DNA of 64,000 nt. Origin: Leuctra nigra. Lineage: Eukaryota > Arthropoda > Insecta > Plecoptera > Leuctridae. Below, one piece after another: positions 1-64,000 of the stretch. Every line of letters begins with the position of its first letter. Positions within the stretch are counted from its first letter, which is position 1. The stretch spans positions 31,809,345 to 31,873,344 of the forward strand of contig OW203769.1 of NCBI GenBank assembly GCA_934045905.1, given 5' to 3'. Under the pieces are notes generated by a model. It was not told the DNA's origin and searched no databases. It saw nothing but the letters and a program-made list of their open reading frames with translations. Both the position numbers and the translations under genes were made by a program.

Positions 1-226
1 AAGAAAGTCATTCAAACTCACTATTTTTGAAGGTAGAAACTGTTGGGAGCCCTGAATAAGTGAATAGGACACCTGTTGCGCAGTCGACCAATCACAGTCC
101 TACAGGCCAGGTGCTTGGGCTGTCGGTGCTACTGAAAGTTCTTGCTGATGTAATCGTGTAGTAAAAGATGAATACACTGTAAATGCATGTGTTAGTGTTA
201 CAATGTCTCCGTTGATTCTGTTGCAG

Positions 227-286
227 AAGACAATGGGAAAGAAGCGCAAGCCCGCGGCTGAAGCCAATGGAGCGGAAGACGGAGCG
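227..286 (+). CDS. penultimate exon of a left-edge gene, Lys-rich tail
   Basis: A 60-nt exon lies between an acceptor (TTGCAG, ending at 226) and a donor (GTAATT, from 287). It joins in phase 0 to the exon at 1462-1539. Read from the AAG at 227, the frame has an in-frame ATG at 233 in a good context (ACAATGG). The piece could therefore be either the C-terminal tail of a larger protein or the start of a 43-residue protein. The residues are basic then acidic (MGKKRKPAAEANG...). I do not recognise the family. Earlier exons, if any, are outside the window. The first 226 bases hold no other feature I can support. Confidence 0.6.
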
Positions 287-600
287 GTAATTATCTTTTA
301 CTTATATTATTAAACCATAGATAGACAAACCTCTCTTCATAGGCTTTACTTTGAATACAATTCATTCGATTGCTGTACCTACTATTTTACACTAACTTCT
401 ACATGATCTCGGCAAAACCAGATGCCAACGGTTTGCTCTTCTCTCATTACGTAGTGGAGACTGCAGTTTCTAAGGGAAGTTCGTATAATAATGTGTAACC
501 AGAGGGGCGATCACATCAAATGAGTACTTTACTTTCTAGTCACAGTGACTAGCTTCTCATCTCACCCTAGAAGGTTGTATAATATAGTCTGCTTTTTTAT

Positions 601-745
601 TGTATGAACTCTCACCAGATGGAGCCACAGTCAGTTGTTCTGCTAGGCCAAGAAAGACTTCATTGCGCGCTCAGCTTGCAATGTTGTCTTTCTCGGCCTA
701 GCAGAACAACTGACGGTGTCTCGGTCTGTAGAGAGTTCAAACATA
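601..745. repeat. foldback (hairpin) repeat, family D copy 1
   Basis: The arm at about 601-658 (TGTATGAACTCTC ... GTTGTTCTGCTAGGCC) reappears inverted at 686-745. The core arms are about 28 bp and nearly perfect (630-658 against 686-713). A second copy of the same hairpin core is at 44343-44423, so this is a dispersed element and not a local RNA structure. It lies inside the last intron of the left-edge gene. Confidence 0.6.
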
Positions 746-1019
746 GGAAAAACGAACTGTATTGAGACGAGAAAGTTGTAAGTTTATGTGATTGCACCCC
801 TGATGTCAAACTTGCAGCCTTTCTGCTCCGAGGATATTCATGTAGTGTTCCTTGTGCATGTGTCCAGTTGTTTGTCCTGGAGGAATTGGTGCCCGTTACT
901 CATGGTTTCAAATAAATGCGTAGGTTCTGTCGTCGCACAAAACGTAACTGTCGCCTAACAATTTCCTTGTAGTGTTAGCTAAAACTGACAGGTAGGGTCA
1001 CTCTAAGTTGAGTAATTAA

Positions 1020-1189
1020 TAGGGGTGTGCGAATCCAGGATTTTTAATCCGTATCCCAAACCAAATCTAAAAGGTTGCGAATTTGATCCCGAATCCGAAT
1101 TTGCAGACCTTGACCAGACATTCATGACTTTGGGGCAATCTGAAGTGGTTTGGATCCGGTTTGAAATCTGATGGATTCACACACCCCTA
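1020..1189. mobile_element. short hAT-like MITE
   Basis: The 170-bp segment starts TAGGGGTGTGCGAATCCA and ends with its near inverse TGGATTCACACACCCCTA. The interior repeats short AATCCG-type words. The 8-bp flanks (GTAATTAA and GAAATATA) match at only 5 of 8 positions, so a target-site duplication is not proven. The end sequence resembles the better supported hAT elements in this window. Confidence 0.5.
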
Positions 1190-1461
1190 GAAATATAGGT
1201 ATATTACTACGTCGTCCGTCCTTGAAAATTGCACGGTATACCAATTCAAATCATATTTGCACAAAAGGGTGCACAAGGTTCAGTAGAATCTTGTTGTGAA
1301 TCAAGTCCCGTTTACAATGTTTTTAATTTTCTGCACGAAAATTTCAATCCGATTGAATTACATAAATGTCCATTTTCTTTAAAAATTTTGGTAGGGTCAA
1401 TGTAACATTCTGTTTGGTTGCGCTTTGCTCTAAAACATTCCATCGCTTGCTTCGTTCCCAG

Positions 1462-1539
1462 GGGGATGGTCCGAAGAACGGAAAAGTGCCGAAGCTTGAG
1501 GAAGCTGAGAAGAAGAAGTCTCCCAAGAAGGCCAAGTAA
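1462..1539 (+). CDS. terminal coding exon of the left-edge gene
   Basis: The exon follows a TTCCCAG acceptor and continues the frame of the exon at 227-286 without a phase break. It encodes GDGPKNGKVPKLEEAEK then KKSPKKAK, then TAA at 1537-1539. The end is rich in Lys and Glu, resembling the charged tails of nucleolar or chromatin proteins; that is only a composition argument. An AATAAA lies near 1721. The 1.2-kb intron (287-1461) carries two small repeats, at 601-745 and 1020-1189. Confidence 0.6.
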   Translation, partial: GDGPKNGKVPKLEEAEKKKSPKKAK

Positions 1540-2208
1540 TCGGGGAGCGTATTGACACATTCACAAGTTTAAACAAGAAATATGCTTTAAACAAACCCAT
1601 TGGAATCAATGGTAAGACTGCTCCACGGAGACTTCTCCATTAACTACCATGTTCCACGCCATACACTTGGCATATGTATTCAACTACAGTAAAACCTCCG
1701 TAAGCCGAAGTTGAAGAGACCTTAATAAACCACTTAGACTTATAATCAGAATTGTTTATGTATTCAGTATTCACCGAGACTCCTGGTGCTGACGCTCTGT
1801 CCTGGTTTCTTCCTCATCTCTTTCTTCTTCTGAGCCTCCCTCTGCCTTGCGTTGACCGCAACGTCTCGAGCTGTCAAGGCCTCCCCTCGATGCCCCGAGA
1901 CCTGCTCCTGATCCTGATCGTCCTGCAGATTCCCCGAGTTAACTTGGCAACGAAGACACTCGGTCATTTACGAGCATGATTCACTGCACTCGGGAGAACG
2001 ACCAGACAAACGTCAATTTCCAGTTGTCTGTCCTTTAGACTAGAATAAGTTACGAGACATTCAAGATCACCTAGTCTAGTACATTATTCCAAAATCTTTA
2101 CCAAAAATATTGCAACATCTAAGTGAGAAACCGATGTATCATAAAACTGGATTTTTCATAATTTATACTTTTACATGCTGTGTATTTTAATGAAAATAAA
2201 TTTAAAAA

Positions 2209-2280
2209 GTTGGTAGAGCATCTGACTGGATATCGGAAGGTCGTGGGTTCGAGTCCCACTTGCAGTTGGTATTTTTTTTT
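2209..2280 (+). pseudogene. tRNA-like fragment with pol III-type T run
   Basis: The D-arm end (TTGGTAGAGCA) is followed by a possible 5-bp anticodon stem with a 7-base loop. A perfect T-arm follows at 2243-2259 (GTGGG, TTCGAGT loop, CCCAC), then a run of nine T. The 5' acceptor strand is missing, so this is not a working tRNA gene. It is either a truncated tRNA pseudogene or the head of a SINE. If the loop is read as a real anticodon it would be GGA, but no long variable arm fits tRNA-Ser. Confidence 0.5.
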
Positions 2281-2430
2281 AAATTATCATTCCCAGGATA
2301 TACAATTTCTTTGTAAATTCTATTTTATTGAACAATAAACGATCAATTCTACTAAATCAATTCAAAATTATATCAAAGATCAACCCAACAGTCCTCCCAC
2401 AATTCTGTTCCACTGACCAAAGCGTGAACT

Positions 2431-3122
2431 TGCCTGGAGGTCTATTCTAGAACGATTTTCCAATTCCATTCCTGATGGAATTCGGTCACGGCCATAAGGA
2501 TTAACATTGTATGGAATTGAATTGACCAATGTAGATCTCCTCCCCCCACTACGTCATAAAACAAAAGTCAATGTTTGGTCAGTGACAGCTGTCAGTGACC
2601 AAACAACTGTCAGTTAACAGCAAACAGCTGTTTCTTACAGAATGTAACAGTTTTATTATCTAAAAAATTTCCATTATTAATAGTAATGATTTAAACTATC
2701 TACTTGAATATTGTTCAGTCTCAATTAACCTATCATAAGAGAGGTAGTGCCTTTTTAAGTTGACGAAACAATCCAGTGACAGAAGCCATTAAAAAGTAAA
2801 ACTCTTTGGCAACATACCTGACAAAATATAATTTGCTTCGTTGTACCACTGTAATAATTGTCCAGCATATCATCAAACATGATTTATATGATTTAAATAT
2901 ATTGATAGTACTATTTCAAGTGGTAAATTAAACTATTAAACACGTGTGAGCTAAATTCTTGGAACTTTTTGAATTTCATTTGTCTGAATGCAAAATTGTT
3001 ATTTTCTCTTAACCCTGGCGTTACCATGGTAATACTTTTGTCTTTCATAAGGCAACGCCCACCTTCATTGGTCAATTCTAGTGGAATTGGGAATTTAAAA
3101 GTTCTAGAATAGTGCCCCAGGT
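2431..3122. repeat. about 690-bp segment with imperfect terminal inverted repeats
   Basis: The left end (CCTGGAGGTCTATTCTAGAA ... CCAATTCCA) reappears inverted at about 3070-3122 as an imperfect 40-50 bp arm. The interior is AT-rich and non-coding, with a small cluster of CAGTGAC/GTCACTG words around 2575-2640. It is probably a decayed DNA transposon; no clear duplication of the target is seen. Confidence 0.4.
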
Positions 3123-3160
3123 GATCTATCAACTCCATCTCGACGGCCGGTTGGACCCGG

Positions 3161-3329
3161 TCTGCGGAGGTCAGATCGTTAGCGGGCTCTTACTTCCGGC
3201 TCCTCCGACTCCTCGTAGTCCTCGTCACTCGAGTCGGCCATTACTTTGGCCGACTCGAGTGACGAGGAGGACCACGAGGAGTTGATGGAGCTGGAAGTAA
3301 GAGCCCGCTAACGATCTGACCTCCGCAGA
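3161..3329. repeat. foldback element with about 80-bp arms
   Basis: TCTGCGGAGGTCAGATCGTT at the left is matched inverted at the right, ending in CCTCCGCAGA. The two arms pair over almost the whole 169 bp with only a few mismatches and a tiny loop near 3245. Transcribed, it would be a strong hairpin. No coding frame is seen. Confidence 0.65.
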
Positions 3330-3659
3330 TCGGGTACTAATTATTAGTATGAGATCATTGATGTTTTCAGACTTGAGTTTACTTCGATTTATGATGGATT
3401 TCAGCTCATGGTTGTTCGATTTAAGGAGGTTTTACTGTATTATAATTGTGATTTTAACTTCTGTTCATCTTGTATCATAACTTTGTATCATGCTGGAAAT
3501 AAAATAAATGGATCTCAATCATTCGTAGTGCCGACTATTTTATTCATTTCCATTTCCAAGTGACCTTGATTGGAGATCACAACTTATTTCTATTTTACAT
3601 GAAAATGTATATTGAAATCAGCTATCCAATTTCTTGCGTTGCGGTGATCCTGGGCCTGT

Positions 3660-4425
3660 GAAAAGTAATTGAGCGAGCGAAGCGAGCGTCTTCTTTTGGC
3701 ACGGGTGTCTGTTTTTTTTGTGTGTTTTTTTGTTACCTGCTCGTATACAGGTCACAGTTTTGCTCCGATCGAGCTGAAATTTTGCACACGTTCGGACAAT
3801 CTCTGGGGGTTGCAGACCCAAATTTTTTTGAAATCTGTTGATTGGTTCAAATTTTAAACCAAAAATTTGAATTTTGAAAAAATTATTTTCTGATTGGTAG
3901 GTTGGATCTATTTGAAATTTTGACACGTCATTGATGCCAGCATTGTCTTAAATCATACTGAGTTTCAGCCAAATCCTTCAATTGGTTTTAACGAATCATT
4001 ATTAGTTCGATACTGACTTGTATTCAGTATCAGACTTGACTTGTACTACTTAGACAGTAGATACATTCTTTTCAATGTCGTATCCGTAGACTCGGGTATT
4101 GTTCCTGATATCCGGTCTGTGTCATTGTGTTGAACCTACCCTGCGGGAGTCGCAGCTACCCTTTTACATCCGGGCAAGACAGGTAGTTGCTGGTGGATTG
4201 TTTGGTCAACATTTCGGTACTCGCGCATCAACGCGTTTCTCTGAGTGTTTACCGTTTGATCGATCAACTTATAAAAAAAAATTAGGAATTTTTTGAGATT
4301 TTCATACAAGTCTGTGACGAAATTCAAGAATTATTGGCTTTTCGATTGACAGAATTTCGGTTCGAGATGTTGCACGTATCCGTGCTCGCTCATCAACGCG
4401 TTACACAGAGCGTTTTCCTAGTGAT
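3660..4425 (+). mobile_element. dispersed repeat K, copy 1 (possibly Helitron-like)
   Basis: The repeat begins AATTGAGCGAGCGAAGCGAG and ends GCTCATCAACGCGTTACACA GAGCGTTTTCCTAG. Related copies lie at about 47468-47915, 51255-52402 and, partially, 28913-29100. Shared internal lines include GAGCTGAAATTTTGCACACG and GATTGGTTCAAATTTT. Two copies end in CTAG followed by T, after a CGCTC/GAGCG hairpin, as Helitron 3' ends do. No Rep/helicase frame is present, so the class assignment is tentative. Confidence 0.45.
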
Positions 4426-4589
4426 AGCATGTTCCATAAGTGGCTGTATCTCTGGTAGAAGATCCACATCATCCATCAGTCTGATTATGTTACTTTTTGT
4501 TTTTTGTTTTAACTTTTTGTTCATTCCTTGATAAATTAAATGGACGCCTGTTCTGCAACAGACCCGTGCAGAAGCTTATTCAGGAGCAA

Positions 4590-4690
4590 ATGGAGACCAA
4601 ACCCGTTGACCAATGCGTGGCCATTTTCAAGGTGGTGCAAACGCTCGGCCGTTTTAGAAAATTGAGGGAGAAAGATGGTAATAGTACGGC
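4590..4690 (+). repeat. fragment of MITE family A
   Basis: GGAGACCAAACCCGTTGACC and, after it, a piece with CGCTCGGCCGTTTTAGAAAA match two parts of the larger family A repeat seen at about 62394 and 63268. Here they are rearranged and truncated. Confidence 0.45.
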
Positions 4691-4998
4691 GTACTGGAGG
4701 CTTATCTCGATGTTAACGAGGCGTACAGCCTTTGAATATTTAATCCTTACGAGCTAGATGGCGCAGGAAGAACTCGCGCGTGGGTTTATGGGACTAACGG
4801 CGGCCATGTTTGTCGATCCACATGTGTCAAACTGTGCTCTCTCCATGTTGTTTACGAACATCAGTCTGCGTGCTGCCGCGTTCCAGTGAGGTCGTGGTCA
4901 GCGGGCAGATTCATTACGCCATTGAACCACAATGTGCACAAGACAGCTCGAAATTAGTAACGGAAATCGCCTATCATCGGCTTAATTTTTTTAGGTTT

Positions 4999-5100
4999 GT
5001 TCGCCAACATCCACCTTTCGGTGGAAGTTGGAGTTGTTGGAACCTTGAAAAGTGCTGTGAATGCAAGTAGTGCTGCTACCACAACTGGATGTTGGCGAAC
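4999..5100. repeat. short inverted-repeat unit
   Basis: GTTCGCCAACATCCA at the left is matched exactly by TGGATGTTGGCGAAC at the right, 102 bp apart. A related GGTGGAGTTGGTGGT / GGTGGATGTTGACAAACC stretch lies at about 5370-5495. The rest of 4700-5930 is AT-rich sequence with no gene I can support; a small hairpin (CCTTCTCAGGACA with its inverse) is at about 5789-5832. Confidence 0.4.
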
Positions 5101-5935
5101 GGTTTCAGTAAAAATAGTTGTGAAAATGGCGGCGGAATTTCAAAATGAATTAGTACTACATAATATAAAAATTATTTTAACTAATATTAGAATTAATATT
5201 AAATATAAAATATTAAAGCAATAATAAACTTCAGTAAGGCATAAAAGTATTCCATCTTCTAAATCTGTTTGAAGGAACGCTTTCAGCTTTAACAATACTT
5301 GTGAATTCAGCCATTTGAAAAAGCGCGCTGAAATAAAATCTTCCACCCACAGAACATAACCCATGAGCAGGTGGAGTTGGTGGTAGCACCGTCAGCACCA
5401 GAAATGTTGCCGAACACAGTTTTGGTGGAACAAGTGTTGCTGCCGAACGCTTTTGGGGTGCTAAAGGTGGAGATGGTGGATGTTGACAAACCTTATAATT
5501 TGTGTGTAACTTTTATTTTAAATTAGCTACTCAATCTAAGCTTTACTATTTAAATCGTCGTATTGGTGAAAAATCAATCAAATTAGAGAGAAAACTGGCC
5601 GAAATACTTTTTTAAGTGGGGCCATATAAATGTAATTGAAGAAGAAGAAGTTTACAAACATATTTGAGATTATAAAAGTTTTGAAAGAATCAGGATTATT
5701 ATAATTATTAAAAACATCTTGATTGGGATATTTCATCCTGTATTATTTTTATTTTCGTAATGTCGAACAGTTTCGGTCCATATGTTTGGACCTTCTCAGG
5801 ACAAAAACTTCAAATTCAAATGTCCTGAGAAGGTGTAACGAACAGCATGCTACAGTCCATTCGGACAGGACTATTCAGCGCCTCAAGGCAAATGCCAGAA
5901 CGAAGGGCCAAACATTTTAGCTGTATACCCCTTAA

Positions 5936-6504
5936 GTAAGGTTTCCAAGGGCGGAATTTCGCCGCGTTGCGGGAGAAATTCCGCAAAATGGCCGACTTTG
6001 ACCAATCACAAGCCAGAAACCCAGCGGCGAAGTCGCCGCCGAGAAAGTTGAATCTACTCCTACTTTAGCGGGACGAAATTCGTTCCGCGCACCGGAAGCG
6101 GGTAGTTTTCTCAGGATTACCGCCAGGTTCGTGGTGTTATAGTTTCCGTTTTTCAGTCGACTTTCGATATCGATATTCGATATAAATCAAATATGTTGTC
6201 TGCCGTCAGGTAGTGACATGTGTTGTCAAGTTTATATTTGTTTATTAATAAAATATGTACTTATCATGGAATATGATCCAGAATATTTTATTTAAGTGGT
6301 CCAGGACAATCCTTGTCTTTACGATTTTAAGATCTCGATCTCGATAGATCGACTTATTTCAGCGCTGCCTAATTTGGCCGCTAGGTACCACTACAAACTA
6401 GGCGGAGAAAAATTCGCGCTTGGAAACGGGATACTTCCGCGGAACAAATCCGTCGCGAAATATTTCCCGCAACGCGTCAAAATTCCGCCCTTGGAAACCT
6501 TACT
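5936..6504. mobile_element. TTAA-flanked inverted-repeat element
   Basis: The element starts GTAAGGTTTCCAAGGGCGGA after TTAA (5932-5935) and ends with its inverse (CCGCCCTTGGAAACCTTAC), followed one base later by TTAA at 6505-6508. The terminal arms are about 50 bp, imperfect further in. It is 569 bp long with no coding frame. The TTAA flanks suggest mobilisation by a piggyBac-type transposase; the family itself is not recognised. Confidence 0.6.
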
Positions 6505-6507
6505 TTA

Positions 6508-6859
6508 AGCTGCGTTTACAGTCCGCCAGAGCAACGGTTGCTGCTAGAAGCAACATGCACAGAATCGTTTCAAGGTTAGATTTTAAAGAAGCGAAAATAA
6601 ATCATTTGCACTACATAATATGTCCAATGTTTATTAAATACTCTTCTTGTGGTATATTGTTTGTAAAATACAAGAAAGCAACACATATCAGCGATCACAG
6701 CAGTTATAAACTCTAGCCGCAACCGAAAAAGATGAACCATGTTTATCTTTTGTGCCGCGTCGCCGTGTCGCTGCGACACAGGTGGCCTTGGCTCCTGATT
6801 GGTCAATACGCGTTGCGGGCTGCAAGCAACCGTTGCACGAGCGGACTGTAAACGCAGCT
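6508..6859. mobile_element. MITE with TTA duplication (PIF/Harbinger-like)
   Basis: The ends are inverted copies of AGCTGCGTTTACAGTCCGC, flanked by TTA on both sides (6505-6507 and 6860-6862). A 3-bp TWA duplication is typical of PIF/Harbinger elements. It is 352 bp long with no transposase. It directly abuts the TTAA-flanked element on its left, sharing the boundary bases. Confidence 0.6.
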
Positions 6860-6873
6860 TTAGAAATGGCGCT

Positions 6874-6898
6874 GGGGGGGGGGGGGGGGGGGGGGGGG
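6874..6898 (+). repeat. 25-base poly-G run
   Basis: A homopolymer of 25 G directly follows the MITE. Similar G or C runs recur across the window (22267, 29862, 31423, 38676, 39818-39915, 45986, 46148, 49625, 53345). They could form G-quadruplexes and their length is unreliable in an assembly. Confidence 0.9.
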
Positions 6899-7318
6899 CA
6901 GAAAGTTAACATTCGTCCAGCCGACAGCGGTCGGGCGGTTTACAACTCCTGGGCCGGCCCAGGTACAATAGGCAGGTAACAAGAGTTAATAAGGAGTGCA
7001 CTTGAGATTTTTATTGCTATAAGTACGAATTTTACCCCGGTTTTTTATCAGTCTTTATAATAGCAAATGTTTTCATACGTATCACAAGTAATTGTGCCGC
7101 CTCAAAAAAGAACGAGAGAAATCGGACCATAATTATTGTGGAAGTTATTAAAACGGATCAACTGATCACGGATCAAAAATGTCTGCTAAAATATGTCCGA
7201 TTTCCTAAAATTAAAAAACCACCCTGCATCACTCTTATTTATCAATTAATATAAGTCATCCATCCAATGAATACTTCACGTTTAATTAAAGTTTACTTTT
7301 TTTAATGCAGTAAATTAA

Positions 7319-7711
7319 GAGGCAAACGGAGCGAGCGGGAATCGCACGGTTCGTCCGAGCGTTTTTTTGAGATTTTGTCTTCCCGCACTAAATAATTTTA
7401 AAAAATCAGATAGTAACGACCCATAACAGCCTAATATACTTAATAATGCCACACACTGGAGTACTTTATGACCTCTGGTGCGACCTCAAAGTGTTAAATA
7501 CGATTATTTTTTATTATTTTACTAAAAATATCGCATTTAACAATTTGAGGTCGTACCAGAGGTCATAATGAACTCCTGTGTGCGGCATTATTTAGTCTAT
7601 TAGGCTGTTATGGGTCGTTACTATCTGATTTTTTAAAATTATTTAGTGGGAAGACATTTCAAAAAAACGCTCTGACGAACCGTGCGATTCCCGCTCGCTT
7701 CCGTTTGCCTC
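7319..7711. mobile_element. TTAA-flanked long foldback element, family E
   Basis: A nearly perfect 393-bp palindrome begins GAGGCAAACGGAGCGAGCGG and ends with its inverse. It has TTAA on both sides (7315-7318 and 7712-7715). Each arm is about 190 bp with a small AT-rich loop near 7505-7535. The first bases (TTAA then GAGG) resemble those of family B, but the interiors differ. Confidence 0.75.
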
Positions 7712-7989
7712 TTAATTGCATATAGAAAGGGTAGGGCGAGGACAAAAGAGAGTGAGGGTCGCGCTGGCCGAAACCCGGAGCATCCTGGCTGGCGCTTGAC
7801 TTTCCCCTGCACAATGGGGCCTAAAGGATGGCAAAATAGGAATTTCAAACTAAAACTATTTTTTTCGCTGTTGAACCTTCCTGTCCGAATGGACTGTAAG
7901 TTTGAATATGGCGCGCTTCGAGTGACGAACATGGCCGCAATGAGTCGGAGCGAAGTACAGAAGCCTGTACTATTTGATATAAGATTCCA

Positions 7990-8470
7990 CTCCATCGTAA
8001 GATACTTAAAACTCCATGATCAGTCGGATTGTATATTAGTATATGTAACACTTTTTCATTTTTGCTTCGTTCATTATAATATTAATTAAGCTTATTCAAC
8101 AAAACCGCTCAAAACTATGAATTTAAAATTGCTGATACGATTGGAGACCAAACCCGTGAACCAATTGATCTCAAATTTTAATCATGATTAGATGAAAGAC
8201 TAGTAGGTAGGGTTATCACGTGGCACATTTTTTAAATTAAATTTCACACGGCACCCATTGAGACAAGAAAATAGACCATTTTCCACCAAGAATCAACCAA
8301 TTATTACTACCTAATTAACAAACAAAAGTTAAAAATGTACGAATTGATAACCCTAAGTTTGTCTTTTATCTAATCATGATTCATGATTAAAATTTCAAAT
8401 CATTTTGTCTCCAATCGTATCCAAAAAAAATGCCTGCAACAAGCAGTAAAATCGCTCGCGCTTCATCATT
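7990..8470. mobile_element. MITE family A, copy 1
   Basis: This carries the family landmarks: GATCAGTCGGATTGTATATT, then CGATTGGAGACCAAACCCG and TTAATCATGATTAGATGAAA. The inverted landmarks follow after 8340 (TCTAATCATGATT, GTCTCCAATCGTATCC). The family is an imperfect palindrome of about 450-500 bp with no coding frame. Other copies are at about 18535, 21481, 33930, 43557, 62394 and 63268. Confidence 0.65.
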
Positions 8471-8717
8471 TCATCATGTTTTTCACCGATGTCCAGATGG
8501 CTGTCACTTGACAAACTTTTAAAATAATATTTATAAGGTGCCCAGTGAGTGAGCAAAGAATTTTTACCGAAAATGAAGTACGTTATTATTACACAATGAA
8601 TATGATCATTTTGACGTTTTAAACAATTCATTCGTCTCCAATCGTTCCCAATTTCTCACGGCAATGTTAAAATAATTCAAACTCAATAATTTTCATGAAT
8701 ACTACAGGTATATGAAT

Positions 8718-9916
8718 CAGTGGCGTGCAGACTATAGTAAATCTGCGCAGCTTGCGCAGGATCAGACACCTTTTGGAACGAAAGAGATTCTTGTGTTCTT
8801 TCATCATCTATTTACTTGTCCTTGTACTGTCTGTGTCCAAATGTTGCTAAATTCAAAACTTGGTTGACTTATAATACTGATCCCTTCTCTTACCAACAGT
8901 CCCTTCAATAACTGTTAATCAAGGTAATTTTAATCATGTTAAGAGATATTCAAATTAAAATATTCGATGTGCGGCATTTTCCATGTTAAATACTGACAAA
9001 ATTAAATGATAGTGTCTTCTGTGTCACTTCAATAAATATTCATCACAGTCATTTCAAAGGGAAGAAACTGAAAGTTAGAAAATTGGCTGTGCTGCATTTT
9101 CCAGGTAAAATTCTGACAATACAGAATAATGAGTTACTCTTTATGACTCTTCAATAACAAAATATTAAAGTCACTTAAATAAAAAATTTGCTGTGCAGCT
9201 TTTTCCAGGTATAATTTTGACAAAATTGAACGATTCTCTCTTCTTCAAGCACCACATTTTAAACCTAGCATAGAGGGCTTTATTTCGCTGCTAACATTTT
9301 TATATGAGAAGTTTCTGAAGAAATTAAATTATTTACATTTCTGTTTTCCTACAATTATTATGAACCAGAAACATTTTTAACAATCCAGAGAGCAAGCTTA
9401 AAAAAAGTAAAATAAAAACATCAATAGGTATGTTTGTATTTGAAAATTTATCCACGAAATTGAATAGGTAATTCAACTATCGCTTTTCCTTCAATTGTAA
9501 TGCTTGAAAATCACTTCAAACCTTCCTTTGAGTACTGACTTTCAAAAATTCCCCTGCATGGCATTTTTTTGGGGGGTGGCAAGCCCCCCAGACCCCTCTT
9601 CCGGCTGGGGGTGCCACCACCCTTATGCAGTGGCGGTCTGGCCCAGGGTGCGATCGCATCCCGGGCCCCTGTCATTTATGGGCCCTTTTTCCCATATTAC
9701 AGACACCTCTTTACATTTTACTGTCGTTTTTCATAGCTAGCTAGCAGTTTTACTAATTTTAAATACATTTTTCAATGTCTACTTTGTTTTACGGGCCCTG
9801 TCACATGTTTATCCGGAACCTTTGCCTCATCGCATCCCGGTCCTTTTCATCCCAGACAGCTCCTGCCGTTATGGTACACTCTGCGCCGGTGCTAAAAATA
9901 CATCTGCACGCCACTG
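8718..9916. mobile_element. non-autonomous hAT-like element, 1.2 kb
   Basis: The ends are inverted copies of CAGTGGCGTGCAGA. The flanks are ATATGAAT (8710-8717) and ATATGGAT (9917-9924), a 7/8 match to an 8-bp duplication. Three internal stretches repeat a GCTGTGCNGCATTTTCCAGG-like line at about 8970, 9088 and 9190. No transposase frame remains. A second hAT-like element (9628-9865) sits inside it near the right end. Confidence 0.65.
9628..9865. mobile_element. nested hAT-like MITE, family J copy 1
   Basis: It starts CAGTGGCGGTCTG and ends CAGACAGCTCCTG, a 10/13 inverted match. The flanks CCCTTATG (9620-9627) and CCGTTATG (9866-9873) match at 7 of 8. The subterminal blocks contain GCGATCGCATCCCGGGCCC and its inverse. 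A second copy at 40855-41569 has a perfect 8-bp duplication, which supports the class. Confidence 0.65.
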
Positions 9917-9924
9917 ATATGGAT

Positions 9925-11272
9925 TATTTATTTCCCTATATTGAGCATAGCGTGAAATCATGTGAAATCCACATGTGCTCTAAAAGGGATAAAAGTTGAA
10001 CATCTCCGGACATGGCAAGGACCAAGGCTGAGGGTAAGAAATAAGAATGCAAAGTACAACAGAGTTTTTAACATTTTACTGCATCAGCAATTCAAGAAAC
10101 GGCTTACATTTTTCAATATAAAAAAGGGAACACATATGTAGGAAAATCAGAAAATAATTGTTGATTTTGTGCTGCTGTTCACAACAACAAATGGTTGGAG
10201 AATGAACTCAAGATTCATAAGATTCATTGAACTGGTTCAAGATTGTAAAACATTTCAATTGTTCCACAGAATCAAGTTATAATTCTTGTTACAAAATATA
10301 GAGGGCTTTAGACGACAGAACTTGAACAGAAGATAAATAATGCGTACGGTGTCAATATCGCATAGCGCTTACTTTCATCTTGCTTTTGTCCACGTTTTCA
10401 ATTACAACCATGGACTTTGTATAACTGTCAAAATGGTGGTCCGTAAACCTGTTTGTCTCACAATCTGCAAGCACATTAAGGCCCCCTTTTGGTTGAATCC
10501 TACTTTCCGAAGCAGTGGGGGACTAATTCAGGCTGATACTGTATATATAGCTATTAGGAATTAATATCTAGTACCATTTTGTAAAGACAGTAAGCTAAGT
10601 ATCGACATAATTATAGCTCAATTGGAACATCAATTTGACAAGTAGGTAAGCTATTTGTTAACCACCAACTCCAAATGAAAAGTATAATTTGTAATGATTA
10701 ATGAGTTTGAATATTGTAATATAGGTGGACACATTGTGGACAGAATTACACCTACCTAGGTATACTTTCAGATTCTCTATGTAGGTAATATTTTGATTGT
10801 TTTACTGCCTCCTATACATTGATATAGCCAATATTTCAAAACATTTTCTGTTGATTTCTGAAAACTAGACGAAGTTGCTGGCTAGCCGATACAATTGGCA
10901 ATGCTTACGTTACTAAAATGAGCAATTTAACTAAGTAGCCTCAATCAAGTAGTCAAGTATGCAAGGTATTTTACTATCGAGTGCCTCTGAAGAGATTTTG
11001 TATCGGGCGAGGTTTCCGACTGGTCGCTTGTGCAAACAGCTGGCAAGAAGGTAAAGCTACCAGTTTGAAAACGTTCTAAATCACTTGCACATAAATTGAC
11101 CAGAAATTATCGCGTGGATCCCCCCAAATTGACTGATCGTATTGCATAGATGCTTTTTCTTCAACTAAATCTAGGTTTCTTTTCATGTGAATAGTAATGT
11201 CTACTCAAACTAACACATATAATATATAAATAAAAAAATCCCTAAAATCTAAATCAGAAACGGTAGGTATTT
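9925..11272. other. AT-rich intergenic DNA, no supported feature
   Basis: No convincing exon, repeat family or RNA gene is seen here. Isolated open frames such as 10340-10564 lack splice or codon signals. A few TAGGTA words occur, as elsewhere in the window. Confidence 0.5.
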
Positions 11273-11278
11273 TTTATT
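11273..11278 (-). terminator. candidate poly(A) signal of the phosphate transporter
   Basis: AATAAA on the minus strand lies about 320 bases downstream of the transporter stop codon at 11600. It is the nearest clear signal in a T-rich stretch. No transcript data support it. Confidence 0.45.
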
Positions 11279-11599
11279 GAGTTGTAAGAATTCAAAATTA
11301 AACTATTCATTTAATAGGAATCATATTTTTCTTAAGTTTTTGGGGAGGGAAATATATTATAATTTAAATAATACAAAAGTGTCTGTATTATGTATGTGTA
11401 CTTGCGAAGCCTAACGACAATCGATGATTATGTATTTAAGTATTTCGTAATACATAGCGAACTTCCCCGATCACATGAACATCGGAGTGTAAACCAAATC
11501 TACAACAATTCGGTTGCCGTCTGTCTCGTACAAAACCTTTAATAACCGTTCCGAGCATCTATTCGAAGCACACGCACAAGAACTGTCCTTGAGCGCGGT

Positions 11600-11690
11600 T
11601 TAGAGCGCCACGGCGCGTAGAATCACCATGCAGAGGGCGCTGAGGCCGGCGGCTATCGGCACGGTAACCACCCAGGCGTAGATGATGTTC
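11600..11690 (-). CDS. NaPi-III: transporter exon 13 (last coding)
   Basis: The acceptor is GATTGCAG. The exon completes the AGG codon begun in exon 12 and encodes [20 protein letters not shown] then MVILRAVAL and TAA. It forms the final transmembrane segment and a very short C-terminus. Confidence 0.93.
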
Positions 11691-14600
11691 CTGCAATCAC
11701 ACGCGTGGCGTTAGACATCGTATGCACATGAATACAATTCTTTTCAATACCTACCCCATAAGCATAGTTTGCACCAAATAAATCTTCATAAAGTGATGAT
11801 ATATTTGATAGGTAGGTACTTCATCATACATATTGCTGTATAAATAAAGTTTCAACAGGTTATACTTTTAATAATCATTTATCATTCCACACAAAAATTA
11901 TTTTTAAAGAACACTATTTTGTGTGCTCCTTGTTATAGTGACAGAGCAAAGCCGAAATAAATAAATATTTGTAATTAATAGACATAGTACCATTTATTTA
12001 ACACAAGTACTAATGTAATTCTGAATTAAATTGAATAAAGCACTACTCGGTCGGGTCCACAGAGTAGTCGCCGCAGACAAGTCGCCTACAAAACACACAC
12101 TAAAGACACAGAACAACATGTACGTACTACGTAGTACCAAAAGGATATATTCTTTTACCCCAAGTCTTGATGCAAATGGTATTGAATGTGTAGTTAATTC
12201 TCAGTTATCTCAAGTTTACACTTTAGTTTGAGTCTTCTTGGCTACAGTCAGTTTTCTTTCTGTTGTTTGTAATATTCAGGTCACATTGTTCGGACTGAGC
12301 TAGTCTACACCTCGTAGTGTATTTGCTCTACATGTGTAGAGCAGTGGTTCCCAAACTTTTTCGGTTCATGGCGCCTTTAACGCAGTTTGTGTCAAGACTA
12401 CTTGTCAGGGTTGTGAATAGCTTATTTTAACAAAATCCTTTGATTGGTTGAAGATTGAAAGATTCACATTAGTATCAACATTTTTATTTTATCCCTTCAA
12501 CCAAGAATCATCCAGTAGGTAGTGAATTGCTATACAACAGGCTGGCAGCAACACTAGGCATTGTAGTGAATGCTAGACAACAGGCTGGCAGCAACACTAG
12601 GCATTGTAGTGAATGCTAGACAACAGGCTGGCAGCAACACTAGGCATTGTAGTGAATGCTAGACAACAGGCTGGCAGAAACACAAGGCATTGTAGTGAAT
12701 GCTAGACAACAGGTTGGCAGCAACACTAGGCATTGTAGTGAATGCTAGACAACAGGCTGGCAGCAACACTAGGCATTGTAGTGAATGCTAGACAACAGGC
12801 TGGCAGCAACACTAGGCATTGTAGTGAATGCTAGACAACAGGTTGGCAGCAACACTAGGCATTGTAGTGAATGCTAGACAACAGGTTGGCAGCAGATGGT
12901 TTCTGAGTGGAACAAACTAAGAGATAATAATTTATCAATATTGTCAGTTTTCCTGGACTTCAAAAGGGCTTTTGAGACCATCGATAGGAAAAGGTTGTTA
13001 ATGAAATTGCAATATATGTATGGTGTTCAAGGTACTGTGTACCAGTGGCTCGATGATTATCTCAATGAGAGAGCTCAAAGAACTAAATTTGATGGGGAAA
13101 TCTCAGACACTATCGATGTAAATCTAGGAGTACCACAAGGCTCAGTCTTAGGACCATTCTTATTTTCAGTGTATGTTAATGACATAAATTGTTGTTTAAA
13201 TAAATGTGTGATAAATGTCTATGCAGATGATACAGTCATCTTCTATGGTGGAAATGATATGACTGATTTGAACAATACATTGAACGAAGAATTGAAGGTA
13301 GTGACTGACTGGTTGAGCATTAATATGCTAAAGCTGAACAATAGTAAGTGTAAGGCAATGATGATTGGTACTGGGAAACTACATTATATGAACACAACTG
13401 ATAATTGTGAAGTTAATATTGTACTAAATGGTGAGTTAGTGGAATGTGTTAAATCATTCAAATACTTAGGTATGTTGTTGGATGTAAATCTAAGTTTTAA
13501 ACAACATATACTGTACATAGAGAACAAAATCAGAAAAAAACTTAGCTACCTTAGTAGGATAGGTCAGCACCTGACAGTAGCCACAAAACTATGTATATAT
13601 AACACTATTATTAAACCACACCTTACCTTTTGTATGATTTTATTGTATCAGGCATTTAATACAGATATTGAAAGACTACAGATTCTACAAAATAGAGGCA
13701 TGAGGATTATTCTGAAATGTAGTAGATATACACCTGTAAATACTATGTTAAAATCTCTAAATTGGCTAAGGATTAAGGATTATGTGTATTTTCAAGGCAT
13801 GTGTTTTATTTACAAACTTCAAAATGGTCTTCTACCTGCATATTTTACAAACACTGAAAAAGTTGAAAATGTCCATCAGCATTACACGAGAGCGCATAAT
13901 AATTTTTTTCTAAACCATGTTCATAAACAATCATCGGCCAAATCTTTATTTTATCTTGGGATTCGTTCTTTTAATGCTCTTCCACTTAATGTTAAAAGTG
14001 TGAGGAGTCTTAGCATATTTAAAAGCAAACTTTTAGAAATTATAATGACGGAAACATTTATGTTGACATCCTAATTAGATTATTCTATGTTTTTAGTGTG
14101 TTAATTCTTTGGTTTGTGTCTTTATTGTGTATCTTTATGTATCTTTGTATTGTACTGATTTGTGAAAGATAGCGCTTGCGCTAAATAAAGAATTATTATT
14201 ATTATTATTATAGCAACACTAGGCATTGTAGTGAATGCTAGACAACAGGTTGGCAGCAACACTAGGCATTGTAGTGAATGCTAGACAACAGGTTGGCAGC
14301 AACACTAGGCATTCGAGACATTTACCTGAACAGCTTCCAGTCGACTCCGCCCTTCTCGGAGCTGAACCAGCCAACGAACACGACCGAGCCGACTTTGCAG
14401 TGCGTCGTGCTGATCGGAATGCCGATCTTCGAGGCCAGCAGCACAGTGAAGGCGGCCCCGATCTCGATCACAAACCCTCTGCAAGAAGAAGACATGTTTA
14501 AGACGGCTTGGTAGTGAGTTTGACCTTGAAGAGTTTTTTAATCGATTTTTATCAATATCTTTTTCCAGTGTAATTGTTAACAAAATAGGGCTATGGATGT

Positions 14601-17600
14601 GAATTCAGAACAGTTCAATGAAAATAATTCCATAGCTTGTAATGGTTTATTTGATTTACTTTGTCCTACAGGTGTTTAGAACCCGAAAATTTAGTAATTT
14701 TCGGGTTCTAAACACCTGTTGGACACAATAAAACTAATAGCTTATTCCAAACTATGAAATTATTTTCATTGAACTGTTCTGAATTCACGTCCATAGCCCT
14801 ATTTTGTTAACAATTACACTGGAAAAAGATATTGATAAAAATCGATTAAAAAACTCGTCAAGGCCACGCTCACTACCAAGCCCTCTTAACAGCGCATTGG
14901 TCTCGACTAGGGATTCATGATTCTGGATTCATGATGCAAGTATCAATTGTAGGTGATCAAAATCGCTGAAATTTCTAGTCAAAACACTTAAATAGTATTT
15001 CATTCTTGAAATTCAAAATCTTCTCGGGCTTGTGCAGCCCGGACCCGCATGTTGCTGGGGGATTCTCTTCCCCCCAAACCCCTTAATGGTGCTGTGAGCA
15101 GAGTGTTTTCAACGAAATATTGTATTTGGGCGATTTCACAATTTTTACTAAAATTGGAGTTATCAAGGAGGAAGGTGGAGTGAGTTGGAGGCTGAGAGAC
15201 AGTGGGAGGACAGGACAAGGTGGAGGCAGTTTGTGGAACAATTGGAAGTGGAGGAAGAAGAAGACGAGGAGGAGATGCCAGGCGTGGCCAGCCGGTCTCC
15301 AGTAGTCCTGCGGCCCTAGTGTTGGTGGGAATACCCACCCCTGACCCATTGAATTAGAACTAGCGGATAGATTATTATTATTAAATTACCTTAGAGTGAG
15401 GACTTACTCCAAGATATTACTGTATTTTCAACATTGGTCGACTTTAATATCAAACATCTGGCAACCCTTCTAGCAGCTTTACCAATCTTTTGAAGCTGTG
15501 AGGAACTGTGATAAGTACTTGTTCCAATATAAATCAATCAACCCATCATATCAATCACCAAATGTTGATGTCGCGTAGTTTTGATCACTTTCATGCCTCT
15601 TTTTACCAGTTCTTTGCAACTATTTTATCCATCTTGGTTCTTGGGCCACTAGAGCAACCTGTTTTGGTAGTTAAGTAGAGTGGCAACCCTGTGATGTGAA
15701 CTAAGGATGGGCAGTGAGAAGGCTGTTGTTAGAAGAGAACCTTTCAGAATTTGCCTCTCGCTGAGGAAGTCTTCGAAAAACAACGTACATAATTCAAGTC
15801 AGTGACTTTGTGTAAGGCTTACAAGTCAATGAAATTAATATTGGACAAATATATTAGCGTCGTGATTTATTTTATATATTTTCTTTTATTATTTCCTCAT
15901 GAAAGTACTATCCCAGAAAAAACACTCCGTGTAAAAATACCAGCCAAGTCTCTTTAACTATAAAAAAAAATAGAAGAAATCTAAAAATTCAGCACTGAAA
16001 AGGAGTGATATCAAAAAAGGAGCCAAGTCAACGAATTTTCCAAATTTTAATCGTACCATTGAAATAAAAATATCAACCCCCGAGAAATACTTAAAAAAAG
16101 GACTTGGCGCATCGTTTTTTTAAAGACACTTTTCTATCCTAAAAGTATAGGAAGAACTCTACAAGTATATTTTCCTGAGTATATCACATTTATTATCGAC
16201 GAATCATACTACGTTTTAATATAACTAGTACTCTTACCTACTGGCAGTTTTGGTATTTTGTCAATATTCAGAGGAAATAAACGGATAAACGAATAACGAA
16301 TAAACGGAAGCGGCCTAGTCTATTCGTTATTGCCACTATTTCTAGGGTCATATTAATCAATCATACTTCTCAATATCGTGACTGAGGGAAATAGCGAAAG
16401 CGCTCATTACAAGAAGGCCGTCAATGAGATTTGTATAAGTGACTAGTGCACTGAGCCATGCTGCTCAAATAATTACTGACTAGATTTTTATCTAAAGTAA
16501 TACGTTATGTAATTTATGAATTTTTTTGGTATAAAATGTTAATTAATAGCAATTAATTACACGGCGAGAAGGTTCAAAGTATAATGCTGTAGTAGGTATG
16601 TTGATGTACCCACAAAACTATAGGTACCTACCAATCACAAACACAACTGTTCTGTATTTATTGCTTGTAAGACAATGCTATGTTTCTTTGCGTACTTATA
16701 TTTAAATTTAAAATATTTTACAGAATGTTCAATATTTAATTTGAAAGTTTTGTCCCAATTTTTCTAGGCATTTCTGAACTACGTAGTATGTGAGTGGCAT
16801 AAGCTTAAGAATAGAAAAATGTCTTTAAAAAAACGATGCGCCAAGTCCTTTTTTTAAGTATTTCTCGGGGGTTGATATTTTTATTTCAATGGTACGATTA
16901 AAATTTGGAAAATTCGTTGACTTGGCTCCTTTTTTGATATCACTCCTTTTCAGTGCTGAATTTTTAGATTTCTTCTATTTTTTTTATAGTTAAAGAGACT
17001 TGGCTGGTATTTTTACACGGAGTGTTTTTTCTGGGATATCACTTCTTTTGTTAGTTTATTCATACAGCTTGTAGCACATGTCCGAGCAGGGACTAATTTC
17101 TTTAAAAAAATACGCCTCAACCGATTTAGTTACTATGAAAAGTTGCGTTTGGTATAAGATGAAAATGATTATCCAAGAAGAATAGCTTAAGTTTCGTTAT
17201 AATCGATCCAGCCGTTTTCGATACATGACGTCACTTCCGGTTTTGAAATAGCGGCCGAATTCCGGTATAGGTAATAAGAAAACAATCTAGTTTTATCTAG
17301 TTGATACCTTCATGAACGACCATCTGAATTCCTAATCCCTATATTTCCGTAAAATCGGTCATGCCGTTTGTAATATATGACGTCACTTCCGGTTTCATTT
17401 AGTGGTTCCTGCCGCCATTTCCGGTACCATTAATTTATTTATTCATTTTTCACAATTGATTTTTCAAATAAATAGCAGAATGAATACGCAGGAGCTAGTT
17501 CAGTTGCAATCGGTACAGGCGTTTTAGATATATGACGTCACTTCCGGTTTCAGGAATGGCGGCCGAGAACACTGCTACCTTGAATATATAAATTGTATTG

Positions 17601-20600
17601 TCTATGTTACAATGTAAGTTAATTATGTACGTATTTTAAGTATAATTTGTTGAAATAAGTTAAATATTGCGTATTTATGACGTCACTTCCGGTTAAGAAA
17701 ATAAGAAAATAATATTTTTTTTATTGATACTTCCTATAGATGACCATCTAAATCGAATGGCGCTAATTTCGTTCTAATCGGTCCAGACGTTTTTGAGTTA
17801 TGACGTCACTTCCGGTTTAAAAATGGCGGCACAAAAAATCACAAGAGGCAAGGTATCATCAGACGCCAAAAGTGCATATGTGGTAAAAGTTTCAGGTCGA
17901 TCGGTTTAGCCGTTTAGGCTGTGGCGCTGTCAACAGGGTTTCCTGATATCATCAGAATCATCTTCAAAATCAGAAAGTGGTGTAATTTCACTGTTTTCTC
18001 GGTCCTCTAGCGCGCAAATGGCATAACCTATTGTTCCCAAATTTGGTATATGTAGTGGGGTGGGCCATAGCTCGAAATTAAGACATTTCACAACAATGTG
18101 AGATTTTCCAATTTTAAGATCCAGTAGGCCGAAAATGCCATGTTGTTGCTTACAGTAAAAGTGTTTGGTCTGCTCCTCAGTTTATTAGGCATTTACGGTA
18201 TGTTGAGTGACTGTGAGTGTATAGTACGACTTGGCTGGGTGGAGCGACCGCTCCACTAGATATGTACTTGGTTTGAGTGCAACTCACGTGGAGGCTGTGA
18301 TCTTGGTGAGGTCCTCGCCGATGGTCTTCATGACGCGGCGCCCCCAGATCCAGAGCCCCACGGAGATGCCGAGACCCCCGTAGAGGAGGATGTAGATGGG
18401 CGTCTCGGACACCTGTTGCACGGAGCCCTCCTGGTAGATCAGCCTGCAGACACATCAACAGTCAGACCACACCGCTTGGCTGGCACGTACATCTCATCGG
18501 GTCAACTTTATTCACTTTCATGGTGATACCGCGTGTTGCAGGCACTTGTTTGGATACGATTGGAGACGAAATGATTTAAAATTTTAATCATGATTAGATA
18601 AAAGACAAACTTAGGTTTATCACTTGGTACATTTTTAATGTTTTGTTTTGTTAATTGGTAATATAGTTGTTTTTTGTGAACATTTCTCCATTTTCTTGGC
18701 TCATCTTTCTTGGGTCATCTTTCTTGGGATCATCCCACCCCCTGACCCGACAATAGTTGGAAGCAGGGTCGCGATATTTATTATTTCTTGGCTCGCTGCG
18801 TGTTGTATGAAATTGAATTTTAAAAATGTGCCAAGTGATAACCGAAAGTAGGTATGTCTCTTATCTAATCATGATTTAAATTTGAGATCAATTGGTTATG
18901 AGGGCTTGGTAGTGAGCGTGGCCTTGACGAGTTTTTTAATCGATTTTTATCAATATCTTTTTCCAGTGTAATTGTTAACAAAATAGGGCTATAGACGTGA
19001 ATTCAGAAAAGGTCAATGAAAATAATTTCATAGTTTGGAATAAGCTATTAGTTTTATTGTGTCCAACAGGTGTTTAGAACCCGAAAATTACTAAATTTTC
19101 GGGTTCTAAACACCTGTAGGACAAAGTATATCTAATAAACAATTACAAGCTATGGAATTATTTTCATTGAACTGTTCTGAATTCACGTCCATAGCCCTAT
19201 TTTGTTAACAATTACACTGGAAAAAGATATTGATAAAATCGATTAAAAAACTCTTCAAGGTCAAACTCACTACCAAGCCCTCTTAACGGGTTTAGTCGCC
19301 AATCCTATCGCAAATTTTATAGTTTTGCGTTGTTTATGCTGAATAACCGGAGGTGCGAAGCAAAAATGAAAAAGTGCTACTATATACAATAAGACTGATC
19401 ATGTGAACATCCTATCAACGTACACCGACTTATTAAACAATTTTTCTCTCTCAATTTTCTAAAATGGCCGAGAGCTTGTATCACCTTAAAAGTCTACATT
19501 AGACAAAATAGTCGATTCTACAGCATGTACATACGGGTTTGTTTATTTATTTGGACAGCTTTTCCGATTGTCTTCAAAATTTTAATGTTTGTAGATAAAT
19601 AGTAAATGCATGGCTCTGTTGACACAATTGTTTATTTTGTTTGTGATCGTGGCAGTGGTGCCAAAATGCCAAACATCACTCCTACTTAGCACCTCTGCAC
19701 CGAGCAACATTTTCTTTTGATTTACTCTTTATATCTTTAGTAAAGTTTTGCAACATGAAAGCTAGGTAAAGGAATCAACCTACATTGCAAAACAGAAGGA
19801 GAAAAAAATATAAATAATTAATTCCACTGAACATTTCACTAATACTCCATTTTATTGAGATCTCAATATTTCTTATATGAGGCTCCTCATATGTAGGCTC
19901 CTCTTTATCTTTTGTAAAACATTATTTGTATTTGTATTCTCTGGAAGAAGCCTCCTGAATAGTGCAGAAATATTGAGATTTCTAGTGAAACATTCAGAGG
20001 AAATATATTGGTTATTTATTAACACAAATCCAAACTTATAATCGAGAAACGAGCATAAAATGTGGATATGTATTTGTAGACAAATATGTTATTTGTTGAG
20101 TGATCACTTAAACTATAAATCCATAAATAAATAATGTATCAAAAGAAATCAAAAGAATTCTGAAAATTGTGCACAAATTCTGTGGTATGTTTAAAGCAAG
20201 TTTGTAAGAAGAAAGCTGCCCATTACATCAACACGAAACATTTACAATTACATTCGAGCAGCCACAGAGAATGATTCTCTGTTCAGAAATGAATGGATTG
20301 TCTCGTTTGAATCTGCGGCTGTTCAGTGATCGACATGCTCACCAGATGGCGATGAGCGGTCCGATGGCGTTGGACACGTCGTTGCCGCCGTGCGCGAACG
20401 AGCCGAACGTCGCCGTCAGGATCTGCAGGAACGAGAACAGCTTGACGACCTCCGGGGGATCGTCTCGGAGGTCCCCTCCGGTGCCGGGGCCGACCTCAAG
20501 GTCGCGCGACTGCAAAGTAAACAGTCATGAATACACCAAGTCGGGGAGGAAAATGCAGGGGTTCTGATCATACGGGCAAGTCATCTTTTCGTTTAGAGAG

Positions 20601-22264
20601 AATTGCGACTACCAAGTAAAGTACCTACCAACTCTTGACCTGTATTTTACACTGTAGTACAATACAGTACAACTATATAAATTTAATTAATGCTCTCATA
20701 GTATGCAGGTGAACAGGAATAGAAATTTTCTTAAGGCCGGTCTTAGAGCGAAATACAAAATATAAATTGCCATATTTGGCAAACGGATATGAATATCAAA
20801 AAAGCAAGCCAGAGGTTACATAACATGTATTGAACCTTTATCTACATTTTCATCGCTTACTGTCATAATTTTGCTCCTACTATGTGGTCAGCATTAGTCA
20901 GGCACGAAAACGCTCCGTCACTCTTCCGTCGCTCACACGGAGAGTTTTCGTGCCCGACAAATGCTGACCACATACAGTCCGTGTCACACGGAGTTGTCCG
21001 CCAGACTTGGCCCCTAATGTTGCAAATAACCGTTTTTTGTACATCCCTCAGTCGCTGTGAGCGATCGCGAGGTCTTCCGAGGCCACCTCTCTCTCTCGGA
21101 CAAGAGGTATTCAAAATATCTTAGCGGACAATTCCGTGTGACACGGACTGTAGTAGGAGCAATTCCACATTATCTAGTGTCATGACTACACTGATGGTTG
21201 ACTTACCGTGGTGGTCCTCTCTTTGACGAGCGGCACGGCACTGCTGTTGGGCGACAGACCTGAAACAAGAGCCTCGTCAGCCCGGCATCCCGCTGCCCGC
21301 ATCACACCACTCACGTGCACGTGACTCACCCAGCGCCGGTGTCACGTTGCCCGACAACACGTGCTCGTGGATCTGGACGTCTTGCTTCAGCGTCGCGTTC
21401 TCCTGGAACATGGCACAACACTGTGTTGTAGCTGCGATACGTGGCTAGGTGGCTACTGGCAGTCGACAGAATTAAGCTGAGTGCAAGCGCGCGCGATTTT
21501 GCCACTTGTTGCAGCCACTTTTTTTGGATACGATTGGAGGCAAAATGGGTTGACAAAGTTAATTAGTAATAATACGTTGATTTTTTATGAAAAATTATCA
21601 TTTTTCTTGTCTCGCTGGGTGCCGTGTGAAATTTAATTATAAAAATGTGCCAAGTGACAACCCTAAGTTTGTATTTTATCTAATCATGATTAAAATTTGA
21701 GATAAATTGGTTAATGGATTTGGTCTCCAATCGTAACGGAAATTTCATAGTTTTGCGCAGTTTTGTTGAATAACTGGCGCCTAATTAACAAGCAAAAAGC
21801 AAAATGAAAAAGTGCTACTAATATACAATCAGACTGATCATGTGAACATCCTGTCAAAGCTACACGCACTTATGAAACTATTTTTCTCTCTCAATTTGTT
21901 AAAACGGTCGAGCGCTAGTATCACCTTAAAACCTATGTGTTTTACATGGATCCACTTCCAATGAAATGTTACATGTGTAATACGAGGCGACTCACTTTGT
22001 TGGAGTTGTTAAGCGCCGTCTCGGCCTGCAGATATCCGTTGGCCTTGATGCCGTTGCCGTTTGCGTTGGGAAACATGTACGTCTGTCCGTTGCCCAGAGG
22101 CTGCAGCGTGATCTCGGACTTCTCGTTGGCCTCGGTGATCAGCGGCATGCTTCGAGTCTTCACCTCCATCGCGGAGAGCGCCCGCAACGCCCGAGGGCTG
22201 CCTTCGCGCGACGATTCTACGCAACACTACGAGGTCAGCGGGGGGTCGCTTCAAACAGGTGGGT

Positions 22265-22298
<34 letters not shown>

Positions 22299-25200
22299 GT
22301 GTGGGATAGCTTTTGTTCTTTACTTCAAATAAATCAAATATGATTGGTAGTTTCACAACATAAATTATACAAAGTCAATATTTTTGGCTTAGTTTTGAAA
22401 ATTAAATTTATTGTGGACGGATATTTCGACAGGATTTGCACTGTCTTTCTTTGGGACAATAATGTTGGTCAGCATTATCGACCCCAAGGATGTCAAAACA
22501 TCGCTTCTAAATAAATTACATTTCCACGGCTAATCCATTAAAGTGCTGTTTATATTAAAACTTATCTCCTTAAAATTTAATAAACAATATGAATACATAA
22601 TTCAGCTCAGAATAAAACAATGCATTTAAAAATTAATAACGAGATTTGCAATAATATCTATTTTAGTAAATTTGGAGCCAACACCAATTATCAAAAGCGA
22701 AAGGCATAATTAAGAGGTTTGTAAATGCAGGGATGAATCAAGATATGACGTGAGATTACAAGAACTTGCTTCACTCAGTCAACACTAGGGTTGTCGTTTA
22801 ATATCGCTGTATTCATAATACGTCTGATTTTATATTAAAACAATTCTACTTAATATATTATCAAAAAACATTGCCTCTTCATAAGGAACATGTTATATTT
22901 GTTATTTTATCTTTAATTTTCAATAGTAAAAAGACAGGAACCGACAGTAATTTTCTGAATAATGCTCAATTAGTCAGGCTGTAATTCATACAAAATATAT
23001 TTTAAAATCTCATTCCTCGTGATCAAAAATTCCAGTTGATTATCAATAAGTTCAAATTAGTTTGGAAATGTTTTTTATTATCGTTGAGAAAACTAATATC
23101 CAACGACAACCCCATTATATCTATTCACAAGTCTAGAACAAATCAAGCCGGAACGACCACTGAAATCCGGAGCCCTGTGAAATCTGCGCAGACAACAATA
23201 AGTTAATCGTCGATCCGGGCTGTTAGTCGACCAAGGGCTGAAATGTCCTCCACTAATGCGGGTGGGAGGAGGGGGGGAGGGTGCAAAGAGGGCGCCCAAC
23301 CGTTGCATGCGGGGCCCAAGAAGCTGGCATGCATGACCATTCACACAGCACCCTTTCGTGTCCATCCAAGTACACACAGTTAGTGGGGAGCCGGATTATA
23401 TTATTTACTTCCCGAGCCAGATGTATCGTTTTAAATGAATGTACAGACAGATAAACCCTCTTACATGGCAAAATGCCATCTGTCGGGCTAATGGCAGACA
23501 GAAGATTGAAAGCAGATGGCAAGAGTTTACGTCCCAACGACTTTTGGACAAGTTTTGTGATCAAAATTTAATAGTTTTGTTTCGTCTGAGTTTCACTTTA
23601 ATTAATTCCAAATTTGTATGTAGTATTTTATTTACGTGTTGTTGTCGCTTGCAATTATTTAGTTGGTAGGTAAAAATAAAGGTATTATTAAGAACTTAGA
23701 AGCATTTTTACAAAACTGTGGAGATTTTTGACAATACCTATAATTCAATATTGTTTGGGACCAATTGTTGGGATTTTAAAGAACTTAACAAAAATAATCA
23801 ATATAGGTACCTTAATATTAAAAAACTAAATCATACTAACAATAACAAAAAATATGATTCTGGCCATATTATCAGAAAAGTAGGCCATTTCAAGTATGGC
23901 TTTAAAACAATTTATATGAACAGAAAATAAAGTCAGAAGAATTAATATGAATTTTAGTCACCAACCAGAATAGTTATTAATTAGTAAGAGCATTTAATTA
24001 ATAAATACAAATCATAATGAAAATAGCTTATTATTTAAACTTAGATCATTTTCTCAACATTTACCTGTGGAATCACCAAATGAGAAATTCACGGCACTCT
24101 TTTCCTTATCTTTTTGCATGAACTCTGTAACACACAAGTGAATTGCCGTGGCAGGGTAAGAAGCGTCAAGAATACAGGAGATCGGTCAGTGGGACACGTT
24201 TCAACATGACGGCTAGGCAAAGCCCCTGGTTTCATGTTAGAGGCATACGAGATGAAGATCATACAGTCGCCTTCCACGATCAAGGTGCAGGTAAACGAAA
24301 TAGTACACAAATTCCCATAATAATTCAACAACTGAAAATGAGTTGACTTGTTTTGTATTTCAACTTGCTGCACTGCAATATGACAAATATCTCAGTTACA
24401 GGGCAAATTGTTTTTGCATGAGGAGATTTCTAATGTTGTTTGCATAAATTAATACAAAGTAAAAATTAGCAAGATCCGTAAGTTTTGATTTCAATAAAAA
24501 TTTGCTAACACTTTTTAAATTTTGAAACATTTAAAATTTTAAATGTATCTTTATATATTAGAAACTTGCATTGATTATTGATAAATTTTATGGGATTTTC
24601 ATGTATAAATAATAATTTAAGTCAATCATTATAATTCAATGACATAATCCATGATTACCTAATAACTGCCTTGATTTTGGAAGATGACTTAGCTCATCTA
24701 ATTGTGTTTCCGTCAAACAATGTCCGATAAAGATTTCATTTCACTTCAATAATAAGACTAAACTTTATAGAAGTAATGAAAGGTGAGGAAACATTCTAAT
24801 ATTCGGAACAATGTCTTCGAAACCACAATCACGACAATGAGTAGTGATTTTACCCCTTTCGATTTTAAAGTACCAATAGCTACAAATATCCAATTGTAAC
24901 ATTAGACCAAGATACTTTCAATGACAATTATTTATACCAAGGGATTAGTTTTCTCCATGCATTACTCAAACAGTTTACATAAATTATCAAAATTACGTAA
25001 AATCACATTTCTTCTCTTTTACGTCAGTTTGAAAACATTCATTTGATACAAAGAGTCCTTGTTCCAAATATATGCTGGCTTCATTACAGAAATCAAGTTA
25101 CTATTATATTTAGTCAGCCTTGACCATTCTTTTAATAGTTCTGATACAGGGTAGTTGATGTAAATGAAGAAAGCAAGGCTGGGCCAAGGTCTCTTTGCTC

Positions 25201-28200
25201 TCACGTGATGAGTGGCAATCACGTTGTCCCGTGTGAAACCACGTGAACACAAGTCGGCTTGCGAGAACAGAAGGCACGCGTTTCATCACGTGTTCAACTC
25301 AAAAGAAATGTCACATACTTGGTAATGGAGAGAATCACCAATATACTGGATGATACGTAGAGATTTAAAAGAAATGAGCACAAATTAATTAATTTTAAAT
25401 TTATGTACACCGAAGCTCAGAAAATTAGCATGCATCTTATGAGAGAAATGCACATTTTTGTATTTGTACGTTTACATAGTGATATACCTAGTTAATAAGA
25501 AAACATCCAATGTTGATTTAAAGAACAGCAAAGCGGCATTCACATAGTTAAGCTCAAATTGTGGAGAGCGTTTGACGAATCACAATCCCGCCCCAGCACA
25601 TAGAGTCAGCGGAGGATATTTTCAGATCCTCGCAGAAAATCAACAATTTAGAATTTACAGATTCTCTCATCCAATAGAAAGCTTGAACTGATTGTAAATA
25701 AGAGGTGGTGAACGCGTGCCTGCTCGTGAAGGGATATCTGTGAAGTTGGCAACACTCACCGAGGCACTGGCTGCGCTGGTACGGTACCAACACGAACTGC
25801 ACCAAGAGCATCACAATGGCGCCAACCGCGAGGCTGATGAGAAGAGCGCCCCACCATGGCAGTCGGTCAAAGTATAGCACTGGGGAGTGAAAACACAAAG
25901 TCTTAGTTGCTGATCAGACTTGAGAGCGTTACCAACCGAGCTATCCGGTCATTAGACACAACGCACTGATGAGGGTTTGAGATCTTACAGGAGAATGGAA
26001 TGAAGGTTGTGAATATTGTCAAACCAAACAAGGGTAATGATCATTATACTATCATATCTTATTGCAAAACCACATTTACTGAAGTTGAATATCCTGAGTA
26101 ATCTTATTTGTATTCACAATATTACCAAAAAGTTAATTTCCCTCCTTCAATTTGAATGTTGTCATAACAATACAAATGTTGAACAGTAAAAACAGTAGTT
26201 GTACAGTTTAAATCTGTTCAGTGGAATGTATAACTTTTGTACATTTTTACTAGGAATGTTTTAACAAACGGTAATTGAATCAATAAAATATTGTCAGACC
26301 CAGTGTTAGGGAGGGAACTTTTAAAAAGAATGCGTTACTTTTTTTGCGAACTTTTGAGCGAACGCGTTCTTTTTTGTATACAAAGAACGTGAACGTGAAA
26401 CGTTCGTTTTAACCACGAACGTTTCGATCAAGTCCGCTCTTTCCTACTGAGCACTAAGCAGTCAAATCGGAATAAAGTCCGAGCCGATTCGAAGATTTCC
26501 GAAGTTTCTTTAACTCTGAGCGTGGATTGGTTACTATGGCGAGGGTAGTTTGAGGCAGGTGTGGAAGGGGAAGTAGGGGCCCCTCTTAGATTTTTCCCAG
26601 TTCCATTTAAGTTTCACGCGGCTCGCACCTGCTTTTGTTTGTTGCCTTGATAATTTCAGTTTTTCGTTTGGGACGATGCGTTTATAGGGACATAACCTAG
26701 GTATATAGTTAATTTTTTTTAGAAAAGAACATTTAAATAACTTATATTCGTTTTTTTAAGGAACATGAACTTTTAATACACATGCTTAAAATAAAGAACT
26801 TGATCTTTTAAAAAGTTCATATATTTGGACGTGAACTGAACTTTTAAAAAGATCGTTTTAAAAAGGAACTTCCCCAACACGGGTCAGACCACTGGTGGCA
26901 ATGATCATTGCAAAATGATTTTAATGATGGAATAAAATATTACACCAAAATAAACCAGCTACTATTTCTCTTGTAATAAAGAAAACATCGATTCTTTATC
27001 CCACAGCTCATCAGAAAGGTACACACAACAAAAGATTCGAAAGAAACGGATTGGCTGAAAAAGATTTTATGGCATCCGAATCCGATGAAGTCCTGCTAAT
27101 GTAATGTCATCTAACTCATCATCTAACTAACTCTTTTAGGTGAGCTCTGATTTATTGATAATAAAAAGGATTGATTGTCAAGGAACCTGACCAGCAGCCA
27201 ATTCTTCAATCCGTTTCGTTCAAATACCGTTTTATGATTTGTTAAGTGCACTTTGGGTTTGTAATCACAGCATTCCTTATTTCCGATGCAATCCACCATC
27301 GCACGCCTCAGAGAGTACATACTCACACTTGGGCCCGTTGTGCACGATGGAGAAGACGTTGATGATGATCGTGATGCCGTAGAAGAAGGGAAGCGCTCGC
27401 AGGCCGGGCACCAGCGGGGTCGGCGAGTCGAGGATGAAGCGCCGGATCAGCTTGTAGAGGAGCACCGACATCGCGCCGGACAGAAGCGGAGACACGAACC
27501 ACGACGAGACTGCGCACGAAAACAAAACGCGATATCAGAACATGAGCACACTTGTCTACCACAGAATTTGCAGCAGCGAAAAAACTGTTTTCTGTTTGGA
27601 ATTCCAATTTTCCACTCCTATTTTGGCTATTTTTCTGGCACTACCTCTTCCTCCCACCATAACAATAGAGGAGCAAGGAAACCCCCCACTTCTTAGGTGT
27701 ATACAGCATTTTATTAGCGTTTTTGTTTTGGCATTTGCCCTCAGGCACTGAAAGGTCCCTTTCAAATGATAGTATAAAGGCCGGTATTACCAAAGTTTAT
27801 GCTACAGCTAGTAGGTAGTTAGTAATCGGAGCAAAATAGGCATGTGTTAAATAAATACATCACCACTGCACTGCATTTTGAACTCATAAAAATAACTAAA
27901 TATAATAATTAATAAACTTGCTCTTTCCCTACAATCTGAATAATTACGTGTAAAATATGAAACAATTTTGTGGTTGCAAGTATAATTTTGGTCAGACTTG
28001 GGTAAATTACTTTTAAAAAGTAATGAAATTACGTTACAAATTACATGGGTTAAAATGTAGTAAAATTACTTTACCGTTACCAATATTAAGAAGTAATGAA
28101 ATTACTTTACATTTCATGAAAAATAGTAACGAAATTACTTTGAAATTTTCCGTGATTTCCGAAATGTACACAACACATAATAATAAAAATGGCGCCTATC

Positions 28201-31200
28201 CTACAACCAGCATGCAATGGGATTCTCATGTAATTTTAGTGAAAATATCCACTTGACATTATTTTACAAGGCGATTCTAGGTGGCTATAATTAAAAAAAA
28301 CATCCAAAAGAAAAAGGTATATCAATTCAGGTTCAAATTCATCTTACTCATCGTGAATTTAGTTCAACAACTTGAAAATGATGTACGAAAATAACAATGG
28401 GGGCGCAGCAATTTGTAACGCGTTACTAACCTCAAATTACTTGGAAAAAAGTAGTGAAATTACTCGGACGTTACTTCAAAAATTTTGTAATGAAATTACT
28501 GGCTCGTTACCCAAAAAAGTAATTTCGTTACAGTAATGCGTTACTTTCGTTACGTTACTACCCAAGACTGATTTTGGTTAATATGTATTGAATGTATTAT
28601 TTTTCAGTAATTAATAAAAATATGTAATGTAATGTACACATTTGAATAAGTATAAAATGACACATGAATTATGTTCCGACACAAATGGTTTGACTTGTTC
28701 GAAGGTTTTCTACAAATCCGCTGCGATTGAGTCACATCGGACGTACTATCAACCTCGGTCAGTGTCGCAAGCGGAGTAAGAGAAGCGGAGAAGATGACTC
28801 CGCCCCCTGAATACAAGCTTGCTGTTGCTAGGATACCAGGATATGCAGCGTTCAGAGATCCAGCCCACCATGTGGGCGTGATAATATCGAGAATGATGTG
28901 AGAATATAAGAATGACAGGTTCTCTGATCGAGCTGAAATTTTGCACACATGTAAGGACCAGCTCTGTGGTTTGCAGACCTAAATTCCATTGAAATCCATT
29001 GGTTGGTTAAAATTTGAAAAACATTATCTTCTGATTAGTTGATCCGATTAATTTGAAATTTTGCAAGGTTTCAAGGACCTACATAATAACATTTTATCAA
29101 ATTGTACGCAGTTTCAGGCACATCATCCATATGTTTAAAAATAAATTTAAAAAACATATTCAGACAAATTTGGCATGGTGATCGAGCAGAGCAAGATTAT
29201 GTCATATTTTACATATTATGGTCAAGTATTTTACAGACTTGTCATTTTAAGCGATTTGAAAGAGCTGTCAAAAGAGATCAAAAGTACCTACCTACCAAAC
29301 TCCACGCACATAATTGCATTATTCCAGACTGCGTCATCTCATTGATGCCTGCCACCATCTTGATGGCAGAATAGCTGTTAATCTCTGGGTTTTTTACGAT
29401 ATTTTATAGTTAATGGCTACCTGGGAAATTGTATTCGAGAAAATAAGGAACACAACTGACCTCTGGTGGATTTTATGGTACTAGGTAATAGCGGCTATCA
29501 AGGGCGCATTGCATAAATATAAATACAAATAGTTGATATAGTTGTTTGTTATGGCCAAAAAAGTAAATTTATAGCTAATTATTAATTTCATTTGTTTTTT
29601 GTTTTTTCACTGCTTTATGGAAACACGAAATGTTAATATTTGGACCTGATAGTAGCCATCTTGCCAGAAGTGGCTCCATCACGTATCACTTATTTGTGGG
29701 ATGCTCCGGAGATATCTTTAGTACGAAGAGGAATCACTCACATTTCAAAGATACATCGATTTATCTCAAGAAAGTTATAATCTGACCCGTCAACGTGCCA
29801 AGAAAATAAAATGTCTGTCCTCAGGTGGAAAATTCAATAATTTTGCATTGCTTCTTTATTTGGGGGGGGGGGGGTATTGTTTGCGTGGGGTTTAAAGTGT
29901 GAGTTAAATGATATGGGGGAGTAAAAGAAGTCCGTGCAATCCATGAATAACCGAATGAATCTACAATTACTCAAGGAAAGTGTTGCTGCATTTCGTCTTG
30001 ATTTCCTGCGACCTTCTGTTTCTACATCTCGCGCTGGATCACGGACTAATTTAGCAGAGATTATCTCGGCTCATGTCACGGCGTTCTATTTGCGAACTTG
30101 CGATAGAATCTGCATGGATCGGATGAAGTGATGCATGCGTCAACACATGCGTCCCACGCGTAATACTGTCCTAACATCACGGCGGGAATAAATGCTGACA
30201 CATTGCAGAAAGCAACGACGTATAAGTAATGTGGTAGCTAGTTTTATTTTAATTTAATATGATTCAGAATATTTTGACTTGTTGATTGCTTTTTATTATT
30301 TGATTTGTGGACTCGACTCTGATTTAGCATAGGGAAGTCTCCCCTAATTTTATTCCGGTAAACACAAACACATACAACACACACAAATACTACTAATCAA
30401 ATACATTCTCATCACTTGAGAAATGGAAAATTTGCATTCACAAAAATCAATTTCATATGCCATGGGACATTTTGGCGGGAAAACGGGATGTAATTAAAAT
30501 CAGGGTTGTGATGTCATTTTCTGAGTCCACAACAGTTTCGTTTGCGGAAAACAATCGCGAAGTGTTTTGAATCCCTGACCTGCCTCAACATGGCCGTGTG
30601 CACAGAGCAGCAATGCGCACGCGCCGGATGCTGGGACGTCGCCAAGAGATCCGATAGAATCCGATAAATACCAACACAAATAGCTCAGAAGTTGAACAAT
30701 CATAAGGAATGTTTATCACGGGCATAATGCAGAGATATAGGGCTTTTACTTGCCAACAACAAATTAAGTACCCCCCAAAAAACACAACTTTGACAACAAA
30801 AATAAATAATAGGGAGGGATGTGCGTTGTGAAAAAAATCCAACCAAACCGGGGCTCGAACCCGGAACATCTCACTTGCCGGATATTTTTCACAACGACCA
30901 TCCCTTCCTATCATCCTGACTCCATGGAAGTATTCCACAGAAACCTACATTCTCAATAATAAATAAATCTAGGTACACCGGTCAGAATAATCATTGGAAT
31001 AATTGACGGTATAACCCTTGTATAACTACTAAGTTGAAGCTCGAATTGCTGTTAATATTTGTTGAACGTTTAGGTATATGCCGTGGTTGGTTGGTTCTAT
31101 AATCAAACCCTCCAACCCCACATGTTCGAAATATTTCGTCGAGATTATACATTTTTTAAAAGGGACTTCAAGAACCTCTCAGATTCTTTAATCGTCTATT

Positions 31201-34200
31201 TATGTGACCGCGCAATAGTTGAACTCGAAGAAAATATTAGTTTTATGATTATTTCCATTAGATCATATCACACTATAAATCCTACAATTTCAATAATAAG
31301 CCAATCAGAATGCAGAGTTACACTCCGAACACCATTTCATTGTAAACATTGAGTGCGATCACATAAAATGACAATTCTTGTTCTCGCAAAAATATGAATC
31401 AATGCAAATTCTCTCCAAAACCTCCCCCCCCCCCCCCCCCCCCCCCCACCACCCCTTCGACCAATCAAATGAAATGTGATCCAAGACTCCTGAAGTTTCC
31501 GAGGAAGATATAAATAAAACTGTTACAAGATAAATGGCGCATAGTTAAAAATATTCTTCTGCCAGTTCCAGAATTAGCATTAAACCAAGTTGACATTAAT
31601 TGGGTGAAATGAGAGACTGTGCGAACGATCTGCAAACATAAACATGACTGCAAGTGCTGAACAGCCCACATATCGTTTCTACCTGACTTTAACTGCGCCG
31701 TTTGTCAAACCTCCAACTTGATTGACCAATATTCTTCAGCACGAACACGAGATAAATAAAACCATTCCAATTCCCGCGAGCCAATCACGTGGCAGTTGCG
31801 TGACCAGCAGCCAATGGCGTGACAGCATTAGCGCGGGAAACCTGCCAACATTTGATTGTAGTAACTACTTATACCATTCTTATACGAGGTGCAAATCTAA
31901 TATTGCTTACGAGGTATTTAACTTCCAGCCAAAGCTTCGACGCTTTTATTAATTATTAGATTGCTTTATTAGTGAAGCATTTTGCATGTCCTTGCCAGAA
32001 AGGGATCTCTTCGCACCGCCAATTACTGTGTTCCATATTTGCCAATCACGCGTCTAGAAGTCTGTCTTCCATTTCCAATTAAAATCAGCAAACTTGATAT
32101 TGTTTGATAAGTTCTGTTTCTAACTGATGGAAATGGATCTCACGAGAGTAAAAGACTGAAATATGCCGGTCTATATTTAGAATCAGACTCACTTTTCCAA
32201 ACTTTTAGTTCTAAGAAATGTACAAATTTAAGGATAGGTACACTCCCCCAAATAATAAACGGTACTCGAAAGAAAATGAATTGACTGATTAAGGTTTGAT
32301 GGCATCATCCCATGAAGTCAGTGCTAACGCATTATCTAACTCTTTTAGGTGAGCTCTGATTTCATTGATAATAACAAGGATTGATTGTCAAGGAACCGGC
32401 CCAGCAGCCAATACGTTTTGTACCAAGTACCGTTTATTATTTGGGGGAGTGTACCACGTGACTAAACATAAAACACGAAATTAGCCAAGCTATTACACAA
32501 AAGAGGAAGATAATTTATTTTCCTAATTCTATACGTGATTCTACAACCAACTCATTTTCGCCTTCATATTTTGGTCCCAATTTTTTTTTTACGAAATATT
32601 GATGTTGCATTGAAAAAATCGTAGAGACCGCAATTTTCACTTTACAGACTTGCGAGTGGGCTCGTTGTCTTTGTTATGAATAGGCGAAGAGGGCACTACA
32701 TTTCCTTTTGTCCATAACTTGATATCTAACCTGGCTACAGGCACCCTATACTTACAGACTTAATTTAGAAAAATTGCAATAAAAATACTGAAAAAGGACT
32801 TTATAGTACTCCCTATATGCAAATAGGAAGGATTGGTCGAAAGGAGAAAGGCTAAAAGAGTGTAATTTTGTGACTTTTGATAATCATTTAACAGAGCTTG
32901 GTTTACATTTTTTAAAGAAAATGCTATTACATAAAATAGATATGGATCCGTTCGGAAGAATTTCAATTAATCAGTCATCAACAGTTAGGCAGGCTCAGTT
33001 AGGAACAGTGAATCCACCTTTTGCTAGGACGGGACAATATCAGAATGGCTTTTATGCAAGGGTTGCAACACAGTACAATTCCCTCCCTACCAATGTACGA
33101 CAGGAGTTAGACTTTATTATATTTAAGAAACAGATCAGAAAGATATTAACTGAGGATGCGTGTGCTTTGCACTGAGAATTGTTACAGTTATATAATTAAT
33201 TTAATATTGCTGTTATCTTTTTCATGTTTTAATTTTTCGCATAATAACTTTGTCCTCTTTTTATTAGTTTGTACTTACCTATGTAATTTTTTTTATTATT
33301 GAAAATTGTTGAATTATTTATTATGTATGTATCTGGCAGCAGGGATCATAGTGTTACGGGGGCTACCCTATTCCTGCTGCCAGCAAATGCACTGTGTGTA
33401 TTTGGAAAATAATAAATAAAATAAATAAAGCATGTATAATGATTATTCATGCCAAGTTTCAGCTTGCTAGATGTTAAACGGTTATTCAGTTTCATCTTTT
33501 CTCATGTGAATCATCTTGAACCAGTTTGGATCGTCCCGGATATTTTTTTGACTTTCCAAAATGGGTTGATTTCACTAAATATCGGTCTCAGCTGACATCA
33601 ACTTACAACATTTGCCCTGAAATTAAAAATTCCCCCCTGGAATCCCCTTAACCGAAATTCCTGAAGTATTTTGCTGCTTTGGCTGGCTATATACTCATAT
33701 ACTCATGATTTGCACATAATTTTCTTGTTTCACTGTTTAAATTTTAAAATAATTATATATCATTTCTTAGGTGTCTAAAGCCCGATTTACACGGCCATAC
33801 ACGGACACCTCCGACCACTTCCGACTATTGAACAACTTCCGTGACACTGTCACTGTTGTTCAATAAATGTGGCCGTGTAAATCGGGCTTAGAAGTGTATT
33901 TTTGGACTAGTTTTGGTATGTACATGAGCTGAAACCAGTGAATCAATTGATATCAAATGTTACAAGTGTGAACTTAGGGTTGTTACTTGGCACATTTTTT
34001 AAATTAAAAATTAAAAAGTTACGAAGTGATTACCCTACCTTTGTCTTTATCTAATCATGATTAAAATTTCAAATCATTTCGTCTCCAATCAAATCCAAAA
34101 AGTGTCTACAAAAAGCAGCAAAATCGCTTGCAGCATTTTGAAAAGACCGCGTTCAAGTCTTCGCTGCCAAGAGCTCGGGAAGCAACCGGCCGGTGGGAAG

Positions 34201-37200
34201 AGTACGATGTGAAGACGGTACTCACTGATGGTGCCCAGCATGTACCAGTCGAGGCCGGCGTTTCCCCGCGACACCAGCGAGAAGCCGATGGTGGCGCCCA
34301 CGATGCTGTGCGTCCCCGAGATCGGAAGCTTGAAGAACGTCGCCACCATCAGCCAGATGGCACTGCCGGCTGCAAGCAACAACACACTCTTTATTAGCTG
34401 TTCAATGCGGATAGAACATTTTGTTGTCGGGAGTTACATGTTCCCAATGTTCCACAGAAATAATATTACTTTGTTGATTGATGTTAAGAAATATTAATAC
34501 AATTTCATGAAAGAGTACGATTCTGAAAATTGATTCTTTTTATTTTCACTAGATTCTTTAATATCTAAAAGTAAAATAATATATTACAATAATAGATAGA
34601 AGGTCAAGGTCATTAAGAAACAATGAAATGTCAAGTTAAACATTTTTATGAGTATGAACTTTTACAATCTGAATATTCCAATACAGAACAAAATAGTAAT
34701 AATTTTGAATCTTTCATACAAAGAAATCTAAAGCAAATGATGACAGGATTGGCTCAGAAATGACTGCATACTCCACAAGACATGCAAAAGCTAAGCTAGC
34801 GAGTGTAAGCAATGAACTCACCTAGCGCTGAGAGACTGCCGAGCATCAGCTCCTTCTCCGCGTTCTCATACATATCCAGGTTCAGCACTCGCTTGCGCAT
34901 CGTGTCCGACACCTAGTAGCCTGTAAGCAATGAACTCACCTAGCGCTGAGAGACTGCCGAGCATCAGCTCCTTCTCCGCGTTCTCATACATATCCAGGTT
35001 CAGCACTCCCTTGCGCATCGTGTCCGACACCTTGTAGCCTGCAAGCAATGAACTCACCTAGCGCTGAGAGACTGCCGAGCATCAACTCCTTCTCCGCGTT
35101 CTCATTCATATCCAGGTTCAGCACTCCCTTGCGCATCGTGTCCGACACATAGTAGCCTGTAAGCAATGAACTCACCTAGCGCTGAGAGACTGCCGAGCAT
35201 CAGCTCCTTCTCCGCGTTCTCATACATATCCAGGTTCAGCACTCGCTTGCGCATCGTGTCCGACACCTAGTAGCCTGTAAGCAATGAACTCACCTAGCGC
35301 TGAGAGACTGCCGAGCATCAGCTCCTTCTCCGCGTTCTCATACATATCCAGGTTCAGCACTCCCTTGCGCATCGTGTCCGACACCTTGTAGCCTGCAAGC
35401 AATGAACTCACCTAGCGCTGAGAGACTGCCGAGCATCAACTCCTTCTCCGCGTTCTCATACATATCCAGGTTCAGCACTCCCTTGCGCATCGTGTCCGAC
35501 ACCTAGTAGCCTGTAAGCAATGAACTCACCTAGCGCTGAGAGACTGCCGAGCATCAACTCCTTCTCCGCGTTCTCATTCATATCCAGGTTCAGCACTCCC
35601 TTGCGCATCGTGTCCGACACCTAGTAGCCTGTAAGCAATGAACTCACCTAGCGCTGAGAGACTGCCGAGCATCAGCTCCTTCTCCGCGTTCTCATACATA
35701 TCCAGGTTCAGCACTCCCTTGCGCATCGTGTCCGACACCTAGTAGCCTGTAAGCAATGAACCCACCTAGCGCTGAGAGACTGCCGAGCATCAACTCCTTC
35801 TCCGCGTTCTCATACATATCCAGGTTCAGCACTCCCTTGCGCATCGTGTCCGACACCTTGTAGCCTGTAAGCAATGAACTCACCTAGCGCTGAGAGACTG
35901 CCGAGCATCAGCTCCTTCTCCGCGTTCTCATACATATCCAGGTTCAGCACTCCCTTGCGCATCGTGTCCGACACCTAGTAGCCTGTAAGCAATGAACTCA
36001 CCTAGCGCTGAGAGACTGCCGAGCATCAGCTCCTTCTCCGCGTTCTCATACATATCCAGGTTCAGCACTCCCTTGCGCATCGTGTCCGACACCTAGTAGC
36101 CTGTAAGCAATGAACTCACCTAGCGCTGAGAGACTGCCGAGCATCAACTCCTTCTCCGCGTTCTCATACATATCCAGGTTCAGCACTCCCTTGCGCATCG
36201 TGTCCGACACCTAGTAGCCTGTAAGCAATGAACTCACCTAGCGCTGAGAGACTGCCGAGCATCAGCTCCTTCTCCGCGTTCTCATACATATCCAGGTTCA
36301 GCACTCCCTTGCGCATCGTGTCCGACACCTAGTAGCCTGTAAGCAATGAACTCACCTAGCGCTGAGAGACTGCCGAGCATCAACTCCTTCTCCGCGTTCT
36401 CATACATATCCAGGTTCAGCACTCCCTTGCGCATCGTGTCCGACACCTAGTAGCCTGTAAGCAATGAACTCACCTAGCGCTGAGAGACTGCCGAGCATCA
36501 ACTCCTTCTCCGCGTTCTCATACATATCCAGGTTCAGCACTCCCTTGCGCATCGTGTCCGACACCTAGTAGCCTGTAAGCAATGAACTCACCTAGCGCTG
36601 AGAGACTGCCGAGCATCAACTCCTTCTCCGCGTTCTCATACATATCCAGGTTCAGCACTCCCTTGCGCATCGTGTCCGACACCTAGTAGCCTGTAAGCAA
36701 TGAACTCACCTAGCGCTGAGAGACTGCCGAGCATCAGCTCCTTCTCCGCGTTCTCATACATATCCAGGTTCAGCACTCCCTTGCGCATCGTGTCCGACAC
36801 CTAGTAGCCTGTAAGCAATGAACTCACCTAGCGCTGAGAGACTGCCGAGCATCAACTCCTTCTCCGCGTTCTCATACATATCCAGGTTCAGCACTCCCTT
36901 GCGCATCGTGTCCGACACCTTGTAGCCTGCAAGCAACAAGTACGTGAAGATGAGTTCACGTATAGTCCTACATCAACTGGTACTATCCCAGCATTGAATC
37001 ACATATTCAAGAAAGAGCATCAGTCCATTTGTTGTGATTCAAAGAAAACAATGATAATCTGTCCTGGACTTATACGATTTCTTGCAAAATGTCGTAAATT
37101 AAGTGCGGATTTTAGCCATTAGGAGTACTGGGACTGACGCAATTTCTTGCTAAAATGTGTGTCTATATGCTAAGAGACGATTATTTTTTGGGGGTGGGCC

Positions 37201-40176
37201 AATACCTAACAATATAGTTTTTAGGTGAACAACCTTTACACATTGATTATGGACAACTTCACAGCATAATGTCTTTGAATGATTATAAGGACTATGAAGA
37301 AAGGATTATGTGGATGATGGAGGATTGCAATCAAGTCCCAACAGTTTCAACCTTTTAATATACCGAGTTTGAGTAACTTTTAGAAAAGAAGAAATTAATA
37401 TTAGTAATCGATGTTTAGGAAAAGAATAGAAATTCATTGTATAAAGCAGATGACTGCTTCACGGATGTGAGATGGGAAGGAGGGGGTCTCGGCCTATGGA
37501 CAGAACATGCGTGCGAGTGCAAGTCTGTGACCTTGACCCACACGTCTAGACCTGACAGCTGTGTAATTATAACTCATTAGTCAAGGCCTTGCAGGGTGGA
37601 GGAGCAGCATGCTTTGGGATGACATTTCCGGACAAATTGTAGACATTGGTTTTTAATGGATAATTAGTTATTTGTATTTGACACGAGGGGCATTCTCCTA
37701 GGCGTACAAGCCTGTCATCTCACTGATACATTCAACTGTCATTTAGCTATTAGGTGTTGATTCCACAATCAATAGGTACTCTTTTTTACAGATTAAAAAA
37801 TTATGTACAAAAAATATTTGGCATTAACTTGACATACTAACATAATATAATTCTCATTAAAAAGTTTATTTTAAATTAACTATGAGGCGAGACAAAACGG
37901 TTTTCTAATTTTACACAAAATTACATAAAAACAGCTGTCGTCCTGTCTCCAACGAATGTGAAAACTCATTCTAAAATGTACAAAATTCCGATTCCAATAA
38001 GTTTTCCCTTGCATGTGGTATAAATGCTGCTAAAAGCGCGATGGCTGATCTTCCCGCCCACCTGGTAGCGCTATGCCGGGAATCGGGATGGGGAATGACA
38101 TCAGATAAACTAAAAGACAGCTGGCAACATGTCAACGCCGAGCTGCTTCTGTGCCGAACACAAGGGTCAGTGACCCCGACACCGAGGTGCCAACACTAGC
38201 AGTCAGGGGCAGGAGAAACAAACAGGGGTGTGACATTTCGTAAAGCCACAATCAATTGCTACCATATTGGGGGATGAAGTGCTGAAAGGTGGTGAAAGGC
38301 GAACATACATCTATCTATAGTTGACAGAGGATGAGTGACCACACTTCCCAAACTTATCCACTTTCAAAAATTAGTTGTTTTCGAAAAACAATTCATACAT
38401 TAAAATCAAAATCATGTACTAGTCGCACATTTGATCTACGAGGAAGTCTGGTCTGTATATGAAGGGTTGGAGGGTTATCTATTTGTTGACACGCTTTGAC
38501 ATGGGCGGTAGTGGAGAGGGTGAAGAATGTGTTAGGTATTCCCAATTTATATTATTTGACCATGAAACACCCACACAAATGAAACAATTTAAATTACAAG
38601 TAAGGCTGCTTCAAGAAAGGAAGCTAATTAATAATTTCAAATATTATATTGGCAAATCTTTTCATTCAAAATCAGGGGGGGGGGGGAGTCTGTTATACTG
38701 TGACAATCTGTGACAGGGGGAGGGTGGACAATCGTGATGTCACGTTTCAGCAAAAAGAAATCACATTTATTATTCTCAACTGAGATTTGAATTTTCCCTC
38801 TTTTTAGGATAATACTTAGGGATGGAGCGAACCTGGATTTTGATATCGACTATCGATATCATTTATATATCGATATATCGATATCGCGATATATCGATAT
38901 ATTGAAATATTGAAATATCGAAATATCGATATATTGAAGTATCGATATATTGAAATATCGATATATTGAAATATTGAAATATCGAAATATCGATATATTG
39001 AAATATCGAAATATCGAAATATCGATATATTGAAATATCGAAATATTGAAATATCGAAATATCGATATATTGAAATATCGAAATATTGATATATGACAAT
39101 ATTATATTTCGATGTAGGTATGGAAATATTGATATATCGCATAAATGCCTTAAATTGCTCCTAAAAATGATAGGAAATTCAAAAGAAAATTTAAATAGAA
39201 ATAACACAGCCGTTCCAAAATATAGGGTCACCGGCCAGATAAGAAAGAAATGTGAATAATCTGAGAAATTGTTCTAAAATCTGATAAACGCTGCACTGCA
39301 AATATGAATTATTTTGCCATAGTAGGTATAAACTTCAATTAAGAATATAGTTGTATCATACGGTAAAGCTTCGATATATCGATATTTCAATATATCGATA
39401 TTTCAATATTTCGATATTTCGATATTTTAATATTTCAATATTTCGATATTTCGATATTTCGATATTTCGATATTTCGATATTTCGATATTTCAATATTTC
39501 AATATTTCAATATATCGATATTTCAATATTTCGATATATCGATATTTCAATATATCGATATTCAATATATTCAGGTATCGATATTTCGATATTTTTTTGA
39601 TATCGATATATATCGATATATCGATATTTTCTCCATCCCTAATAATACTACAAGTATTTAAGTATGTAGTAATATAATTCTACAAATGTTTTGGGTTTAA
39701 AATTTTGCAATAAATCATTAAAAAGTTTTGTGTTTTTTCATTCTTTCAATGTATTTTTTCTTTGCAATAAATCACTAACTATAGTGAAAATATGAATGCA
39801 AGTGTTTTTTGTGTGTGGGGGGGGGCAACCTTTAGGTGACATACTTTTTAGGGGGGAGGGGAGGGGGGTAAAAAGTTTGACAACTTGGGACAAGAGGGGG
39901 AGGGGGGGGGGGGGGTAAAAAAGTGGCCTATTTTGCGTGACATACTTTATGAACATTAGCGATGGCAACAAGTAACTCACCGATGAGCACTGCTCCCGCG
40001 ATCTCGAACACCGTCGCCAGGCAACACGCCTGCCGTATCGTCAGCACCTTGGAGCCGACGGACGTTCCGAACGAGTTGGCGACATCGTTGGCGCCGATGC
40101 CGAACGCCAAGACGAACGCCACCAGGAAGCCGACCACCACCAGCCACAGCAGATCCACGGAGAACGGATCGAGCAT
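11600..40176 (-). CDS. NaPi-III: SLC20/PiT-type sodium-dependent phosphate transporter (13 coding exons)
   Basis: Joining 13 GT-AG exons gives an unbroken 571-residue protein. SLC20 (PiT) proteins import phosphate with sodium across the plasma membrane and are built as two inverted half-repeats. The first half shows GANDVANS (residues 28-35, exon 1) and [13 protein letters not shown] (exon 3). The second shows [13 protein letters not shown] (motif at 424-431, exon 10) and [11 protein letters not shown] (exon 12). These paired motifs are diagnostic of the family. Exons 4-5 encode hydrophobic segments. Exons 6-9 (about residues 248-383) encode the polar cytosolic loop, which is shorter than in vertebrate PiT proteins. 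Exons 11-13 encode the last membrane segments, ending ILRAVAL. Introns 1-6 are all phase 1, so exons 2-6 are symmetrical. Exon 2 is amplified into an 18-copy array; the coding copy is taken as the one nearest exon 1. The first ATG (40176) starts directly before the first membrane segment. The Drosophila-style symbol is an orthology inference. Confidence 0.95.
12342..12522 (+). mobile_element. left end of a truncated hAT-like element
   Basis: CAGTGGTTCCCAAACTTTTT is a classic hAT left end. No matching right end is found before the minisatellite begins at about 12523, so the element is broken. A CTCTACATGTGTAGAG palindrome sits just before it. Confidence 0.45.
12523..14310. repeat. 43-bp minisatellite, split by a LINE
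   Basis: The unit reads TGAATGCTAGACAACAGGCT GGCAGCAACACTAGGCATTG TAG. About 8.6 units fill 12523-12894 and about 2.3 units fill 14212-14310. Units differ only at a C/T position (CAGGCTGG or CAGGTTGG) and a few other bases. The array lies in intron 12 and stops about 15 bases from the donor of exon 12 (14325). The LINE at 12895-14211 interrupts one unit. Confidence 0.9.
12895..14211 (+). mobile_element. 5'-truncated non-LTR retrotransposon with open RT frame
   Basis: A single open frame (12896-14074, 392 codons) carries reverse-transcriptase blocks in order: [14 protein letters not shown] (block A), [14 protein letters not shown] (block B) and [11 protein letters not shown] (catalytic YADD). 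A LINE-type C-terminal region with FKYLGMLLD and [14 protein letters not shown] follows. The 3' end is AATAAAG then a run of ATT units (14191-14211). The 4-bp word AGCA flanks both ends (12891-12894 and 14212-14215), so it inserted into a minisatellite unit. The endonuclease half is missing. The undamaged frame suggests a fairly recent insertion. The clade is probably within the Jockey/CR1/L2 group; this is not settled. It is antisense to the transporter. Confidence 0.9.
14326..14478 (-). CDS. NaPi-III: transporter exon 12
   Basis: A 153-nt exon between TTCTTGCAG and GTAAAT, phase 2 to 2. It encodes [19 protein letters not shown] then [18 protein letters not shown], the second-half PiT signature region. 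A minisatellite lies immediately beyond its donor. Confidence 0.95.
14502..14885. mobile_element. TTAA-flanked foldback MITE, family B copy 1
   Basis: The 384-bp palindrome starts GACGGCTTGGTAGTGAG and ends with the inverse (CTCACTACCAAGCCCTC). TTAA lies on both sides (14498-14501 and 14886-14889). Landmarks are TCAATATCTTTTTCCAGTGT and, at the centre, TTTTCGGGTTCTAAACACCT in both orientations. It sits 20 bases upstream of exon 12 on the minus strand, inside intron 11. Other copies are at 18900, 41691 and 60538. Confidence 0.8.
15161..15384 (+). mobile_element. probable 3' end of a decayed LINE
   Basis: A short open frame (15161-15319) encodes an acidic tail with [20 protein letters not shown] followed by [15 protein letters not shown]. 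It ends at TAG, and shortly after comes a run of ATT units. The [15 protein letters not shown] wording plus the ATT tail resemble LINE C-termini. The rest of the element is absent, so the call is weak. It lies in transporter intron 11. Confidence 0.35.
15911..17036. mobile_element. 1.1-kb element with 227-bp terminal inverted repeats
   Basis: The arms 15911-16138 and about 16811-17036 are almost perfect inverted copies. The outer ends are TCCCAGAAAAAACACTCCG and its inverse, with TA on both sides, so a Tc1/mariner-like TA target is possible. The 670-bp middle is AT-rich and non-coding. It lies in intron 11 of the transporter. The arms are too alike for an ancient insertion. Confidence 0.75.
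17080..17935 (+). repeat. five degenerate repeats, each with a TGACGTCA palindrome
   Basis: The line ATGACGTCACTTCCGGTT occurs at 17225, 17377, 17532, 17677 and 17799, spaced 122-155 bp. Each is preceded by a version of ATCGGTCCAGCCGTTTT and followed, in several units, by GGCGGC. TGACGTCA is the CREB/ATF consensus and ACTTCCGG is an ETS-type site. The units look like a decayed tandem array inside intron 11. Regulatory use is only a possibility. Confidence 0.6.
18288..18443 (-). CDS. NaPi-III: transporter exon 11
   Basis: A 156-nt exon between GTCTGCAG and GTGAGT, phase 2 to 2. It encodes [20 protein letters not shown] then [20 protein letters not shown]: a membrane segment and the basic loop typical of the second half of PiT proteins. 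Confidence 0.94.
18535..19487. mobile_element. MITE family A copy 2, split by a family B insertion
   Basis: The left part has GATACGATTGGAGACGAAAT and AATCATGATTAGATAAAAGA. The right part after 19287 has CGGGTTTAGTCGCCAATCC, TGATCATGTGAACATCC and CTCTCTCAATTTTCTAAAAT. Between them lies family B copy 2. Rejoined at one TTAA, the two parts read like uninterrupted copies at about 21720 and 43735. It lies in intron 10. Confidence 0.7.
18900..19282. mobile_element. foldback MITE family B copy 2, nested in family A
   Basis: A 383-bp palindrome starts GAGGGCTTGGTAGTGAGCG and ends with its inverse. The left flank is TTAT (18896-18899) and the right flank is TTAA (19283-19286), so one base of the duplication has changed. 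The insertion point in family A contains a single TTAA in other copies. Confidence 0.8.
20343..20509 (-). CDS. NaPi-III: transporter exon 10
   Basis: A 167-nt exon between TTTGCAG and GTGAGC, phase 0 to 2. It encodes the end of the cytosolic loop, then [17 protein letters not shown] and [18 protein letters not shown]. The latter is the C-terminal PiT signature thought to line the ion and phosphate path. Confidence 0.96.
20871..21162. mobile_element. foldback element carrying a nested TA-flanked hairpin
   Basis: The outer arms read TTGCTCCTACTA then CAGTCCGTGTCACACGGA, with an inverse ending TAGTAGGAGCAA at about 21162. The left arm is split by a 90-bp hairpin (20883-20972) that starts TGTGGTCAGCAT and ends ATGCTGACCACA, with TA on each side. 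Removing it restores perfect pairing of the outer arms across that junction. It lies in intron 9, about 45 bases from the donor of exon 9. Confidence 0.75.
21207..21259 (-). CDS. NaPi-III: transporter exon 9
   Basis: A 53-nt exon between TGTTTCAG and GTAAGT, phase 1 to 0, encoding [17 protein letters not shown]. It is part of the polar cytosolic loop. Intron 8, between exons 9 and 8, is only 70 bases. Confidence 0.9.
21330..21402 (-). CDS. NaPi-III: transporter exon 8
   Basis: A 73-nt exon between GTTCCAG and GTGAGT, phase 0 to 1. It encodes [20 protein letters not shown] then TPAL, part of the cytosolic loop. Confidence 0.92.
21481..21927. mobile_element. MITE family A, copy 3
   Basis: An uninterrupted copy in inverted orientation: GCAAGCGCGCGCGATTTTGC at the left, GATACGATTGGAGGC, TGATTAAAATTTGAGATAA, GGTTAATGGATTTGGTCTCC, then CTCTCTCAATTTGTTAAAAC and GGTCGAGCGCTAGTATCACC at the right. 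It lies in intron 7 of the transporter. Confidence 0.65.
21996..22216 (-). CDS. NaPi-III: transporter exon 7 (large cytosolic loop)
   Basis: A 221-nt exon between TTGCGTAG and GTGAGT, phase 1 to 0. It encodes a polar, low-conservation stretch beginning [20 protein letters not shown] and ending NNSNK. It is Ser-, Asn- and Gly-rich, as expected for the variable central loop of PiT proteins. Upstream on the minus strand the intron carries a long C run (22267-22295 as G on plus). Confidence 0.93.
22267..22295 (+). repeat. poly-G run in intron 6
   Basis: About 29 G with one adjacent AGGGG block, 50 bases upstream (minus sense) of the exon 7 acceptor. On the transcript it is a C run and may act as an unusual polypyrimidine tract. 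Confidence 0.85.
22330..24060. other. intron 6 of the transporter, no further feature
   Basis: AT-rich non-coding DNA. A slightly G-rich patch at 23260-23310 and isolated open frames are seen, but none has splice or codon support. Confidence 0.5.
24065..24124 (-). CDS. NaPi-III: transporter exon 6
   Basis: A 60-nt exon between GTGTTACAG and GTAAAT, phase 1 to 1, encoding [19 protein letters not shown]. It begins the polar cytosolic loop. Short and symmetrical, it could be skipped without a frameshift. Confidence 0.88.
25760..25879 (-). CDS. NaPi-III: transporter exon 5
   Basis: A 120-nt exon between CCCCAG and GTGAGT, phase 1 to 1. It encodes [20 protein letters not shown] then [19 protein letters not shown], a membrane segment ending in basic residues at the cytosolic face. 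Confidence 0.95.
26301..26882. mobile_element. non-autonomous hAT element with perfect 8-bp duplication
   Basis: It is flanked by GTCAGACC on both sides (26293-26300 and 26883-26890). The ends are CAGTGTTAGGGAGGGAAC and the near inverse CTTCCCCAACACGG. The subterminal regions are filled with GAACTTTTAAAAAG-type words and GAACG/CGTTC pairs. It is 582 bp with no transposase. It lies in intron 4 of the transporter. Confidence 0.85.
26985..27255. repeat. decayed copy of the 32237 MITE
   Basis: It shares CTTTTAGGTGAGCTCTGATT and ATTGATTGTCAAGGAACC with the element at 32237-32455. The terminal inverted repeats are eroded here. It ends about 70 bases from the donor of exon 4. Confidence 0.5.
27327..27509 (-). 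CDS. NaPi-III: transporter exon 4
   Basis: A 183-nt exon between GTGCGCAG and GTGAGT, phase 1 to 1. It encodes [20 protein letters not shown] then [20 protein letters not shown], followed by a membrane segment with [13 protein letters not shown]. SWFxSPLLSG is a strongly conserved PiT stretch. Confidence 0.96.
27993..28570. mobile_element. non-autonomous hAT element, GTAATG/ATTAC-rich
   Basis: It is flanked by ATTTTGGT on both sides (27985-27992 and 28571-28578). The ends are CAGACTTGGGTAAATTAC and an inverse ending CCCAAGACTG. Subterminal arrays of AAGTAATGAAATTAC and its inverse fill about 150 bp at each end. It is 578 bp, non-coding, in intron 3. Confidence 0.88.
28913..29100 (+). repeat. 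partial copy of repeat K
   Basis: GATCGAGCTGAAATTTTGCA and GAAATCCATTGGTTGGTTAA match the middle of repeat K (3660-4425). Neither terminus is present. Confidence 0.45.
29100..30810. other. intron 3 sequence without a supported feature
   Basis: AT-rich DNA with an 11-base G run near 29862. No exon, repeat family or RNA gene is convincing here. Confidence 0.45.
30811..30908 (-). repeat. tRNA-like hairpin repeat (possible SINE fragment)
   Basis: On the minus strand a perfect T-arm (CCGGG, TTCGAGC loop, CCCGG) sits inside a larger hairpin. The outer arms (AGGGATGTGCGTTGTGAAAAA and inverse TTTTTCACAACGACCATCCCT) are imperfect copies. The sequence after the T-arm ends in a T run on the minus strand, like a pol III terminator. 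No full cloverleaf forms. Confidence 0.45.
31423..31447 (+). repeat. poly-C run in intron 3
   Basis: About 25 C followed by CCACCACCCC. It is the reverse-complement equivalent of the G runs elsewhere in the window. Confidence 0.85.
32237..32455. mobile_element. 219-bp MITE with 29-bp terminal inverted repeats
   Basis: It starts GGTACACTCCCCCAAATAAT with AAACGGTAC, and the exact inverse ends it. The interior is non-coding and shares lines with decayed copies at 26985-27255 and 50700-50884. No clear duplication of the target is seen. It lies in intron 3 of the transporter. Confidence 0.75.
32822..33429 (+). mobile_element. LINE 3' fragment with C-terminal coding remnant
   Basis: An open frame ending at 33175 encodes a LINE C-terminal region ([20 protein letters not shown] then [15 protein letters not shown]). 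The wording fits the conserved end of many LINE ORF2 proteins. The 3' UTR has a hairpin (CTGGCAGCAGG with its inverse CCTGCTGCCAG at 33330-33385) and ends in an AATAAAT run. It belongs to a different family from the LINE at 12895. Confidence 0.7.
33779..33888. mobile_element. 110-bp MITE
   Basis: The ends are exact inverted copies of AGCCCGATTTACACGGCCA. The centre pairs TTGAACAACTTCC with TTGTTCAA. The flanks are TAA and TAG, so a 3-bp TWA-type duplication is possible but not perfect. It lies in intron 3 near exon 3. Confidence 0.65.
33930..34138. mobile_element. MITE family A, copy 4 (partial)
   Basis: ATTAAAATTTCAAATCATTT and GTCTCCAATCAAATCCAAAA then GCAGCAAAATCGCTTGC match the right half of family A. 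It ends about 90 bases from the donor of exon 3. Confidence 0.55.
34226..34369 (-). CDS. NaPi-III: transporter exon 3
   Basis: A 144-nt exon between TTGCTTGCAG and GTGAGT, phase 1 to 1. It encodes [20 protein letters not shown] then [30 protein letters not shown] is the first-half PiT motif. Its acceptor is preceded by GTTGTTGCTTGCAG, nearly the same string as before exon 2. Confidence 0.96.
34822..36926 (-). repeat. NaPi-III: 18-copy tandem array of transporter exon 2, period exactly 118 bp
   Basis: Each unit is the 99-nt exon 2 plus a 19-nt spacer (GTGAGTTCATTGCTTACAG or ...GCAG) made of a donor and an acceptor. Copies start every 118 bp from 34822 to 36828 with no indel. Reading [20 protein letters not shown], the codon before VSD is AAG (Lys) in copies 2, 5, 9 and 18 counted from the low coordinate, TAT in copy 3, and TAG stop in the other 13. 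Copies 1 and 4 share an extra G-to-R change (CGA for GGA). Copies 2 and 5 share the GCAG acceptor, so a three-unit block (1-3 and 4-6) was probably duplicated as well. The spacer is too short to be an intron. Copy 9 has GTGGGT in place of GTGAGT. The highest-coordinate copy (36828-36926) is the normal exon. Confidence 0.97.
36828..36926 (-). CDS. NaPi-III: transporter exon 2, the intact copy next to exon 1
   Basis: A 99-nt exon, phase 1 to 1, between CTTGTTGCTTGCAG and GTGAGT. It encodes [20 protein letters not shown] then [12 protein letters not shown], aligning with the loop and membrane stretch that follows the first PiT signature. It alone in the array has a real upstream intron, the intact Lys codon and a GCAG acceptor. 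It is therefore the likely spliced copy. Joining its donor to exon 3 would place the other 17 copies in a 2.5-kb intron. Confidence 0.9.
36950..38800. other. intron 1 of the transporter, right part
   Basis: Non-coding DNA with no repeat family that I can define. There is a G run (38676-38687) and a slightly GC-rich patch at 38040-38200. Confidence 0.45.
38817..39641. mobile_element. hAT element with ATCGATAT-type palindromic arrays, copy 1
   Basis: It is flanked by ATAATACT on both sides (38809-38816 and 39642-39649). The ends are TAGGGATGGAG and its inverse CTCCATCCCTA. About 250 bp at each end consist of repeated self-complementary words (ATCGATAT, AATATCG, TATTGAAAT), so the two arms also pair with each other. 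The core has ACACAGCCGTTCCAAAATAT. The whole is 825 bp, non-coding, in intron 1. A shorter copy is at 53519-53976. Confidence 0.9.
39981..40176 (-). CDS. NaPi-III: transporter exon 1 (start codon exon)
   Basis: The coding part runs from ATG at 40176 to a GTGAGT donor at 39980, ending in phase 1. It encodes [20 protein letters not shown] then [17 protein letters not shown] and [28 protein letters not shown] is the N-terminal PiT signature. Start choice: this is the first ATG in frame and directly precedes the first membrane segment; no longer frame is open upstream without stops. Confidence 0.93.
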
Positions 40177-40180
40177 CGTC

Positions 40181-40275
40181 GCCTCGAACCGAACCTCACT
40201 CTCTCGAACCTAGCCTAACTCTCTCGAACCTAACCTCACTCTCTCGTACCTAACTCTCGGGACTAACCTAACTCG
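40181..40275 (-). repeat. about 20-bp tandem repeat in the 5' leader
   Basis: Four degenerate units of GTTAGGTTCGAGAGAGT-like sequence lie immediately upstream of the transporter ATG. GTTAGG words resemble the insect telomere motif, but the units are longer and mixed, so I read this as a local leader repeat. Confidence 0.6.
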
Positions 40276-40656
40276 TTGCGTAGACTCGTCTTCGTGCGAC
40301 CAGACATATTCAAGACATATCACAGAGACTTTTGTTATAATTATATATTATTAATGTTACTTTCTTCCTTGAGCTGTGTTTCAACCCTCCCGAATGGAAC
40401 TTTTAACCTCTATCGCCTAATATTTCTTTGCTTGATAGCTTTATAAAAAATAAACTACCATTTGAATTGATATTACTCTAAGTGTTTTTCTTCTCCCCGA
40501 CCGTTCCCTCACTGCTAATTTTAATTTCTTGAGATCTTCTTTTGCAGTTAACGAAATATAGTTCTAAATAAATATGTGACTTTGCTTGTGAATGTATCTA
40601 GTGAATATAGGCCTAATCGGATGTAGTGGGTGACCGTGTCACGCTTTCGGTCAGCG

Positions 40657-40722
40657 CTAAGAGATCAGCTGACGGTCGACGATGGCGCTATACCTCCAGA
40701 TACCGTTCAACGAGACAAACAT
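40657..40722 (-). promoter_or_regulatory. possible 5' UTR acceptor followed by a 21-codon upstream ORF
   Basis: On the minus strand TGTCTGATTGCAG directly precedes ATG at 40722. That ATG opens 21 codons (MFVSLNGIWRYSAIVDRQLIS) and stops at 40657-40659. If the transporter leader begins with an exon here, this would be an upstream ORF about 480 nt before the main ATG. It is inferred from sequence only. Confidence 0.35.
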
Positions 40723-40854
40723 CTGCAATCAGACAAAGCACTGCGTTAGAAACAGAGGACAACAATGGGGATTGCAAATAATAACTTCTGGAAGAAATGA
40801 ATGGTACAGGGAAAGAATGCTATAAGTCACATTCGGATGAAACTGAGATAAACG

Positions 40855-41569
40855 CAGTGGCGGTCTGACCCGGGGTGCAATCGTATCGCGGGGCAGAGAT
40901 GGGCAAAGATACTTGGAAAAAGTATCAAGATACAAGATACTGATACTCTTAAAATTTTCAAATAGATACTTGATAGGTACTTGATACTTGATACTTCATT
41001 AAATTTGAGTATCAATTGATAATAGTATCAAAGTATCAAAAGATACTTTGATAGTATCAAAGTATCAAGTATCAAAAATTGTATCAAAGATATTTTATCA
41101 GAGATACTTTGATACCGCTGCTGAGGAAGAATTTGGTCAAGGTGAGGTAGGGGAGATCATTGACGAAGTGTTCTTAGGGGTTGGGTGAAAAAAGGGTATG
41201 TATGGGCGGAAGAGATTCATAGAAAAAAATACCTGAGGTTCTAAACTGAAACATTTTAGTGCAAAATTCCAAAGTATCAAAAGTATCTTTTCGGTAAAAA
41301 GATACTTGATACTATTTTGAATATTAATTGATAATTGATATTTGATACTGACTCCAAGAAAAGTATCAAGATATAGATACTGATAGTGCCCATCTCTGAT
41401 TACGCGCCCCTAAATACATTTTACTGCCGTTTTTCATATTTAACCAGCATTTTTAGTAATTTCACATCAAATTTTTTTAACTCTACTTTGTTTTACGGGC
41501 CCAGTCACATGTTTTCCCGGGCCCTTTGCCTCATCGCATCCCAGACCTTTTCATCCCAGACCGCCCCGG
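40855..41569. mobile_element. hAT-like MITE family J copy 2, with a nested element
   Basis: It has perfect 8-bp flanks GATAAACG (40847-40854 and 41570-41577). The left end is CAGTGGCGGTCTG and the right end is CAGACCGCCCCGG. The matching copy at 9628-9865 is 238 bp; this one is longer because another hAT-like element (40894-41398) lies inside it. Confidence 0.8.
40894..41398. mobile_element. hAT-like element with GTATCAAGATAC arrays
   Basis: The ends are inverted copies of CAGAGATGGGCA. Both subterminal regions consist of repeated GATACTTGATAC and AGTATCAAGTATC words. The 8-bp flanks do not match, probably because family J sequence beside it has been lost. It is 505 bp and non-coding. Confidence 0.7.
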
Positions 41570-41690
41570 GATAAACGAAGCTTTATGTTGAAACTTGTAT
41601 CTAATCTCAATATTTCAATCGATATTTCAATTGCGTTTTTCAAGACTTTGTGACAATATTTTCTAAAAACGACCACTTGCACCACCTTAA

Positions 41691-41987
41691 GAGGGCTTGG
41701 TAGTGAGCGTGGCCTTGACGAGTTTTTTAATCGATTTTTATCAATATCTTTTTCCAGTGTAATTGTTAACAAAATAGGGCTATGGACGTGAATTCAGAAC
41801 AGTTCAATGAAAATAATTTCATAGTTTGGAATAAGTTATTAGTTTTATTTTGTCCAACAGGTGTTTAGAACCCGAAAATTTCATTGAACTGTTCCGAATA
41901 CTCGTACAAAGCCCTATTTTGTTAACAATTACACTGGAAAAAGATATTGATAATAATCGATTAAAAAACTCTTCAAGGTCAAACTCA
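41691..41987. mobile_element. foldback MITE family B, copy 3 (truncated)
   Basis: It starts GAGGGCTTGGTAGTGAGCG after TTAA (41687-41690). The centre has a deletion, and the right terminus is lost after CAAGGTCAAACTCA. The remaining arms still pair. Confidence 0.7.
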
Positions 41988-41989
41988 GC

Positions 41990-43080
41990 ATCAATATGTC
42001 TAAATCGTGACGGATTGCAATGTGTTCTCGTAACGTGGAGATAAGTTCACCCCCTGACAATGTCGCGCGCACATCGCCTAGATAACGTCCAACAAACTCA
42101 ATCACAAACTCAGTCACTCGATTTCGAAGTCTCGAGTAGAAAAGCCTCGTGAATGAACACGTGACCAACTTCTCAACTGACTGGTGGAAACTTTGTAATG
42201 GATGCGCCAAGAGAGCGAAGAATGATGACAAGTGGCCGCTGGACTTCGTATTGACATTACAGTCGGCAAACAGAAATGAAGACGTCGAGCGAAGAAAACA
42301 AGACGAGGGACAAAACTAAAGACATTTGTTTCTAAAAGTGTTGAAATAACCAATTAATTTCATCAATTAATATCTATCACCAAATAAGAAACATTTTTTA
42401 TATAAAATAGACAGTGTGGTATGAGTTCTAATTGTATTTATTTTGAGCGACGTTTCAAGAGAACTGTGTCACCCCTCATCAATCAGGCTCTGTGCTGTTT
42501 ATTCTGTACAGAATATTTTATTTTTTATGCCCATCCGTACTGTTTATTTTATATATAATGATGTGTTCTGAAACATTACGAAACATTTTTTTCCATTTAT
42601 TGCTCCTGGGTCTGAAAATATGTATAGAACCTGATGCCCATCGACTTTTCGCGAAAGTTGAACAAAAATCAGTATTATACCTAATCATTTTGTGTGCAGT
42701 TTAGGATTTATCTGATCTGGTTCAGATAAATTTCAGGTGCAGTTTGGTTTCCCAGATATTCATGAGTAGAACACCAATTGCAGCGAAACACGAACAGACG
42801 TCTAGGAAATCAAATCGCATGACATTCGACTTTTTAGTCGACTCGACACGGTTCCATCAGTTATCGTTATTTATTAAAAAATCAATATTGTTGCTCAATC
42901 TCTAGAAATCAAAACTATATTTTACAAAACTATGATTTGCGTCTGAAATAATTTACTTACGCATGCAATCACCATTCATTTGTAACGTACCTAATTGAAC
43001 ATCTACTTGCAAAAGGATTTATCGAATTTGCAACAATTAATCGACTTGTCAGTGGCACTCGAATGAAAACACAAGTGCCA
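41990..43080. other. no supported feature
   Basis: Mixed-composition DNA with scattered short open frames and no repeat family that I recognise. No splice-supported exon was found on either strand. Confidence 0.4.
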
Positions 43081-43102
43081 CTTGTATAATCCCATTGGGA
43101 AC

Positions 43103-43345
43103 ACTCACAGTGGCCATACCTTGACCCGTTCCCACTGCTCCACTTGGCCCTACCCCAGCCACACCCGCCGCCGCCTAGCTCCGCGCATCGCACACACCCG
43201 GCCGCGCAGTAGCACGGGTGTTCCGAGTCGTCAACCTACGCGGCGGCGCATGATGACAGTCCCGAGACACCCGAGCAGCATTGACGAGCGGGTGCTCCGG
43301 CGCGTGACTCGACAGTGCGCTACCTATAGGCGACGTCCAGAACTT
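43103..43345 (-). promoter_or_regulatory. CpG-rich patch, candidate first exon or promoter
   Basis: This is one of few GC- and CpG-rich stretches in the window (GCCGCCGCCTAG, GCGGCGGCG and others). On the minus strand it ends with two possible donors, AAG/GTATGG at 43119 and ACT/GTGAGT near 43107. It lies 2.4 kb upstream of the possible acceptor at 40722, so it could be the leader exon of the phosphate transporter. There is no conserved coding frame. Confidence 0.35.
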
Positions 43346-43556
43346 CATGGTTGGATTTAGACACTCGCGAAATATTGTAATTTATTAACTGTTTGCAGAT
43401 TTTTAGATACGAGATCTAAACTTAAAATTGAAGTTCTAGACGTGAATTATTGACGTTGCACCAGACTATTGCCAATACACCGGAGATGTACATTGCTAAT
43501 AAATACCGAACTTATTTATACCGAAATTCCTCAAACATTCCTCATTCCTCATTTGT

Positions 43557-44055
43557 ATAAGGTGATACAAGCGCTCGGCTGTTTTAGAAAATTGAGAGAG
43601 AAAAATTTGTGAGAGAAAAACATGATCTATCTGATTGTATATTAGTAGTTTTTATTTTATTTTTTAATTAGGCGCCGGTAATTCAACAAAATCGCGCAAA
43701 ACAATGAAATTTGCGATACGATTGGAGACCAAACTCGTTAATTAATTATTCTCAAATTTTAATCATGATTATAGATGAAAGACAAACTTAGGGTTATCAC
43801 TTGGCACATTTTTGGAATTCATTTTATACAGCGCCCGGGGAGACAGAAAATAGCTAAATTTTTCACCAAAAATCTACGAATTATTACTAATTAACGAAAC
43901 AAAAATTTTAAAAAAATAACAAGGGATGACCCTAAGTTTGTCTTCTATCTAATCACGATTAAAATTTCAAAAAATTTGGTCAAACCAATTCGTCTCCAAT
44001 CGTGTCCAAAATAGTGTCTGCAAAAAGCAGGAAAATCGCTCGCGCTTGCAGTGGA
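43557..44055. mobile_element. MITE family A, copy 5
   Basis: It begins AAGGTGATACAAGCGCTCGG and CTGTTTTAGAAAATTGAGAG, continues with GGCGCCGGTAATTCAACAAA and CGATTGGAGACCAAACTCG, and ends with GTCTCCAATCGTGTCC and AAAATCGCTCGCGCTTGC. It is a near full-length copy of about 500 bp and non-coding. Confidence 0.7.
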
Positions 44056-44342
44056 ACGAAATCTTGCCGGGAAATTTCAAATTGGAGCAGGATGGAGATT
44101 CGGTTCGCGAGCATGTAAAGCCGGTTCGGTTCTGGTTTCGAACCGGTTCGCTCAACCCTAGTCTGAACCTTTGGACACAGCGATGCATCAGCATCTCTAG
44201 CGGATCCCCGCCAAGACAATCTTGTCAGGTTCATACTCTACTTCCCACAGACAGTCACGTGTCATGGCAAGATGGACGTCGGCCAACCCCAACACACGCG
44301 TCATCAGTCAGGATCAAGACACTGCAGTCGGGGCGCCAGATG

Positions 44343-44423
44343 GATTGCTCTGTTAGGCCGAGAAAGACGTCATTGCAAGGTGAGCGCGCAATTATGTCTT
44401 TCTCGGCCTAGCAGAACAACTGC
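44343..44423. repeat. foldback repeat family D, copy 2
   Basis: TGTTAGGCCGAGAAAGACGT at the left pairs with GTCTTTCTCGGCCTAGCAGA at the right. It has the same core as 630-713. Confidence 0.6.
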
Positions 44424-44485
44424 GCGCCCCATCACACATGATTCTACAACACATGGACATTGCACGACATAGGACAATTTAAAAC

Positions 44486-47434
44486 TTAGTCCAGGATCAA
44501 AACGTATTCCCGTGGAGCTTTTAGTTAGATATGTGGGCACCATGAAATTATTGTTCCTTGGGTCCTAGAGTGTCTAAATCGCGTTGGTGCCAAAGCCGAA
44601 TACGCGTCGGGGGTTGCAGGGGGGTGGCGGGGGTGGAAAATCATTTATAATTATTTGTATCCAAACGGTTAGAGATACAGAAATTTTGTAAGAAAATAAA
44701 AGTTGCGTAATAATATAAGGAAGAAAACATCTTCTTACAACTTTCTCACCAGATGAATATTTTGGGTTCTATTTCCCAAAAAGCAGATATTTTTCAAAAA
44801 TTATCAATTTAAGTATTAATTTCAATTAACACTGATAATTTCGCACTGCACGATTGATTTATTAAGTTCTATACACTATATATACATGCTTATTAATTGT
44901 CAAGTGTTTTATGTATCATAGTTGGTCAGTAAGTAACAAAAATATCCGACCGCGCAGCTGTCCCGCGCCCTTGGTCCGCCTATAGCCCAGCCATATGCAT
45001 AACCCAGGCATTGCATTCATTCAGCGACTCTTGTGACTTAATATTACGCCAAAACAAGTAAGTTAACTATAATTTCTTGATTATTAATATAATCATGCTG
45101 TATTCATACTCTTCCCCCACCCCACTTTAAGCGATTCGTCATTATTCAAAGGGATATTCCTTGTCAGAGCATTTACACAGAGTTTAAATCAAGTTTATAA
45201 AAGTCTGCGCTTGCATCATGCTTCTTTGCTGTTGGATTTTTATAATTTTACACACACATTTAAACATTTGTACTAATGCGATAATGGCGGCAGGTGTAAC
45301 TGCTATAGTGATAACGTGCTAATTAGTAACTATTGGAAAATATCTATTAATTATTTTACAATTTCCAAACATTCAGTGTGGTCTATGAGTAGTTTTGTTG
45401 TAGGTACATAGGCCATCATAAAACACCTCGTGATAATTGTATTCTCTTTGGCCTATGTTGAGGACATTGCAGGTAGCCCGGGATACTAAAATAAAAATAA
45501 CGATTAACAGTGATAAGGGATTTTACCCGGGGCAGTGATAGTAAATAGGGTTCATAAAGCCTAGTCATACAACAATGTCTGAGCTGAGGACTTGAGGATG
45601 TTGATTGGGAAGGAGGCAGTCATGGCCTATTAGTAGGGAACCTTCCCTTCATTCTCCATTGTACCGAGAACATCCACGACCTTGTTCTCAGTCAGGAAAG
45701 GCGTCTCCAGGGGGTCTATTCTCGAATCAAAACCGCATGCGCATGTTCGACTATGCGAAATTAAATGAAATCTTTTATTTTGTCAATGATAAAGTAACTG
45801 AATCCATTGTGCAGTGGCGCAATAGTCGAATGATTGGACGGTTCCCTACTATATGTCACTGCCGCCTCCTTCCCACCTTACACACTTATACATACAGGGA
45901 GGGGGCATAGTCCTGGTTTTTCGACAGGATATCATTGGACTCAATTAAATCTGTATCAGAAATTTAAATGTCGTGGACCAGCATGACGGGGGGGGGGGGG
46001 GGGGGGGGGGATACCCCCATTGTTTTCTTTTGATCGCATGTCTAGGGACAAAAATAATTGCTATTTGGTCACACATGTAACATGTTAACCATGATACTTT
46101 GGTAAATCCTCCCTCCTCCCAAAGAAATGAATCTAAAACCGCCATTGCCCCCCCCCCCCCCCCAACCAATAGTCCATAAAAAGGTTTCATGAGATCTATT
46201 ATTGATGAAAAATACACTTTCTCGAGTACTAGCAATGGTTTACCATAATAGGTTGAAAAAGAAAATAAATTGTTTTTGTCAGTGTGCCTTTTAGGAGTCA
46301 AAATTTTGAACTTTCTGCCCTTAAATGACCATACCGAGATTTCTAAAAGTCTTATAAGTCTACAAATCTTAAAAGAGACGAAGCGTCTGAGTTGAACGTG
46401 GAAAAGTTAATTAACATTAAGGTCTGGTAGGTAACCAAAATTTTGATTTTTTGAGGGCTTTGACCCTAAAAGTAGGTACTCAGTAAATTGGCATACCAAA
46501 AAATACGTATGTGTTAATTTGGACTTGTTACCGATCCTACTAAGCTTTATTTCAATCGGAGTAGGCCTTTAAACCTTTAGATTGATTGCTAATTTTTATT
46601 AAATTAATTAATAAGTCGGTTAATTAGTATGCGAATGTCAACAAATATGGTTTTACTATAAATATTCATTTTGGATTTGAGTTGCTTTTGATTGATACCC
46701 ATAATTACCAATTTATAATAATATATAATTTATTTTTCTATATTTTATTAATTATGTCAATTATGCCAATTACTCAGAAGGTATTAATGACTCAGCTTGG
46801 GGATATCAATTTTTGGATTTCTCATACTCGAATTAGTAAGGGTACCAATATTCACGTTAGTTTCACTAAACGCACTGATTTTAAACACCATGCCTCACAA
46901 TGGCTGTATACCATAGGTATCAGCTATAGGCGGAGCCAAGGGCGCGGGACCACTGCGCAGTCGGACATTTTTATTACTTACTGACCAACTATGACACATA
47001 GCACACTTGATAATTAATATACGTGTATATGCAGTATATAAAACTTAATAAATCAATCGTTCAGTGCGAAATTATCAGTGTTAATTCAATTTAACACTTA
47101 AACTGATAATTTTTAAAAAATATCTGATTTTTGGGAAATAGAACCCAAAATATTTATCTGGTGAGAAAGTTGTAAGGAGATGTTTTCTTCCTTATATTAT
47201 TACGCAACTTTTATTATTTTACGAAATTTCTGTATCTCTAACCGTTTGGATGCAAATAATTATAAATGATTTTCCACCCCCGCCACTCCCCTGCAACCCC
47301 CTACGCGTATTCGGCTTTGGCACCAACGCGATTTAGACACTCTAGGACCCAAGGAACAATAATTTCATGGTGCCCACATATCTAACTAAAAGCTCCACGG
47401 GACTATCATTTTCGACGTTTTGATCCTGGACTAA
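44486..47434. mobile_element. 2.95-kb element with 500-bp terminal inverted repeats
   Basis: The ends are TTAGTCCAGGATCAAAACGT and its exact inverse. The left arm (44486-44985) and right arm (46924-47434) are almost identical over their length. The 1.9-kb interior (44986-46923) shows no transposase; it includes a smaller inverted repeat (45608-45643 against 45839-45877), a G run (45986-46009) and a C run (46148-46163). No target-site duplication is clear. The arm length resembles Mutator-like or foldback elements, but the class is unknown. Confidence 0.75.
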
Positions 47435-47467
47435 CTAGTAAAAAATGAAAAATCTCGTATTTTCAAA

Positions 47468-47915
47468 ATATTAATTGAGCGAGCGACTCCTTTTGACTCG
47501 GACCTCTGTTTTTTTGTTTTTGTTTTTGTCTGTTAATTGGAGCAATGGAAATCGCACCGTTTCACTGATCGATCTGAAATTTTGCACACGTAGAGACAAC
47601 CTTTTCTGTTTGCTGACCATATTTTTTTTGGAAATCCATTGATTGGTTAAAATTTAAATAAAAATCTCCTGATAGGTTGAAAAAAGAATATGGTCTTCGA
47701 CAAATGTGATCAAACTCATATTTTGCATGGTCTTTAAAAATTTTCAGCCAAATCCAATATTATAGAAATTGTTGGAGATTTTCATACAAGTCTGTGACGA
47801 AATTGAAGAATTATTGGCTTAATAAAGGACATTTTCGATAGACATAATTTCGGTTCGAGGTGTTGCGCGTATCCCGCTCATCAACGCGTTACACATTAGA
47901 GTGCTGAATAATGCT
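47468..47915 (+). mobile_element. dispersed repeat K, copy 2
   Basis: It starts AATTGAGCGAGCGACTCC and ends GCTCATCAACGCGTTACAC, with GATCTGAAATTTTGCACACG inside. It lies directly against the 2.95-kb element. The CTAG terminus seen in two other copies is not preserved here. Confidence 0.5.
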
Positions 47916-47998
47916 TGTTTCCCACAGAGAATGACGATCACCGGGTTACAACCCCATGACTCATGAGGTCACGCGCAAGGAATGCAGTGCGCCGCATC

Positions 47999-48535
47999 TC
48001 TCAATCACTCTGCTGACGCAACAGTTGCGCGAAGAAGCTGGCTCCAGAGGCGACATGATCACTTCTTTCAATCACTGTGCTGACGCAACAGTTGCGCGAA
48101 GAAGCTGGCTCCAGAGGCGACATGATCACTTCTTTCAATCACTGTGCTGACGCAACAGTTGCGCGAAGAAGCTGGCTCCAGAGGCGACATGATCACTTCT
48201 TTCAATCACTGTGCTGACGCAACAGTTGCGCGAAGAAGCTGGCTCCATGAGGCGACATGATCACTTCTTTCAATCATTGTGCTGACGCAACAGTTGCGCG
48301 AAGAAGCTGGCTCCAGAGGCGACATGATCACTTCTTTCAATCACTGTGCTGACGCAACAGTTGCGCGAAGAAGCTGGCTCCAGAGGCGACATGATCACTT
48401 CTTTCAATCACTGTGCTGACGCAACAGTTGCGCGAAGAAGCTGGCTCCATGAGGCGACATGATCACTTCTTTCAATCATTGTGCTGACGCAACAGTTGCG
48501 CGAAGAAGCTGGCTCCAGAGGCGACATGATCAGCA
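47999..48535. repeat. 67-bp minisatellite, 8 units
   Basis: The unit reads TCAATCACTGTGCTGACGCA ACAGTTGCGCGAAGAAGCTG GCTCCAGAGGCGACATGATC ACTTCTT. Two units have TGAGG in place of GAGG and are 68 bp (ending near 48269 and 48471). They are followed by CAATCATTG, so a four-unit block appears duplicated. CGCAACAGTTGCG is an odd palindrome in every unit. Confidence 0.9.
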
Positions 48536-48765
48536 AGATAGCGCGCAATTAGGCCGAGAGATAACGCAGTGTATTAATCATCATATCTTGACAAACACAA
48601 GTGTTACTCCGGTGTCTGCAATTAGTTCATTGCCAATAGCGAAAATGTTTGGGAAACTATTCAGACATTAGGTGGTCTATAAACATGATGATTCTGCAAC
48701 AGGGGAAATGGCAACGGATGAATGATTATGATGATGATAGGTAAGAGGTGGTCGTGACCTATTAG

Positions 48766-49152
48766 CAAGGGCGTATCCAGGATAAAATTTTGGGGGCCGG
48801 ACACTAGTATTTTGAAAAATCACAGGAAAGGGGTTTTGGGGTCGGCGCCCCCGAGAAAATGTTGGATCAAGGTCATTCATTAAGATGCAAATTTTAAACA
48901 CAGTGTATAGCTATTTTGGGGAATTATAAATTACAAAATATCAAAAAATTGGTTGCGATGTGCAAGTCCGAGTCACATAGCCACGGAATTTTTTTTGAAT
49001 TTTACCTAATTCTAATCATTTTGGAAAGATTATGACATGATCTTTCTATTTTTAAGTCTATTTTTTCACATATTATTTTTAATGTGCTTAGTTTCTTAGA
49101 TAAAACCCTGATTTCGGGGAGGGGGGGGGGAGGTTCCCTGAATTCGCCCTTG
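48766..49152. mobile_element. hAT-like element, 387 bp
   Basis: The flanks are CCTATTAG (48758-48765) and GCTATTAG (49153-49160), a 7/8 match. The ends are CAAGGGCGTATCCAGG and a 14/16 inverse. G-rich subterminal blocks (GGGGTTTTGGGGTCGG and a G run at about 49117-49132) lie inside. It is non-coding. Confidence 0.65.
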
Positions 49153-49610
49153 GCTATTAGGCTATTACTAATGTGTTATAAGTGGACCCTTTCCAACATC
49201 TTTCTCATGACTGAGGAAAACCTTAGTCAGGCTCAGGCAAGACCAGGGGTCAGCCCCCCCCCCCTCCCCCCTAGCCAACCGCCCGCGCAAAGTGTAATAA
49301 TAATGTGTGGAATAATGTCAGCCATATGCAATCGGTGAGCAATTCAGACTCTCAATGCGTAGGCGTCGTTTTCGCTCAGACATTACAGACAACGCGGCGG
49401 GTGACAGAAATCTGCAACGTCGGCAGGACGTCAAAGAAGTTCAAACATTTCACATTGATCAATTTTCTAACATTTCAAAAGTACGTGTCAAAGTTATTTC
49501 GCTATGAAAATCGCATAAATTTGCATCAAGTTTCATTCTATCTGATAATTAAATTACATATAAAAAATTACAATAAACCAAAAGATTTCAATATAGCAAT
49601 CTAATCTGAC

Positions 49611-50007
49611 CATGGGCGCCCGCAGGGGGGGGGGGGATTACCCCCACCCCCTGGATGTCAGGAAAACATAAAAATTGTATGGGGTTTAACGTAAAGTATC
49701 ATTTTGTAATCAAAAGAACTAAAGAAAAATTGGTTTCACAGTGTAAAAAATCCAAAAAATGCCCTGCGGGGCAGTTTTGAACATGTCCCCCACCACCCCA
49801 AAGTGCAATAATTAAAAAATATTGAATATTTCAACAAAATACACCTCAAAACGTCTCAAAATTGATTTCAAAGTGTCCGAAAACCAAAAAACGCCCTGCG
49901 GGCAGGGTGGGGGGCGCACCCCCCACACCCCCCTTAAACTTGTAAAATATTGTTTTCCTTAACCTGCAGGCTGCCCCCACCTGTTAGAAATCCTGTGGGC
50001 GCCCATG
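49611..50007. mobile_element. hAT element with perfect 8-bp duplication, G/C-run subterminals
   Basis: It is flanked by AATCTGAC on both sides (49603-49610 and 50008-50015). The ends are CATGGGCGCCCGCAGG and a one-mismatch inverse. Next to the left end is a run of 11 G. GCCCTGCGGG words repeat within. It is 397 bp and non-coding. Confidence 0.85.
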
Positions 50008-50699
50008 AATCTGACGGCACAGCTAACCAAAATCTAGTTGGCAGGTGCTTTCAGTAAATAAGTATGGTAATCTATATCTTCTGATATTATACCCTACATT
50101 TTATTTGATACTGTTTCTGTATTTTATGTTATCAACCTTCTTTCACAAATTGTACGTCCCGCAGCAAAATAAACAAGATTGAGGTACGTTACCTAGCAAC
50201 CAATGTGACGCAACTACCCTATTATACAGATTTTGTTATTTCGGCCTTCAGTTGAGAGGACATCCCCATTCTGTAACTCTTCTTGCATCGATATCATTTC
50301 ATCGCCATGTTATTCTTATGACAGTGAGACGTTGTCACGTGAAATCCCCTGTGAAATGAGTTACAGAATCCCCACCGGGCCGTATGACGTCACTCGACTA
50401 GCTCCACGACACAACGCTGTGTTTATGCACTAATTGAAGCAGCTCATTACCAGCCATTCATATTCACTGCAATTAGCATATCTTCCAGGAGTAATGCGTA
50501 TGAGCCATGAGAGCTTTCCTGGGTAGTTCTATTCTTAGTTCAAATTGTTCAAAACTGAAGGGAAATAAATTCAATCATTTATGGATACATACATTATTCT
50601 ATTTTAGTAACATTTGCTCGAAAACTACGTGTAAAACTATAACACAACATTTGATGTATACGTTTGCATTTCGGTGTTCATTAAACTGTTATGTTTATA

Positions 50700-50884
50700 T
50701 ACACTTGAACAAATAATAATCGGTATTCCAAAGAAGGATTTGCTGATGAAGGTTTGATCATCCCATGAAGTCTATGCTAACGCGTCATCTAACTGATTTA
50801 ATTGATATTAATTAAGGTACCTCACCAGCAAATTCGTGTCGTTCAATCCAGTTTGTACTTTGTCCTTCCAAGTGTACACTTGGC
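50700..50884. mobile_element. related copy of the 32237 MITE
   Basis: The ends TACACTTGAACAAATAATAA and TTCCAAGTGTACA are inverted. The interior shares TTTGATCATCCCATGAAGTC and the GCTAACGC line with the element at 32237. It is diverged. Confidence 0.55.
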
Positions 50885-51254
50885 ACAACTAAAATTGATC
50901 GCTCAATAAATCTGATTGACTGAATGTAAGATCGCACCATCAGAAGTGAGTCTAAGCGATCTCCTTGTCTCACTCTAGTAGGTGACCTCACATTTCAACG
51001 ATAATAATAACAAGCTTTGATTGGTTATGGGTAGAGATGTAAAGTTACCGGTAACATTGAAATTGGTAATATTACCGGTAACATTACCGAGCACGGTAAT
51101 ATTGAATTTTCTGGGCAGTTTTAACTATATGGCGTAAGAAAATTAATGAATGTGAATTAATTAATTTTTTCATATTACTTAGTTTACATTTGTGTATTTA
51201 CTATTTATTGATTGAGGATCTAGGTATACATCTCAATTTTACAATAGCGATTTT

Positions 51255-52402
51255 AATTGAGCGAGCGTAAAAAGCGACTCCATTTTGCACTTTTGGACAC
51301 TTTCTGTTTTTTTGTGTTTGTTTGTTTGGCCCGACGCCAAACATTAAACGAGGTCTCATTCTTTTCCGATCGAACTAAAATTTTTGCATAGTACATACAA
51401 ATTCATTCTAGCTTAATCGTGTATAGTTTTTGTGAGCTTACCTCGATTGGAGTAAAAATGAAAATATCTCACGATTGGTCAAAAATCAAAATGGTGCGAT
51501 TAAGTTCAAATTTTGCCTGGACATTAAGACTACTACCTACCATTTTCTCTTATTTTATAAGTTTTCAGCCTAATCGGTAGAGAACGTGTATACTCATTTG
51601 ATATTTAAATAGAATGCCAGAAGGTATTTTATTGTCATTTAATTTCCTGTGCAACTTACATCTGTTTTTCTTTATGGATCATAGTGATGGCTATTCTCAT
51701 TTTCAATGAAGTCGTGTAATTTTATTTTGATCGTATTTCAATTCCTATGGATGTATTCGCACAATCAAGATCAGCTCTGCACTCTAGTGGTGGAGATGTG
51801 GTACTAGAGGAAAGGGTTCAACATTCATTTCTCCATAAGGAACCTGTAGAGTTTGGATACCTCTACCTCATACACTATTAAACATAGAACCCTGAAAAAA
51901 GTAACGAGTATAGAAAAGATTATGCTTTATCGATCTGTCACCTCAGAATTTTTCTCCGAGGTTAAATTGCAGCGTAATAATCATGCAAACATGAAATGCA
52001 GCAGCCAATCAGAGTACAGGAAATGGTTCAACAGACCAATCAGGCTACAGTATAAGCCGTATTAGCTTCATACGGAAAGTTATTTTATAATTATTTAGAC
52101 ACAATAAATGCATTTTTGAGGTGACAGATCGAATAAGCATAATCTTTTCTATACTACTTACAATTTTTATGGTTTTATGTTTAATAGTGTATGATGTAGA
52201 GGTATCCAAACTCTACAGGTTCCTTATGGATAATTGAATGTTGAACCCTTTCCTCTAGTACCACATCTCTACCACTAGAGTGCAGAACTGACCTTGGTTG
52301 TGCGAATATGTTTTCTTTGCATTACGATATTCCGGTTGGATGGAGATGTTGCGCGTTTGGGTGCTCGCTCATTAGCGCGTTATACACCGAGCGTTTTCCT
52401 AG
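51255..52402 (+). mobile_element. dispersed repeat K, copy 3 (split)
   Basis: It begins TTAATTGAGCGAGCG and GATCGAACTAAAATTTTTGC. It resumes after the foldback and ends GCTCGCTCATTAGCGCGTTA then CGAGCGTTTTCCTAG followed by T. The end matches copy 1 at 4425, CTAG included. Confidence 0.5.
51754..52307. mobile_element. foldback element family H
   Basis: ATTCGCACAATCAAGATCAG at the left has its near inverse at the right, ending TTGTGCGAAT. The arms extend about 200 bp each (for example CTACAGGTTCCTTATGG against CCATAAGGAACCTGTAG). It is nested inside repeat K copy 3. Confidence 0.75.
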
Positions 52403-53518
52403 TTATTTCTGCTTAAATAAAGACTTCGAGTCGAGGTAAATTTTCATTAAATGTTGGGATGGGCATGAATCATGATTAACAATTACGAAATTAAACATCA
52501 TGCTTTTACAGTCGCAGTGAAATATCCTGCAATCAAAGAGCGAACTCTGAAAGACCCTTCCTTCAAAATAATTAGGTAGTATATTATGTAAAAGAAAGTA
52601 AATTTAAAAAAAATAAGTAGCCAACGTGGAAAATATTACATTTGATAATGTTTAGATGTCGGTACCTACAGTATAACTTGTTGATTTATAAAAATATAAT
52701 CAAATCTCTATACATCCTCTTTTTACACTGTGGTGTACTGTGGCAAAATTTGAACACTTCCATTATTTTTTTTTCTCTAAAATTACCGAAAGTTACAATG
52801 TTACCAACGATGGGGGTAATATTACCGTAATATTACCGTTACCGGTAATATTACCGGTAATATTACCGGTGTTCACATCTCTAGTTATGGGACATGACCA
52901 GCAGTCATTCAAATTTGATCAACGATCAATTTTAGTTGTGCCGAGTGTATGTAAATTAGTAACACACAATAACATCCAGTCGGAGAGGGTTTTCTACACC
53001 ATACATTTAGGAGAAACAATGTTTAAATTACAAATGTTGGTGAATTCATTTTCGTTTTCCTTCTTAGTTTGGATTTGTTCAAATAAAAAACCAATTTTCT
53101 TACACAAACTATATTTTTATTATCTTAATACTTCAGTCAATTTCTGTGACCTTCATCAGCAGGAGAATTATCGAAAACAATTACATTTCTGACATAACAT
53201 AGAAAAATTGAAAAGCAAAAAAGACAAATTTAGAAATTCCATTGCGCCTACGAAAGTGTCAAAGTTGGCCTAAAATTATACCAATTAGATTTCATTATAG
53301 GTTTAAATCCAAATTATATATAGGAATAGCGACAATTCTAAGGGTGGGGGGGGGGGGGGGGGGCATAGCTCTAAAAGGCTTTCCACACCGATGCGAGATT
53401 TTCCGTTTTCAGATCCTGCCGGCCAAAAAGCCAAGTCGAAAGGGCCCATTGAGATCGGACTCGGCTGCATGGTGCGACCGTCCCACTAGATGCATTATTA
53501 GCTGATGACATGTCAGAG

Positions 53519-53976
53519 TAGGGATGGAGCGAACTTGGATTTTGATATCGACTATCGATATCATTTATATATCGATATATTGAAATATCGAAATATCGAT
53601 ATATTGAAATATCGAAATATCGATATATCGATATATTTAAATATCGAAATATCGAAATATTGATATAAGGAAATAATTTATTTAGATGTATAGGTATGGA
53701 AATATTGATATATCGCATGAATGTATTAAATTGCTCCTAAAACTGATACGAATTTCAAAAGAAAATGTAAAAAGAAATAACACAGCCGTTTCAAAATATA
53801 GGGTCACCGGCCAGATAAGAAAGAAAATGTGAATAGTCTGAGAAATTGTCCATAAATCTGGTAAACGCTGCACTGCAAATATGAATTATTTTGCCATAGT
53901 AGGTATAAACTTCAATTAAGAACATAATTGTATCATGCGGTAAGGCTTCAATATATCGATATTTTCTCCATCCCTA
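53519..53976. mobile_element. hAT element with ATCGATAT-type arrays, copy 2
   Basis: It is flanked by TGTCAGAG on both sides (53511-53518 and 53977-53984). It has the same ends (TAGGGATGGAG and inverse) and the same core (AACACAGCCGTTTCAAAATA, CGCTGCACTGCAAATATGAA) as 38817-39641. The palindromic array is shorter on the left and almost absent on the right, so array length varies between copies. Confidence 0.9.
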
Positions 53977-54269
53977 TGTCAGAGCCATCTTGATTCCCTA
54001 CTCGTCAAGCGACACGAAACGAAATGTCCGTCGAATGGAAATGCGAAATGGAACTCCACCGAGCGAGTTGTATTGAACTTGACCTGAATCCGAGATAAGT
54101 CCGTAATCAGCTAATTGATTGATAATTAAACTGCCATTCGGCGGGAAGAATTGCGCGAAAACAGCAACGCATTCGTTCCATTTCTATACGAACACGTGCC
54201 TTGATTTGCAGTGGGAATTAGCTGATATTCATTCCAATCAGCAATGAAACCCTGCCACTTGCAGCTTGA

Positions 54270-55260
54270 TTGAACTTCTTTTACCCCAGAAGAGGGGGAC
54301 ATAAATTAAATCGTACATGATGATACATAAAACAGGAATTAAAAATATTGAAAAGTGTAATTTTAAATGTAATTTTCTTTTAGAATAAGACTGCCGTACG
54401 AAATTATAATGTTCATTCAAATAAGAAAGAAAACGAGTGTGGTATCTATTATGAATGTAGGTACAGTTTGGTACAGAACTGACAAAACTGCACAGCAAAT
54501 ATGAACTGATTTGGCGAGACAATAGTGGAATTTGCATCACGGTAAGGGCATCTCAGAGTTAAATTCTTCTTTATGAATGTGATGAAATATTTCAATACAG
54601 CTGATTACTAGCGATTCCGAAGTATCGTATTTATAGCGTGTTTCATGTTTTACTATTAGTAGTGGTTTATAAGTGGTTATTTATCGAGAAGTGTGGACAG
54701 TTTGTTCTAGCAATGGTTCTAGGTATACATAAACAATCACGTCATTTCGGCGGCTGTCATTTGTTGGACGCAATGTCCGTCAAAACACAATATTCATCAG
54801 TTAAAGTGGTTCCATCGTTTCGGCATAGGAATGAGAATTTGCTGTAATTCACACCAAAGATTAATGAAACCATATTACATACAACTAGCAAAAAATATTT
54901 GCCCCATACGGTATGATATAATTAGATATTCTTGATTGAAGATCATCTTTTCCCCCATAAGATAACACAGGGAGACATGAAATCGTCCTGGAAAATTGGC
55001 CTTAAATTGCTCCTAAAACCGCAAGAGGAATGACAAATTATTGAAAATAGTCTCAAATTAAAGATAATAATTTTTAGAATAAGACTGCCGTTTGAAAATA
55101 TGGGGTCACGTACCAAATAAGAAAGAAACTGTGTACAATGTGTAAAATTTACCATAAATCTGGCAACATTGCACTACAAATATGAATTATTTTGGGATAG
55201 TTTAATTGGAACTTCAATTATAAACATATAATTGGAGCACACGGTAAGATATAATTGTTT
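54270..55260. repeat. two decayed relatives of the ATCGATAT hAT core
   Basis: TAAATTGCTCCTAAAACCG, GGGGTCACGTACCAAATAAG, TAAATCTGGCAACATTGC and AAATATGAATTATTTTGGGA (54990-55200) match the core of 38817 and 53519. A weaker match lies at about 54375-54550. Neither has the terminal arrays. Confidence 0.5.
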
Positions 55261-55269
55261 TATGCTGTT

Positions 55270-57430
55270 GTTTGAGGTATTCATCAGACATTTGTATGAA
55301 TTACGGCGAATTCTAAGCACCTTGGCTCGAGCAGTGGGACCACTTTAACAGATCACCGATGTAACTGAAGGATGAAAGACAATTAGGTAATTTCTGAAGG
55401 TTTTCTAATAATTATGAAAACATGACGTGTGTTTCGTGCCACACCACAATCTTGTTGCAATATCACATTTGACAGCACTGAAATTAGCTCTATTTATTTT
55501 CAATGTTTCTTTCCAATGGGTGGGGACACGAATTCAGTCCCATTACATTCAGTTGTGTGAAAAACAGTCGCAAATAAAAATAGTTGCAGCATGAAATTTT
55601 GAAATATTTCAAATTTCCCGAACATTTTCCCAATAATGTTTATAGATTTCAGTGATCAACAGTTGGAACAGACGTTCTTGGATTTATTTTTAAATTGACA
55701 ACAATATCCAAGAAAACAAACCCTGAGCTCAATACGTGGAAAATATCATCTGAAGGTAAACAATTATCAAATTCGCAAAATAACAAAATATTTCAAATTC
55801 GGAAAATGTTAAAATATGGAATGAATCCATGTCAATAGAATAATAATCATTTGAATTGGCTTCGGGTTGTGGAGTAGCTTGTGAGAGACGCTAACAAGTC
55901 GTCATCAACTAGCAATCACTCTCCTGACGCCATCATTACTCTCGGCCACGTTCGCATTGTTAACTGCACTGGCATTCATTCGAGCCTGCTTTATGGGTAC
56001 TTCGCATTGATATTGTTCCAGAGCAGAAGCAATCACTTGAGGAATCCCGAGCACGATTCCATTAGCCGCTCGCTATGCATGCAGGCTGCCGGTACTAACT
56101 TCATTCAATAGCTACTTACAAATCATAGTACATTATCTCTCGAACTAGATTGCCGTACACAAAATTATATAAAACTGATTATCATATTTGTATTAATAAT
56201 AACAAGGGCTAGGATGTTTAGGACATTATACTGTTTTAATTTTTTTTCAGACAGGTCTAAAAATGATACCTACATAAATGTTTCGTGTGTTTCTGGTTTC
56301 AAAAAAAGTGTTTTATTTTGCCTGAAATTGATTTTTGTCTACATTTTATGAATTCAGTCCTTTACTTGCTATTTTAAGGTATTTTTGTCAATTTTTTTAA
56401 ATTATTGGGTAAAATAATTTATAAGTAATTCTTGTCTTCACAAAATGTCCATCCTCCATTTGACACATTTTAATATCTCACTCCAAATTCAACTTCTAAA
56501 ACCAATAAATCGAATAATATCAATATGTTAACGAATATTACAAAGCAAACCATTTCATTGGTCCTTTTTCGGGATTTTATGGTCCTTTTTACATAGTTTT
56601 AAGGTACTATTTGCCAGCCTTTTTGGACATTCCATAGGTCATTAACATCCTAGCTCTAATAATCATCCATTATGTAACTTCGCAAATTCATTAATTATTT
56701 GCAGGCATTCGGTTTTCGCGATTTATCCAATATAATTCCATCCTCCTATGTTTTCTGGGTTAATAGAGATTTTTTAAAATTACTACTTGCATGACAACTT
56801 GTTTATGTCTGGATGTAGAAGAGACTGATTTCATTCGGGGTTCCAAGTATGCATATTATTATCTTCTCTGTGTGTGCCAACTAATTGTAAACCATTTGAA
56901 TTACGAAAATAAAGACGGGAAAATAACTTCCTCTGATTGATGGTTATTTCTCGAAGTGTTCGCGGATCTCCTGTGAGGACTCCGCGGACCACAACTGTGA
57001 AAAACTGTGAACTGTGAGGACCACAGTTTAAGAAACGCTGGACTGAGAGTATTTGACCAGTCAATTGAGCGTTCAAAACGCAACATACTAAGCAACACTT
57101 TCGAATACGAGATAAAGCATTGCAAGATTCGAAGCAAACTGCAGCAATATGTCGTAGGAGTAGGGATTTTGAGTGTGGAAAAAACGTTTTTTTTCCGGAT
57201 AAACTAGATTTTTTGTGTGTTAATTGGTCAATTTTTTGGTAAATTTTGAATCCTAAGGCCCCTTGTTGTGGTAGATTTTACCAAAAAAATCAATACATCT
57301 CCAAGTCATATTTGTCAACAATTGATATTTTGGCGGGAAGTTTCTATCAACTCTTTTTCGCCACATTCTGAATAACAATCAAAACTGATTTCTTGATATT
57401 TCGGAAATTCTTTTCATGACTTGGGTCGTC
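55270..57430. other. no supported feature
   Basis: AT-rich DNA with isolated open frames such as 55881-56111. I see no splice-supported exon or repeat family. A short GGACTCCGCGGACCACAACTG / GAGGACCACAG patch lies near 56975-57035. Confidence 0.4.
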
Positions 57431-57440
57431 CTAGACTCAC

Positions 57441-57625
57441 CCAGTGCCACCGCTACCCTGGGATGTGTCACCGACTGTCACCGCTACCCTGGGATGTGTG
57501 TCACCGCTACCCTGGGATGTGTCACCGACTGTCACACGCCACGACGCTGTCACTGACGCGGTCACAGCAACACTGGCACACTTGACAACAACGCAACGGC
57601 TCTCCCGCCTCCCGTGATATTTATA
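57441..57625 (-). promoter_or_regulatory. candidate TATA promoter and first exon
   Basis: On the minus strand TATAAATA (57618-57625) is followed after about 30 bases by a GC-richer stretch that ends at a clean donor (CTGG/GTGAGT, exon end 57441). The stretch contains short tandem repeats (GGTGACACATCCCAGGGTAG). It could be a non-coding first exon for a minus-strand gene downstream, possibly the phosphate transporter, but nothing links them. Confidence 0.35.
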
Positions 57626-57699
57626 CCTGGCGTCCACTGCACTTGCACATGCACCGCGCTTTGCTCCCGCCGCGTCACTTCCAGCGTTCCGAATCGGAT

Positions 57700-59285
57700 T
57701 CCAGCAGAGTCGGGAATATCAAGTTATAGAATATGGACGTGGCTGAGACGGACACTTGAGTAAAATCTCCCCCCCACAAGAAATATGCTATAAAACTAAT
57801 AAAAATATTTGTCGAAAAAGTATAAGTAAACCTAGCTTACAAGACTGTGTACTCTTGGAGTGATGTTTCTAATATTTATAGAAACTTGAACTATATATTC
57901 AATTCACTATTTTAATTAGATTTCAGTTAGAAGGCGCGGGGGCGGGGGCGGGGGTCAGCGACGGCAAATGATACGGGACATTGGGAACAACCACGATATT
58001 TTCCTAATATGAAATTATGTACACAGCATGGATGGCAACATTTTTTCTTTGGTACAAAGTGATAGCTTTTTTGCCAACTTCGTGTTCAATTTTTTTTATT
58101 ATTATTTGAACTTCGTTCAATTTCTTGGACATTGTTCATCGTTGTGAAATTCTATTCCTTATTTTGTTGTTATTCGTGAAAAAAATTTTAATACAAAACG
58201 TCAAGAAATTCAGTGTTGAATAATAGAGTGTTTGGAAGGAAAATCAGGGAAAAATACGAAAATTAAACTACGAATCACAGAATCTGACCGATATTTTTAG
58301 CTTTAATTTTTCCACACATAATGGTAGTTACATAACTGTGCATACATGTCATTTGCATAGCCTCACAATACTGTCCTGCATTTTATGACAATGCACTCAT
58401 TTCCACATGTCTTCTCCATTTAGCCGAATAATCTTAGATCATCGTTTCTTAACTGCGTTATATTTTATGACCCAAAATAACGACTCCCATTCATTTGAAA
58501 TTTCCTCATTTCAGAAATAATAACTCAATCTTATTTCATCCTCCAAGGCTTCAAGTAGTAATCCCGCGATGAAACATGACGAACTGATGTTCTTGTCTGA
58601 ACTTGACCTGTTTCTGTTGCAACTGGGACAAGTGCAAGGATGCAGCTCGTCCCGATGGAATGTAATTATAGCGCTGGCAGGAGCGTGAGATCTGACGCAA
58701 CTTAGCGTAATTGCAGGATAAACGATGGGCGTTGCAATTATACAAGCGAAGACGCTACATATTAAGAGCAAATGAGTCAGTCGTGCGATTTTATTTCAGC
58801 TTGGTTATATTAATGTACATACTAATTTCACGGATTACATAGTACATAAACATAATATGTTAAAATATTTCAAATACACATTGATATATTTCATGATTTT
58901 TGTGGAATCACTTACAAAATCCTTTAGTTGTTTACCGCCCTACTAGTAGTAGTTTATTTTAGTATAATTTCCTTTTTATTCTATATTATTTTTGTAAAAT
59001 CGATTACTTATACCGACCTAACTCATTCCTACATCCAAGGTAGGTACACAGAAATCACCATTCCATGTTGTTGTGTCCATGAAAGAACATGAAAATATTA
59101 TGAAACAAAATATTAAAAATGAACATCTTTTTCTAAAAACCTGAGAGAAAAGTTTTCTTCTAGGTACTTCGAAGTGAACGAAGTATGGATCGAGTTTTAC
59201 AAAACTAGTATACCTAGCATAAAAAGGAAATTATATTAAAATAAAAGTTACATTTCACGGTTCTGAAGAGAAACATTTGCTTCTG
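57700..59285. other. no supported feature
   Basis: AT-rich DNA. A GGCGGGGGCGGGGG patch lies at about 57937-57955 and may form a G-quadruplex. No exons or known repeats are seen. Confidence 0.4.
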
Positions 59286-59289
59286 ATAA

Positions 59290-60081
59290 TTAAATCTTGA
59301 CGATGCCTCCGATTGTGGCAATGACAACATCGAGATCGAGTGGGAAGAGCTCCTTCCCGAGCGTGATCGTGTTCACGTTGGACACGTATTCCTCGTGCAC
59401 GTTGAGCGGCTGTTTGACGCACGTGACGACCGTCGACTCATCGACCGACGCCAGCTTCACGTTGATGCGGAACCGGGCCGCGTCTCTCTTCGGCCCGATG
59501 TAGCGCAAGTAGCACATATAGTTCTTCAGCAACGCCGTCTTAGCACACTTCTCCAGCGGCTCACATCTGCAGTAAAACGCAAAATATTCTTCCTGTTCCT
59601 CCCATTTGAACAAGAACGAGTAAGCATCCGAATCATCTGTGAAATCCATAGTGACCTTGCTGCCGAGGGATTGTATGAAAAAAGGATGATGATACTCATG
59701 AACGTGCCGATAGAGCGCGGACGGGCTGCCGACAAATCCACAACCACCGACAATTGCACGATTGGCGATCAGATCGCATTTGTACCCAAATTCACACTGT
59801 CCAAGATGAATCTCAAACGCGTTATCCGTTCTTCGCTTCTCGTTACATCCGCGCCGCTCGTTCTTGCAGGCGGCCCGCAGAACTTGCTCGCCCAATCCGT
59901 CCAGAGCGAGGTTATGTATGTCCGGCGTCCCCGGGGCGCGGCACACGGGGCAGCTGTCGAGCTCGCGTCTGCAGTCGGTGCAGACGTTGTGGCCGTTGAG
60001 ACACATAAACAGTGGTGCAGCCGGCTCGAGGCACACGGGGCATTCCAGCGCGCGCAACGCCGCTTCTTCGGCTTCGTTCAC
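59290..60081 (-). CDS. SIAH/sina-like RING zinc-finger E3 ubiquitin ligase, 5' end disrupted
   Basis: The frame holds a C3HC4 RING near its start (numbering from 60081: Cys14, Cys17, Cys27, His31, Cys34, Cys37, Cys44, Cys47). A SIAH-type zinc finger follows (ACKNERRGC ... HLGQCEFGYKC ... YRHVHEYHH), then a shorter C-terminal region in the place of the SIAH substrate-binding domain. SIAH proteins use the RING to recruit E2 enzymes and the rest to choose substrates. The first codon of the frame is GTG, not ATG. A plausible ATG at 60126-60128, just after an acceptor (TTCCCAG, exon start 60141), is in a different frame: it reads MVNEAEDPAKPKTLRR and stops. The two halves share a GAAGCCGAAGA repeat, so a one-base frameshift in this repeat is likely. 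It could be a recent pseudogene, a base error, or a gene with another 5' exon. Confidence 0.8.
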   Translation of the reverse strand: MNEAEEAALRALECPVCLEPAAPLFMCLNGHNVCTDCRRELDSCPVCRAPGTPDIHNLALDGLGEQVLRAACKNERRGCNEKRRTDNAFEIHLGQCEFGYKCDLIANRAIVGGCGFVGSPSALYRHVHEYHHPFFIQSLGSKVTMDFTDDSDAYSFLFKWEEQEEYFAFYCRCEPLEKCAKTALLKNYMCYLRYIGPKRDAARFRINVKLASVDESTVVTCVKQPLNVHEEYVSNVNTITLGKELFPLDLDVVIATIGGIVKI

Positions 60082-60125
60082 CGTCGCAGCGTCTTCGGCT
60101 TCGCAGGGTCTTCGGCTTCATTCAC

Positions 60126-60141
60126 CATCGCTGCTTCTTCG
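60126..60141 (-). promoter_or_regulatory. splice acceptor and out-of-frame ATG upstream of the SIAH-like frame
   Basis: TGTGTTCCCAG ends at 60142 and is followed by CGAAGAAGCAGCG and ATG. This is the natural 3' splice site for a leader intron. The ATG frame does not run into the RING frame without a one-base shift between 60081 and 60126. Confidence 0.4.
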
Positions 60142-60537
60142 CTGGGAACACAGTAATCAATTCGATCCGATGAAAAACATACACAAGAAGACACTCGGAA
60201 CACACATCGGATACACTTAGAAGTAATTCACTTCATCGATACAAAAAGAATCACAAATCATATTAAAAACACTCACAGTAGTCTCTAGCGACTGTATAAT
60301 TACAATTTCACCAAAATAATAGAATTGTTCCGCAGTTCCAGAATCATTGTTCCGTTAATTTAATGGCGGAATGTAATGGCCGGCATGTGTTCTAGGTTAT
60401 TGGGGAATACTTTTAAAAATCAAAAGTCTGGTAGGTGTGAAAGTTTCTATTCTCTTGATGACGACAAGAGGGTATTTATCATGATTTACGTTTTGAAAAC
60501 ACCAGATAAGATAGATACGAGAAATGAATACTATTAA

Positions 60538-60903
60538 GACGGCTGAGTAGTGAGTTTGACCTTGAAGAGTTTTATAATCGATTTTTATCAATATCTTTTA
60601 CCAATGTAATTGTTAAGAAAATAAGGCTTTGTACGAGTCTTCAGAACAGTTCAATGAAAATAATTTCATAGTTTGGAATGGTTTATTAAGTTGTATTTTG
60701 TCCTACAGACGTTTAGTGCCATATTTTAACTAATTTTCAGGCACTAAACGTCTGTAGGACAAAATAAAATAATAACCCATTCCAAGCTATGAAATTATTT
60801 TAATTGAACTGTTCTGAATACTCGTATACAAAGCCTTATTTTCGTAACAATTACATTGGTAAAAGATCTTGATAAAAATCGATTGCAAAACTCTTCAATG
60901 TCG
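60538..60903. mobile_element. foldback MITE family B, copy 4
   Basis: It starts GACGGCTGAGTAGTGAG after TTAA (60534-60537). The palindrome centre differs from the other copies (CGTTTAGTGCCATATTTT). The right terminus is lost after CTCTTCAATG. It is a diverged member of the family. Confidence 0.65.
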
Positions 60904-61301
60904 GAAGTCAACAAGAGGTCAACAAGAGTGGAGAACGTCTCCTTGATTCTGGATGGAGTCTTGGTTCTTCTCCCCAAGTCTGTGGCGCATCCCGTGTGCG
61001 CAGGAAGATGTCTGCACAGCATCCACAAGATCCTACTTCTTCAAGCTTCAAGCAGGAGTTGCGTTCAGCTCTTCCTCATTCTTGCTGGTTGTAAGTCTCT
61101 CTTGTTGATCTTGCAACGAACTTCATGAGAATTTCACTAAGCGTAGTTTGTACTTTGTATGACGTTTTTAGTGAACAAGGATTTGTAAAGAAAAAAAATA
61201 TGACCATTATTTAATTGTAAAAAAAAATAAAAAAATAAAAATTATACCTACCTAGTCAATTGTCGATAACCATTTATGAATTTATTAATTAGGTATACTA
61301 A

Positions 61302-61448
61302 GGGCCGGTCTTTCAATGCCTTGCTAACTTTTATACAGTCAATTAGGACTATATTGCCATGGCAACAACCAATGACATTCCTAGAATGACCACTAACTAA
61401 CTGTTAAGAGCTAATTGAGACTTTAGCAGAGTATTGAAAGACCGGGCC
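61302..61448. mobile_element. 147-bp MITE with TAA duplication (PIF/Harbinger-like)
   Basis: The ends are inverted copies of GGGCCGGTCTTTCAAT, flanked by TAA on both sides (61299-61301 and 61449-61451). It is non-coding. The 3-bp TWA duplication and the GGGCC ends fit Harbinger-type MITEs. Confidence 0.75.
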
Positions 61449-61451
61449 TAA

Positions 61452-62390
61452 TACACTCATTGAATGCTGGGCCGGAAGAACCATGTAACCAACAATTTCA
61501 TTATTTACAGTAATTAGCCCGTAACTGTTTCAAGGCCATATTATCACAATTACTTAGTTCGGAAGATATGGATGTTAGTTAGGTATAGGTTTCATTCAAT
61601 AACTGGTTACATGAACATAACATTTATTACAAATTACTTATATATTTGAAAAGGGTAATATTTGTGTACCCTTTAAGTTTGTATATTTTTCCTGGAGTTC
61701 CTCAAATACTTTCGTTGATTATACATCCACCAGTTTTGTTTTCTTGCTTTTATTTCAGTTTTAATGACACAATTCGTCGACTTGTAGTGTTTCATCCAAG
61801 CAGAAGTTCTCTTTCATCCCTTGAGACGGAGGACGTACGCGCGTCGATTGTAAACACCTCCTCATCGACCGGTGGTTCCGTCACCTTCAGCGACCTTGAA
61901 TGATGCGAATCCCAGGTTCGAGCCTTGTCATTGGTGATTGCAGGAAGCGAATTGCGCAACGCCAATTACGTCAGTGCATTTGCGACGGAATTGGTCGCAA
62001 ATTGCATTCGCGATTTGTGGCGCGATTGCGATTGAAATTGCAGTAATAAATTATCCGCAATACTTTAGAGAGCACATCCGATATCAAATAAAAAGGAACA
62101 TTTCAAGTGGCTAATCGTTTTTTGATTTGGTACTGGGGAGGAAAATGTTTCCCTCCAATACAATTGGTTGTGTGGATATACAGCGGCTACTAATTTGTAT
62201 CACAAAAGAATAATTGCTACAGCAATAGTAGCGTAAAATAAAAATAGTCTACACATATTCACAGCTTTGGTTAATATGTAGCATTGTGTTAATCGATTTC
62301 TAATTGTATATCAGTTGAAGTCCATCACTTATGGAAATCAAACGGACAAACTTTATTGAAATGTGACTACCGTAGAAGTCTGCTATCTAA
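61452..62390. other. no supported feature
   Basis: A GC-richer patch with GAATTGCGCAACGCC and CGCGATTTGTGGCGCGATTG lies at about 61950-62030 and consists of short TTGCG/CGCAA words. Otherwise the sequence is AT-rich and without repeats or exons that I can support. Confidence 0.4.
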
Positions 62391-62393
62391 TTA

Positions 62394-62905
62394 AGGTGAT
62401 ACTAGCGCTCGGCCGTTTTAGAAAATTGAGAGAGAAAAATTGTTTCATAAGTGAGTGTAACTTTTACAGGATGTTCACATGATCAGTCTGATTGAATATC
62501 AGTGCACTTTTTAATTTTTGCTTATTGTATCGTTAATTAGGCGCCGGTTATTCAACAAAACCGCGCAAAACGATGAAATTTGCGATACGATTGGAGACCA
62601 AACCCGTAAACCAATTGATCTCACATTTTAATCATGATTAGATGAAAGACAAACTTAGGGTTATCCCTTGGCACATTTTTGATTTTTAATTTTATACGGC
62701 GCCCAGGGAGACAAGAAAATAGCTAATTTTTCACCCAAAATCCACTAATTATTACTAATTACCGAAACAAAAAATTAAAAATGTACCAAGGGATAACCCT
62801 AAGTTTGTCTTTTATCTAATCACGATTAAAATTTCAAATAATTTGGTCTACCCATTTAGTCTCCAATCGTATCGCAAAAAGTGTCTACAAAACGCAGCAA
62901 GTAGA
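62394..62905. mobile_element. MITE family A, copy 6 (near full length)
   Basis: All family landmarks are present in order: CTCGGCCGTTTTAGAAAATT, TGATCAGTCTGATTGAATAT, GGCGCCGGTTATTCAACAAA, CGATTGGAGACCAAACCCG, TTTAATCATGATTAGATGAA, then the inverted set ending GTCTCCAATCGTATCGC. It is about 510 bp and non-coding. Confidence 0.7.
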
Positions 62906-63267
62906 GTTTTGATAGTATGCTCACTATCACTCGTAGTTCTTCAATAAAAACAAACTAGTACATTGCAATAAAAGTAATGTATTTTAATGATAGAGATAAA
63001 TTACTTTTAAATTGTCAGTTGTTATAAATCTCGAATTCGATTGCGCTGGATTGCAAAGGTTAACACAATTTCCTGTGCCCCAGCGATTGTGTTTTACAAT
63101 CACAACTGAGTGGAGCGGCAGACTTTTGACCTGCGCAATGGGAGTAGAGAGAGAGAGGTTATCTGTTGATAAGAGGCCTCGGTTCGACGCCGGGTCGTCG
63201 TGAACTCTGACATTACGAGATGTTTCCGTGGTGGGCGCGGGTTCATGTCTCGCAGGAGGCACCACCT

Positions 63268-63790
63268 CATAAGGTGGAGCAAGCGCTCGGCCGTTTTAGC
63301 AAATTGAGAGAGAAAAAGTGGGTACAACTTTGATAGTACCCACTTTGATAGTATGTTCACATCATCAGTCTGATTGTATATTAGTAGCACTTTTTCAATT
63401 TTGCTTCGTGCCTTGTTAATAAAGCGCCGGTTATTCAACAAAAAGGCGCTAATAATAAGATGAAATTTCCGATACGTTGGAGGCTATACCCGGAAACAAT
63501 TGATCTCAAATTTTAATCATGATGAGATAAAAGACAAACTTAGGGTTATCAATTGGTAAATTTTTAAAATTTAGTCTCATACGGTATCAATAATAGAGAC
63601 AAGAAAATATAAAAAATTTACAAAAAAAATCAACCAAATATTACTAATCAACGAAGCAAAATATTAAAAAGTACCAATTTATCTATTATCTAATAACAAT
63701 AATGATACAAATTTCAAATCATTTCGTCAACTTTTTCGTATCCAAAAAAGTGCCTGCAACACGCGGCAATTCGCTGGCGCTTGCGCAGCT
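63268..63790. mobile_element. MITE family A, copy 7
   Basis: CTCGGCCGTTTTAGCAAATT, TCATCAGTCTGATTGTATAT, GCGCCGGTTATTCAACAAAA, a damaged CGTTGGAGGCTATACCCGG, and at the right AATTCGCTGGCGCTTGCGC. It lies just right of a tRNA B-box-like stretch (GGTTCGACGCC, 63180-63192) that has no other tRNA feature. Confidence 0.65.
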
Positions 63791-63912
63791 TATGCGTGTC
63801 TACGTCGCACTGTTCTGTCAAGGGAGATGAGAAGAAAGTGCAGGATGGTCGGTGTGAAGAGGTGGAAAACACCTCAGTCAGGAAACACGGCCGCGGGTCT
63901 TGGGAAAAGTTT

Positions 63913-64000
63913 CTATGACGTCATCGGCGTCCAATGAACGCGCGCCACTATGACGTCATCGGCGTCCAATGAACGCGCGCCACTATGACGTCATCGGCGT
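63913..64000 (+). repeat. 35-bp tandem repeat with CRE and CCAAT words, runs off the window
   Basis: The unit reads CTATGACGTCATCGGCGTCC AATGAACGCGCGCCA. TGACGTCA occurs at 63916, 63951 and 63986. Each unit also carries a CCAAT. About 2.5 units are visible and the array continues beyond 64000. It may be part of a promoter for a gene to the right, or a minisatellite. Confidence 0.8.

Follow-up and report, generated by a model that had tools for sequence, protein, structure and literature searches.

Why should a working gene hold one of its exons in eighteen near-identical tandem copies, and which of them would the spliceosome use? The original prediction for this window (the whole stretch of 64,000 nucleotides that was analysed) offered, as one option for the extra copies, that 17 of them are fossils in an intron, and this agrees with our best reading: the array is probably a whole-exon minisatellite in intron 2 of a working PiT gene, with copy 1 used and copies 2–18 silent. 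An intronic repeat is the most likely reading, rather than a set of alternative exons, because 13 of the copies carry a stop and the intact ones spell a single peptide.

The PiT Host Gene

The minus strand of the window carries an apparently complete SLC20/PiT sodium-phosphate transporter gene of 12 predicted exons, running from 40176 to 11600, whose exons, with their borders set from sequence alone, join in frame at GT/AG sites into a product of 551 aa that is open throughout. The parts of this gene model outside the array are the following.

39981..40176, minus strand: PiT exon 1, 196 nt, ending in phase 1 (in-frame model, PHO4 match over exons 1–3)
34226..34369, minus strand: PiT exon 3 (in-frame gene model)
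11600..27509 (span), minus strand: PiT exons 4–12, joining in frame to the stop (gene model)

The 551-aa product aligns over its full length with insect PiT proteins, the best cockroach matches among the 120 listed having 67% and 68% identity, and by its homologs the host organism would be an insect. Joined exons 1–3 match Pfam PHO4 (PF01384) with an E-value of 7.9e-43, and this domain over a complete reading frame places the gene in SLC20/PiT. In the scan of separate PiT pieces, PHO4 was found in five of nine; the piece 27280-27534 gave 30.5 bits, under the curated 33.7, and the blank for the exon 12 piece is uninformative, given that it was in the wrong frame. Since the rest of the gene is open over 551 aa, it requires a functional exon 2, which copy 1 of the array can provide. 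If exon 2 were skipped, the frame would be kept and 33 residues lost, as computed.

Several other features of the window can be recorded here. The acceptors of exons 2 and 3 (36927-36939 and 34370-34382) are identical over 13 bases, TTGTTGCTTGCAG; the runner-up pair among the gene's 11 acceptors has 7 in common. Within PiT intron 11, a 43-bp minisatellite (12519-12894 and 14212-14313) begins about a dozen bases past the end of exon 11 (14326). A reverse transcriptase element interrupts it, with an RVT_1 open frame on the plus strand at 12878-14071, TTATTA repeats at its end and, among the 120 matches listed, a best one of 52% identity. Upstream of the gene, at 47997-48532, a 67-bp unit is repeated eight times with higher-order periods of 135 and 202 bp. 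Simple arrays of the ATATCGAA type occupy 38865-39103, 39370-39629 and 53545-53675, two of them within intron 1 in apparently opposite orientation. A 275-codon open frame on the minus strand at 59293-60117 encodes a Sina-type RING finger (PF21362, 4.3e-10), and a perfect 35-bp tandem repeat of 2.5 copies at 63913-64000 runs past the window end.

Structure of the Exon 2 Array

Tandem Repeats Finder reports positions 34804-36936 as one array with a period of 118, 18.1 copies, 98% matches, 0% indels and a score of 4112, which rules out chance as its source. The 18 copies of exon 2 cut out from it on the minus strand measure 99 nt each and follow one another in 118-bp steps, the first at 36926-36828 and the last at 34920-34822. 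Together with the PHO4 match, this bears out the original prediction of an SLC20/PiT exon 2 repeated 18 times at an exact 118-bp period; its exon length of 99 nt and phase of 1-1 are confirmed by the in-frame joining of the 12 exons. The claim that each copy retains donor and acceptor also holds, because CAG ends the acceptor and GT starts the donor in 18/18 copies. The full donor is GTGAGT behind 17 of the 18 copies and GTGGGT behind copy 10, or 16 and one, respectively, of the 17 spacers. All 17 spacers are 19 nt long and consist of a donor followed immediately by an acceptor, whose end is TTGCTTACAG in 15 of them and TTGCTTGCAG in two (before copies 14 and 17).

The 118-bp units have a mean pairwise difference of 1.6%, with 8 variable columns and 10 distinct types among the 18. 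Copies 2–9 vary at one column only, the remaining variants being found in copy 1 and copies 10–18. Towards the distal end, copies 16–18 show 2, 0 and 1 base differences, respectively, from copies 13–15, and unit similarity at lag 3 lies above that of shuffled order (p 0.0008, the lag having been picked from eight after viewing the data). No second exon 2-like exon was found elsewhere in the 64-kb window, where the longest exact match is 11 nt, and a 31-nt pattern of the array gave 0 matches in IMG/VR, an uninformative result because it is expected for an insect gene.

An assembly artefact, with a true copy number of one or a few, is quite unlikely, given that the window contains no N and that 10 unit types in a non-random order appear unlike a simple assembly error. 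The array is a real and unusual structure, and its exact copy count may be off.

Reading Frame and Coding Content of the Copies

With exon 1 ending in phase 1, the frame of exon 2 reads G/GC TAC AAG GTG, and it is at the third codon, AAG, that the copies part ways.

36828..36926, minus strand: exon 2 copy 1, frame intact, with the native acceptor of intron 1; presumed to be the working exon, from sequence and frame
34822..36808, minus strand: copies 2–18 of exon 2, 99 nt each 118 bp
35884..36808, minus strand: copies 2–9, all with TAG at codon 3; only exon base 72 varies
35766..35864, minus strand: copy 10, AAG, frame intact; donor GTGGGT after it
35412..35746, minus strand: copies 11–13, TAG at codon 3; copy 12 also Tyr18Asn
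35294..35392, minus strand: copy 14, AAG, frame intact; acceptor TTGCTTGCAG
35176..35274, minus strand: copy 15, TAG and Gly11Arg
35058..35156, minus strand: copy 16, TAT (Lys3Tyr) and Tyr18Asn; no stop
34940..35038, minus strand: copy 17, AAG, frame intact; acceptor TTGCTTGCAG
34822..34920, minus strand: copy 18, TAG and Gly11Arg; native intron 2 next

Thirteen of the 18 copies (2–9, 11–13, 15 and 18) read GGC-TAC-TAG, an in-frame stop at codon 3. The statement that each copy could on its own be spliced in without shifting the frame is thus correct but misleading, and the AAG/TAG difference, which had been put forward as a marker for telling copies apart, does exist, but its meaning in the reading frame, lysine or stop, had been missed. 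Copies 1, 10, 14 and 17 have AAG and, apart from a synonymous difference at base 72, the same exon sequence; they encode one identical peptide. Copy 16 has no stop but two missense changes. The residues affected are strongly conserved: among the 120 listed homologs, out of 6550 above threshold and not independent of one another (several are isoforms or near relatives), position 3 has Lys in 118 and Arg in the other 2, tyrosine 18 is present in 120/120 and glycine 11 in 119/120. One of the five exonic changes is synonymous, compared with 66/294 (22%) of the possible single-base changes, so the copies look free of protein-level selection, with the reservation that five events are few.

These facts bear directly on whether the array could be a Dscam-like cluster of mutually exclusive exons, making protein variants. 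In such clusters, the exons are diverged and free of stops, and the introns between them are of spliceable length. Like them, the array has exons of the same length and phase in tandem (18 × 99 nt, phase 1-1), with splice sites kept. Unlike them, its exons are mostly nonsense and the intact ones are protein-identical: it lacks two defining features of such clusters, namely open frames (13/18 have the stop) and different peptides (four of the five stop-free copies give the same peptide and the fifth has two changes at conserved residues). The spacers, moreover, are nearly identical, and there is no sign of selector-docker pairing among unbroken Watson-Crick matches: the unit pairs exactly with introns 1–2 in antisense over at most 10 nt, within the range of shuffled sequence (mean 8.8, maximum 13). 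With 13 stops, identical intact peptides and changes at conserved residues, the array could hardly give protein variety; mutually exclusive protein isoforms are therefore rejected on the reading frame, and we regard such a cluster as highly improbable.

That the four intact copies (1, 10, 14 and 17) serve interchangeably as working exons would be compatible with their identical peptides, since choosing among them leaves the protein unchanged. Such a choice would nevertheless have to pass over 13 copies that carry the stop but have identical or almost identical splice sites, and we consider it very unlikely.

Longer readings of the array were also rejected. Taken as one long retained exon, it meets a stop after residue 122, and the same occurs when copies 1 and 2 are retained together with their spacer, the only neighbour pair run. 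Neither strand has a long open frame across the array, with 32 to 35 stops in each of the six frames and a longest open run of 72 codons. Among the 120 listed homologs, none has the exon 2 peptide twice, except for the 928-aa protein P0001 of Clunio marinus, which contains two PiT units with one exon 2 peptide apiece and is probably two tandem genes annotated as one.

Splicing Constraints and Proposed Silencing of the Copies

Spacers of 19 bp are too short for introns, and adjacent copies therefore cannot be joined, exactly as originally argued. The further claim that several copies, if used, must be mutually exclusive does not follow: between copies i and i+2 there are 137 nt, which leaves space for an intron, and exclusion over the whole array is thus not forced. 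Among the 6765 sets of non-adjacent copies, only 24 stay open (the empty set included and copy 16 counted as open).

This scarcity of open combinations is one point in favor of a poison-exon brake, where some transcripts would include one or more stop-bearing copies and be lost by nonsense-mediated decay, lowering PiT output. Inclusion would give a premature stop in 13/18 copies, all with splice sites preserved, and no unit is more frequent in the array than the one with the stop. The array acceptors nevertheless lie in a poor branch-point setting, and drift accounts for the pattern equally well, so that we hold the brake possible but unlikely. Its copy-number-tuned form, in which the repeat number would set the share of transcripts destroyed, is decidedly unlikely; if true, the unstable repeat would be a heritable dial on phosphate import.

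The branch-point setting can be described in detail, taking YTNAY as the consensus rule. The acceptors of copies 2–18 overlap the preceding donor, each lying 19 nt behind one, and these donors are strong by consensus. Within -15 to -50 of the downstream acceptors, the sole YTNAY is at -44, in the previous exon copy and ahead of the donor, as scanned in 6 of the 17 acceptors, which jointly hold every variant of that stretch. This motif could be usable as a distant branch point. Copy 1 is the only copy with no exon-copy donor just before its acceptor, and it has branch-point-like motifs at -19, -25 and -47. In the native PiT acceptors, a YTNAY falls within -15 to -40 in 10/11, the exception being exon 7. 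Pyrimidine content does not help the silencing argument: the copies score 0.53 and copy 1 scores 0.65, but the native acceptors of exons 3, 6, 10 and 12 have the same 0.53.

For a whole-exon minisatellite with a single used copy, we thus propose that U1 bound to the strong donor 19 nt ahead would hinder use of the acceptors of copies 2–18, which may also be silent through the missing branch point in the usual range, and that the transcript would be spliced from exon 1 to copy 1 to exon 3. Against a silent array it can be said that the splice sites of copies 2–18 are well kept and that three intact copies exist besides copy 1; the silence of copies 2–18 is what splice-site geometry and reading frame together suggest.

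Origin of the Array

The copies, their stops and their splice sites are directly visible in the DNA, and so are two matching words at the proposed breakpoints.

36927..36936, minus strand: TTGCTTGCAG, native exon 2 acceptor, proposed breakpoint (by sequence comparison)
34803..34812, minus strand: TTGCTTACAC, in intron 2, other proposed breakpoint, 8/10 bases as TTGCTTGCAG

The junctions suggest that the array began with a tandem duplication between TTGCTTGCAG and TTGCTTACAC, which copied exon 2 with both splice sites and the 19-bp spacer. Such a duplication would explain why the unit is exon-bounded, because the stretch between the two words takes in exon 2 with both its splice sites. Copy 18 is followed by native intron 2, in which the TTGCTTACAC word starts with the tenth base. 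Shuffled intron sequence yields a match of at least 8/10 about 1.1 times per 3487 nt, which makes a chance match exactly at the breakpoint unlikely. The word is not unique, given that three other sites in introns 1–2 match it in at least 8/10 bases (38618, 37334 and the exon 3 acceptor at 34379, the last in 10/10), and the breakpoint flanks agree in 10 of 19 bases.

In a second step, a copy freed from selection may have acquired TAG at codon 3, and unequal exchange or slippage would then have multiplied mainly this stop-bearing unit, the distal end arising as a repeated three-unit block. The combinations of acceptor and codon 3 suggest the order in which these two sites changed: copies 14 and 17 are G-type with AAG, copy 10 is A-type with AAG, and most others are A-type with TAG. 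Minisatellites growing at one end have near-uniform units, and the near-uniform copies 2–9 would fit such growth.

Comparison with Known Tandem Exons and Minisatellites

The closest parallel comes from amphioxus, in whose Adh3 and globin genes minisatellite-like copies called "mirages" span exon-intron boundaries, many of them with AG/GT; in BflGb6, the units measure 150-160 bp and number 6 and 3 in two haplotypes (PMC3087553). Their units are homogenised within a cluster and unstable in length, apparently leaving regular splicing undisturbed (PMC3087553). The Leuctra array agrees with the mirages described there in being a tandem repeat across an exon-intron boundary, its unit holding both boundaries of exon 2; in keeping AG/GT in its units (18/18 CAG and 18/18 GT); and in having homogenised units with differing edges (copies 2–9 versus copies 1 and 10–18). 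In contrast to those mirages, which are described with one boundary and part of an exon, it comprises a whole exon with both sites, in 18 copies, in an insect, and mostly with stops. By analogy, the array is best read as a whole-exon version of the amphioxus mirages (PMC3087553), and would be the same sort of structure carried further.

Other systems resemble it less closely. Mutually exclusive clusters, Dscam among them, have homologous exons in tandem that agree in length and phase (PMC6071210). Human segmental-duplication genes contain internal minisatellites, some at exon-intron boundaries, that alter gene structure (PMC2812944), with units of about 30 bp and about four copies on average, unlike the 118-bp × 18 array. 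In OGDH, joint splicing of the neighbouring duplicated exons 4a/4b is restricted by a branch point placed close to the upstream 5' splice site; both of these exons are functional and a real intron separates them, unlike in the array with its 19-nt spacers (PMC7969005). The tandem-repeat passages of the VCBP paper (PMC2632668) contain neither "mirage" nor "minisatellite". No whole-exon stop-bearing minisatellite appeared in the titles or abstract openings among the matches listed from open-licence papers, which is weak evidence of absence.

Significance

Most likely, the array is a whole-exon minisatellite that is inert, and the geometry by which its copies may be silenced is of interest. It constitutes a natural test of the way in which the spliceosome selects a single exon from 18 near-identical ones, most of which would ruin the message. 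If copy 1 alone is used, position, together with the overlap of donor and acceptor within the 19-bp spacer, would suffice to keep 17 otherwise well-formed exons silent. Possibly, this is an early stage of a tandem exon array at which most copies are already dead, and such a stage may escape surveys built on open and diverged exons.
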